From an uncultured Desulfobulbaceae bacterium (lineage in GTDB: Bacteria; Desulfobacterota; Desulfobulbia; Desulfobulbales; CALZHT01): 37,247 nucleotides of DNA. The notes under the pieces are model-generated. The model did no database searches. It worked only from the letters and a program-made list of their open reading frames with translations, and was not told the DNA's origin. A program made the position numbers and the translations under genes. Of the stretch, positions 1-37,247 are shown piece by piece (position 1 is the first letter of the stretch; each line of letters begins with the position of its first letter). The stretch spans positions 1-37,247 of the forward strand of contig CALZHT010000056.1 in NCBI GenBank assembly GCA_945787445.1, in the 5' to 3' direction.

Positions 1-155
1 TCCTGCTCAAGTATTGCATCATCTTTAAGGGTGAACCGCACCCCTTTATAGGTCCCGCAAAAGGTGCACTTGTTGTGCGAACATCCGACCGTTACCTGGA
101 GAATGATACTGTATGCCTCGCTTGGCGGCCTGATGATGTTACCTTCATAGTTCAT
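1..155 (-). CDS. Radical SAM protein, N-terminal fragment (cut by window edge)
   Basis: The minus-strand reading from an ATG at 155 gives about 51 residues before the window ends. It begins MNYEGNIIRPPSEAYSIILQ and continues into a Cys cluster, CSHNKCTFCGTYKG. The CX4CX2C arrangement followed by G-x-Y-K is typical of the [4Fe-4S]-binding N-terminus of a group of uncharacterised radical SAM proteins. The substrate cannot be named because the core of the protein lies outside the window. The gene is divergent from the intergenic repeat region that follows and is transcribed in the same direction as serC, about 465 bp away, so a shared operon is not obvious. Confidence 0.75.
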   Translation of the reverse strand, partial: MNYEGNIIRPPSEAYSIILQVTVGCSHNKCTFCGTYKGVRFTLKDDAILEQ

Positions 156-620
156 TTATTATAACCTATTAAACCTTTAGCTATGCTGATGGTCTAAACT
201 TTTTTAAGCGTTACACAGAGATATTTTCAAAATAATTAACTCTTTTGAGCATGCAATCTATATCATTCTGTTCTTTTTCTTTGCTTGCCCGAAAGAAAAA
301 GAACCAAAAAGAAAGGGCAGCCGGGAATTTATCCTCCGCAGGAGGGCTTGGTCCGCCTGCGGCAGACTACCCGAAGTTTATGCCCCCTTGCGGGGTACTG
401 CTCGAATTGACCGGGCGCTGCGGAACTCGCGAAGTTTATGCCCATGAGGGTGCTCAGACAGTCCTCGCGCTTTATCCGATCAATTCTGTGCTGCTCGGCT
501 GCTTGAAATGGCAAAAGAAAAAAACTTGACTGCCGATATTGGTTACCCTATTAGGGGTCACATTTTATGCCATTCTGTCTAGGTGTCTAAGAGTGGTTTT
601 TAACTTTATTTCAACAAATA
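156..620. other. Intergenic stretch with a dispersed-repeat-like element
   Basis: This 465-bp stretch separates the radical SAM gene from serC. It contains a 94-codon plus-strand open frame (245-529), but the composition (Lys/Arg-rich start, no recognisable domain) and the internal repeats suggest it is not a gene. Purine/pyrimidine tracts near 270-315 form a perfect hairpin (annotated separately). Two copies of a short motif, gaagtttatgccc, occur near 373 and 431, each followed by G/C-rich sequence. This layout resembles intergenic repeat elements that recur in many environmental bacterial genomes; that is recalled, not computed. Confidence 0.5.
270..304. repeat. Perfect 13-bp inverted repeat, 9-nt loop
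   Basis: The left arm gttctttttcttt (270-282) is exactly complementary to the right arm aaagaaaaagaac (292-304), with the loop gcttgcccg between. A further poly-purine tract follows (305-317). The arms are A/T-rich homopurine/homopyrimidine, so this could be the border of a dispersed repeat rather than a terminator. No gene ends immediately next to it. Confidence 0.75.
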
Positions 621-1703
621 TCAACCATTGCGGCGCTCGAATTCCTGCATGAATTCAACGAGTTTTAGTACCCCTTTCTTGGGAAAGGCATTGTAGATTG
701 ACGCTCTAATGCCGCCCACGGAGCGGTGGCCTTTTAAGCCGTCAAGTCCCTGGGCTGCGGCCTCGGCAACAAATTTGGCCTCCAGATCAGGGGTGGACAG
801 GTTAAAAGTGACGTTCATCAGCGACCGGGAGGATTTTTGGGCATGGCCGCTATAAAAGTCGGTTTGATCAATATGGTCGTAAATAAGCGCTGCCTTTTCC
901 TGGTTTATCTCTGCAATAGCCTTTACTCCGCCAAGGTTTTTCAACCATTGCATCACCCGGCCGACAACATAAATGGCAAAACAGGGGGGTGTGTTGAACA
1001 TTGAGCCTTTGTCTGCATGGGTCTTGTACCGAAACATGGTGGGTACCGTGTCGGGAGTGCGGTCAAGCAGATCTTCCCTGATTATCACCACAGCGCACCC
1101 TGCAGGCCCCATGTTTTTTTGGGCGCCGGCGAAAATGATGCCGAAGCTGCTTACATCAACAGGCCTTGACATGATATCCGAGGACATGTCACACACCAGG
1201 GGGACAGTGGAGGAGGGGAAACCATGAAACTGGGTGCCGAATATCGTATTGTTGGATACAAAGTACAGATATTCCGATTGTGGATCAACGTGATACTGCT
1301 CTTCGGCCGGCACATGGTTAAATGTGCTTTCTTCACTGCTGTACGCTACATCAACATGACCGAACATTTTGGCCTCTTTTATTGCCTTTTTGGCCCATGT
1401 TCCTGTATTTAAATAAGTGGCGGTCTTATCTTTATTTAATAAATTCATGGGAACCATGGCAAATTGAGTGGAGGCGCCACCCTGCAGAAAAAGGACCTTG
1501 TAGTTATCAGGAACTGCTAGGAGCTCTCGGATCAATGATTCAGCCGCATCAGTCACCGCTATGAAATCCTTGCTCCGATGACTCATCTCAATTAAGCCGA
1601 TACCGTTATTATTAAAATTAACGATATCCTTGGCAGCCTCCTGGAGAACCTCCACTGGCAGGGTGGCAGGGCCGGGGCTGAAATTATAAATTCTCTCAGG
1701 CAT
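621..1703 (-). CDS. serC: Phosphoserine aminotransferase
   Basis: SerC catalyses PLP-dependent transamination of 3-phosphohydroxypyruvate to O-phosphoserine (serine synthesis) and the equivalent step in some pyridoxal phosphate pathways; it is cytoplasmic. The 360-residue length is typical of the family. The N-terminus MPERIYNFSPGPATLPVEVL matches the conserved SerC start (NFxxGPAxLPxxVL). The Schiff-base lysine is K196 within FAGAQKNMGPAG, and the phosphate-binding GGAS-TQF segment is at residues 75-81. The C-terminal HRSVGGIRASIYNAFP segment is also characteristic. It is divergent from miaA across about 230 bp. No adjacent serA or serB is visible. Confidence 0.97.
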   Translation of the reverse strand: MPERIYNFSPGPATLPVEVLQEAAKDIVNFNNNGIGLIEMSHRSKDFIAVTDAAESLIRELLAVPDNYKVLFLQGGASTQFAMVPMNLLNKDKTATYLNTGTWAKKAIKEAKMFGHVDVAYSSEESTFNHVPAEEQYHVDPQSEYLYFVSNNTIFGTQFHGFPSSTVPLVCDMSSDIMSRPVDVSSFGIIFAGAQKNMGPAGCAVVIIREDLLDRTPDTVPTMFRYKTHADKGSMFNTPPCFAIYVVGRVMQWLKNLGGVKAIAEINQEKAALIYDHIDQTDFYSGHAQKSSRSLMNVTFNLSTPDLEAKFVAEAAAQGLDGLKGHRSVGGIRASIYNAFPKKGVLKLVEFMQEFERRNG

Positions 1704-1933
1704 TTTTCCCTCCGATTACTCAAAAATTACTCAAATTATCATTTATGCAAAGTTTTGCCAAATTCCTTGTAAAGGTGTATGTTCATTGCGTTAAGCAAAT
1801 AGTTGAAATTCTATGATGGCCTTGCGGGAAGTCAATTGTCCTATTAACTAAACGAAACGTACAAACTTACCGGAAGTCCTCTGATTGGACAATTACTTTT
1901 CGCTCTTTTTTCTCCATAACTCGCGAATATTTT

Positions 1934-2863
1934 ATGAATGAAAAGGTATCCGCTATAGCCCTGATCGGACCGACAGCGATTGGTAAAACAAATCTTTCCC
2001 TGGCAATCGCTGAACATTTTTCTGCAGAAATCATCAGCCTTGATTCCATGCAAGTCTACCGCTATATGGATATCGGCACGGCAAAGGCAACGGTTGCAGA
2101 AAGGGCTAGAGTCCCTCATCATCTGATAGATATTGTCAATCCGGATGAAAATTACCATGCCGGTCGTTATGTTGATGATTGCTCTGCCGCCTGCAAAGTA
2201 ATTGAAGGACATGGTAAAATACCGCTATTAGTCGGTGGAACAGGCCTTTATTTGAAAGCCTTGCAAGATGGGCTTTTTGAAGCAGAGCAGATACCCGGGC
2301 AAATCCGCGACGATCTAACACAAAAACGTAAAGAAAAGGGGAACGCTGCCCTTTTCAAAGAACTAAAGGAGATTGATCCTCCAACTGCGATGCGTATCCA
2401 CCCGAACGATGCCTATCGTATACAGCGTGCCCTGGAAATTTTCCACGCCACCGGTATTCCCTGGTCGCAGCACCTTGAAAAGCAAAAGCATGCGCCCCTG
2501 TTGCAAAATGTCTTGAAAATTGGGCTCACCTGCGATAGAGAAGTGCTTTATCAACGCATCAACCAGAGGGTAGAAGAAATGATCGGCCAGGGCCTGGTGG
2601 ATGAGGTTCGAATGCTTCTTGAGATGGGATATCATGGGGAACTGAAATCCATGCAATCCATTGGCTATCGGCACATGGTCAATTTTATTGAAGGGAACTG
2701 GAATTGGGAGGATTGCGTTGCTCTGCTTGCGCGGGACACTCGACATTATGCCAAAAGACAGCTGACTTGGTTCAGGGCAGACCAAGGCATAACATGGCTG
2801 CATCCTTCACAGCAGAGAGAAATAATCGCCCTGATCGATAAGACATTACATAAAACCACCTGA
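1934..2863 (+). CDS. miaA: tRNA dimethylallyltransferase
   Basis: MiaA transfers a dimethylallyl group from DMAPP to N6 of A37 in tRNAs reading UNN codons; MiaB, encoded about 6 kb downstream in this window, then methylthiolates the product. The protein has 309 residues, normal for the family. The P-loop GPTAIGKT is at residues 12-19, and the DMAPP/tRNA-contacting segment around D37 (SLDSMQVYR) follows. GGTGLY (near residue 97) and the SIGYRH segment near the C-terminus are family signatures. The ATG start lacks a strong Shine-Dalgarno but is the first in-frame Met before the P-loop. It is followed by pgsA after 10 bp, suggesting co-transcription. Confidence 0.97.
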   Translation: MNEKVSAIALIGPTAIGKTNLSLAIAEHFSAEIISLDSMQVYRYMDIGTAKATVAERARVPHHLIDIVNPDENYHAGRYVDDCSAACKVIEGHGKIPLLVGGTGLYLKALQDGLFEAEQIPGQIRDDLTQKRKEKGNAALFKELKEIDPPTAMRIHPNDAYRIQRALEIFHATGIPWSQHLEKQKHAPLLQNVLKIGLTCDREVLYQRINQRVEEMIGQGLVDEVRMLLEMGYHGELKSMQSIGYRHMVNFIEGNWNWEDCVALLARDTRHYAKRQLTWFRADQGITWLHPSQQREIIALIDKTLHKTT

Positions 2864-2873
2864 CATCACTTGA

Positions 2874-3434
2874 ATGAATATACCCAATTGTATAACCCTG
2901 TTCCGTATACTTCTCATCCCACTTATTGTCATTCTCTTATTGGAAGACAAAATAAACCTTGCTTTTCTTGCTTTTGTGGTGGCAGGAATCAGTGATGCGC
3001 TTGACGGCTTTATAGCAAGGACGTTTAAACAAAAAACACAATTGGGGGCATTTATTGATCCAATTGCCGACAAGCTTCTTCTCAATACGACCCACATAGC
3101 CCTTGCCATTATCGGGATTATGCCTGGGTGGTTGGCTGTTCTGGTGGTGAGCAGGGATATTATCATCCTCGTCGGCATGGGTATCCTCTTTTACAACAAT
3201 AAACATCCCCGAATAAAGCCCACATTTGACAGCAAAATCACCACGTTTTTTCAACTTCTTACCGTAAGTTTTTTGTTGGGCTATGAATATTGGGTGGATT
3301 ATTTGTTCTTGCAGGATTATTTCATATTTTTGAATGCATTTTTCACTATTGTTTCCTGTTTTCACTATATAGTTATCGGCACATGGATCCTGCAGGGAAA
3401 ACTCGATAAACGGTTTGACTCCAGTATAATTTAA
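2874..3434 (+). CDS. pgsA: CDP-diacylglycerol-glycerol-3-phosphate phosphatidyltransferase
   Basis: The product is an integral membrane CDP-alcohol phosphatidyltransferase that probably makes phosphatidylglycerophosphate, the first committed step to phosphatidylglycerol. The 186-residue protein shows the full family motif D-x2-D-G-x2-A-R-x8-G-x3-D-x3-D, with D41, D44, G45, A48, R49, G58, D62 and D66. Several hydrophobic segments (about residues 7-23, 28-39, 80-100 and 120-165) fit a six-helix membrane enzyme. The N-terminus MNIPNCITLFRILLIP matches PgsA-type starts (xxxPNxLTxxRxxxxP). Other CDP-alcohol transferases share the core motif, so the exact acceptor is inferred. It lies 10 bp after miaA. 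Confidence 0.92.
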   Translation: MNIPNCITLFRILLIPLIVILLLEDKINLAFLAFVVAGISDALDGFIARTFKQKTQLGAFIDPIADKLLLNTTHIALAIIGIMPGWLAVLVVSRDIIILVGMGILFYNNKHPRIKPTFDSKITTFFQLLTVSFLLGYEYWVDYLFLQDYFIFLNAFFTIVSCFHYIVIGTWILQGKLDKRFDSSII

Positions 3435-3555
3435 TCAACCCATTAAACCTTCAGCTTTAGGATCACATTGTATGCCACCCCTTCTAGAAGCAGTCTTTTG
3501 CTTTAAAAAAGACACTAAAACAAAGATATAATATATAAATATAAAGTAAAATATT

Positions 3556-5304
3556 ATGCATGGCAAGGTGTGGCGCCAAAGAACGCCAAGCAGTGGACAG
3601 AGTGCTCGAGTTGCCTCAGAGCTCAATATCCCCCGATTAGCTGCCGATATTCTCCTCCAGAGGGGACTAACCGATACCAAGGAAATTTACGACTTTCTTA
3701 ACCCGCATCTGGAACAACTGCCCTCGCCATTTTTACTAAAAGGGATGGAGAGGGCGATTGATATTATTGTAAAAACGATACATAAGGGACAGCCGCTTTT
3801 TATCTTCGGCGATTATGATGTGGATGGCACAACTGGATGTGCTGTTTTATCCCTTTTTTTTGAAAAAATCGGCTCCACTTCCTTTTGTTATCAACCTCAG
3901 CGCTTGACCGATGGATACGGACTCAATAAAAATACTATTCATGCAATCTCTGCCTATTGCCAAAGCAAAAACATAGAAAATCCGACCCTGATCACTGTTG
4001 ATTGCGGCATTTCTGATCATGACGCTATTCGCGAAGCCAAGCGGTTGGGTTTTCACATTATCGTTACTGATCACCACCAGCCCCCGGAAAATCTCCCACC
4101 AGCCGATGCCATTGTAAATCCCTTGCAGCGAGGTTGTAACTTCCCGTTTAAGTATTTGGCCGGGGTAGGGGTTGCCTTTTATTTAGTAATGGGATTGCGC
4201 AGTTATCTCCTCAAACAAGGCTTTTTTGGCGATGTGCTCAGCGAAGATATCCCAAATTTGAAAGAGTTATTGGATTTAGTAGCCCTTGGTACCATTGGCG
4301 ATGTGGTTCCGCTTGTCGGCGTAAACCGGATTCTGGCCAAGGCAGGGCTGGAAATCATAAACTGCTCCAGCAGGAAAGGAATAAAGAAGCTCCTTGAGTC
4401 GGCAAATTTAAGTGGCCGGACGGTGTCAGCGGAAGATCTAGGTTTTCAGATTGTTCCTCGTCTCAATGCTCCGGGGCGGTTGGCTGATCCGGCCCTTGCC
4501 TTCAAGTTGTTGATTTCAATAAATGATCATGAAATCAGTACGTTAGCGCACGAAATTGAACAGATAAACATCCAAAGGAAACAGTTGAGCGAGGAAATAT
4601 ATATTGAGGCAGCCAGAGAAGCGGAAAAGAGCATTGCAGCAGGAAAAAAATCAATCGTTCTGCAGCATAGAGGATGGAATATTGGGGTGCTTGGGATAGT
4701 GGCTGCCAGGTTGACGAATCATTTTCATCGACCGGCTATTGTATGCCAATCCACTGATACCGAACTCAAAGGTTCCGGGCGATCAATCCCAGGCCTGGAT
4801 TTATTCAAATTGATTGTTAGGTCGGCAGAGTTCCTCAATTCCTATGGGGGGCATCGGGGGGCGGTCGGAATTACATTGTCCCAATCCAATTTTGAAAGTT
4901 TCAAGGAAAAATTTGAAAAGGATGTAGTTGAGACCATGGTGGATGAAAAAATTACTCCGGTACTCTGGATAGATAAGTATTTAGAGTCCGAAGAGATTTT
5001 TAATGATGACTTTTTATCATATTATCGGAAATTGCAGCCATTTGGTGAAGGGAATGAGGAGCCAGTGTTTGCGACCCAAAATCCGGTCCAAATATCAACT
5101 GCAACCAGGGTTGGCATGGATAGTCTGCGCTTTTCCTGGAAGGATAGCAGCGGGGTTACGCAGGGATTTGGTTTCGGTCTGTGGCCTGTGCTGCAAAAAA
5201 TTTCTCCCAAGAATGCAATGATCGCCTTTAGGATTCATTTCAATACTTTTGGCGGCAAAAACTGCTGGGAGGCAAGAGCACTTGATTTCAGGGCACCAGA
5301 ATAG
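3556..5304 (+). CDS. recJ: Single-stranded-DNA-specific 5'-3' exonuclease RecJ
   Basis: RecJ degrades single-stranded DNA 5' to 3' in recombination and mismatch repair; it is a cytoplasmic DHH-family phosphoesterase. The 582-residue length is normal. Motif I DYDVDGTT spans residues 86-93 (metal ligands D86, D88, D90). Asp149 lies in the VDCGI segment, the DHH motif is residues 172-174, and a GGHRGAVG segment near residue 435 represents the DHHA1 motif. The N-terminal segment with LAADILLQRGL and FLNPHLEQLPSPFLLKGM is typical of bacterial RecJ. The ATG follows an A/T-rich leader with a TATAAT at 3527-3532 but no good Shine-Dalgarno or -35 box. Confidence 0.97.
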   Translation: MHGKVWRQRTPSSGQSARVASELNIPRLAADILLQRGLTDTKEIYDFLNPHLEQLPSPFLLKGMERAIDIIVKTIHKGQPLFIFGDYDVDGTTGCAVLSLFFEKIGSTSFCYQPQRLTDGYGLNKNTIHAISAYCQSKNIENPTLITVDCGISDHDAIREAKRLGFHIIVTDHHQPPENLPPADAIVNPLQRGCNFPFKYLAGVGVAFYLVMGLRSYLLKQGFFGDVLSEDIPNLKELLDLVALGTIGDVVPLVGVNRILAKAGLEIINCSSRKGIKKLLESANLSGRTVSAEDLGFQIVPRLNAPGRLADPALAFKLLISINDHEISTLAHEIEQINIQRKQLSEEIYIEAAREAEKSIAAGKKSIVLQHRGWNIGVLGIVAARLTNHFHRPAIVCQSTDTELKGSGRSIPGLDLFKLIVRSAEFLNSYGGHRGAVGITLSQSNFESFKEKFEKDVVETMVDEKITPVLWIDKYLESEEIFNDDFLSYYRKLQPFGEGNEEPVFATQNPVQISTATRVGMDSLRFSWKDSSGVTQGFGFGLWPVLQKISPKNAMIAFRIHFNTFGGKNCWEARALDFRAPE

Positions 5305-5370
5305 CCTGATTTTATTGATATTTATTAAATTAAACATAATATATATTATGCGACATTGTAAATATATATA

Positions 5371-5397
5371 AAAACCTCAAGTAGTTTCTCAGGTTTT
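5371..5397 (+). terminator. Weak candidate terminator after recJ
   Basis: Arms aaaacct (5371-5377) and aggtttt (5391-5397) can pair around a 13-nt loop, and the right arm runs into a short T tract. The stem is short and A/T-rich, so this is only a candidate. It lies 67 bp after the recJ stop and 135 bp before the purB start. Confidence 0.3.
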
Positions 5398-5531
5398 TCG
5401 GGCATTATCTTTACCGAGCATTTTCATGGCTTTTTTGGTATAGATGTCCACATTTCTGTATCAGCTTCCTAGAGGCAATAATGGAAATAAAAATATGAAT
5501 ACGATTGAATTATCCCCGGGAGAATCATGGC

Positions 5532-6980
5532 ATGAATCGTGATGTTTACCAGGAACCCCTGGTCAGCAGATATACCAGTCCTGAAATGCAGAAAATCTTT
5601 TCTGAAAAAACAAAAATTGAAACGTGGCGTCGATGCTGGATAGCACTCGCAGAGGCCCAACATGAACTTGGCCTTTCAGATATAGTCACCGCCCAAATGA
5701 TCGATGAAATGAAAGCGCATTGGCAGGATATCGACTTTGACCTGGCGGCCCGGAAAGAAAAAGAAATTCGACATGACGTCATGGCCCATGTTTATGCTTT
5801 TGGCGTTAAATGTCCCAAAGCTGAGCCCATCATTCATCTGGGCGCAACCTCTCAGTTTGTCGTATGCAACACAGATCTTCTTCTCCAAAAACGCGCCCTT
5901 TCTCTCATTAAGAAAGCGCTGATAAACCTTATTCACAATCTTGCTATTTTTTCACGTAAATACAAAGACTTGGCAACACTTGGCTTTACCCATTACCAGC
6001 CCGCGCAACCTACGACGGTCGGTAAACGCAACACCCTGTATATACAAGATCTTCTCATTGATCTTGACTACCTCGAACAGCTTGAAAAACAAATCAAAGC
6101 CCGGGGCGCCAAAGGAACCGTTGGCACCCAGGCCACATTCATTGAACTCTTTCATGGCAACCATGAAAAAGTACGGCAGCTGGACCGGCTTGTGGCCCAA
6201 AAACTTGGCTTTACGGATGTATTCGCGGTAACGGGTCAAACATATACTCGCAAAATCGATGTGAAAACCGTGGAAACCCTTGCCTCCATCGGCGCCAGCG
6301 CCCATAAATTTGCGGTGGATCTGCGGTTGCTATCCAATCTGAAGGTGCAAGAGGAACCCTTTGCCAAGAGTCAGGTCGGCAGCTCGGCAATGGCGTACAA
6401 ACGTAATCCTATGCGATCTGAGCGCATGACCGCCCTGGCACGAAAACTTATGGGACTGGTGCCCAATTTTTATGCAACCCACGCCAACCAATGGTTTGAG
6501 CGCACTCTCGATGACTCCTCCATCCGACGCATGGATATACCCCAGGCCTTCCTTCTCAGCGATGCCATTCTCAAGCTTTATCTTAATATAACTTCTGATA
6601 TGATTGTTTTTCCGAAACAAATCGAACGCCACCTTAAAATGGAACTTCCATTCATGGCCACTGAGAAAATACTCATGGCGTGTGTGGAAAAAGGAAAAAG
6701 TCGGCAGGAAATGCACGAGGTGATTAAGATTCATTCTGTTGAAGCAGGAAAAACCGTGAAGGAGTTTGGCAAGGACAACGATCTTTTGGAACGATTGGGG
6801 AATAATAACAGTATCCCCTTTTCATATCAAGAGCTTGAAGAATTGGTTTTGGCAGGCAGTCAAGGTTTTACCGGACGCGCCTCCCGGCAAACGGAAGAGT
6901 TTCTCGCCGAAGAAGTTGAACCGCTGCTGAAACAGTACCATGATCTTATCGGAGAAACTGACAGTACCATATCCGTGTAA
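5532..6980 (+). CDS. purB: Adenylosuccinate lyase, eukaryote-like long type
   Basis: The enzyme eliminates fumarate from SAICAR and from adenylosuccinate in purine synthesis; it is a cytoplasmic homotetramer. The ATG at 5532 is preferred over an in-frame TTG at 5505 because GGGAG (5518-5522) sits at suitable spacing before it; this gives 482 residues. The fumarate lyase signature GSSAMAYKRNPMRSER begins at residue 283, and the catalytic His region FTHYQPAQPTT is at 152-162. The segments NQWFERTLDDSSIRR, ELPFMATE, GDNDLxER-like KDNDLLERL and GFTGRASRQ closely resemble human-type ADSL rather than the shorter B. subtilis-type PurB. Two more members of the superfamily lie at 24479-27312. Confidence 0.95.
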   Translation: MNRDVYQEPLVSRYTSPEMQKIFSEKTKIETWRRCWIALAEAQHELGLSDIVTAQMIDEMKAHWQDIDFDLAARKEKEIRHDVMAHVYAFGVKCPKAEPIIHLGATSQFVVCNTDLLLQKRALSLIKKALINLIHNLAIFSRKYKDLATLGFTHYQPAQPTTVGKRNTLYIQDLLIDLDYLEQLEKQIKARGAKGTVGTQATFIELFHGNHEKVRQLDRLVAQKLGFTDVFAVTGQTYTRKIDVKTVETLASIGASAHKFAVDLRLLSNLKVQEEPFAKSQVGSSAMAYKRNPMRSERMTALARKLMGLVPNFYATHANQWFERTLDDSSIRRMDIPQAFLLSDAILKLYLNITSDMIVFPKQIERHLKMELPFMATEKILMACVEKGKSRQEMHEVIKIHSVEAGKTVKEFGKDNDLLERLGNNNSIPFSYQELEELVLAGSQGFTGRASRQTEEFLAEEVEPLLKQYHDLIGETDSTISV

Positions 6981-7027
6981 AGCCGCCTTTAGGCGGTGGA
7001 GTTTTACGTGTTGGTCAGGACTACTCT

Positions 7028-7252
7028 ATGGTAAACCATCGATGTTGCGCAACGCTGTATTGCAGGATAGCTCCTGAGCGCATTCATTTTTTGAAATTTA
7101 TTCTCGAAGGATATGATGGCCTTGCCGTTCTTTCAACCCATGACCGGCAAAAAGGGATTGTGACAATCAGGTATCCTTATGAGGCCCAACCAATGCTTTT
7201 GGGGCTGTTGGAGCAACTTGCACCATCATTGATCGCCCAAAAATTAACCTAG
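7028..7252 (+). CDS. DUF4911-type small protein
   Basis: This 74-residue product has the segment IHFLKFILEGYDGLAVLSTHD near residues 19-39, the hallmark of DUF4911 proteins, which are small, cytoplasmic and of unknown function. No signal peptide or membrane helix is visible. It sits 47 bp after purB, where a short CCGCC/GGCGG hairpin occurs (6983-6996), and 14 bp before the TolC-family gene, so co-transcription with purB or the TolC gene is possible. The residues resembling a ferredoxin-like or ACT-like fold are suggestive only; no catalytic residues can be named. Confidence 0.75.
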   Translation: MVNHRCCATLYCRIAPERIHFLKFILEGYDGLAVLSTHDRQKGIVTIRYPYEAQPMLLGLLEQLAPSLIAQKLT

Positions 7253-7266
7253 AATCAACTTCTGGT

Positions 7267-8574
7267 ATGCAATTTATCTTTTTGTTTTTTTGTTATTTTT
7301 TTCTTTCTATGTCAGGGAGTGTCCATGCGGTAGAGGGACCACAGCCCCCTACTCTTTCCCTGGATGAATGTGTCAGGCAAGTGCTGGAGAAAAGCCCTGC
7401 CATGGCTTCCGCCCTTGTGGATCTTCAAGAAAAAGACGCTGCGTTCCGAAGTGCCAAGAAGGATCTGTACCCCACCCTTTCCTTCCAATATGGTTACGCA
7501 AACCAACCGGATGATCCGTTTGCTGAAAATTTATACAGGTATTCCATTATCCTGGATCAACCTTTGTACAGAGGCAAGGCATTAGTTACTGCCAAGGAAA
7601 TCAGCAGGCTTGACACCTTTTTTTCTGATTATGGATTTCGCCAGTTGAAAAATGATCTTATTTTTCAAACGCATCAGGCCTACTTTGACCTGCTGAGAAC
7701 TTTAAAACTTGAAGAGGTTGCCCAACAAGCCTTGCAAAGCCTCGCCGCTCAAGTCAAGGACGCTCAAGCCTTTTATGATTCAGGTCTGATCCCGAAAAAT
7801 GATTTATTACAGAGCGAGGTTGAACTTGCCCAGGGACAACAAGACCTCCTGGTGGCACAAAATAATACGGAAATCAGCAAATCGAATTTAAACATCCTCA
7901 TGCAAAAGCCCCTGGATGAATCATTGGTCATCAAAGATATACTTAAATATGAACAGCGAGAAGTGTTATGGTCGGAAATCCTTGCCCTTGCCAAAGCTGA
8001 ACGACCGGAAATTCGGCAGGGAGAACTATTGGTCAGACAGGCAGAGCATAGTATTCAGCTTGCCAAGGCGCCCTTTTTGCCTTCGGTCTCTCTGAACGCC
8101 GCCTATACCAAACAAGGGGATGATCCTTTAGCCGAAGATCTCCCTTCTCCCTTCGCTTTTGAATTGCTTCCAAACGAGACAAAGACCATTCAAGCCACTG
8201 CCCAATGGAAATTTTGGTCCTGGGGCAAGAGCAGAAACGAGGTATTTGTTGCGCGTTCTCAACTGGCAAAAACGAAAGAAGCGCTGGCGCAGGTGATAGA
8301 CACTATTACCCTTGAATTGCGCCAAGCTTTTCTACAGCTCAAACAAGCGGGAAAAAACATTTACGTTTCAGAGAAAGCCATTGAACTGGCGCAAGAGAAT
8401 TACCGGATAAGCAAGGCCCGGTATCAGGCGCAACTCAACACCTCAACCGAGGTGCTTGATGCCCAAACGGTGCTGAGCAGGGCCCAATCCAATTATTACA
8501 ACACGCTGTATGTTTACAATATTGCCTTGGTTGCGCTGGACAGGGCTACCGGGGTGCTGGAAAAGAAGTACTGA
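7267..8574 (+). CDS. TolC-family outer membrane efflux protein
   Basis: The 435-residue product belongs to the OEP family, whose trimers form outer membrane beta-barrels with periplasmic alpha-tunnels for export. It starts with a Sec signal peptide (about residues 1-21, hydrophobic core then SVHA). The mature part opens with LSLDECVRQVLEKSPAMASALVDL, the classical OEP repeat start. Two tandem halves are visible, each with long Gln/Ala/Leu-rich helices, and a strand-rich segment (SFQYGY; SVSLNAAYT) in each. The C-terminal part has NYRISKARYQAQLNTSTEVLDAQTVLSRAQ, the conserved second OEP repeat. No inner membrane pump or adaptor gene is adjacent, so the cargo is unknown. The stop is 1 bp before the miaB start. 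Confidence 0.93.
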   Translation: MQFIFLFFCYFFLSMSGSVHAVEGPQPPTLSLDECVRQVLEKSPAMASALVDLQEKDAAFRSAKKDLYPTLSFQYGYANQPDDPFAENLYRYSIILDQPLYRGKALVTAKEISRLDTFFSDYGFRQLKNDLIFQTHQAYFDLLRTLKLEEVAQQALQSLAAQVKDAQAFYDSGLIPKNDLLQSEVELAQGQQDLLVAQNNTEISKSNLNILMQKPLDESLVIKDILKYEQREVLWSEILALAKAERPEIRQGELLVRQAEHSIQLAKAPFLPSVSLNAAYTKQGDDPLAEDLPSPFAFELLPNETKTIQATAQWKFWSWGKSRNEVFVARSQLAKTKEALAQVIDTITLELRQAFLQLKQAGKNIYVSEKAIELAQENYRISKARYQAQLNTSTEVLDAQTVLSRAQSNYYNTLYVYNIALVALDRATGVLEKKY

Positions 8575-8575
8575 A

Positions 8576-9928
8576 ATGATGACAGAAAAATTTGCCTATA
8601 TCGAAACATTTGGTTGCCAGATGAATGAGCGTGATTCCGAAATCATGGGACAACTGCTCTCTGATGACGATTTTGCTCCAACCGAAGATATCTATCAGGC
8701 TGACGTTATTATTGTGAACACCTGCTCCATCCGGGCGAAAGCCGAACAAAAAGCTTACAGCCTGCTGGGGCGCCTCAAAAGGATGAAACAGAAGAATCCC
8801 TCGCTGGTTGTTGCGGTTGCCGGTTGCGTTGCCCAACAGGATGGTAAAAAGCTGCTCAAGCGCATGCCTTTTGTGGATTTAGTGATCGGTCCCCAAAATA
8901 TATACAACCTGCCGGGATTAATCAAAAATCTTCCGGAAAAAACAGGTAAAAACGGCAATATCAAGGTATGGGATAGGCTCTCCCCTGCTTTTGAAATACC
9001 CCCCTTTCTGCCGGCTGTTGACAAAGGATCACCCTTCAAACGGTTCGTTACGATCATGCAAGGGTGTAATAATTATTGCACCTACTGTGTAGTGCCGTAT
9101 ACGCGCGGCCGTGAAATCAGCCGTAAATTTGAAGATATAGTCCATGAAATCGAACACTTAGCTAATAGCGGCATTAGGGAAGTCACCTTGCTTGGCCAGA
9201 ATGTCAATTCCTATGGCAGGGATAGATCAGGCAAGCAACACCATACTTTCCCGGATCTCCTGCAGGCGGTGGCGGGAATTGACGGTATCAAAAGAATACG
9301 GTTCACCACCTCCCATCCTAAAGATCTTTCCGAAGAGCTGATGCGCTGTTTTGCTGAGCTTGACAAACTCTGCCCTCACTTTCACTTGCCGGTGCAGTCA
9401 GGATCAAACAAGATTCTCAAGAAAATGAATCGTAAATATACGGTTGAATCGTACCTGGATAAGGTCAGAAAATTAAAAGAATACAGACCGGATATAGCGC
9501 TGACCACCGATATTATCGTCGGCTTTCCCGGCGAAACAGATAAAGACTTCGGCGCTACCATGGAACTGCTTGACACGGTTCGATTTCACGGCGCCTTTTC
9601 CTTCAAATACTCGGATCGCCCTCATGCCAAATCATCCTCCTTGATTGAAAAAGTCCCGGAAGAAGAGAAAAGCGTCCGCTTGAACCAGCTGCAGGCCAGG
9701 CAGGAAGAAATTACCCAGGAAAGACACCGCGAATATATAGGCTCCATCATGGAAGTCATGGTGGAGGGCGAAAGTAAGAGCGCGGCCGGCCAGTGGAGCG
9801 GTCGCACCACTACCAACCATATCGTTAATTTTGACAGTCCTGCCATACTTATCCCTGGACAGACTGCTGCCTTTTCAGCGATGGTGAACTGGTGCCGGCC
9901 GAGCATGTCCGGCGCGTCGAAGTCCTAG
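8576..9928 (+). CDS. miaB: tRNA-2-methylthio-N6-dimethylallyladenosine synthase, C-terminus altered
   Basis: MiaB is the radical SAM methylthiotransferase that converts i6A37 to ms2i6A37 in tRNA, acting after MiaA. The start is taken at the ATG 1 bp after the TolC-family stop (a second ATG at 8579 is equally possible). The auxiliary cluster cysteines are C14 (FGCQMN), C50 (NTCSIR) and C84 (AGCVAQ). The radical SAM cysteines are C164, C168 and C171 (GCNNYCTYC). The TRAM domain begins normally (VEGESKSAAGQWSGRTTTNH, then VNFDSPAILIPGQTA), but the tail after about 9865 (AFSAMVNWCRPSMSGASKS) does not look like a TRAM end. It is an out-of-frame reading of the downstream PHP gene. The last part of the TRAM domain therefore appears deleted and replaced. 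Confidence 0.93.
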   Translation: MMTEKFAYIETFGCQMNERDSEIMGQLLSDDDFAPTEDIYQADVIIVNTCSIRAKAEQKAYSLLGRLKRMKQKNPSLVVAVAGCVAQQDGKKLLKRMPFVDLVIGPQNIYNLPGLIKNLPEKTGKNGNIKVWDRLSPAFEIPPFLPAVDKGSPFKRFVTIMQGCNNYCTYCVVPYTRGREISRKFEDIVHEIEHLANSGIREVTLLGQNVNSYGRDRSGKQHHTFPDLLQAVAGIDGIKRIRFTTSHPKDLSEELMRCFAELDKLCPHFHLPVQSGSNKILKKMNRKYTVESYLDKVRKLKEYRPDIALTTDIIVGFPGETDKDFGATMELLDTVRFHGAFSFKYSDRPHAKSSSLIEKVPEEEKSVRLNQLQARQEEITQERHREYIGSIMEVMVEGESKSAAGQWSGRTTTNHIVNFDSPAILIPGQTAAFSAMVNWCRPSMSGASKS

Positions 9929-10491
9929 GGTATCAAGCCATTGCTATCACAGACCACGCAGATTCGTCCAACATGGACTTTATCATTCCCAGATTAATGC
10001 AGGCGGCAAAAGACCTGAATCCCTACAGCAAAACCAGGCTGATTCCCGGCATTGAGTTAACCCACGTACCGCCTGAAATGTTTGCTGAACTTGTTCCCCG
10101 CGCTAGAAAATTGGGAGCGCTGGTTGTGGTGGGCCATGGAGAGACAGTTACCGAACCGGTGATTCCGGGTTCCAATATGGCAGCAATCAAATCCGGGGTG
10201 GATATTCTAGCGCATCCTGGATTTATCACCTTGGAAGAAGCCGAGTATGCCGCCCGGAAAGGAACATTTCTGGAACTCTCCGGTCGCAAGGGCCACTGCC
10301 TGACAAATGGTCATGTCGCCGCTATTGCCGCACAGGCAGGCGCCAAATTGGCAGTGAATGCTGATGCCCACGGACCAGGAGACTTCCTGACCGCAGAGAA
10401 GGCCAAAACCGTTGCCCTTGGAGCAGGAGTGGATGAAGCGAAATATGAACAGATCCGCAACGATATGGAGAACTTTGTCAAGGGGCTCTAG
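9892..10491 (+). CDS. PHP-domain phosphoesterase missing its N-terminus (probably broken)
   Basis: The 199 residues from a GTG at 9892 show most of a PHP (histidinol-phosphatase-like) metal-dependent phosphoesterase. Visible are ITDHAD (residues 19-24), GIELTHVPP, VVGHGE, AHPGFI and NADAHGPGDF, all holding expected metal-ligand His/Asp/Glu residues. The same frame extends upstream to 9874 as FSDGELVPAEH, which in normal family members is preceded by a start Met and the DLHTHT metal-binding motif. No HxH motif exists upstream here; instead the DNA runs into the miaB TRAM coding sequence in another frame. Loss of the HxH ligands would be expected to inactivate the enzyme. The GTG and the overlap with miaB are therefore likely artefacts of a deletion. 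Confidence 0.75.
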   Translation: MPAEHVRRVEVLGYQAIAITDHADSSNMDFIIPRLMQAAKDLNPYSKTRLIPGIELTHVPPEMFAELVPRARKLGALVVVGHGETVTEPVIPGSNMAAIKSGVDILAHPGFITLEEAEYAARKGTFLELSGRKGHCLTNGHVAAIAAQAGAKLAVNADAHGPGDFLTAEKAKTVALGAGVDEAKYEQIRNDMENFVKGL

Positions 10492-10667
10492 ATTTGGATA
10501 CTCCATAAAGGCATATGATAGAGAAAATTACAATGAACGTCACAAATGAGCGCTTATTATATGCTTTGAAAATGTGACAAGGTCTCGGAGTTATTCCCTC
10601 CTCATTATTTTCTTCCGATTTTAGTTTATTCTATTTTAGGGTTGAATAAACAGCGGCTTGCCGCGTT

Positions 10668-10744
10668 TGTCATACTCGCGAAGGCGGGTATCCAGAAAAA
10701 AATGTTGGATTTGATCTGGATTCCCGATCAGGTCGGGAATGACA
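10668..10744. repeat. Dispersed palindromic repeat, TGTCAT...ATGACA type
   Basis: The left arm (10668-10695) reads tgtcatactcgcgaaggcgg and on to tccag. The right arm (10716-10744) begins ctggattcccgatcaggtcg and ends gaatgaca, so the ends are imperfect inverted copies of each other. This is the general form of the short non-coding repeats with GGGAAT/ATTCCC half-sites that recur through many proteobacterial genomes. It probably folds into a long stem as RNA. A second element of related layout lies at 22110-22179. Confidence 0.7.
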
Positions 10745-10749
10745 GATTT

Positions 10750-10779
10750 GGATACCCCCCAGCAAGCTGCGGGGTATCC
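10750..10779. repeat. Long perfect-ended hairpin next to the palindromic repeat
   Basis: Outer arms ggatacccc (10750-10758) and ggggtatcc (10771-10779) pair perfectly. Inside, cagc and gctg pair around an AA loop with one C/C mismatch, giving a near-continuous 14-bp stem. There is no T tract, so it is more likely part of a repeat element than a terminator for the PHP gene. Confidence 0.7.
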
Positions 10780-10890
10780 ATTTTCGACTTTCTTACCGGA
10801 TTTTTTACCGAAATTTTCTGCATGTTAACGTTTTCCAGACTTTTCGTGGTGTCAGCATTATTGCGATTTACAAAAAAAAATATTTTCCCG

Positions 10891-10915
10891 GGAACTTTTC
10901 GACATAAACCGCGTA
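10891..10915 (+). promoter_or_regulatory. Candidate ECF-type promoter of the sigma gene
   Basis: A GGAAC element (10891-10895, extended as GGAACTTTT) and a CGTA element (10912-10915) are separated by 16 bp. This is the spacing and form of promoters read by many ECF sigma factors, which often control their own genes. It lies about 57 bp upstream of the TTG start of the sigma gene. No second copy of this pair was noticed upstream of the other genes in the window. Confidence 0.5.
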
Positions 10916-10971
10916 TTACATTACAAACAATTGCGTCGACTCAATAACAATCCTATAAGCTGGGGGATTTT

Positions 10972-11541
10972 TTGGAAGACAGGGACAGGGATGTTATAAG
11001 ACAGGTCAAGAATGGCGACGCTGAGGCATTCTCCATCCTGGTTGAAAAATATCATTACCGACTCCTCAATTTTATCCACAAAATTGTCGGTGACCCTGAT
11101 GTGGTTGAAGACATCGGTCAGGAGGTTTTCCTGGCGGTATTTAAATCCCTGGCTCATTTTGAGGAAGACAGGGGCACGCCGTTTTCCGCCTGGCTTTTTA
11201 TAGCTGCCAGAAACCAGGCAATTAACGAGTTCAGAAAAAGACGGCATGAAAGAAGTATACCGGTTGAAGATTTGGATAAATTTACCGAATACCGAGAACA
11301 GGACACAAATCAGGTTTTCAAACGGGAAAAATGGCAGGCGATTGAGAAGTCTTTGGAACAACTGCCGCAGAAATACAGAGTGATAATACTCCAGAGTTTG
11401 CAGGGGAACAGCATTAAGGAAATAGCGCGGCACGAAGCGATTGCCCCGGGCACGGTCAAATCCAGACTTTTCAGGGCAAAAGAGCAAATAAGGCTGCTTA
11501 TTCAAAAACGATTCAGGAGCGGAGGACATGAAAGAATTTGA
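10972..11541 (+). CDS. ECF-family RNA polymerase sigma factor
   Basis: The 189-residue protein has the two-domain ECF layout. Region 2 spans about residues 8-90 (DAEAFSILVEKYHYRLLNFI, then DVVEDIGQEVFLAVFKSL and SAWLFIAARNQAINEFRKRR). Region 4 spans about residues 122-175 (LEQLPQKYRVIILQSLQGNSIKEIA and the recognition helix in APGTVKSRLFRAKEQI). It directs RNA polymerase to a stress or envelope regulon. The start is TTG, chosen because GGGG (about 10961-10964) lies at usual spacing and no upstream Met gives a longer homologous region. The last 14 bp overlap the next gene, typical of a sigma/partner pair. Confidence 0.95.
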   Translation: MEDRDRDVIRQVKNGDAEAFSILVEKYHYRLLNFIHKIVGDPDVVEDIGQEVFLAVFKSLAHFEEDRGTPFSAWLFIAARNQAINEFRKRRHERSIPVEDLDKFTEYREQDTNQVFKREKWQAIEKSLEQLPQKYRVIILQSLQGNSIKEIARHEAIAPGTVKSRLFRAKEQIRLLIQKRFRSGGHERI

Positions 11542-11743
11542 ACCTTCCCATGATTTTGTAGCAAAGGTAATGCAGCACATCCGGACCCAAACAAAAATAG
11601 AGCATTGGTTGCCTTATTCCGGGCGTGGTCCTTTTCATGGGCGCCTATGGCAGTATGCCATGTCCATCAGCACCATTTTTTTTGGCGTAATAAACATAAT
11701 CAGGCTGTACTTCGCTGTTTTTTCACCGGTTTTATGCCGCTAG
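11528..11743 (+). CDS. Small membrane protein overlapping the ECF sigma gene (possible anti-sigma)
   Basis: This 71-residue protein begins MKEFEPSHDFVAKVMQHIRT, a short cytoplasmic helix. It has a single hydrophobic segment of about 22 residues (roughly 43-65) and then a short tail. Its ATG overlaps the end of the sigma gene, and GGAGG lies just upstream (11521-11525, within the sigma coding end). The size and topology (short cytosolic N-terminus, one membrane helix) fit a minimal anti-sigma or sigma-associated membrane protein, as is common beside ECF genes. No zinc-binding HxxxCxxC motif is present, so this role is inferred from position only. Confidence 0.65.
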   Translation: MKEFEPSHDFVAKVMQHIRTQTKIEHWLPYSGRGPFHGRLWQYAMSISTIFFGVINIIRLYFAVFSPVLCR

Positions 11744-11792
11744 GCAAAAAACTGTAATGAAAAAAGGCGGAGTAGGTATCGGAGGCAAATAT

Positions 11793-12566
11793 ATGGAGCA
11801 GAACATGGACACGAAAAAACGATCGCTGATTGCTGCCGCAGCAGGCCTCAGCATGACCGGCATGGGGCAGATATACAATGGTGAACTCCTCAAAGGGCTC
11901 AGTTTTTACATAATCTTTATTGTACTGCCCTGCACGCTTTACAGAGTATCGATGTATTTGCCGGACAGATATATGTTTGCCGGAGTGGCAATTGGTGTGG
12001 CGACCTCGCTCGGCATCTATATCTTTGCAATAATTGAGGCATTGAAATATGCTAAAAAGGCCGGTACCGGCCGAGCGGCTAAGCCCTATAACCAATGGTA
12101 CTTTTATTTAGCGCTCTGGATGTCTGGTGCGGTGTTATTAATGACGGCTGACAATTATACCCGCCAGCATATGGTTGAGGCGTATAAAATTGTGACCAGC
12201 AGCATGGAGCCTGAAGTTTTACAGGGGGACCATGTGTTGGTGGATAAAACCGCCTATAACCGAATGGCCCCGAAGGTTGGCGACATTGTGATCCATGTCT
12301 TTCCGGACGACCGCAGCATGGTATATATTAGAAGGATTGCCGGAATGCCTGGTGATACAATTACCCTGGCGGATGGGAGTGAATACGGTGTGCCGCATGG
12401 CCATATCTATGTGTTGGGAGTAGAGAAAGAAAAAAGTCAAGACAGCAGATATTACGGCCCGGTGCCATTGTCGGACGTGCTTGGCAAAGCACGGCAGGTT
12501 TACTTTTCAACCGGTCCACAGGGAGTTCGTTGGGGAAGGATAGGTGCAACGATAAATCCTACCTAG
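11793..12566 (+). CDS. lepB: Signal peptidase I homologue with N-terminal membrane domain; Lys replaced by Arg
   Basis: The start at 11793 is chosen because GGAGG (11781-11785) stands 7 nt before it; an in-frame ATG at 11757 has no such site. The 257-residue product has an N-terminal membrane region (about residues 10-85) with GLSMTGMGQIYNGELLKGLS, a segment like that of small membrane proteins with a G-G-x-Y-x-G-x-x-K-G pattern. A further helix lies at about 101-118. The S26-type catalytic domain follows: SSMEPEVLQGDHVLVDK with the nucleophile S137, then YIRRIAGMPGD (179-187), and the box E DSRYYGPVP (217-225). In signal peptidase I the general base is the Lys of YIKR; here that position is R180. 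The enzyme may be inactive or altered. It follows the ECF pair and may be in the same transcript. Confidence 0.85.
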   Translation: MEQNMDTKKRSLIAAAAGLSMTGMGQIYNGELLKGLSFYIIFIVLPCTLYRVSMYLPDRYMFAGVAIGVATSLGIYIFAIIEALKYAKKAGTGRAAKPYNQWYFYLALWMSGAVLLMTADNYTRQHMVEAYKIVTSSMEPEVLQGDHVLVDKTAYNRMAPKVGDIVIHVFPDDRSMVYIRRIAGMPGDTITLADGSEYGVPHGHIYVLGVEKEKSQDSRYYGPVPLSDVLGKARQVYFSTGPQGVRWGRIGATINPT

Positions 12567-12597
12567 GAGTAAAAGAGACAAGGAACCACTTATTTTT

Positions 12598-13730
12598 TCA
12601 TTGCATATCAATGCGTTCCTTTACCGTCCAGAAGCGAACTTTTAACAGATAGGGTTTCGCGGCAAAGACGGCCAAGGCTGCTGCAATAGCAATAAATCCG
12701 ATAATGCTCATATAATTATAAAATACATCCACACCAAATTCATCGGCCACATATCCTCCGATCGCTGTGGCCATTGAGCCCATTCCGAAAATAAGAAAGA
12801 AATTCACCCCGAAGCCTTTTCCATGGGAGGCCTTGCGGGTGTATTTGGCGATGAGGTAGTTCTGGGAAGGCTGCCAGGCATAATAGACAAGGCTGAATAG
12901 AGCACTGGCAATCAGTAAACCATAGTCAGTATACCTACTCATCAAATACAGCATGGGACTGACAATAATGAAAATGATAACCGGAAACACTTCAGGTTTC
13001 TTTATTTTATCGTTGATGTACCCGCCAAACCATGAGCTGAATAGGCCAAGCGACAGGATGGCTGGGGAATCGTTGCCGGCGGCGGCTCAGGTGATAAAGG
13101 AACTTCCTGAGGCAGCTGGACATGTTTGCCCTCCCCTTTCTCCCTGTCGAGGAATCCCAAGTGCCAGGAAAGATTGGATTCATGTTCGATCTCTGCAAAA
13201 TACATAATCAGAAAGAAAACAAGCCCCAGTACGCCATAAATGAGATAGGCAGCCCTCCAGGTATTAAAAAACAATACGCATAGGCCGGCAAACAGGGGTG
13301 AAAAGAAAAGCCCCACATTACCCATGACGCCGTGCAGACCGAGAGCTTTTCCTTTTTTTTCAATACGTCTGGCAATGAGAGATAACCCGGCCGGGTGATG
13401 GATGGATGCAAAAATACCGAGTAAGGCATAGGTCCCGGCAAAACCGGCAGTGCCAACCGAGAGCCCCACGAGAATCGAGGAAACCGCCATGCCCAAAACG
13501 CCAATGGTGAGTATTCTTTTTGAACCGTACTTGTCAGCAAGGTGTCCTGCCGGGAATGCCCCCAAACCGTAGAGAAAATAGCCGATATTGGCAATAATTC
13601 CCAAATCTAGAAAACTCATGGAATGCTCACTGATTATCACCACGAGCACTGCCGGTAAAAGGGTCATGTAACCGTGGGTTATAAAATGGGAAAAGCCTGT
13701 TAGCCAGGTGACTTTTTGTTCGGTATTCAT
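12598..13730 (-). pseudogene. MFS transporter broken by frameshift and likely internal deletion
   Basis: The N-terminal half (from an ATG at 13730 to about 13090) encodes six membrane helices of an MFS permease, including the loop 2-3 motif GHLADKYGSKR and a GIFASIHHPAGLSLIARR segment. It then enters a cytoplasmic loop (FLDREKGEGK). After about 13090 this frame becomes unrelated sequence and ends at 13002. The C-terminal half continues in another frame (from about 13080 down to 12598), with LSLGLFSSWFGGYINDKIKKPE, which is the helix 8 region, and then four more helices. An in-frame TGA just upstream in that frame places the junction within about 13068-13092. Helix 7 is not visible in any frame, so bases are missing as well as frame being lost. 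The ATG overlaps the beta-helix stop (TGATG). Confidence 0.85.
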
Positions 13731-14716
13731 CAATGTTTCCGCCAGGCCACAGGACTGTCACGGTAGGGAATATATGTGATCTCACCCAATTCTGGGTCGT
13801 CTTTTTTATCAAAAATCATTTCAGCAATTTTTTGTTCATTCAGGGAGCCGAACCAGTTGTTACTCGCATCAATGGGAAAATCCTGGGCCTCTGCTACAGC
13901 TATATTGTAATCCCGATTGTCGTATATGTTATTGTCATTCAGTTTCACTCCCCTGGCCTGATAAAGATAGATGCCTTTCTTGTTGTTGGTCACTTCGTTA
14001 TGGCTGATAAGCGCATCGGTGTTTTCTTTGGGCCATATACCAAAGAATTTATTATCCCGCACTTCATTGTGTTTGATAACCGCGTTAGAATTGCGGAAGC
14101 CTATACCCCCTTTGTTACCGGCAAAGAGATTGTTGGTGATCGTGAGGTTGGAACTCTTGCCGAACCAGGGCACTCCCGGGGTTTCTTCCTCTTTTTTAAA
14201 GCTGATGCCAACGCCGTTTTTAATGAATTCACTGTGCGACACCTGAGCAGAAGAACCATGGGCATGAATGCCGTTGTAAGCGCACAAAATTTTGGCATGC
14301 TCAATTACATTGCCCTCACTGCCCAGAAAATTAATGGCACCCCAATCGGCGGGCCGGGCATCCATCTCTGCCGAGGTGAATACCACTCTCTTCTTTTTCG
14401 TTCCTTTGGCAATGAGTTTTCCCCGAACAATGATTTCAGCCTGCGGATAGTAGGGAGAATCAATGTCAAAGAGGTTCTGGTCGCTTGTTTCGTCGATCCT
14501 TTTGAACTTGACCACTGTGCCAGGCAGCACGGTCAGGGTTACATTGGGCGGCACATAGACATCTCCGGTGACGAGGATATTCCCTTGCCAGGTGGTATCG
14601 TGTTCCAGAGTGGTTTTTCCTATTTCGATTGTTTTGGTTTTGGAGCAACCAGAGACAACAATGAAAATTATGAGAGAAAAAATATTAATCCAGACCAGTC
14701 TGATATTCAGGCGCAA
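13730..14716 (-). CDS. Beta-helix lipoprotein
   Basis: The 328-residue product has a lipobox ending in C24 (VSGC), so it is probably a lipid-anchored periplasmic or outer membrane protein. One module is present: HDTTWQGNILVTGDVYVPPN, then LTVLPGTVVKFKR, a GxLxAxGT turn (GKLIAKGTKKKRVVFTSAE), then right-handed beta-helix rungs rich in Asn and Gly (ITNNLFAGNKGGIGFRNSN and so on, about 170-270). It closes with NNWFGSLNEQKIAEMIFDKKDDPELGEITYIP. The same opening and closing signatures recur in the proteins at 17099-19567 and 22198-23124. The fold resembles NosD/CASH-type beta-helices, with no catalytic residues evident. The start is TTG at 14716, inside the upstream gene, chosen because AGAGGG lies a few bases ahead of it. 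Confidence 0.88.
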   Translation of the reverse strand: MRLNIRLVWINIFSLIIFIVVSGCSKTKTIEIGKTTLEHDTTWQGNILVTGDVYVPPNVTLTVLPGTVVKFKRIDETSDQNLFDIDSPYYPQAEIIVRGKLIAKGTKKKRVVFTSAEMDARPADWGAINFLGSEGNVIEHAKILCAYNGIHAHGSSAQVSHSEFIKNGVGISFKKEEETPGVPWFGKSSNLTITNNLFAGNKGGIGFRNSNAVIKHNEVRDNKFFGIWPKENTDALISHNEVTNNKKGIYLYQARGVKLNDNNIYDNRDYNIAVAEAQDFPIDASNNWFGSLNEQKIAEMIFDKKDDPELGEITYIPYRDSPVAWRKH

Positions 14717-15785
14717 TTCCGTACCCTCTTCTTCGATTTAACAAACCCACGGCAAAAAGCAGGCACAGTCCGACAAGCACTGCGATTTGTCCGGCTACCG
14801 GAGTTCCGGCCGGATTGCCGCCAATCCCCCAGTTTTGCACCAGGGCAGCACCAACCAACATTCCCATAACAGCGGCACCGGCATCGTTATCACCCTGCCC
14901 TGCAGCAACCAACTGCCGAAGGGGACATCCCCTGATCAATACAGAACCAAAACCAACCAGCATCATACCGAGAAACGCCCAGCCATAGCTTTCATTGGAG
15001 CTGGGTTGGCCATGCAGGCCAAAAGAAAACTGCCCGGTCAGGAGATTGGCGACAAAGGCAAAGCCAAGAAACGAAAATATGCTGACCAGCAAGCCGGTGG
15101 ATCTGGGACAATTCATGATCTCCCTTCCTCCCCATAAAAAAATACGGGCAATGCCTCCGGTTATACAAAATTGAGTGCGCTGGGCAAATGCACCGATGAT
15201 TAGGCCGATGGCAAGAGACAGAAGAAATGGGGCATGCTGGGCCGCTGCCCCCTTGGTGCTGTTGCCGACAAACCTGGGCTCGAGCAGGGCAATAACCAGC
15301 AGAAAAATCATAAATCCAGGCACAATAAAAGCATTGGCTTTTGGAGCTTCTTTTGGTTCGCCCAGGCGAAAACCGTTTTCGACAAATTCCAGGCCGATAT
15401 AGACACCTGCGATAAGGCCGATAAATCCGATAATGGCTGCAATATCCCCTGCGGCAAGACGCAAAATCAATTTTACCGGACAGCCGATAAAGACGGAACA
15501 GCCGACAATGAGCAACATGCCAACCATGAAGCGCAATAATGGTGAGCTGCCGCCGGTTGAGGCAAATTGTTTGCGGACCATTGCGAGACCGAATGATCCG
15601 AGAACGAAACCAATAATCTCGGGCCGTATATACTGCATGCGGATATTGTTGTGCAATCCGATGGCACCAGCGATATTTTCCAGAAAACAGGAAGCGCATA
15701 TACCGGTATTGGCGGGATTGCCATAGAGGGATAAAAATACCGATCCTACACCTATAATGGCACCCATGATGATGAAATAATGCAC
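14685..15785 (-). CDS. YedE-family putative selenium/sulfur compound transporter
   Basis: This 366-residue polytopic membrane protein belongs to the YeeE/YedE family and matches the form described for the selenium-associated YedE subgroup: GNPANTGICASCFLENIAGA near the N-terminus, RPEIIGFVLGSFG, GCSVFIGCPVKL, QRTQFCITGGIARI and RGCPLRQL. The conserved Cys residues in these half-helices are those thought to pass thiosulfate- or selenium-like ligands in YeeE relatives. The usual partner gene yedF (SirA-like) is not next to it. The start is GTG at 15785, decided by a full AGGAGGTG (15791-15798) five bases upstream. It overlaps the downstream beta-helix gene by 32 bp, so the two are probably translationally coupled. 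Confidence 0.88.
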   Translation of the reverse strand: MHYFIIMGAIIGVGSVFLSLYGNPANTGICASCFLENIAGAIGLHNNIRMQYIRPEIIGFVLGSFGLAMVRKQFASTGGSSPLLRFMVGMLLIVGCSVFIGCPVKLILRLAAGDIAAIIGFIGLIAGVYIGLEFVENGFRLGEPKEAPKANAFIVPGFMIFLLVIALLEPRFVGNSTKGAAAQHAPFLLSLAIGLIIGAFAQRTQFCITGGIARIFLWGGREIMNCPRSTGLLVSIFSFLGFAFVANLLTGQFSFGLHGQPSSNESYGWAFLGMMLVGFGSVLIRGCPLRQLVAAGQGDNDAGAAVMGMLVGAALVQNWGIGGNPAGTPVAGQIAVLVGLCLLFAVGLLNRRRGYGIAPEYQTGLD

Positions 15786-15803
15786 GAATACACCTCCTGC
15801 CTT

Positions 15804-16328
15804 TTACCCGCAGCTGCCGGCTATTTTTCTCAGCATATAATACAGGGTCTTTCTGTGTTGTCGTAATTGTTCATTGGCAGGGTCGCGTTCAAGACCTGAA
15901 AATATGGCTGTTTTTGCTTCCTGCATGGTTATTTTGATCTTTTTTCCTTGAAACAGCTTGGTTTTTTTATCAAGAAAATCAGGATTTAGATCAACTCCTT
16001 TTTTGTATTCCAACATTGCATCGATGGGCAGTTGTTTTCTCATGAAGAGGTCGCCCCGCAGTATATACGGCCTGCCGTCATAAGGAAAGCCGGCAATAAG
16101 GTCGTTGAGGAGCTTTTCAGAATCATCCAGGTTATTATTTTCAATAAGGTTTTTGGCTACCTTTACTTTTTGGTCAAACTCAGGATTTATAATCCGTACA
16201 GCCTCTCCTTTTTTTGCAGCCCATTCCTGTTCAGGCTCGGGATGCGTCACCTGGTGAACTATCAGAAAAACAGCAATGCAAGCAAGTATAACTATAAATG
16301 CCGCTGATATCGTATCAAGTCTGTCCAT
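15804..16328 (-). CDS. Membrane-anchored TPR protein
   Basis: The 174-residue protein has one N-terminal hydrophobic segment (about residues 8-25), leaving the rest probably in the periplasm. TPR-like helices follow: AKNLIENNNLDDSEKLLNDLI, then PYILRGDLFMRKQLPIDAML, then AMLEYKKGVDLNP. The C-terminus ends in RKIAGSCG, a Cys-Gly ending that is unusual for a TPR protein and may be a functional tail. It lies 66 bp after the regulatory-like-domain gene and 18 bp before the YedE-type gene, so it probably belongs to the same operon. TPRs usually scaffold protein complexes; the partner is unknown. Confidence 0.8.
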   Translation of the reverse strand: MDRLDTISAAFIVILACIAVFLIVHQVTHPEPEQEWAAKKGEAVRIINPEFDQKVKVAKNLIENNNLDDSEKLLNDLIAGFPYDGRPYILRGDLFMRKQLPIDAMLEYKKGVDLNPDFLDKKTKLFQGKKIKITMQEAKTAIFSGLERDPANEQLRQHRKTLYYMLRKIAGSCG

Positions 16329-16394
16329 ACCTGTTCTTTGCTAATCCTTTATAAATATAAAAAAATCATGAGAGTCACCCATGATTGTTTTTGT

Positions 16395-17102
16395 TCATTT
16401 TTTCTCCAACATAACAATTATATCCATTTCCTGCATGTCACCTTGCACGTCGATCCGATTCTTTAAAAAATAATCATTTTTCACCGGAAAAGTTAGTGCA
16501 GCCCCTAGAAAAAGAGTGCCACGCGGGACATATAAAATATACCTTCCCGTGTCATCTGTCCACCTAGACAAGTAGCGGGGTATGGTGCCCAGCTGTGGTT
16601 GTAAATGAGCCATAGCATATGCCATGGGTAGGGGTTGCCCATGTTTGTCCAGAATTTTTCCTGTAATTTTAAATAATTCTTCGCTTTTTTTATCGATTTG
16701 CCGGGCCGCTTCCCTGAGATCCATAACTGTAAAATTTCTCTCTGTTTCCTGGCCGGCCTTAACATTCATGGGGATAGGTTCACCTGAATGCTTGTCGCCT
16801 GTTATTAGTGGCCCGAATTTGGCGCCGCTTTTTCGAAAAACCCCCAACACCCAATATTTGCCTGGAGGTAAGACCAGAGTAAAAATACCATCAGCACCGG
16901 TCCTGTTTGAAATATAATCTGCCGGGCCCTTTACTTTATTGGAACGGTAGGCATACACTTCAGCTCCCTGAACTGCTTGTCCTTGGGTGTCCAGTATTCG
17001 TCCTTTCAGGGCAGCGGATTCCTTGCCATGTAAAGGGCTTATCCACCCAATAAAACAAGCAAGAGCGATGCAAAATATTCTCACAAAAAAGGAGTAATTC
17101 AC
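16395..17102 (-). CDS. Exported protein with carboxypeptidase-regulatory-like domains
   Basis: The 235-residue product begins with a Sec signal peptide (about residues 1-26, ending near LHG). Two beta-sandwich repeats of the carboxypeptidase-D regulatory-like type follow. The first is LKGRILDTQGQAVQGAEVYAY with GIFTLVLPPGKYWVLGV (about 32-90). The second is ITGKILDKHGQPLPMAYAMA with TGRYILYVPRGTLFLGAAL (about 145-205). Such domains serve as structural or ligand-binding sandwiches on cell surface proteins. The GTG start overlaps the beta-helix stop by 4 bp (GTGA), so translation is probably coupled. A related domain occurs in the proteins at 20842-22005 and, truncated, at 19593-19841. Confidence 0.85.
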   Translation of the reverse strand: MNYSFFVRIFCIALACFIGWISPLHGKESAALKGRILDTQGQAVQGAEVYAYRSNKVKGPADYISNRTGADGIFTLVLPPGKYWVLGVFRKSGAKFGPLITGDKHSGEPIPMNVKAGQETERNFTVMDLREAARQIDKKSEELFKITGKILDKHGQPLPMAYAMAHLQPQLGTIPRYLSRWTDDTGRYILYVPRGTLFLGAALTFPVKNDYFLKNRIDVQGDMQEMDIIVMLEKK

Positions 17103-19567
17103 TTTGAATCCCCACCAGCTAATTTCAGTTGCTTGTTAAGATAGGGCTCAAACATCACCTTACCTATATACTCTTCCTGATGGCCATCAAATATTGTCGG
17201 AAGAGGGGAAACACCTCCCCACCAGTTTCCCCTGGCGTCAACATCTTCCTTATTAAAATCGCCGAGGCGGATGCTATATCTTTCATTGGCAAATATATTG
17301 TTGCGGTTGATTGTCAGCCCGTCCCCTTGTTCCCGGACAAAGATGCCGATTTCATTTTTGGTGAAAATGGAGTCATGAATCCGGGCAGTGCCTCGAAAGG
17401 CCCTGAGTCCGATACGGTTATGAGAAAAAAGTGAATGACTAATCTCTAAAGGACCGCTTCTGAATCGAATTCCGCCGTCGTTTTGTCGGAACCGGCAATA
17501 GCTGATTGTCACATCGGAAAAATGGCTATGGATTCCCCAGGTGGCATACTCAAAGTCGCAATAAACAAAACGGCTTCCCGAAGCCCTGTCTAAAAGGATC
17601 TCCTCCCAATCAGAAGCGCCCTGTTGGTTCGTTGATGTAAATGTAATGCGTTTCTCTTTGGTGCCCTCAGCAAGTATCCGGCCATGGATGTCCATGCCGG
17701 CGTGGGGTGAAAAGAACAGGGTCGTCCCTGGCCTTATGGAAAGAACCGCATCAGGTAAAACTTCAACATGATCGGCGATGCGCATTGAACCGCTCCAGGA
17801 AACGTCGGTATTGATCGTGGGCAGAGACCAGGCGACAGGAACAGGGCCTTTACTTTGCGGTTCATAGATCACTTTTCCCAGGGACTGATCGTCATGCCGG
17901 TCGAAAAGTTCCTTGTCAAGGTCGGAGTCTCCCCACCAGTTTATGGCAGCGTCAATGTCGCTTTTTTCATCATCCAGACCAATCGCATAGAGGCCGTTAT
18001 CCATTATATTGTTTTGGGTGATGCGGCCGCTGAATCCTATTATTCCAAGCCCTCTCTCACCATTTTCCGAAATCAGATTTCCGGTGATCATGGATCTCGC
18101 GTTATTCAGGTTGATGCCGTTTAAGCCGTTGGCTTGTATAATGTTATGCTGTATTTCAATATTATCGGTGTCTCTGAAAGAGGCCCCGCCTTCGAGATTT
18201 TGTGATATTATATTTCCGGCAACTTTTCCAAATACCGCGTCAGCCATGATGAGACCGAATCTGTTGCCGGTCATTACATTCTTTTCCACAACAGTGGCGC
18301 CTTCGCGAATCCGCAGACCATCCCCTCGGTTGCGCATAAAATAATTGTTGGCAGCCTTGAGATTAAGCCGAAAAAAACTGGCGCCATGTCCATTGTTCAC
18401 CATGCGATTGCCATGGAAGACGACTTCTGAGTCTCTCGCCTGGATGCCGCTTATGTTATCGAAAAAATCACTTGATCTGATTTCCACCAGCGATTCCTGA
18501 AATTGGGCGCCTCTGTAATTGTTTCGCAAAATGGCATGATTGACGCCAATATTTGAAAAATGAAAATGCAAACCGCGGTAAGCATCTTCAACCTGACAAA
18601 ACTCTATGAGGTTTTGGGCTGCGTCGCTGCCCAATATATTGATCGCATCCCAATCACCCCGTTTTCTCTGCGTCTCTGCAGACCTGAAGAGTATTGGTTG
18701 CGACGGTGTTCCCTTTGCAATGAACATACCCTGGATCATAAGGCCGTTTTCGCCTATTCCATCGCCATTAGTATCTTTTTTAGAAAACTCAACAATGGTT
18801 CCCGGATAAATAACCAGGCGCCCTTCCAGCGGAATGCGAACCTGTCCTTTAATGAGGACCCTGCCCTTCCAAACTGTTTCACCGGGAAGGGATTCATCAC
18901 CGTATACCTTGGTAAGGTCTGCTGCAGTAAATGTAAAGGGGGCCGGAGTAGGTAGATTGTTTGCTGCAGATGATTCAAAAATGTCTTTTCTGGAATTCCT
19001 AGCTATTTCGCTTTGTTGCCTGGTAATGTCTGCCCCATTAAACAGAAAAACCCCGTATTCGTTTTTTTGAATAGCGACAGTATCAAGGGAGACTTTACCG
19101 TGTTTCCCCTGAACGATCATGCCATAGCGGTTATCAGTAATCCTTGAATGGGTAAGCTCGAGACTGCCGCCTATCACGTGAAAAGCTGCTTCAGCGCCCT
19201 CTACCGTACAATAGCGGCTTTTTACCTTGCCACCATCTATCACAATTCCCGCCCAACGCTCTCCCTTGTTTTCTCCGCCAAGTTGGAATGTGGCCAGACC
19301 TTTACTATTGCCGTCTATTTGCAGCGTACCTCGTACGGTAATTTCAGTCCGGTGCGATATAAATTCCGGATCGATTTTTGTGCTTTGGGATGGCCAGACC
19401 CGGACAACAGTGTGGGGTGATATGGTGAGGGTGACTCCCGCAGGAACTAGGATATCCTCTTTCATATCTACTTCCCCCTGCCAGACAGTATCATTGGTGA
19501 GAACCTCGGCAATGGACTGGCACGGGATTAAAAGCAAAACAAGGAATGTCAAAAAAATAAGTGGCAT
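17099..19567 (-). CDS. Large exported three-module beta-helix protein
   Basis: The 822-residue protein has a signal peptide (about residues 1-20, ending QSIA). Three modules follow, each opening with a W-x-G segment: NDTVWQGEVDMKEDILVPAG (about 25), GETVWKGRVLIKGQVRIP (about 228) and NTDVSWSGSMRIADHV (about 580). Each then has LxIxPGTxxxF, a GxxxAxGTxxxPIxF turn and Asn/Gly-rich right-handed beta-helix rungs. Modules two and three end with INWWGDSDLDKELFDRHDDQ and GNWWGGVSPLPTIFDGHQ signatures, each leading to GKVxxEP. The second module has a D-x-N-x-D-G-I-G loop that could bind calcium. The neighbours share these modules, so an extracytoplasmic assembly is plausible. No lyase or hydrolase catalytic site is evident. 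Confidence 0.9.
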   Translation of the reverse strand: MPLIFLTFLVLLLIPCQSIAEVLTNDTVWQGEVDMKEDILVPAGVTLTISPHTVVRVWPSQSTKIDPEFISHRTEITVRGTLQIDGNSKGLATFQLGGENKGERWAGIVIDGGKVKSRYCTVEGAEAAFHVIGGSLELTHSRITDNRYGMIVQGKHGKVSLDTVAIQKNEYGVFLFNGADITRQQSEIARNSRKDIFESSAANNLPTPAPFTFTAADLTKVYGDESLPGETVWKGRVLIKGQVRIPLEGRLVIYPGTIVEFSKKDTNGDGIGENGLMIQGMFIAKGTPSQPILFRSAETQRKRGDWDAINILGSDAAQNLIEFCQVEDAYRGLHFHFSNIGVNHAILRNNYRGAQFQESLVEIRSSDFFDNISGIQARDSEVVFHGNRMVNNGHGASFFRLNLKAANNYFMRNRGDGLRIREGATVVEKNVMTGNRFGLIMADAVFGKVAGNIISQNLEGGASFRDTDNIEIQHNIIQANGLNGINLNNARSMITGNLISENGERGLGIIGFSGRITQNNIMDNGLYAIGLDDEKSDIDAAINWWGDSDLDKELFDRHDDQSLGKVIYEPQSKGPVPVAWSLPTINTDVSWSGSMRIADHVEVLPDAVLSIRPGTTLFFSPHAGMDIHGRILAEGTKEKRITFTSTNQQGASDWEEILLDRASGSRFVYCDFEYATWGIHSHFSDVTISYCRFRQNDGGIRFRSGPLEISHSLFSHNRIGLRAFRGTARIHDSIFTKNEIGIFVREQGDGLTINRNNIFANERYSIRLGDFNKEDVDARGNWWGGVSPLPTIFDGHQEEYIGKVMFEPYLNKQLKLAGGDSK

Positions 19568-19592
19568 GAGTTACAAACAAAATTACATAAAA

Positions 19593-19841
19593 TTACAAAG
19601 AATAACCGGGTTTTATGAATCGGGTGTTCACTGGGAAGGGAGGCGGATTATTAATATTTTTTTTAAAAAAAGATACAATGCCGCTGAAGGGATGTTTTTC
19701 AGGCCCAACCATTATTTTACCGGTAACAATTCCATTAATACTCATTCTTCCCGTACTTTTTGCTGCCAAACAATCGGTTGCAAAAAATATGTTGCATATG
19801 ATCGGGATACAGAAACGGAGTAACATCACTGTGGACCTCAT
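19593..19841 (-). CDS. Truncated exported protein, remnant of a regulatory-like-domain gene
   Basis: From an ATG at 19841 the frame encodes 82 residues with a convincing signal peptide (MRSTVMLLRFCIPIICNIFF, then ATDCLAA). A start of a beta-sandwich follows: MSINGIVTGKIMVGPEKHPF, SGIVSFFKKNINNPPPFP. This resembles the first strands of carboxypeptidase-regulatory-like exported proteins, but the frame stops before a complete domain. It lies 25 bp before the 822-residue beta-helix gene, in the same direction, at the head of the minus-strand series. It may be a gene shortened by a frameshift or deletion, or a real small exported protein. An in-frame Met at 19922 would add 27 residues without a signal-peptide-like start. 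Confidence 0.5.
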   Translation of the reverse strand: MRSTVMLLRFCIPIICNIFFATDCLAAKSTGRMSINGIVTGKIMVGPEKHPFSGIVSFFKKNINNPPPFPVNTRFIKPGYSL

Positions 19842-20291
19842 GAATCTACTTGTTATGAACCATTTGTAATTATTGAAAAATTTAATAAAAAGGGGTATTA
19901 TAATTGATGAAATCATAAACAAAAGCGTTTTTATGATGTATTGTTCTACATGCTATTGAATCCACATACCACATGAACAATTTTCTCGATTTTTTGCGAG
20001 CGTATCATTATTGAATAAGATAATTTACATGTATTGCTATAATACTATGGAATGTATAAAAAAACCACAAATTCAAATTACCAATTCATAGAGAACAAAC
20101 AATGGAAAATACTTACAAATAGTAAGAATGCTTCCTCAAGAGGGATACGACCGTTGATAGTGCACCGGCGCAGCAGAGAGGATGGTATACACCATCTGGA
20201 TAAAAGTATTTACTTCCTGACCTTTACAACCCTCTCCTCAGCTTCTCCAACAAGACTTTTCCGGCCTATTTAGTGACTTTTTAGGATTTGC
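19842..20291. other. Divergent intergenic region between the two gene series
   Basis: These 450 A/T-rich bases separate the minus-strand series from the plus-strand one and probably carry both promoters. A TATAAT on the minus strand (19897-19902) has only a poor -35 partner. A plus-strand extended -10 is listed separately. A 73-codon open frame (20052-20273) shows no domain or coding-like composition. Confidence 0.5.
20035..20043 (+). promoter_or_regulatory. Candidate extended -10 promoter
   Basis: TG at 20035-20036, one base and then TATAAT at 20038-20043 make a perfect extended -10 element. No -35 at 17 bp is convincing. It would leave a leader of about 240 nt before the JAMM-domain gene at 20292, so its link to that gene is uncertain. 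Confidence 0.35.
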
Positions 20292-20849
20292 ATGGAATTT
20301 GAGCCAGACTCCGATATAAAAATTATTCTTCCCCAAAAGGAATACCAAGCGATCATCGACCATTGCCGCAATAATCTGCCTGGAACCAATAGTCGAAAGG
20401 AATTTAGGGCAAAAAAGGCATTCGGCCTCCTTGCCGGGGAAAAAGCAGGAAATACTATAACCGTTAAATACTGCTTTCCTTTGGATAAAAATGCCCGTTT
20501 TAATGAATCGTATAAAAATTTCATGGATAAAATAATGGCTGAACATGCCATTCCATCTGAAACACCTTTTGCCAAGAGAGGTTGGGTGGCCGATCCAGAG
20601 GAATTGCATGAAAAGATTGTGCAGTGCCATAATATGGACCTCACCATGATTGGCACCTACCATATGCACAGGGTGGCTTGGAAACACGATTCCCTGCGGG
20701 ACACTCCAACAGAATTGGATGTCATCTTGGCAAAGAAGAGCCGCATGCTCATGTTCATAGTGTCAATGGTTGATCCTGAAAAGCCGATCATCCGTGCTTT
20801 TTATGAAGGAATACTCGATTTTGAAGTGCCGATTGTTTTTAATGATTGA
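20292..20849 (+). CDS. JAMM/MPN-domain protein (putative metal-dependent isopeptidase-like)
   Basis: The 185-residue protein fits the JAB/MPN fold. It has a central FGLLAGEKAGNTITVKYCFPL strand pair and then the zinc motif H124-x-H126-x7-S134-x2-D137, an exact match to the JAMM consensus HxHx7SxxD. In JAMM enzymes a Glu just before the GLL segment is the general base. Here that position (42, three residues before the Gly) is Lys, and E37 or E50 are the nearest acidic residues, so activity is uncertain. Bacterial JAMM proteins often process sulfur-carrier or ubiquitin-like tails; no such carrier is seen nearby. No signal peptide is present. The stop overlaps the next start (ATGATTGA). Confidence 0.75.
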   Translation: MEFEPDSDIKIILPQKEYQAIIDHCRNNLPGTNSRKEFRAKKAFGLLAGEKAGNTITVKYCFPLDKNARFNESYKNFMDKIMAEHAIPSETPFAKRGWVADPEELHEKIVQCHNMDLTMIGTYHMHRVAWKHDSLRDTPTELDVILAKKSRMLMFIVSMVDPEKPIIRAFYEGILDFEVPIVFND

Positions 20850-22005
20850 CTTCCACATGCTGAAAAAAATTCTTTTGATCTTTATCTGGAGCTGTTTTTT
20901 TATAGATCCATGTATTGCAGGTATTGTTGACGGCATTGTGCTTTCAGAAAAAGGCCCCCTGCCCGAAGCAGTTGTTCTGGCATATCCTGATTATGATTCG
21001 TTTGCTGCTGACAAAAAAGCAATAGGTTCACAACCTCTTGAAAAGCCTGGCCAGTTCCACATGGAACTCCCGCCGGGCGAATATTTTTTTGTCGCTAAAG
21101 GCCGGCAAAACGGTCAGGACTTTTTTTCGTACCATGGGCTCAATCCGATATCCATCTCAGACTCATACAAATGGCTGCCGTTTTTTGCGCTTGAAGCAGA
21201 TCAAATCCTTTGCTCCGATGGCCCTCAGGGAATAGGGGGGCAGGTATTCTATAAAGATGAATCCTTGGACAGCGGTGTGGTATCGGTTTATGATGCCCAA
21301 GAGATGCGGTTTCGGGGCATGGGCTTATTAACCAGTTCACTTGATGAACAGGGCCGCTTCTGGTTCGATCTGGACCCCGGAACATACGTGTTTATTGCCA
21401 GAAAGCGTCAAGACGGCGCTGGAATAGGACCTGTCCGGAAAGGTGATCTGTTTTGCTATCATTCGACAAACCCCGTTGATATAGACACTGCTCAATCGTG
21501 CCGGATCACTATTTCATGTTATCCCAGGGACAATATCGAAGCATTTCTAATGCCTGAAGCCGACGATCCCCGTGGGAGAAGACAAGAAACGAGAAGGAGT
21601 GCCTCACACTGGAATACCGAAGCTCTTGAAGCTGCAAACGGACCTCCCCCAGATGGCATGCCATTGGGTACAATAATTTCCGGAAAAGTAACAGACGTCA
21701 ATGGAGAGCCGGTAAAAAGTATTTTTGTGACAGCGTACCCTGGTGACAACTTCCCTCTTTTTCAAATGCATATTATTCGACAGAAGACCGGATCTATGGC
21801 CCTAACCGACGATGCCGGACAATTCAGGCTGGAGCTTGACAACGGCGGCCTGTATTACCTTGTCGCCCGTGAAAAAGTCGGAGAAGCGCCGGTGCGTTTT
21901 GAACAATATGGCCTGTATGAAGGCAACGTCAACCACTCCATCAAACTTGAAACCGGTATGCAGGTGACTGATGTCCATATACGTGTTGAGCCGATAATGC
22001 CGTAA
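20842..22005 (+). CDS. Exported protein with repeated carboxypeptidase-regulatory-like domains
   Basis: The start at 20842 overlaps the JAMM gene stop by 8 bp; an in-frame ATG at 20857 is an alternative. From 20842 the protein has 387 residues. A signal peptide ends near DPCIAG. Three regulatory-like sandwiches are suggested: GIVDGIVLSEKGPLPEAVVL with GQFHMELPPGEYFFVAKG; GIGGQVFYKDESLDSGVVSV with GRFWFDLDPGTYVFIARK; and IISGKVTDVNGEPVKSIFVT with GQFRLELDNGGLYYLVAR. Each has the pattern G-x-F/R-x-L/F-x-L-x-x-G-x-Y. These are surface or periplasmic structural domains. The tight overlap with the JAMM gene suggests a functional pair. Confidence 0.85.
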   Translation: MIDFHMLKKILLIFIWSCFFIDPCIAGIVDGIVLSEKGPLPEAVVLAYPDYDSFAADKKAIGSQPLEKPGQFHMELPPGEYFFVAKGRQNGQDFFSYHGLNPISISDSYKWLPFFALEADQILCSDGPQGIGGQVFYKDESLDSGVVSVYDAQEMRFRGMGLLTSSLDEQGRFWFDLDPGTYVFIARKRQDGAGIGPVRKGDLFCYHSTNPVDIDTAQSCRITISCYPRDNIEAFLMPEADDPRGRRQETRRSASHWNTEALEAANGPPPDGMPLGTIISGKVTDVNGEPVKSIFVTAYPGDNFPLFQMHIIRQKTGSMALTDDAGQFRLELDNGGLYYLVAREKVGEAPVRFEQYGLYEGNVNHSIKLETGMQVTDVHIRVEPIMP

Positions 22006-22109
22006 ATGTTGTTATTATAGTATATTATGACTTAGCGCAAAACATAATTACCATCATTTCTTAGCTACCTAAACGATACGGAGCATAACCTGTTGATTTT
22101 TGCTATGTC

Positions 22110-22179
22110 TGTCATTTCGAACAAACGCGAGAAATTTTTTCCCGGGGCAATAAGATTTCTCGCTGTGCTCGAAATGACA
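22110..22179. repeat. Dispersed palindromic repeat
   Basis: Ends tgtcatttcga (22110-22120) and tcgaaatgaca (22169-22179) are perfect inverted copies. Internal arms gcgagaaat (22127-22135) and atttctcgc (22155-22163) pair as well, with an asymmetric A/C-rich gap. The element sits just upstream of the beta-helix lipoprotein start, and an open frame through it (from 22093) reads into that gene. The long in-frame extension is therefore repeat sequence rather than protein. Confidence 0.7.
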
Positions 22180-22197
22180 AGGGATTATAAAATCCCA

Positions 22198-23124
22198 ATG
22201 AAAACATTCATTAACTACATCTTCATATTGCAATCAATTTACCTTCTGATGGCGTGTTCCGTTCAGTCCCCGCACCTGGGCGGCCAAGAACTGCTAGTGA
22301 ATGACCAGGTTATTGCCAATGATACAATTTGGCAGGGCGATGTTTTTGTTCAGGGAGTTGTGCTGGTAAGCCGTGAAGCGACATTATCAATAAAACCAGG
22401 CACCTTTATCCGTTTTAAAAAAGATGACCGCAATGGCGACGGAATCGGAGATGCTGAAATTCGGGTGCTTGGGCGTCTGCTGGCATTAGGAACTGAAGAT
22501 AAACCCATCCGTTTTGAATCTGCTGAAAAAATACCGGCACCAAAAGATTGGTCCTATGTGCTGATCTTTTCATCCGGTAAAAAATCAACCCTTCAATACT
22601 GTGAATTCCGGCATGCCTTTTCAGGCCTACAGGTGCATTTTTCCACCGCCAAGCTGTTTGATTCACTTTTTATTAATAATTACGAAGGGATACGCTTTGG
22701 CCGTGCCCAACTGCAAATATCCCATAACACGTTTACCGATAATGATACTGCAATCCGGTTTACCAGGATGGAGGGGCCGGTCACCATAAACAACAATGAA
22801 ATAAGCGGCAACAGGCAGGGCATTTTCCTTGTCCCATCGGGCCAGAACATTACTGATTTTTTTGAACCGGACCGCAGTGGCCGCCCTTGGAACACGGGGA
22901 GGCTGCAGATTTTTTCCAATAACATTTACAATAACAGGGACTACAATCTGAATCTTGGTGAAAAACAATTCTGGAACCTGGATGTGACCAATAACTGGTG
23001 GGGTTCATTAACTGAAAGCAGCATTGAAGAAAAGATATTTGACCGAAAGAATGATGGCGCACTTGGCAAAGCGCTTTACCACCCATTTTCCAAAAGTTCT
23101 ATAAAAGAAGCTGGCGTGCGGTAA
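22198..23124 (+). CDS. Beta-helix lipoprotein
   Basis: The ATG at 22198 gives 308 residues with a lipobox at L17-M-A-C20. It has one module of the same kind as in the minus-strand series: NDTIWQGDVFVQGVVLVSRE, LSIKPGTFIRFKKDDRNGDG with a D-x-N-x-D-G-I-G loop, then GRLLALGTEDKPIRFESAEK. Asn-rich beta-helix rungs follow (about 140-260), and the end is NNWWGSLTESSIEEKIFDRK with GALGKALYHPF. It is anchored by lipid, probably facing the periplasm. An upstream in-frame start (22093) runs through a palindromic repeat and is rejected. The dehydrogenase gene follows after 9 bp, so the two are probably co-transcribed. Confidence 0.88.
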   Translation: MKTFINYIFILQSIYLLMACSVQSPHLGGQELLVNDQVIANDTIWQGDVFVQGVVLVSREATLSIKPGTFIRFKKDDRNGDGIGDAEIRVLGRLLALGTEDKPIRFESAEKIPAPKDWSYVLIFSSGKKSTLQYCEFRHAFSGLQVHFSTAKLFDSLFINNYEGIRFGRAQLQISHNTFTDNDTAIRFTRMEGPVTINNNEISGNRQGIFLVPSGQNITDFFEPDRSGRPWNTGRLQIFSNNIYNNRDYNLNLGEKQFWNLDVTNNWWGSLTESSIEEKIFDRKNDGALGKALYHPFSKSSIKEAGVR

Positions 23125-23133
23125 ATAATTTTC

Positions 23134-24312
23134 ATGATGGCACCGAACAACAACAGACCTGCGCAAATAATTGAATACACCGACCCTCTTGAAGGATTCA
23201 AGGGCTGGCTGGTGATCGATTCCCTTGATCATCGGATCTGCGCCGGGGGAATGCGGGTACAACCAGGCTTGACTGCTGACCAACTCATTAAAATGGCATC
23301 CAACATGAATCTTAAGATGAGGATAGCCGGACTCAGACTTGGCGGCGCAAAAAGTGGTATCGATTACGACCCTTCCTCTCCAGGCAAACATGCGGCAATG
23401 GCACGATTTCTAAAAGAGATCAAACCATATATCGAAACTGTTTATTCCATGGGACCTGATCTCAATGTGGATATGGTTGAACTGGAAAACACGGCAAAAT
23501 CGGTCGGTATTCCCTCCGTCAAAATGGCTGTGGCGCAAGCGCAAGGCATGGATCTCCCCTATTTTCTTGAAAGGCTCGCCATCCTTGAGCACCAGATTGG
23601 CGGCTGGACCCTGGGCAGCCTGAGAGCAGGTTATGGAGTGGCCATAGCAGCCTTGGCCGTGTTGCATTATCTCAAGAAATCGCCGGATAAGGCAACCATC
23701 GTGATCCAGGGATTCGGAACTCTGGCACGGGCTGCAGCCCTGACCCTTCATCAAGAAGGCGCCCGGATAATTGCCTTTGCTGATGCAGAAAAGACCTTGG
23801 TCACCAGGAAACCGGAAGGATTTGACCTTGATGCTCTCCTGCAAAATCCAGGACCATTGTTGCCACAAAATATTTCGGGTAACTCGGTAACCACTCTTGA
23901 CAAAGAGGCAATCACTGAAGTTGGAGGGGATATTCTGATCCCTGTTGCCATTGAAGGCGCTATCAATTCGGCCAATGCAGGAGCGCTCCAAGTACAAGCA
24001 ATTGTTCCGGGAGCAAACCTGGCAATCACCCCTGCAGCGAGCCAGGATCTTCATAAACGGGGGATTCTGGTCCTGCCTGATTTTTTGGCAGGCTGCGGAG
24101 GATCCCTTTCCATGGATGGGCTTTTCGGTCCTCCACATCACCCCCGACCGGAAGAGGTTTTGACGCACATCAGAAGTTGTATGGAAAATCTTGTTCAGCA
24201 GACCCTGATCCGTTCATCGCAAGAGAAAATATCTCCCACCCAAGCTGCTCTTCACATATGCAGCACGAGAAAACCTATTCCTGAAACCAAGCCTTATGGA
24301 CCCCTCGATTAA
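23134..24312 (+). CDS. Glu/Leu/Phe/Val dehydrogenase family protein
   Basis: The 392-residue protein is a member of the amino acid dehydrogenase family that interconverts an amino acid and its 2-oxo acid with NAD(P). K61 and the GGAKSGI segment with K73 (residues 70-76) are the substrate-binding and catalytic lysines. The acidic residue D109 (GPDLNVD) is at the catalytic Asp position. The Rossmann nucleotide loop is IQGFGTLARAA (191-201). GGxxxG-type residues near LAGCGGSLS are also typical. The substrate is not identifiable by eye; the leucine- versus glutamate-type is open. It sits 9 bp after the beta-helix lipoprotein and about 166 bp before two lyase genes, an odd setting for an amino acid dehydrogenase. 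Confidence 0.88.
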   Translation: MMAPNNNRPAQIIEYTDPLEGFKGWLVIDSLDHRICAGGMRVQPGLTADQLIKMASNMNLKMRIAGLRLGGAKSGIDYDPSSPGKHAAMARFLKEIKPYIETVYSMGPDLNVDMVELENTAKSVGIPSVKMAVAQAQGMDLPYFLERLAILEHQIGGWTLGSLRAGYGVAIAALAVLHYLKKSPDKATIVIQGFGTLARAAALTLHQEGARIIAFADAEKTLVTRKPEGFDLDALLQNPGPLLPQNISGNSVTTLDKEAITEVGGDILIPVAIEGAINSANAGALQVQAIVPGANLAITPAASQDLHKRGILVLPDFLAGCGGSLSMDGLFGPPHHPRPEEVLTHIRSCMENLVQQTLIRSSQEKISPTQAALHICSTRKPIPETKPYGPLD

Positions 24313-24478
24313 AGGTAATGCCCACCTGATCCTAATTTCTTTCGTTTTTTCCTCTCTTTAATAAGGAAATTTTTTATTGTTTTTGGTATATTATCGTAGT
24401 ATTTGAACACGATCAGGAAGTATTTTTTTCGCGACTTGCTGTGGTGAATATCAATAATAACGAAAAAAGCAGATAACC

Positions 24479-25858
24479 ATGCCCTCGCATCCTCTTGATT
24501 TCCAAATACAGACCAATATATTCGCAACACCTGAGCTTCTTTCCGTATTTGACGAAAAAAAAAGATTCCAGCGCTGGCTAGATATAGAAGCCGCCCTCGC
24601 GCAAACGCAAGGCGAACTCGGGATTATTCCCCGTGATGCCGCATCTGAAATTGCCGCTAAGGCGTCTCTTGAGCATATCGATTTGTCTTATGTTCATCAG
24701 GAATATCAACTCAGCCGCAATTCTCTGGTGCCATTACTGAAAGGACTCAGAAAGGCATGCGGCAAAGTTCATGGTGAATTCGTCCACTATGGCGCCACCA
24801 CTCAGGACATCCTGGACACCGCCCAGATCCTGGAACTGAAAGAAACTTTCGCAATACTCTACCGGGATCTGCGAAATCTTGAGCACTATTTACTCGAAAT
24901 AACCGAATGCCACCAAAACACACCCATGATTGCCAGGACCCATGGGCAACAGGCATTACCAATTACCTTTGGCCTTAAAACCGCAGTCTGGCTTTCCGAG
25001 ACGAGACGACATATTGAACGGATCAAACAGCTCTATCCGCGCATACTGACGGGTCAATTGAGCGGAGCTGTGGGGACAATGGCAGCTTTCGGTCCGAAAG
25101 CCCTGGCTGTCGTGGAACAAACCTTGACCAGGCTCGGCCTCAAGCATTCGCCGGCCAGCTGGCACACATCCCGTGATACTATTGCGGAAACCGCTGCTTT
25201 TTTTTCCATCCTTTCCGGAACACTAGAAAAAATTGCGAATGAAATTTTTCAGCTGGGGAAAAACGAAATCAGCGAGCTCCATGAACCCCTCCCATCCAAG
25301 GCAATAAGCAGCAGCACCATGCCCCACAAAAGGAATCCTGTACTTTGCCAGCGCATCTCTGTTCTTGCCAGGCATGCCCGATCCCTTACCTCCGTTGTTT
25401 TTGACAGTATGGTGCATGAACATGAACGTGATGCCCGTGCCTTATGGTCCGAATGGCTGGCCATGCCGCAGATCGCCATATACACTGCCACAGCGCTTTC
25501 CTTCCTTACCAATATCATGGGAGGCCTTGAGGTTAACCTTGAAAAGATGAAGGAAAATCTCTATCTGCAAAAGGAGATGGTTATTTCCGAGTGGCTTCTA
25601 TTTCACATGTCACAAAAGATTGGCAAGATGCGGGCCCAGGAAAAAATTCATACCCTCCTGCAACTAGCAACTGCAAAAAACATATCCTTGAAAGAAATCC
25701 TTGCTGGTGATCAGGAGGTAGGCCCTTTGTTCGGCAAGGACGCACTTGAAATGTTTGACCATCCTGAACGGTATATTGGCAATTCCATTGAAATTATCAC
25801 AGCAGTCCTGCACGAAGTAACAACCAAACGTCAGAATGATCCCGAGGTGTTAGTGTAA
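24479..25858 (+). CDS. Fumarase/aspartase superfamily lyase, PcaB/PurB-like (first of tandem pair)
   Basis: The 459-residue protein is related to adenylosuccinate lyase and 3-carboxymuconate cycloisomerase. TTQD is at residues 107-110, THGQQALP begins at 154, and the signature SSSTMPHKRNP lies at 277-287, so the catalytic His and Ser regions are present. The N-terminal FQRWLDIEAALAQTQGELGIIP is the PcaB/PurB-type start. It shares little with the purB at 5532 outside the motifs, so it is not simply a second purB. Such enzymes eliminate or add fumarate-like groups at amines or carbons; the substrate here is unknown. Its stop overlaps the start of the next lyase by 1 bp. Confidence 0.88.
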   Translation: MPSHPLDFQIQTNIFATPELLSVFDEKKRFQRWLDIEAALAQTQGELGIIPRDAASEIAAKASLEHIDLSYVHQEYQLSRNSLVPLLKGLRKACGKVHGEFVHYGATTQDILDTAQILELKETFAILYRDLRNLEHYLLEITECHQNTPMIARTHGQQALPITFGLKTAVWLSETRRHIERIKQLYPRILTGQLSGAVGTMAAFGPKALAVVEQTLTRLGLKHSPASWHTSRDTIAETAAFFSILSGTLEKIANEIFQLGKNEISELHEPLPSKAISSSTMPHKRNPVLCQRISVLARHARSLTSVVFDSMVHEHERDARALWSEWLAMPQIAIYTATALSFLTNIMGGLEVNLEKMKENLYLQKEMVISEWLLFHMSQKIGKMRAQEKIHTLLQLATAKNISLKEILAGDQEVGPLFGKDALEMFDHPERYIGNSIEIITAVLHEVTTKRQNDPEVLV

Positions 25859-27312
25859 TGGCATGTCAGTCCCTGCGGAGTCACATTCTGGACTCCAGGT
25901 TTTACAGTTCCGGCTATACTACGGATGAAGCCCGCCGGATATTTTGCGATCTAAGACGATTACAGCGTTGGCTTGAGGTGGAAACAGCCCTGGCCAAGGT
26001 TCAGGCCGATCTGGGCATTATTCCAGCGGCGGCAGCGCAGTATTTACAAAAAACCGCAAATCTCAAGCTGTTGGATGTCACCAAGATACAGGAAGACATT
26101 GTCGCAACGGGTCACTCCTTGATTCCCTTGCTTTCCGCGTGGCAATCCATTTCAGGTGATTCCGGCCAGTACATCCATTACGGCGCCACAACCCAGGACA
26201 TTCAAGACACTGCCCAGGTCCTGGAAATAAGGGATGTTTTTGTCATTATTGAACGGGACCTCACCGCTTTGACCGGCAGCCTTATTGCTCTTGCAGACAC
26301 CTATAAAGGTCTGGTCATGATCGGCCGTACCCATGGTCAGCCAGCTCTGCCTACAACTCTGGGTCTCAAAATCGGTGTATGGCTTGATGAACTACTCCGC
26401 AGTGCTGCCCGCCTTATGGATTGCAAAAAGAGAATTCTGGTCAGCCAGCTCTTTGGCGGGGTCGGTACCATGGCGGCTTTTGGTGAAAAAGGCATTGTTT
26501 TGCTTGAGAAGTTTTCAGCGCTTCTTGATCTCGGATCTCCACTTGCTGCCTGGCACAGCAGCCGGGACAGATTTGCGGAATATCTCTCTGCCATTGCGAT
26601 CCTTGGCGGCTGCCTCGGGAAAATCGGCAATGAAATCAGCCAGCTTTCCAGGGCTGAAATCCGCGAACTTGAAGAGCCCTTTCATTTTGGCAAAATCGGC
26701 AGCACAACAATGCCACACAAGCGCAATCCCGAACTCTGCGAACAGGTTGTAGTGCTTGCCAAACTCATTAAAAGCAATGCTGATTTGGGTTTTGAGGCCC
26801 TGATCAATGAACACGAGCGGGATTACCGTTCGATACGGCTTGAATGGGTCAGCATCACTGAGGCTTCTCTTTTTCTCTGCGGTGCTCTCGCTCTTATGAA
26901 AAAAATCATTAACGATCTCATTGTCCATAAGGACCGTATCGAGCAAAACACCAAAGAATCATCCTTTCTTATATCGACAGAAAAACTGATGTTCCTTCTG
27001 GGTGAGAAAATCGGCAAACAAAAGGCCCATCAGATTCTTTATGAAGCTGCCATGGAGTCCCATGATTCGGGCACGCCCATAATTGATCTTTTAGTGGAAC
27101 ATCTTGAGATCAAATCCCTTTTTAAGCGGCAAAATCTGGAAGCGGCAATGGATCCTTCCGGCCATATCGGTCTGGCAAAAGACCTTACTCAAAATGTTAT
27201 TGAATCGGCAAAAAGGTGGCTTTCCGACCAGGATATTTCCCAACAAAATTTAGCATCCTGCCCTCTGGCCAATAAGGACGGGCAGTGCTTTCTTGAAAAC
27301 GGAACTGTGTAA
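25858..27312 (+). CDS. Fumarase/aspartase superfamily lyase, PcaB/PurB-like (second of tandem pair)
   Basis: The 484-residue protein is a paralogue of the preceding one. TTQD is at 111-114, GRTHGQPALP at 156-165 and GSTTMPHKRNP at 281-291, so the catalytic elements are intact. The two share the WHxSRD, GTMAAFG and INEHERD/VHEHERD segments, showing an old duplication. The ATG overlaps the previous stop (TAATG), so the pair is translationally coupled and may make a heteromeric enzyme. The C-terminal tail (about 465-484) is Cys-containing and has no counterpart in the first lyase. It is followed after 3 bp by the NicO-type transporter gene. Confidence 0.88.
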   Translation: MACQSLRSHILDSRFYSSGYTTDEARRIFCDLRRLQRWLEVETALAKVQADLGIIPAAAAQYLQKTANLKLLDVTKIQEDIVATGHSLIPLLSAWQSISGDSGQYIHYGATTQDIQDTAQVLEIRDVFVIIERDLTALTGSLIALADTYKGLVMIGRTHGQPALPTTLGLKIGVWLDELLRSAARLMDCKKRILVSQLFGGVGTMAAFGEKGIVLLEKFSALLDLGSPLAAWHSSRDRFAEYLSAIAILGGCLGKIGNEISQLSRAEIRELEEPFHFGKIGSTTMPHKRNPELCEQVVVLAKLIKSNADLGFEALINEHERDYRSIRLEWVSITEASLFLCGALALMKKIINDLIVHKDRIEQNTKESSFLISTEKLMFLLGEKIGKQKAHQILYEAAMESHDSGTPIIDLLVEHLEIKSLFKRQNLEAAMDPSGHIGLAKDLTQNVIESAKRWLSDQDISQQNLASCPLANKDGQCFLENGTV

Positions 27313-27315
27313 CCC

Positions 27316-28116
27316 ATGGGGCAAGGCATCATGCTTTACCTGAGCGCCATTACCTTAGGAGCCTTCCATGCCTTTGAGCCTGGACATGGCAAAACGGTTA
27401 TTGCCGCATATATGCTGGGAACCAAAGGAAGAGCCTGGGATGGAGTATTGCTCGGTCTTATTGTTACCTTTACCCATACGTTCAGCGTTATTATCCTCGC
27501 AATAGCTGCCAAGGTTCTTGCAAAGAACTTTTCAGAAGCAGAACTTCATACCTGGCTTGGCTTGGTTTCTTCCATACTGATATTGTGCGTTGGCATCTGG
27601 ATGTTCAAATCAAGACTTTCCGGCAAAAGCGGCCATTCCCATTTCCATCTGTTCGCTAAAAAAGGGCACAGCCACCATCACCATGTCCGTGACCGTGACC
27701 ACCAGCATGATCATCATGAACCGGCGCATGATACTGAACACCATTATCAGCATCACAATGACGGTCAAGGTAACAGCTGCGCCGATCAGCCTGAAACAGC
27801 CGGCAACGGCAAATGGAGCCTCTTGCTCCTCGGCATATCCGGCGGCCTGGTCCCCTGCCCTGCCGGTATCGCTATTCTGCTGACCGCCGTTGGTGCAGGC
27901 CAAATTGCCAAAGGGTTGACCATGGCGCTTTTCTTCAGCCTGGGGCTTGGCCTGGTTATGATGGCAATTGGCATTACGCTTTCCCGGGCGGGAAAACTCA
28001 CCGAAAAAATCAGTGACAACCAGAATCTTGTCTGGGGCATGGGGATGTTGAGTTCCGTAATTATCATTATCCTGGGCGGATACATCCTCATCCATTCATT
28101 ACAAGGAATCCTTTAA
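27316..28116 (+). CDS. NicO-type nickel/cobalt transporter with His-rich loop
   Basis: The 266-residue polytopic membrane protein has the motif HAFEPGHGKT (residues 18-27), which with HTFSV forms the metal-binding core of the NicO/RcnA family. Six membrane segments are suggested (about 7-25, 43-65, 77-95, 166-185, 195-215 and 230-260). A cytoplasmic or periplasmic loop between TM3 and TM4 (about 112-158) is very rich in His and Asp (HSHHHHVRDRDHQHDHHE and on). Family members move Ni2+ or Co2+ across the inner membrane, in RcnA as efflux. It begins 3 bp after the second lyase, and the association with that gene is conspicuous. Direction of transport is not decided by sequence. Confidence 0.88.
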   Translation: MGQGIMLYLSAITLGAFHAFEPGHGKTVIAAYMLGTKGRAWDGVLLGLIVTFTHTFSVIILAIAAKVLAKNFSEAELHTWLGLVSSILILCVGIWMFKSRLSGKSGHSHFHLFAKKGHSHHHHVRDRDHQHDHHEPAHDTEHHYQHHNDGQGNSCADQPETAGNGKWSLLLLGISGGLVPCPAGIAILLTAVGAGQIAKGLTMALFFSLGLGLVMMAIGITLSRAGKLTEKISDNQNLVWGMGMLSSVIIIILGGYILIHSLQGIL

Positions 28117-28143
28117 TATCAAATCCGGAACCAAACCAAACCA

Positions 28144-28172
28144 TTGCGTGTCAATTAATTACAGGGTATAAT
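28144..28172 (+). promoter_or_regulatory. Candidate sigma70-type promoter
   Basis: TATAAT at 28167-28172 is preceded by TTGCGT at 28144-28149 with 17 bp between. The -10 is perfect and the -35 matches only in the first three bases. A transcript would begin near 28180, giving a leader of about 70 nt before the first binding-protein gene. Confidence 0.45.
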
Positions 28173-28252
28173 TGCAAACTCCAATTGTATGGTCAATACT
28201 TCTTAACGGACAATATATAATCAACAATAAAATCAATACAGAGGGTAAAGTA

Positions 28253-28858
28253 ATGTTTTTCAGATATATACAAATACTGCTCGTCGTTTTCATATCTTTT
28301 TTTCTTTTGCATGGAAACGGTCAGAGCTGTGTAGGACGGATTCTCTATATTGGCGCCCTTGAGGAAAACAGTGACAAGATACTTGGCGAACTTCTGGTAA
28401 TCCTCATAAATGAGCGCACCGGAACCAATGTGAAACTGCGCCTCTTTAAGGACAATGACTCGCTTTATGAGGCCTTCAAATCAACCGACGAAAAGACAAA
28501 GGTCGACATTATCGTCGAAAACACCGCCGATGCAGCGGAATTTCTCAAAAGAACGCCATCGAGTGACGTCAACACCGAATTTGCGGAAATCAAGGACCTG
28601 TATGAAAAGAATCATGATATCATCTGGCTCAATCCCTTTGGTTTCAAAAACGCTGAAGGAAAATTCGACAACGCTCTCTCGTCTGCTTTGATCCGCCGCG
28701 ATATCCTGACAAACTTTCCGCTGCTGCCCCGGGTGATAAACAAGCTCGCCGGCGCGATTGATGACACCGCCTATTCTGAAATGTTCGCCAAGGTCAATTC
28801 CGGTGATAAAGCCAATAATGTTGCACGGGATTTCCTGCGCGAAAGGAAGTTGATCTAA
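28253..28858 (+). CDS. OpuAC-like periplasmic substrate-binding protein
   Basis: The start at 28253 is set by GAGGG (28241-28245) seven bases upstream; an upstream in-frame TTG-initiated extension is rejected. The 201-residue protein has a signal peptide (about residues 1-23) and then GRILYIGALEENSDKILGEL, with LYEAFKSTDEKTKVDIIVEN, which is the pattern of the first lobe of glycine-betaine/choline type (OpuAC) binding proteins. It is short for an intact OpuAC protein (usually about 270 or more), so it may be a reduced binding domain. No ABC permease or ATPase is adjacent. It leads the group with a TPR protein and a PhnD-like protein. Confidence 0.7.
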   Translation: MFFRYIQILLVVFISFFLLHGNGQSCVGRILYIGALEENSDKILGELLVILINERTGTNVKLRLFKDNDSLYEAFKSTDEKTKVDIIVENTADAAEFLKRTPSSDVNTEFAEIKDLYEKNHDIIWLNPFGFKNAEGKFDNALSSALIRRDILTNFPLLPRVINKLAGAIDDTAYSEMFAKVNSGDKANNVARDFLRERKLI

Positions 28859-28867
28859 ACCCTTTTT

Positions 28868-29428
28868 ATGATAAATCAGCCCATGTATAACAGGATTATT
28901 GTTCTCTTCGGCCTGGTGCCCATACTTTTTCTTGCAGTACTATTCATTTTCTGTGGTTCTGCATTCAGCCATGTTGAATCTTCCATGCCGGATGCTGTTG
29001 CTGAGATTGAATATAAAATGCTTCTCGATTTCAAGCCCGGTGACAATGCGACCAGAAATAAACTCGCCATGGTCCTCTATCGCCGGAACAAACTGATTGA
29101 AGCAGAGAAAGAAGCGAAGCTGGTTCTGAAAAACGTCCCCAAAGATATTGATGCGTTAGATACCCTCGGTCTTATACGACACGCCCAGAAAAAATACCCT
29201 GAAGCGATTTCCCATTTTACCAAGGCGATTTCCATGAATCCCAAAGATGCGTTGCTGTATTATCACCTGGGCAAGTCGCAGGAAATGATGGGAAATCTGG
29301 AAGATGCTGTAAAAAATTATCGTTTGGCTCTCGAGGCCATTGAACGTGATGACCATGGCCATGATCATGATCAGATAGAGCAGATTAAAGATTCCCTTGA
29401 AAAAATTAAATCCACCATAAACAAGTAG
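28868..29428 (+). CDS. Exported or membrane-anchored TPR protein with His/Asp-rich tail
   Basis: The 186-residue protein has an N-terminal hydrophobic segment (about residues 9-30) that may be a signal anchor or uncleaved signal. TPR units follow: AEKEAKLVLKNVPKDIDALD, LGLIRHAQKKYPEAISHFTK with AISMNPKD, then YYHLGKSQEMMGNLEDAVKN. Near the C-terminus (about 161-168) is DDHGHDHD, a short His-rich stretch that might bind metal, like the loop of the NicO-type protein upstream. It lies 9 bp after the OpuAC-like gene and 13 bp before the PhnD-like gene, so the three are probably one operon. Confidence 0.78.
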   Translation: MINQPMYNRIIVLFGLVPILFLAVLFIFCGSAFSHVESSMPDAVAEIEYKMLLDFKPGDNATRNKLAMVLYRRNKLIEAEKEAKLVLKNVPKDIDALDTLGLIRHAQKKYPEAISHFTKAISMNPKDALLYYHLGKSQEMMGNLEDAVKNYRLALEAIERDDHGHDHDQIEQIKDSLEKIKSTINK

Positions 29429-29441
29429 CTTGAGATCATAG

Positions 29442-30338
29442 ATGATGAAAAAGATTGTTCTTTTCCTTGCCGCCCTTCTGCTCGTTTCCTGCAGTTCGTC
29501 TCCTTCTCAGAAAAAAGAGCTGCCCACTTACAAAATCGGCTACATGATTTGTAACAGTGAAAAGGAAACCCTGGAGCGTTTCGTGCCTTTTACCGCCTTT
29601 CTCAGCGAGAAGATGGGAGTCAATTTTGTCCCGTCTGCTATTGATACGATTAATTTTACCAGGGAAGTTGAAAACTTTGATTTTGTGCATACCAACTCGC
29701 TGCTCTACATAATTCTCAATCGTTTTCATGGCGTTGAGGTGCTAAGCGCGGAAAAAAAGGGGTCCCTGGGCATGCGTTCCCAAGGTGTTATTGTAACTCT
29801 GAAAAAGAAAGGCATTAAAACGGTTAAGGACCTCAAAGGCAAGACTATGATTTTCGGCCCGATGTTGGCGCCGACCGGTTTCATGAGCCAGATTGATGTT
29901 CTGCAGGCCAATGGTGTCGATCCTGAACAGGACCTGGCCTTCTATACCATTCCTACTGGTTCATTTAAGCATGAAAAAGTGGTGTACGGAGTCCTTTTTG
30001 AAAAATATGACGCTGGCGCCCTGCCCCTTGATGACATTGAAATAATGGCGGCAGAAGGAAAAATTGACCCTGAAGACTTTGCAATCATTGGCAGAGGCCA
30101 AGCAATGCCATATTGTAATTTTGCCGTAACCCAGAAAATTGACGAAAATTTTGCCAAGAAATTCCAGCAAACCATCCTGAGCATTACCAAGGATGATACC
30201 ATCGAAATAAATGGTGAACGGATTAAGGTTCTCGACCGGGCCCTGGTTGACGGCTTTGTGGAGATAGCAGACAGCGACTTTGATATCGTTCGTGAGATGG
30301 CCAAACGCACCAACATGCCGCCGTACCAAAAATTCTAA
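29442..30338 (+). CDS. PhnD-like substrate-binding lipoprotein
   Basis: The 298-residue lipoprotein has a lipobox ending in C17 (LVSC). The mature part has the PhnD/phosphonate-binding-like layout: YKIGYMICNSEKETLERFVP, FTAFLSEKMGVNF, then FDFVHTNSLLYII, VKDLKGKTMIFGPMLAPTGF and a conserved TGSFKHEKVVYGVLFEKYDAG segment. Members of this family bind anionic ligands (phosphonate, phosphite and others) and also act as sensor modules. There is no adjacent PhnC/PhnE, so it is either a stand-alone receptor or uses a transporter elsewhere. It ends the operon of the OpuAC-like and TPR genes and converges on the response regulator gene. Confidence 0.82.
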   Translation: MMKKIVLFLAALLLVSCSSSPSQKKELPTYKIGYMICNSEKETLERFVPFTAFLSEKMGVNFVPSAIDTINFTREVENFDFVHTNSLLYIILNRFHGVEVLSAEKKGSLGMRSQGVIVTLKKKGIKTVKDLKGKTMIFGPMLAPTGFMSQIDVLQANGVDPEQDLAFYTIPTGSFKHEKVVYGVLFEKYDAGALPLDDIEIMAAEGKIDPEDFAIIGRGQAMPYCNFAVTQKIDENFAKKFQQTILSITKDDTIEINGERIKVLDRALVDGFVEIADSDFDIVREMAKRTNMPPYQKF

Positions 30339-30436
30339 CCTCGCAAAAACACAATTACATCCCCTACAAATTCATCCGATATCTGTGCAGGAATTATAAA
30401 TCTGCGATTTCTATGAGCTAAACGTAAGGAAAGGAT

Positions 30437-31492
30437 TTATATTTTTTTGAGGAGATGCGTTCTGAGGTTTACGCTTTTATTGGTGAGGCCAAGTTTTTTC
30501 CGGATATTTTTTCTATGCGATTCAACAGTTTTTGGCGAAATATTCATTATATCCGCAATTTCTTTGGTAGAGCTTCCGTGCTTTATAAGGTTTGCTATCT
30601 GTATCTCCATGGGAGTGAAATTCTCGAATTCCACCGGCAACTCCGGCATGGATGAAATAGTAAATGAAGAGAGTACTGTTTCGAAATTTGCCTTGATCAG
30701 GTCTACGAGAGATTTTTCACTTTTAGGCAAATTTGCGTGTTGTAAAGCATCAAGATGTGGCAGCACATTGTTATGAAGATCTAATAAGATATTCTCTTCA
30801 ATTCTGACCTTATCCTTTTCCCTTTCCTCAACGAGCATCCGCAGGGCAGTGTTTACCTCATCGATATTTTTGCTTTTGATTTGCAGTTGCTCTTCAAGCT
30901 CCAGTTTTTCGTTCAACACTTCATTCATATTTTTACTGACCCTCTGCACAAAGGCATTCTGGGCCAAAATCTGTTTTTCCATATCGTTTTGAATAGTGCC
31001 GATATCTTTCATGAGCCGCCAATTTTCACCCAGCACCTCGGCAAAATGGGTTATCTCATGCCAATGAAACGGTTTCTGGATGTAAAACAACTGCGCGGTT
31101 GATGGAACTTGTTCGGCAATGGTGTTGGGAGGAACATCCGTATAGGCGGTTACAATAACGATATGGATGCAGGGATCCAAAGCCCGAATCTGAGCAGCTG
31201 TCCACACGCCGTCCGGACCGGGAGGCATTCTCACGTCAATAAAAGCAACGGCAAAAGGCCTGTTTCCCTCTTTAGCTTTCTTGGCATGTTTTACGGCTTC
31301 TTCTCCACCTGAACAGGTTGTGAGTTCAAAATGTGGAAATACAACAGCTTCTTTTGATTCCAGTGCACCATCTTTACTCTCGGAAAAAGGGTCCTCTTCG
31401 ATATCAGGTGTGAATATGCTTTGGTAGATCGCGAGCATGTCAGGCATATCATCCACAGCAAGAATTCGAATTGGTTCAGCATATTTATTCAT
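30437..31492 (-). CDS. Response regulator, REC-coiled coil-LuxR HTH
   Basis: The 351-residue protein has a receiver domain (about residues 8-150): acidic pair D14-D15, phospho-acceptor D86 (FIDVRMPPGPDG), T115 and K140. About 25 extra residues sit between the first helix and second strand (30-55). A helical linker spans about 165-280, with the segment NILLDLHNNVLPHLDAL. A LuxR-type DNA-binding domain follows (292-351), with TPMEIQIANLIKHGSSTKEIADIMNISPKTVESHRKNIRKKLGL. This architecture is common in Deltaproteobacteria and typically pairs with a hybrid or separate histidine kinase; none is nearby. The gene converges on the binding-protein operon, and its targets are unknown. Confidence 0.92.
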   Translation of the reverse strand: MNKYAEPIRILAVDDMPDMLAIYQSIFTPDIEEDPFSESKDGALESKEAVVFPHFELTTCSGGEEAVKHAKKAKEGNRPFAVAFIDVRMPPGPDGVWTAAQIRALDPCIHIVIVTAYTDVPPNTIAEQVPSTAQLFYIQKPFHWHEITHFAEVLGENWRLMKDIGTIQNDMEKQILAQNAFVQRVSKNMNEVLNEKLELEEQLQIKSKNIDEVNTALRMLVEEREKDKVRIEENILLDLHNNVLPHLDALQHANLPKSEKSLVDLIKANFETVLSSFTISSMPELPVEFENFTPMEIQIANLIKHGSSTKEIADIMNISPKTVESHRKNIRKKLGLTNKSVNLRTHLLKKI

Positions 31493-31978
31493 TTTCTTTG
31501 CCCGATTAAAAATCCTGCAAACTTTTGTGTAGGATGTTTTATGCTTTAGAAAAAACCTAAAAGAAGATTTAATCTATAAGTATCAGTTTAGAAGTAATTA
31601 ATATTATTTAATTATTATTATTGAAAACTTACGAAATTGCAATAATTTACACTAGAAAAACCAAATGTCAACTTGCGTTACACTTCTCCCGCCCTATCAC
31701 CAAACAGTGGCTGGTCATTGGTTTCAGGATCACCAATCGGTATTGAATTGTATTCATTCCCAACAAATTTTAAGTTTGTTACGAAATCCATCACTTCTAA
31801 TGATTGACCAGGAATGGTTCAACCGATCCGGCGGAAGTTTAGGCTTTATTCGATATTCGCTTTTATTCAAATAAGATTGCTGTTTACCGCCCCTTAGGAA
31901 CTTCAGTTAATTACATATACTAAAATCGTAAGTACATGAATTAGAATAAAAACAATATTATCTAATACTTCCACCAAA
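31493..31978. other. Intergenic, A/T-rich region with possible relic
   Basis: About 490 bases separate the response regulator start from the terminator of the cytochrome gene. The first 160 are A/T-rich and probably hold the regulator promoter. From 31660 to 31870 the base composition is more coding-like. One minus-strand frame (listed separately) and the overlapping frames read like parts of a decayed gene, but no domain could be named. A plus-strand 69-codon frame in the same place is not convincing. Confidence 0.45.
31678..31791 (-). CDS. Possible short ORF or relic, unknown function
   Basis: A 37-codon frame from an ATG at 31791, with AGAAG ending two bases upstream, reads MDFVTNLKFVGNEYNSIPIG and ends DRAGEV. 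Its composition is protein-like, with no signal or membrane segment. The same frame continues upstream without a stop for nine further codons, so it might be the end of a decayed gene. Neither homology nor expression can be judged by eye. Confidence 0.2.
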   Translation of the reverse strand: MDFVTNLKFVGNEYNSIPIGDPETNDQPLFGDRAGEV

Positions 31979-32011
31979 AAAGGCGGTTCAACCGTTGGTT
32001 GAACCGCCTTT
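31979..32011 (-). terminator. Strong rho-independent terminator of the cytochrome gene
   Basis: The arms at 31980-31993 and 31997-32010 pair over 14 bp around a 3-nt loop, with one further A-T pair at the base (31979/32011). On the minus strand the stem is followed by a T tract (complement of the A run at 31976-31980). It lies about 30 bp after the stop of the multiheme cytochrome gene. Confidence 0.9.
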
Positions 32012-32042
32012 GGCAGTTAGTTAATTCATCAGGATAATTCCT

Positions 32043-32460
32043 CTATGGACAACTTACGGGTGATATGACCGTTGCCCCGGAAGGTATGGCACCGGAGATT
32101 GATCCGCTGCTGGTGGTGATATAGAAGCCATCAAGCTCAAGGCCGTTTTCCCGGGCCCATATATTGATGGTATACACACCGATGTTGTTGATGGTGATTC
32201 GTGTTGGGTTCGGACCGGCATTATGTGGCGTTCTCGTCCAGTTCCAACTGGTATTGGATGCCGGCGTGGTGGCATTACCGACCATGGAGCTGTCAAGCCC
32301 GTACCACAGTGAGTTGTCGCCACTGTTACCACCATCCTTTCCTCTGAACCAGATATAATAGGTGCCGGTCTGGGTAAAGTTCAGGTCGTATTGTGCAGAG
32401 GAACCGGAGATGGAACCGGTGCTGTTGGCAACTTCACAACCTCCGCCACTTGGTGGAGGA
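32043..32460 (-). other. C-terminal carbohydrate-binding-like domain and Gly/Pro linker
   Basis: The last 140 or so residues of the cytochrome hold no heme motif. A poly-Gly/poly-Pro linker sits just above this segment (about 32440-32500). The domain starts CEVANSTGSISGSSAQYDLN and has GTYYIWFRGKDGGNSGDNSL and INIWARENGLELDGFYIT, a pattern seen in beta-sandwich modules at the C-termini of polysaccharide-active or cell surface proteins. It could tether the cytochrome to extracellular polymer. Confidence 0.6.
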
Positions 32461-35400
32461 GGTGGCGGAGGTGTACCACCACCACCGCCGCCGCCGGCGA
32501 TATCGTTATACACGGGTACAAAGGTTGAGTTCCCTGAGCACACGCCCTGGGTATCATTGGCATTGGCATCGCACGGTATTTCTACCCAGGAGTCAACCGA
32601 GATCTCCTGCGGGCCGTTGGGATTATCAGGTACCTGCCAGGGGATCGAATCGTCTCCGTCGCCGCCGACCACATCCTTATAGACAGATTCTGCCCGGTCC
32701 ATGGCAGCATCACCATCTCTATCATGAACCTGCGGATATTCACGGAAGTCATTGCGGAACAAGTTGAACTTGCCCCGACCGGGTGCATAGCGCAGGGTAT
32801 CGAACGGCTGGTCGTTATTATGGCTCATATGATCAGTCGGCACCACATTGGTATCCGGGTTGCCCATGGAATTGACCATGCCGGTCGTGCCCTGCGGCCA
32901 CGGCTTGGCATGGAAGATCTGGACATTATGGCAGTCGAAACAGGCGCCGTAGTTGACCACCTGGATATCATTGCCACCCATGCTCGGGATCCGGTGGACC
33001 TCGGTCTGCACAACCCGGGCGGCATCTACCGCCATGTTACGGGAGCCGGATGGGAAGGTAACATCCCTCGGTGTATAGGTATTCTTGTTGATCACCAGAT
33101 CACCGTTGTTGTTATTAACGACATGGCATTTGATGCAAGCCAGCTGCTGGGGCGCCGGACTTGGCCCGGTGAATGCCGTATTGAAAGCGGGTCGCGGATC
33201 AGTGTGACAGGACTCGCAGTCGCCGGCCTGGGCAGAAGCAAAGGTATGGTGCACATTGCCGCCGCCTGCGCCGCCGCCATGACAATCCTGACAGTTCACT
33301 GCTGCTCCGGCCATACCGGCGGAAATTGTATCAAGCACCTCCTGGCGTGTGCTGGAGTGGCACGTGGCACAGGTATCCACATGCAACGTCAGGATCTGGT
33401 TGAAATCAGCACTGGCATGGCAGTCTGAACACGGTGTTGTGGTGCTCAGTCTATCATGGTCTGCCGCTCCGTCATGACCGGTATGGCAGTCCTCGCAGTT
33501 CACCGGTATGCCGCTGGTTCCACTGCCGGCGGAAATAGTGTTGATCACCGCCTGACGCGTGCTGCTGTGGCAGGTCGCGCAGTTGCTGAGATGTACTGTG
33601 GAGATGGCATTGAAATCTCCACTGGAGTGACAGCTCGAGCAGTTGGTCGAAGTGGACAGGTTGTTGTGATCTGCCGTGGAATTATGACCGGCATGGCAAT
33701 TCTCACAATTCACCGCTACACCGCTTGCGCCACTGCCGGCAGAAATGGTGTTGATTACCGTCTGACGCGTGCTGCTGTGGCAGGTTGCGCAGTTATTGAG
33801 ATGTACTGTATAGATGGCATTGAAATCGCCACTGGAGTGACAGCTCGAGCAGTTGGTCGAGGTGGATAGGTTGTTGTGGTCTGTCGTGCCATTATGACCG
33901 GCATGGCAATTTTCACAATTTACCGGAGTGCCACCAGATCCAACATTGATGGTTGTGACCACATCAGGTCTGGTGCTGCTGTGGCAGGTTGCACAATCGC
34001 TGCGGTGCAACGTATGGATGGCGTTAAAGGTACCACTGGCATGACAGCTTGAGCAGTTGGTCGAAGTGGACAGACTGTTATGATCAGCAGACGGATCAGC
34101 ATGACCGTTGTGACAGTTTTCACAGTTCACCGGCACACCTGATGTGCCTCCGCCTGCATTGACCGTGTCAATTACCTCCTGACGAGTACTGCTGTGACAG
34201 GTTCCGCAATTGGTGAGATGGAGTGCGTAAATATCGTCAAATGTAGGGCTGACATGGCAACTCGAGCAGTTTGTAGAAGTACTCAGCATGTTGTGATCCG
34301 CGGTGCCGTTGTGAGCATCATGACAGTCTTCACAACTGACCGGGGAGCCTCCCATGCCGGCGGTGATGGTATCATATACCCGTTGGATGGTACTGGCGTG
34401 ACAGGTTGCGCAGTCGGTCCGATGCAGTCCGTAGATATCATCAAATGAAGCGCCGGCATGACAGGTTGAACAGTTGGCTGAGGTGGACAGCATGTCATGA
34501 TCGGCAGCATGACCGACATGGCAGGTCTCGCAATTCACCGCTGTGCCGGTCCGACCGTCACTGATAGCCTGCGCCACTTCAGGCCTGGTGCTGGCATGAC
34601 ACAGGGTGCAGTCTGAAAGATGCCTGCCGAGGATTTCATTGAACGAGCCGCTTATATGACAGCTTGAACAGTTTGTAGACGTGCTCAGCATATTGTGATC
34701 CGCCGCGCCGTTATGAGGATCGTGGCAGTTTTCACAATTGACCGGATTGCCTCCCATGCCGGCGGCGATGGTATCATTTACCCGCTGCGCGGTACTGGCG
34801 TGACAAGTTGCACAGTCGGTCCTGTGCAAACCGTAGATGTCATCAAATGAAACGCTGTCATGACAGATTACACAGTTTGCCGAAGTGGACAGCATATCAT
34901 GGTCGGCAGCATGACCGACATGGCAGGTTTCACAATTCACCGCTGTACCGGCGCGGCCGTCACTGATGGCCTGCACCACTTCAGGCCTGGCGCTGCCATG
35001 ACACAGGGTGCAGTCTGAACGGTGCCTGCCGAGGATTTCATTGAACGAACCGCTGATATGACAGCTTGAACAGTTTGTAGAGGTGCTCAACATATTATGA
35101 TCAGTCGGGCCGTTATGGGCTGTATGGCAGGTCTCACAGTTGACCGCTGTTCCAGCCCGACCTGAATTGATTGCGGCAACTACCTCCAGTCTGGTGCTGC
35201 CGTGGCAGGTTGCGCAGTCGGTCCGATGCAGTCCGTAGATGTTGTCAAATGAAGCACTGCTATGACAGGTCGAACAGTTCGCAGAAGTGGACAACATATC
35301 ATGATCGGTTGCACCGTTATGGGCTGTATGGCAGTTCTCGCAATTCACCGGGGTGCCTGTGGCGCCGCTTCCGGCAGTAATCGTAGTAATTACATCCGTC

Positions 35401-37247
35401 CTGGTGCTGCTGTGGCAGGTGGCGCAGTTGCTGAGATGTACCGTGTAGATGGCATTGAAATCAGCACTGCTATGACAGGTTGAACAGTTCGCAGAAGTGG
35501 ACAGGTTATTATGGTCGCCGGTTGGACCGGAATGTCCGGTATGGCAGTTCTCGCAATTCACCGGAGTGCCGGCTATACCTGTTGTGATAGCTGCAAGGAC
35601 TTCAGTCCGCGGACTCAGATGACAGAGCAGGCAGTCATTATTGTGCAAGGTATTAATTTCATCCTGATTAGCACTGGCATGACAGGCAGAGCAATTGGCC
35701 GATGTGTTCATATCGGTGTGTGTCCTGCTCTGCTCGATATGACAATTGCTGCAATTCGAGCCTGTATTCACCAATGTATTATTATGCATAAGACTCGGCT
35801 GCGTGATGGCAGGATGCTGGCTCACATGACAGCTTTCGCAGTTCACCGAGGTGCCTCCCATACCTGCACTGATGGCATTTACTACCTCTTGACGCGTGCT
35901 GTTATGACAGGTTGCACATCGATCAACCGATGATCCACCTAAAACCGTTAATGGTGGATGGTATGTATGGATATAGTTGAAATCAGTGCCGCTTGCTTTG
36001 TCGGTATGGCATATGGAACATGTCGGCGAAGCGTTCAGGTTGTCGTGAATCGCCGGACCGTCATGAGCTGCATGGCAACAGTTCGCTGAAGTGGAAAGCA
36101 TGTTGTGATCAGCTGCCGTGTCAGTATGGCCGACATGGCAGTTCTCGCAGTTTACTCCTGTTCCAGCCCTACCGTCACTGATTGCCTGTACAACATCCGA
36201 CCTTGCACTGGCATGACACAGGGTACAATCAGCCATGTGGGTGGACAGAATGGCGCTGAAGTCGTCTGCGGAATGACAGCTTGAGCAGTTTGTTGAGGTG
36301 GATAGCATATCGTGATCGGTTGGGCCGCTATGAGCCGTATGGCAGCTCTCACAACTCACCGCTGTACCGGCCCTGCCGTCACTGATCGTCTGCACAACTT
36401 CAGGCCTGGTACTGCTGTGACAGGTCGCACAATTGCTTAAGTGGGTCGCTAAGACTTCATCAAAAATACCTGTTGTATGACATGTTGAGCAGTTCACTGA
36501 AGTGTTCAACATGTTATGATCGGTTGCCAGATCAGTATGCCCGCTATGGCAATTTTCACAGTTCACCGGCAGGTTAGCGCCGCCGGACTTTCCGTCATCG
36601 ATGGTTTGAATAACGTCCGGTCTCGCGCTGCTATGACAGGTCGCACAATCGCTCAAATGGGTCGTTAAGATTTCATCAAATGTAGCGCTGGTGTGACAAC
36701 TTGAACAGTTAGTAGATGTGCTCAGGTTATTGTGATCTGTCGGACCATGGCCGGTATGGCAATTCTCACAGTCTACCGGAGTGCCGGCCATACCATTACT
36801 GATAGTCTGATCAACTTCCGGTCTCGTGCTGCTGTGACAGGTCCCGCAGTCATTGAGATGTAGTGCATAGACATCATCTATAGTGCCGCTGACATGACAG
36901 GTTGAACAGTTCGGTGAGGTGGACAGCATATCATGGTCGGTGCCATGCGGAACATGGCAGCTCTCACAGTTCTGCATCACCCCGGCAAGACCGGCACCAT
37001 TACCGATTGCATCCTGAACCTCAGGTCTCGGGCTGTTATGGCAAGTCTGACAATCGTCCACGTGTAAGGTGAGTATCTCTGAGAAATTTTCGCTGACATG
37101 GCACTCGGAACAATTCACCGAGGTCTCAAGATTGTCGTGATCGTTTTGATGGCCGCCGCCATGGCAATCGCGGCAGTTCACCAACTGGTTGCCGCCGCCG
37201 GTTATACCAAGGTCAATGGTGGCAAGGGTATTGTTGACAAGCACAGG
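32043..37247 (-). CDS. Giant multiheme c-type cytochrome, C-terminal part (extends beyond window)
   Basis: The visible 1733 residues contain 59 CXXCH heme-binding motifs by hand count, so this is a very large multiheme cytochrome; its N-terminus and signal peptide lie outside the window. Most of it (about residues 20-1340) is a tandem repeat of 66-70 residues. Each unit carries three motifs: a VNCENCHxGH type, a TNCSSCHxSxxF type and a DCATCHSSTRxEV type. Extra His residues after the motifs (xGHxG, DHNxLS, xxxHL) could be distal heme ligands. A less regular end has CESCH, CIKCH and CFDCH. A Gly7-Thr-Pro7-like linker then leads to a beta-sandwich of about 100 residues (TYYIWFRGKDGG, ENGLELDGFYITT), which resembles carbohydrate-binding modules. 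It is probably exported and may work in extracellular electron transfer. Confidence 0.93.
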   Translation of the reverse strand, partial: PVLVNNTLATIDLGITGGGNQLVNCRDCHGGGHQNDHDNLETSVNCSECHVSENFSEILTLHVDDCQTCHNSPRPEVQDAIGNGAGLAGVMQNCESCHVPHGTDHDMLSTSPNCSTCHVSGTIDDVYALHLNDCGTCHSSTRPEVDQTISNGMAGTPVDCENCHTGHGPTDHNNLSTSTNCSSCHTSATFDEILTTHLSDCATCHSSARPDVIQTIDDGKSGGANLPVNCENCHSGHTDLATDHNMLNTSVNCSTCHTTGIFDEVLATHLSNCATCHSSTRPEVVQTISDGRAGTAVSCESCHTAHSGPTDHDMLSTSTNCSSCHSADDFSAILSTHMADCTLCHASARSDVVQAISDGRAGTGVNCENCHVGHTDTAADHNMLSTSANCCHAAHDGPAIHDNLNASPTCSICHTDKASGTDFNYIHTYHPPLTVLGGSSVDRCATCHNSTRQEVVNAISAGMGGTSVNCESCHVSQHPAITQPSLMHNNTLVNTGSNCSNCHIEQSRTHTDMNTSANCSACHASANQDEINTLHNNDCLLCHLSPRTEVLAAITTGIAGTPVNCENCHTGHSGPTGDHNNLSTSANCSTCHSSADFNAIYTVHLSNCATCHSSTRTDVITTITAGSGATGTPVNCENCHTAHNGATDHDMLSTSANCSTCHSSASFDNIYGLHRTDCATCHGSTRLEVVAAINSGRAGTAVNCETCHTAHNGPTDHNMLSTSTNCSSCHISGSFNEILGRHRSDCTLCHGSARPEVVQAISDGRAGTAVNCETCHVGHAADHDMLSTSANCVICHDSVSFDDIYGLHRTDCATCHASTAQRVNDTIAAGMGGNPVNCENCHDPHNGAADHNMLSTSTNCSSCHISGSFNEILGRHLSDCTLCHASTRPEVAQAISDGRTGTAVNCETCHVGHAADHDMLSTSANCSTCHAGASFDDIYGLHRTDCATCHASTIQRVYDTITAGMGGSPVSCEDCHDAHNGTADHNMLSTSTNCSSCHVSPTFDDIYALHLTNCGTCHSSTRQEVIDTVNAGGGTSGVPVNCENCHNGHADPSADHNSLSTSTNCSSCHASGTFNAIHTLHRSDCATCHSSTRPDVVTTINVGSGGTPVNCENCHAGHNGTTDHNNLSTSTNCSSCHSSGDFNAIYTVHLNNCATCHSSTRQTVINTISAGSGASGVAVNCENCHAGHNSTADHNNLSTSTNCSSCHSSGDFNAISTVHLSNCATCHSSTRQAVINTISAGSGTSGIPVNCEDCHTGHDGAADHDRLSTTTPCSDCHASADFNQILTLHVDTCATCHSSTRQEVLDTISAGMAGAAVNCQDCHGGGAGGGNVHHTFASAQAGDCESCHTDPRPAFNTAFTGPSPAPQQLACIKCHVVNNNNGDLVINKNTYTPRDVTFPSGSRNMAVDAARVVQTEVHRIPSMGGNDIQVVNYGACFDCHNVQIFHAKPWPQGTTGMVNSMGNPDTNVVPTDHMSHNNDQPFDTLRYAPGRGKFNLFRNDFREYPQVHDRDGDAAMDRAESVYKDVVGGDGDDSIPWQVPDNPNGPQEISVDSWVEIPCDANANDTQGVCSGNSTFVPVYNDIAGGGGGGGTPPPPPPPSGGGCEVANSTGSISGSSAQYDLNFTQTGTYYIWFRGKDGGNSGDNSLWYGLDSSMVGNATTPASNTSWNWTRTPHNAGPNPTRITINNIGVYTINIWARENGLELDGFYITTSSGSISGAIPSGATVISPVSCP
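33290..37247 (-). repeat. Coding tandem repeat array of about 198-210 bp units
   Basis: The DNA of the cytochrome is built of about 18 related units. Neighbouring units at about 33601 and 33811 are 210 bp apart and differ at few bases. A higher-order period of 402 bp (two units) is seen from 34267 to 35070. Units near the window end (36800-37200) are more divergent. This arrangement suggests repeated unequal duplication, including recent events. Confidence 0.85.
34267..35070 (-). repeat. Two tandem copies of a 402-bp, six-heme block
   Basis: The anchor sequence cagtttgtaga occurs at 34267 and 34669 and, with one difference in the last base, at 35071, exactly 402 bp apart each time. The two blocks encode almost the same 134 residues, with signatures FNEILGRH and FDDIYGLHRTDCATCHAS in each. 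The third anchor begins a unit that diverges after a short distance. Confidence 0.85.

Follow-up and report, generated by a model that had tools for sequence, protein, structure and literature searches.

What does a locus do that places three exported beta-helix proteins among CarboxypepD_reg proteins, a TPR-like protein and a YedE-family transporter on two strands? The question was raised by a 37,247-nt stretch of DNA from an uncultured Desulfobulbaceae bacterium (GCA_945787445.1, CALZHT010000056.1:1-37247), analysed at its full length and called the window here. The locus is one version of an undescribed conserved system, in which genes for enzymes resembling cofactor makers, for a sulfur/selenium importer and for a nickel-type exporter adjoin those of exported beta-helix proteins and giant multihaem cytochromes. 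Its probable role is to make or supply a component containing sulfur and metal for surface proteins that carry electrons. Tentatively, it may be a two-part system, in which sulfur-ligand synthesis in the cytosol would be joined to periplasmic assembly and delivery to exported redox proteins. The first-pass annotation had drawn the limits of the locus at 13730–23124; the gene set it grouped proved to be real, but those limits were too narrow, since the conserved set covers 12598–30338 together with a cytochrome gene at 32043–37247.

Gene content of the two divergent operons

The locus consisted of two divergent operons, one on the minus strand (12598–19567) and one on the plus strand (20292–30338). 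The minus-strand operon encodes BH822, CpD235, TPR174, YedE, BH328 and an MFS transporter. BH822 (17099–19567) is an exported three-module beta-helix protein with HxH pairs at 334/336 and 680/682 and a Ca-type loop (D265-x-N-x-D). CpD235 (16395–17102) is exported and carries two CarboxypepD_reg domains (Pfam PF13620, 1.6e-10), and TPR174 (15804–16328; weak TPR_14 match) is a membrane-anchored TPR-like protein with a conserved C-terminus ending in AGSCG. The YedE-family sulfur/selenium transporter (14685–15785) has six conserved Cys and passed the TIGR04112 cut-off (382 bits against 200); transport of selenium or sulfur is its predicted activity. BH328 (13730–14716) is an exported beta-helix lipoprotein with a conserved C24, one module and invariant H151/H153, and it matched the Pfam Beta_helix and NosD families. 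The MFS transporter gene (12598–13733; Pfam MFS_1) is split by one frameshift into 12598–12990 and 13002–13733, which may represent an assembly error or decay; in other genomes its homologues are intact proteins of ~430 aa that adjoin BH328. Just upstream of the system, on the plus strand at 10972–12566, an ECF sigma factor gene is followed by that of an S26-type signal peptidase.

The plus-strand operon begins with a JAMM/MPN-fold protein (20292–20849), whose fold matched PfJAMM1 (5ld9_B) with Z 15.9 and rmsd 2.0 over 124 aa. Alignments including 2kks and a canonical JAMM sequence revealed that the zinc motif HxH...[S/T]xxD of JAMM/MPN metallopeptidases is kept, with H124, H126, T140 and D143 invariant, while the catalytic Glu upstream of GLLxG is replaced by Lys42 in 16 of 16 sequences. 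D137 was rejected as the third ligand, as the alignment with 2kks led to T140/D143. CpD411 (20857–22005; Pfam 2.2e-10) is an exported CarboxypepD_reg protein whose ORF opens at 20770, with 20857 as the likely start. It is followed by BH343 (22198–23124; the mechanical ORF begins at 22093), an exported one-module beta-helix lipoprotein (Pfam Beta_helix) that has QxH rather than HxH. The next gene codes for a Glu/Leu-type amino-acid dehydrogenase (23134–24312; Pfam 8.7e-30), which forms its own subfamily, retains the catalytic-type Lys and had 2tmg as its best PDB match (1.4e-32). Two lyases of the aspartase/fumarase superfamily, LyaA (24479–25858; Pfam 5.8e-42) and LyaB (25858–27312; family profiles), share 38% identity, and both keep the superfamily catalytic loop (SSTMPHKRNP and STTMPHKRNP, respectively). 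Among their best-scoring models was XcbD (NF052536), named as a C–S-forming enzyme, which they matched over its full length with 430 and 451 bits, below the cut-off of 600. Together with their gene neighbours in other bacteria (see below), these front-end enzymes suggest sulfur chemistry on a small molecule.

The remaining plus-strand genes encode transport and exported proteins. The RcnA-like Ni/Co exporter NicO (27316–28116) passed the broader Pfam NicO cut-off (4.3e-22; 79 against 27.7) and stayed below the RcnA-type model PRK10019 (NF007454; 162 bits, cut-off 195). A short, exported OpuAC-like binding protein (28172–28858; profile match) has an invariant Cys near its mature N-terminus, and TPR186 (28868–29428; profile match) is an exported TPR protein. 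The PhnD-like lipoprotein (29442–30338; Pfam 3.2e-36), a binding protein encoded without an ABC partner, has Cys37 and Cys225 invariant across 23 aligned rows. Beyond the operon, a giant multihaem cytochrome gene on the minus strand (32043–37247) contains 59 CxxCH motifs and runs off the contig end. The first-pass reading of the central genes held at the level of gene structure: the ORFs of all three beta-helix proteins were present, the gene overlaps of 4–32 bp were recovered (4 bp at 13730/13733 and 17099/17102, 32 bp at 14685/14716), and the interleaved genes were as described, namely YedE by TIGR04112, a TPR-like protein and two CarboxypepD_reg proteins by Pfam.

Neither ThiF nor ThiS, nor any ThiS-like small gene ending in GG, was found in the window's cluster. 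Outside the phylum, JAMM/dehydrogenase/lyase mini-clusters include genes for ThiF-rhodanese, ThiS-family proteins with a GG terminus, a protein of the NifS type, ArsP_1 permeases or FmdE, in Marinobacter, Anaerosacchariphilus, Streptomyces, Rhodospira and a gammaproteobacterium. The FmdE gene of Streptomyces gossypii (L111:10585-11286) overlaps the JAMM gene by 4 bp and is preceded by a gene run with ligase- and reductase-like frames, named by eye.

Conservation and a second version of the system

Among 57 same-order relatives, presumably Desulfobulbales, BH822 and the JAMM protein were both present in 18, the beta-helix protein alone in two, the JAMM protein alone in none and neither in 37 (p 6e-13, a value that ignores shared ancestry). 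Neighbourhoods in the relatives hold the set together in varying gene order; the two operons touch or form one run in several genomes (six loci) and sit on separate contigs in others. Two genomes contain the back end without the JAMM gene. There is good support for the earlier view of an exported machine that is dedicated and conserved, and the idea that the set is not conserved in any relative is refuted, the set being present in 20 of the 57. A surface layer in its pure form, also put forward at first pass, overlooks the cytosolic half, that is, the JAMM-fold protein, the amino-acid dehydrogenase, the two aspartase/fumarase-type lyases and the transporters.

Full-length BH822 orthologues with 48–51% identity were also found in other operons of the phylum sample. 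The set varies by genome and includes CpD235, OpuAC-like, ResB-like, NicO or ArsP_1, TPR186, BH328, PqqD, radical SAM, SPASM, PhnD-like, TPR174 and YedE proteins, in which TPR186 is accompanied by NicO and BH328; the PqqD, radical SAM and SPASM proteins score above the GeoRSP family cut-offs (TIGR04302–04304). The back end shared with the GeoRSP genes consists of YedE, the C-terminal-Cys TPR protein, the PhnD-like binding protein and NosD/AlgG-fold beta-helices. A search of the phylum with TIGR04303 placed 20 of 395 above the cut-off of 400 bits and 26 when orthologues just below it were counted, matches of at least 379 bits being taken as orthologues and the next match scoring 193. A beta-helix, YedE, PhnD or ArsP_1 gene lies near the radical SAM gene at 24 of these 26 loci. 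GeoRSP and the beta-helix protein occurred together in 25 of 394 phylum genomes from 11 families, each alone in one, and neither in 367 (p 3e-37, again ignoring shared ancestry). This almost complete association with the exported back end of beta-helices and YedE gives context to the orphan GeoRSP radical-SAM system; a "Geobacter-like" label for this second type would come from the GeoRSP name only.

The two front ends exclude each other. The GeoRSP radical SAM protein (TIGR04303) was found in 0 of 22 order-type genomes, the window's own and 21 others, and the JAMM protein in none of 27 genomes of the GeoRSP type, one partial match of 27 bits aside. Since the YedE tree has a single split between the types (97/91), this exclusion counts as one replacement rather than as many independent events. 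The place of GeoRSP is taken here by a second set of enzymes that is unrelated to it. ArsP_1 and FmdE each adjoin both front ends, and sulfur genes (ThiF with rhodanese, ThiS, NifS-type and cysteine-desulfurase-type) adjoin either. GeoRSP loci contain a class-V, cysteine-desulfurase-type gene (seven loci), ArsP_1 or FmdE, and the GeoRSP-type mini-sets at two of the seven show no nickel gene. At a further locus (L165), a back end of YedE, PhnD, ResB, OpuAC and beta-helices occurs without GeoRSP or JAMM; a possible third front end there consists of neighbouring DUF362-like and U32-peptidase-like genes, which were named by eye.

The PqqD and PqqE-like radical SAM/SPASM set of GeoRSP invites the alternative that the front-end product is an organic redox cofactor similar to PQQ or mycofactocin and serves exported electron-transfer proteins, peptide-derived in GeoRSP and amino-acid-derived through the dehydrogenase and lyases here, with the nickel and YedE genes as mere helpers. 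The amino-acid dehydrogenase and lyases would suit amino-acid-derived chemistry, and giant cytochromes adjoin. However, the YedE, sulfur-carrier, desulfurase, NicO and NikR genes would be left unexplained and a precursor peptide was not found; we consider this alternative rather unlikely.

Giant cytochrome genes adjoin the JAMM gene in five relatives, lying divergent to it, and adjoin BH822 in one GeoRSP-type genome. Among the most haem-rich frames seen here is that at L078:8645-19000, which is truncated and has at least 3452 aa and 98 CxxCH. Paralogous copies of the exported unit were also observed in one relative (L054), where two extra BH822-like genes occur with OpuAC, CpD235, PhnD and a cytochrome. 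The cytochrome domain PF14537 was rejected as a carrier marker, being present in most genomes, carriers and non-carriers alike. These neighbourhoods could also mean that the enzymes supply a covalent modification that matures giant cytochromes or other surface proteins, with the CpD and beta-helix proteins as chaperone or structural components of a conduit for electrons outside the cell, a reading consistent with the ResB-like protein of GeoRSP-type operons and with the CpD–beta-helix fusions. It is nevertheless unlikely: many order genomes with cytochrome domains lack the system, and it would leave YedE and the two solitary binding proteins unexplained.

Transport partners and beta-helix proteins

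The back-end features described here would suit extracytoplasmic handling of metal and sulfur, but no single metal marker is universal. Conserved His are present in NicO of both types, and the GeoRSP-type versions contain a long His-rich loop; the gene is missing from several loci (the f6 genomes and G050). NikR adjoins the operon at only one of the loci examined, and no NikR-type box (GTGTTAC-N14-GTAACAC) was found in the window. TPR174 adjoins YedE in both types, and every TPR174 recovered has a Cys near its C-terminus (AGSCG or AGGCG in the order, LAGGCE in GeoRSP-type genomes). Scanning of the window proteins gave no ABC importer partner, ABC ATPase or permease, N2O reductase or metal-resistance enzyme. 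A system that takes up, senses or detoxifies a soft metal, or a metal(loid) bound to thiol, with a lyase-made thiol as chelator, would draw on the ArsP_1, NicO and MFS exporters, the two invariant Cys of the PhnD-like protein and the thiol-type chemistry that the neighbouring genes suggest; against it stand the missing importer and resistance enzymes and an exported beta-helix/CpD set whose size and strong conservation fit resistance poorly, which makes it improbable.

The five beta-helix modules in the three proteins are mutually related, as the first-pass annotation had held, and all align pairwise. E values among BH328, BH343 and modules 2 and 3 of BH822 ranged from 1e-44 to 5e-29, with the exception of modules 2 and 3 against each other (3e-18), and module 1 aligned more weakly (1e-10 to 5e-5). 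The reported motifs were recovered in part. The closing signature NW[W/F]G...FD...G[K/E]...P is present in four of the five modules, but the exact DxxDD in only two of those four; BH822 module 3 opens with VSWSG rather than with TxWxG. The D-x-N-x-D-G loop occurs in two modules as described, BH343 and BH822 module 2, and in the latter it is invariant in 19 of 19 orthologues. The HxH pair is invariant in BH822 (19/19) and BH328 (17/17) across both system types, and CpD411–BH343 fusions were likewise found in both. The BH822 sequence had no match among solved structures, and folds were compared instead: in the predicted structure (pLDDT 90.8), module 2 matched AlgG with Z 34.0 and NosD of NosDFY (7o0y_A) with Z 31.6 and rmsd 2.9 over 310 aa. 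Unlinked to the system, a 2748-aa frame with NosD-type beta-helix matches was seen elsewhere in one genome (G000:C81:528-2405). AlgG and PL6 lyases are the top fold matches, but that the beta-helices are carbohydrate enzymes of this kind in a sheath or surface layer is very improbable, as DPHD, the catalytic motif of AlgG-type mannuronan epimerases, is absent from all three, no polysaccharide-enzyme family scored above its cut-off in profile scans, no glycosyltransferase or polysaccharide export gene was among the scanned window proteins, and the association is with sulfur/metal genes; the ordinary polysaccharide enzymes that the first-pass annotation had named as counting against its proposal did not appear.

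Proposed function and comparison with known systems

For the two-part system, gene content, linkage, co-occurrence, the exclusion of front ends, folds and conserved motifs are observed, and from these we infer a product, a metal, a direction of transport and a target as follows. The cytosolic enzymes, namely the JAMM-fold protein, the amino-acid dehydrogenase and both lyases, would make a small sulfur-containing ligand, probably a thiol or thio-acid, which would take its sulfur from a ThiF/ThiS-type carrier of the kind that other bacteria encode next to these enzymes. Export of the ligand would be via the MFS (or ArsP_1) permease, and a divalent metal, most likely nickel, would exit through the RcnA-like NicO protein, while YedE and the C-terminal-Cys TPR protein would act at the membrane on sulfur or selenium. 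Once in the periplasm, the product may be assembled by the two Cys-bearing binding proteins (PhnD-like and OpuAC-like) together with the HxH beta-helix/CpD proteins, the ligand being joined, probably with nickel, on the beta-helix scaffolds. Delivery would be to large exported redox proteins, giant multihaem cytochromes in particular, much as NosD serves a Cu–S centre. In other Desulfobacterota, the GeoRSP radical-SAM/PqqD genes would replace the cytosolic module. In favour of this reading are the linked set in relatives, the back end shared with GeoRSP, the exclusion of front ends, the sulfur genes beside either front end together with YedE and the XcbD match, the NicO, NikR, ArsP_1 and FmdE genes, the AlgG/NosD fold, the HxH pairs, the conserved Cys of the PhnD-like and TPR proteins, the CpD411–BH343 fusions and the neighbouring giant cytochromes. 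Against it speak the loci that lack NicO, the single NikR neighbour, the two mini-sets with no nickel gene, the absence of ThiF and ThiS from the window's cluster, the loss of the catalytic Glu in the JAMM-fold protein, the two genomes with a back end but no JAMM gene, the single tree split behind the exclusion, and counts of cytochrome domains, which fail to separate carriers from non-carriers. A more specific form is improbable: the locus would make a new exported organic nickel–sulfur cofactor, a dithiolene-like or thio-acid complex, and install it in the surface electron conduits of bacteria of the Desulfobulbales type, and other Desulfobacterota would reach an identical or analogous product through the radical SAM chemistry of GeoRSP. 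The inferred product of the two-part system, if it exists, would represent a new kind of exported cofactor associated with multihaem cytochromes, bearing on extracellular electron wiring in Desulfobacterota and on the origin of biological metal–sulfur conductors.

Judged by its sequences, the system is not NosD, GeoRSP or coenzyme M synthesis. In the open-access literature searched, no description of the gene set, of GeoRSP or of its TIGRFAM numbers was found, in line with the first-pass suggestion of an undescribed system. Its putative novelty is based on this and on its failure to pass the membership tests, while each of the folds is familiar when taken singly. The protein-thiocarboxylate sulfur transfer with JAMM peptidases, such as CysO/CysM/Mec+, shares the JAMM fold and has a parallel in the ThiF/ThiS neighbours outside the phylum; in contrast, the catalytic Glu is replaced by Lys here and no carrier gene was found in the cluster. 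Bacterial coenzyme M synthesis (XcbC/XcbD) uses lyases of the same superfamily, with a full-length XcbD match, whereas the XcbD cut-off is missed, no XcbB/XcbE-like genes were seen in the locus, and the window has two lyases with a dehydrogenase and a JAMM protein. The comparison with NosD drawn at first pass survives as one of fold, the periplasmic right-handed beta-helix being shared with BH822 module 2, but not as membership: the best window score against TIGR04247 was 34.3 of 300 bits (BH328), NosF, NosY, NosL and NosZ are missing from the window, and the window has several beta-helices, which feature HxH, Ca-type loops and partners of the CpD kind. For the Cu–S centre of N2O reductase, sulfide is proposed to come from NosDFY, and Cu is carried by NosL (PMC6530538). 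GeoRSP (named in NCBIfam) has the exported/transport back end in common with the window system, whereas the order genomes have JAMM, dehydrogenase and lyases instead of its radical SAM protein. In the cable-bacteria literature searched, there was no overlap with these genes except for NicO-type transport in general, and no record of Electrothrix or Electronema came up in the genome scan. Export of Ni by rcnA-type proteins has been discussed for the nickel bis(dithiolene) (NiBiD) fibres of cable bacteria (PMC12093952). The likeness to those fibres would be one of analogy only, and it lies in related bacteria of the Desulfobulbaceae, in nickel and sulfur, and in exported conduction.

Follow-up and report, generated by a model that had tools for sequence, protein, structure and literature searches.

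The C-terminal portion of a probable giant multiheme cytochrome with a triheme-unit array and a carbohydrate-binding-like tail in an uncultured Desulfobulbaceae bacterium

Described heme arrays and the window gene

Multiheme cytochromes of very large size appear in genome listings but have received little study. Among the closest described systems, the Geobacter triheme polymers GSU1996 and GSU0592 are, together with the 27-heme GSU2210, described as periplasmic, and GSU1996 has been called a capacitor (PMC10138318). Large ANME multiheme cytochromes carry S-layer or pectin-lyase-like domains, with 86 hemes also published (PMC9012536); a 113-heme protein of Methanoperedenaceae has been called the largest (PMC7327174). 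An 86-heme cytochrome of Desulfuromonas acetexigens is expressed during growth on electrodes and iron oxide (PMC12133095), and Planctomycete-specific cytochrome c proteins with carbohydrate-binding modules (CBMs) occur in Verrucomicrobia (PMC5615132).

The stretch of DNA analyzed here (the window; 37,247 bp) is the entire contig C56 (CALZHT010000056.1) of a 4.46-Mb genome (G000) in 227 contigs. On its minus strand, positions 32043-37247 hold one frame of 1734 residues with 59 CXXCH motifs that stays open up to the contig end. Because the window is the full contig, the N terminus is truly absent: the gene runs off the contig, and the choice of window plays no part in this. Shuffled versions of the same protein carry a mean of 0.6 motifs (n = 200 shuffles), which rejects a chance origin of the array, and none of the other window frames (stretches longer than 60 amino acids) has two or more CXXCH. 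We read the gene as probably the C-terminal portion of a secreted giant multiheme c-type cytochrome with at least 59 hemes, and probably about 100 in total.

Like GSU1996 and GSU0592, the window protein strings repeated c7-type three-heme domains along a single chain with short linkers. GSU1996 has 12 hemes versus 59 or more here and 86 in a complete paralog on contig C80, and each of its domains has one His-Met heme, whereas the window units have three non-motif His residues, which would suit bis-His ligation throughout (PMC10138318). By analogy, the window protein may work like these polymers, with five to eight times more hemes. To our knowledge, GSU1996 has neither a cap nor a CBM-like tail. 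The D. acetexigens cytochrome comes from the same phylum and equals the C80 paralog in heme count (PMC12133095). ANME proteins likewise combine a very large heme number with a surface or carbohydrate-type module (PMC9012536); they and the Methanoperedenaceae protein are archaeal, however, and their modules are of S-layer, transmembrane, or pectin-lyase-like kind rather than the CBM6/35-type tail found here (PMC9012536, PMC7327174). A Pfam scan at E 1e-3 of the C-terminal part of the chain, as present in the window, gave no S-layer family, and on this basis the protein is not placed among the ANME MHC-A/B S-layer cytochromes. The CBM cytochromes of Verrucomicrobia are of another cytochrome type and are not known to have repeat-built heme arrays. 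They do, as here, join cytochrome c and a CBM-type domain within one protein (PMC5615132).

Several established families were rejected. The protein scores 31 bits against a cut-off of 209 for the OmcA/MtrC decaheme family (NCBIfam TIGR03507) and 146 against 192 for the DmsE-family decaheme cytochrome (NCBIfam TIGR03508); HmcA and TmcA are near matches, all below cut-off. An MtrCAB-type conduit was likewise rejected, since the MtrB/PioB porin (PF11854) has no match in the organism's own genome, which is 95.6% complete. Giant multiheme cytochromes are already known and, with 86 and 113 hemes published, counts of 59, 86, or about 100 are no records. In the literature searched (largely other than subscription papers), no paper turned up on a cytochrome that joins a repeat-built array to a tail of CBM6/35 type. 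To that extent, the initial annotation was right to call the pairing of a heme array with a sugar-binding-like tail unusual, a judgment tempered by the giant cytochromes that carry other surface modules (PMC9012536).

Heme array, cap, and tail

The heme array (residues 1-1318; 33294..37247, minus strand) was delimited by direct translation, motif count, unit alignment, and Pfam. Its CXXCH motifs follow a repeating spacing of about 20-23, 20, and 26-29. This gives 17 regular units, each of three hemes and 66-71 residues, the first beginning at residue 25; residues 367-565 are irregular. Both Cytochrom_c3_2 (E 9e-64, 212 bits) and Cytochrome_C7 (E 1.2e-47, 160 bits) match above the Pfam cut-off, so that the array consists, as in c7-type triheme polymers, of tandem three-heme units matching c7/c3 models. 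Further Pfam matches on the array, to the DnaJ zinc finger and DUF5319, were rejected as driven by CXXC. The initial annotation had counted 59 motifs, mostly in three-heme units, in a protein missing its N terminus; each of these points is borne out.

In an alignment of 38 units from the window protein and the C80 paralog, six Cys, the three CXXCH His, and two further His are invariant (38/38), a third non-motif His is present in 34/38, and Met occupies one alignment column in 19/38. Six His per three hemes would supply two axial ligands to each heme, as bis-His ligation requires, and the array is predicted to be a chain of bis-His c7-type triheme units. The span containing all 59 hemes (window residues 1-1440) holds 63 non-motif His, and the array is acidic (126 D+E versus 36 K+R). 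An AF2 model of three repeat units has a pLDDT of 44.5, too low for a fold search or for comparing heme-chain geometry with the crescent of closely stacked hemes typical of GSU1996-like polymers. When the array sequence was searched against the PDB, it returned weak, chance-level cytochrome matches only.

Duplication and loss of units are visible within the array. Unit alignment and TRF show that two units, together holding six hemes, were duplicated in tandem as one block (residues 704-837 / 838-971; 34335..35138, minus strand), whose copies are about 85% identical per unit (B704/B838 85%, B772/B906 85%; TRF period 402, 34248-35146, 85% matches), and that a single three-heme unit was also duplicated (residues 1111-1180 / 1181-1250; 33498..33917, minus strand), with 89% identity between copies (TRF period 210, 33474-33925). 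Comparison of window residues 367-410 with paralog residues 1304-1396 places a deletion scar, ANCCH, at residues 388-392 (36072..36086, minus strand), where three hemes that the C80 paralog has were lost in frame. Expansion by the assembly was rejected: units average 56% identity, and even the most alike, at 85-89%, are far from identical. Together with complete relatives of 36 hemes (G062) and 59 hemes (G010), the whole-unit duplications and the in-frame three-heme loss indicate that array length evolves largely by whole units.

After the array comes a cap domain (residues 1319-1584; 32496..33293, minus strand), drawn from an alignment of five relatives (A1) and a profile search of the order, in which four CXXCH precede a stretch free of heme where the motifs HAKP and APGRGxFN are conserved. 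A Gly/Pro-rich linker (residues 1585-1602; 32442..32495, minus strand; direct translation) then leads to a heme-free C-terminal beta-sandwich tail (residues 1603-1734; 32046..32441, minus strand) that resembles CBM6, CBM35, and GH115_C by Pfam, alignment, profile, and model. The sequence of array, linker, and beta-sandwich had thus been seen correctly at the outset, with the conserved cap left unseparated. The tail, moreover, lacks the first strands that every aligned relative has.

Pfam GH115_C (PF17829; cut-off 24.1 bits) gives the window tail 16.1 bits, below the cut-off, and the C80 paralog tail 26.5 bits, above it. A profile of seven tails (A2) matches the CBM35 of exo-beta-D-glucosaminidase (2vzp, E 0.003). 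The model of the window tail (pLDDT 73, pTM 0.68) has its best structural match in the CBM6 chain 2cdp_B (Z 9.5, 90 residues aligned, 1.8 Å), followed by CBM6, CBM35, CBM36, and GH115 structures; nearly all top rows are of these kinds (also 4zmh). Foldseek returned an E value of only about 0.007 for the same model. As modeled, the tail appears to have the beta-sandwich fold of CBM6/CBM35/GH115_C modules (2cdp, 2vzp, 4zmh), so that the similarity to carbohydrate-binding modules expected beforehand was found. Unlike those modules, it is joined to no enzyme and is without the first strands and their EAE motif.

The missing part, about 37 residues, is a strand block that all six aligned relatives keep as EAE or ESE; because the window tail has lost it, solved CBM chains align to the tail only from about residue 30-41 onward. 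In CBM6/CBM35-type modules, the EAE motif of the N-terminal strand belongs to a structural calcium site. Its loss, together with the score below the Pfam cut-off, makes sugar binding by the window copy doubtful. A polysaccharide-binding tail, as first proposed, accordingly keeps its CBM-type fold and, for this copy, loses much of its plausibility. The same module is present in non-heme surface-type proteins of the order (L059, L060, L061, L062), including a PilY1-like protein, a distribution that would fit a general role in surface or matrix attachment. Some of these non-heme carriers also have dense Asp-rich (TSP3-like) repeats.

Intact paralog, probable missing start, and relatives

The same genome holds a complete relative on contig C80 (L024:8309-16069; 2586 amino acids, apoprotein mass 270 kDa, 86 CXXCH). 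It begins with a hydrophobic segment of signal type whose last residues are AHA; neither a lipobox nor a further hydrophobic segment was found in it. Its cap and tail are as in the window, with the tail complete and of EAE type, and another C-terminal module is added, to which Pfam gives no significant match. Between the window gene and this paralog, dN/dS is about 0.16-0.17, which indicates purifying selection. Ankyrin-repeat genes, 86% identical to each other, lie on both sides of the paralog (L024:7034-7675, 16576-17217).

Contig C95 ends at 13188 within a 28-heme N-terminal piece whose start, with a signal segment, resembles the C80 paralog. On the C80 alignment, C95 ends at L024 10474 and the window begins near 11328, leaving a gap of about 850 bp that encodes 13 hemes in the paralog. 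At synonymous sites, the two pieces have diverged from C80 to a comparable degree (C95, 0.59-0.82; window head, 0.74-1.07), and both show a low dN/dS. By alignment to the paralog, we infer that C95 and the window are probably opposite ends of a single gene, B, which would carry about 28 + 13 + 59 = 100 hemes. No overlap of at least 10 bases joins the window end to C95 or to other contig ends, and the missing middle part of gene B is on no other contig of the bin. A total above 59 hemes, as had been anticipated, agrees with the 86 of the intact paralog and with the 28 that the probable N-terminal piece adds.

At L025:12351, C95 lacks 85 bp that C80 has, and this deletion throws the probable N-terminal part out of frame. 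The frameshift is either an error of the assembly or a genuine interruption; if C95 is the window's N terminus, the gene may be a recent pseudogene. An upstream interruption, which the initial annotation had named as grounds for refuting its reading, is thereby partly raised. Elsewhere on C95 lies a tail-domain remnant with a stop codon (L025:8838-9041), followed by a response regulator (L025:9227-10291) that precedes the cytochrome start and is 63% identical to the one in the window (30437-31492); remnant and regulator look as if a cytochrome-regulator pair had once been present here as a tandem copy.

The window copy could accordingly be a decaying paralog, with the C80 protein as the one that works. 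The out-of-frame deletion on C95, the adjoining remnant with its stop (C95:8838-9041), and the loss of the first tail strands all point that way, against 1734 stop-free codons, an intact CXXCH pattern, and a dN/dS of about 0.17 versus the C80 paralog. The frameshift, moreover, sits on another contig of a fragmented assembly, where it may be an artifact or C95 may be another gene. On balance, we find decay rather unlikely.

Downstream of the window cytochrome lies the response regulator (receiver plus LuxR-type HTH; 30437..31492, minus strand; Pfam GerE and Response_reg), a candidate regulator of the cytochrome. Neither response-regulator nor ankyrin neighbors were found in the examined stretches of relatives, and we therefore do not claim them as conserved partners. 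Elsewhere, window positions 13730-23124 hold clustered genes, lying on both strands, for proteins with right-handed beta-helix (NosD-like) and carboxypeptidase-regulatory-like domains, and 24479-27312 hold two adjoining lyase_1/adenylosuccinate lyase family genes, then a NicO/DsbD-like transporter gene.

Across the order, taken to be Desulfobulbales, 4 of 258 genomes combine array, cap, and tail (the organism's own, G002 of the same family, G062, and G010). One scan of genome contigs gave 5 loci. In a Desulfuromonadales MAG (L067), a contig edge holds such a tail together with two hemes. By profile search, tail-less occurrences of the cap are spread more widely across the order than the full combination, and the array on its own finds matches in 71 of 253 genomes. 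On CALZHP010000005.1 (L066), the G062 locus of an uncultured Desulfobulbaceae bacterium, tandem giant cytochromes of 54 and 36 hemes (1925-6355 and 7631-11320) have the cap and the last module in common, and only the second, 36-heme protein has the CBM-like tail; the tail thus behaves as a cassette.

Proposed role and competing readings

We lean toward an extracellular electron conduit or store held by its tail, a reading that overlaps with the alternatives weighed here. It draws on the open frame of 59 CXXCH with conserved extra His and c7/c3 Pfam matches; on the C80 paralog, with 86 hemes, a signal segment, and no other hydrophobic segment; and on purifying selection (dN/dS), the CBM-type fold of the tail, and the recurrence of the tail module in surface-type proteins. 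DsrA scores above its cut-off in the genome, making the organism a dissimilatory sulfur metabolizer, and both this and the expression of the 86-heme cytochrome in D. acetexigens are consistent with the reading (PMC12133095). Against it stand the lack of an adjoining EET operon, the absence of MtrB/PioB, a window tail without EAE strands, and the possible frameshift on C95. The fold of the array and the ligand of the tail are predicted from their families.

Under this preferred reading, the cytochrome would be exported by Sec and receive its hemes in the periplasm, to end up at the outer membrane or beyond it. Its stacked hemes would conduct electrons along one polypeptide, or hold many, linking the cell with a partner outside it (a mineral, another cell, or a matrix cytochrome, for example). 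The far end would be fixed in exopolysaccharide or on a cell surface by the flexible linker and CBM-like tail; in the window copy, with its shortened tail, this binding role may have been lost.

No EET operon, outer-membrane anchor, or porin partner was found adjoining the window gene. The lack of an adjoining anchor or porin partner, like the absence of MtrB/PioB from the genome, would also suit a periplasmic electron store, a capacitor like GSU1996 whose tail binds peptidoglycan or another envelope glycan, and the periplasmic location described for GSU1996, GSU0592, and the 27-heme GSU2210 offers a precedent (PMC10138318). The tail module, however, recurs in surface-type proteins such as the PilY1-like one, and a fully stretched chain of 86-100 hemes would be long for a periplasm, so that we judge this store unlikely. 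A cytochrome acting as adhesin, its tail recognizing a partner cell or mineral-bound polysaccharide and its array making the electrical contact for interspecies transfer, has parallels in the pectin-lyase-like domain of ANME MHC-C, proposed to recognize partner cell walls (PMC9012536), and in the PilY1-like tail relative, but is quite unlikely given the incomplete window tail.

Returning to the extracellular conduit or store, the family combines a simple triheme repeat and a separable tail with lengths that form a countable series: 36, 59, 86, and probably about 100 hemes. With these, one could test if reach or storage depends on heme number and if the chain is kept outside the cell by a glycan-binding tail. 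More tentatively, the family may represent a lineage of covalent single-polypeptide heme wires, about 100 hemes long (252 or more in a relative), in which exchangeable carbohydrate-binding modules fix the free end in exopolysaccharide, as an alternative to polymerized cytochrome filaments such as OmcS or OmcZ.

The length series is extended by another genome of the same order, G020, to at least 252 hemes, over twice the 113 called largest (PMC7327174). Its contig C173 (L053+L054, minus strand, 3-25424) holds an open frame of 8474 amino acids with a signal peptide and 252 CXXCH, a lower bound because the contig end cuts the C terminus. A paralog on C176 (L055) is a 5696-amino-acid frame with 173 CXXCH; over 4969 aligned codons, the two are 70% identical, with 155/155 motifs aligned, which supports the 252-heme frame. 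The longest other frame in the DNA of the 252-heme gene is 374 amino acids.
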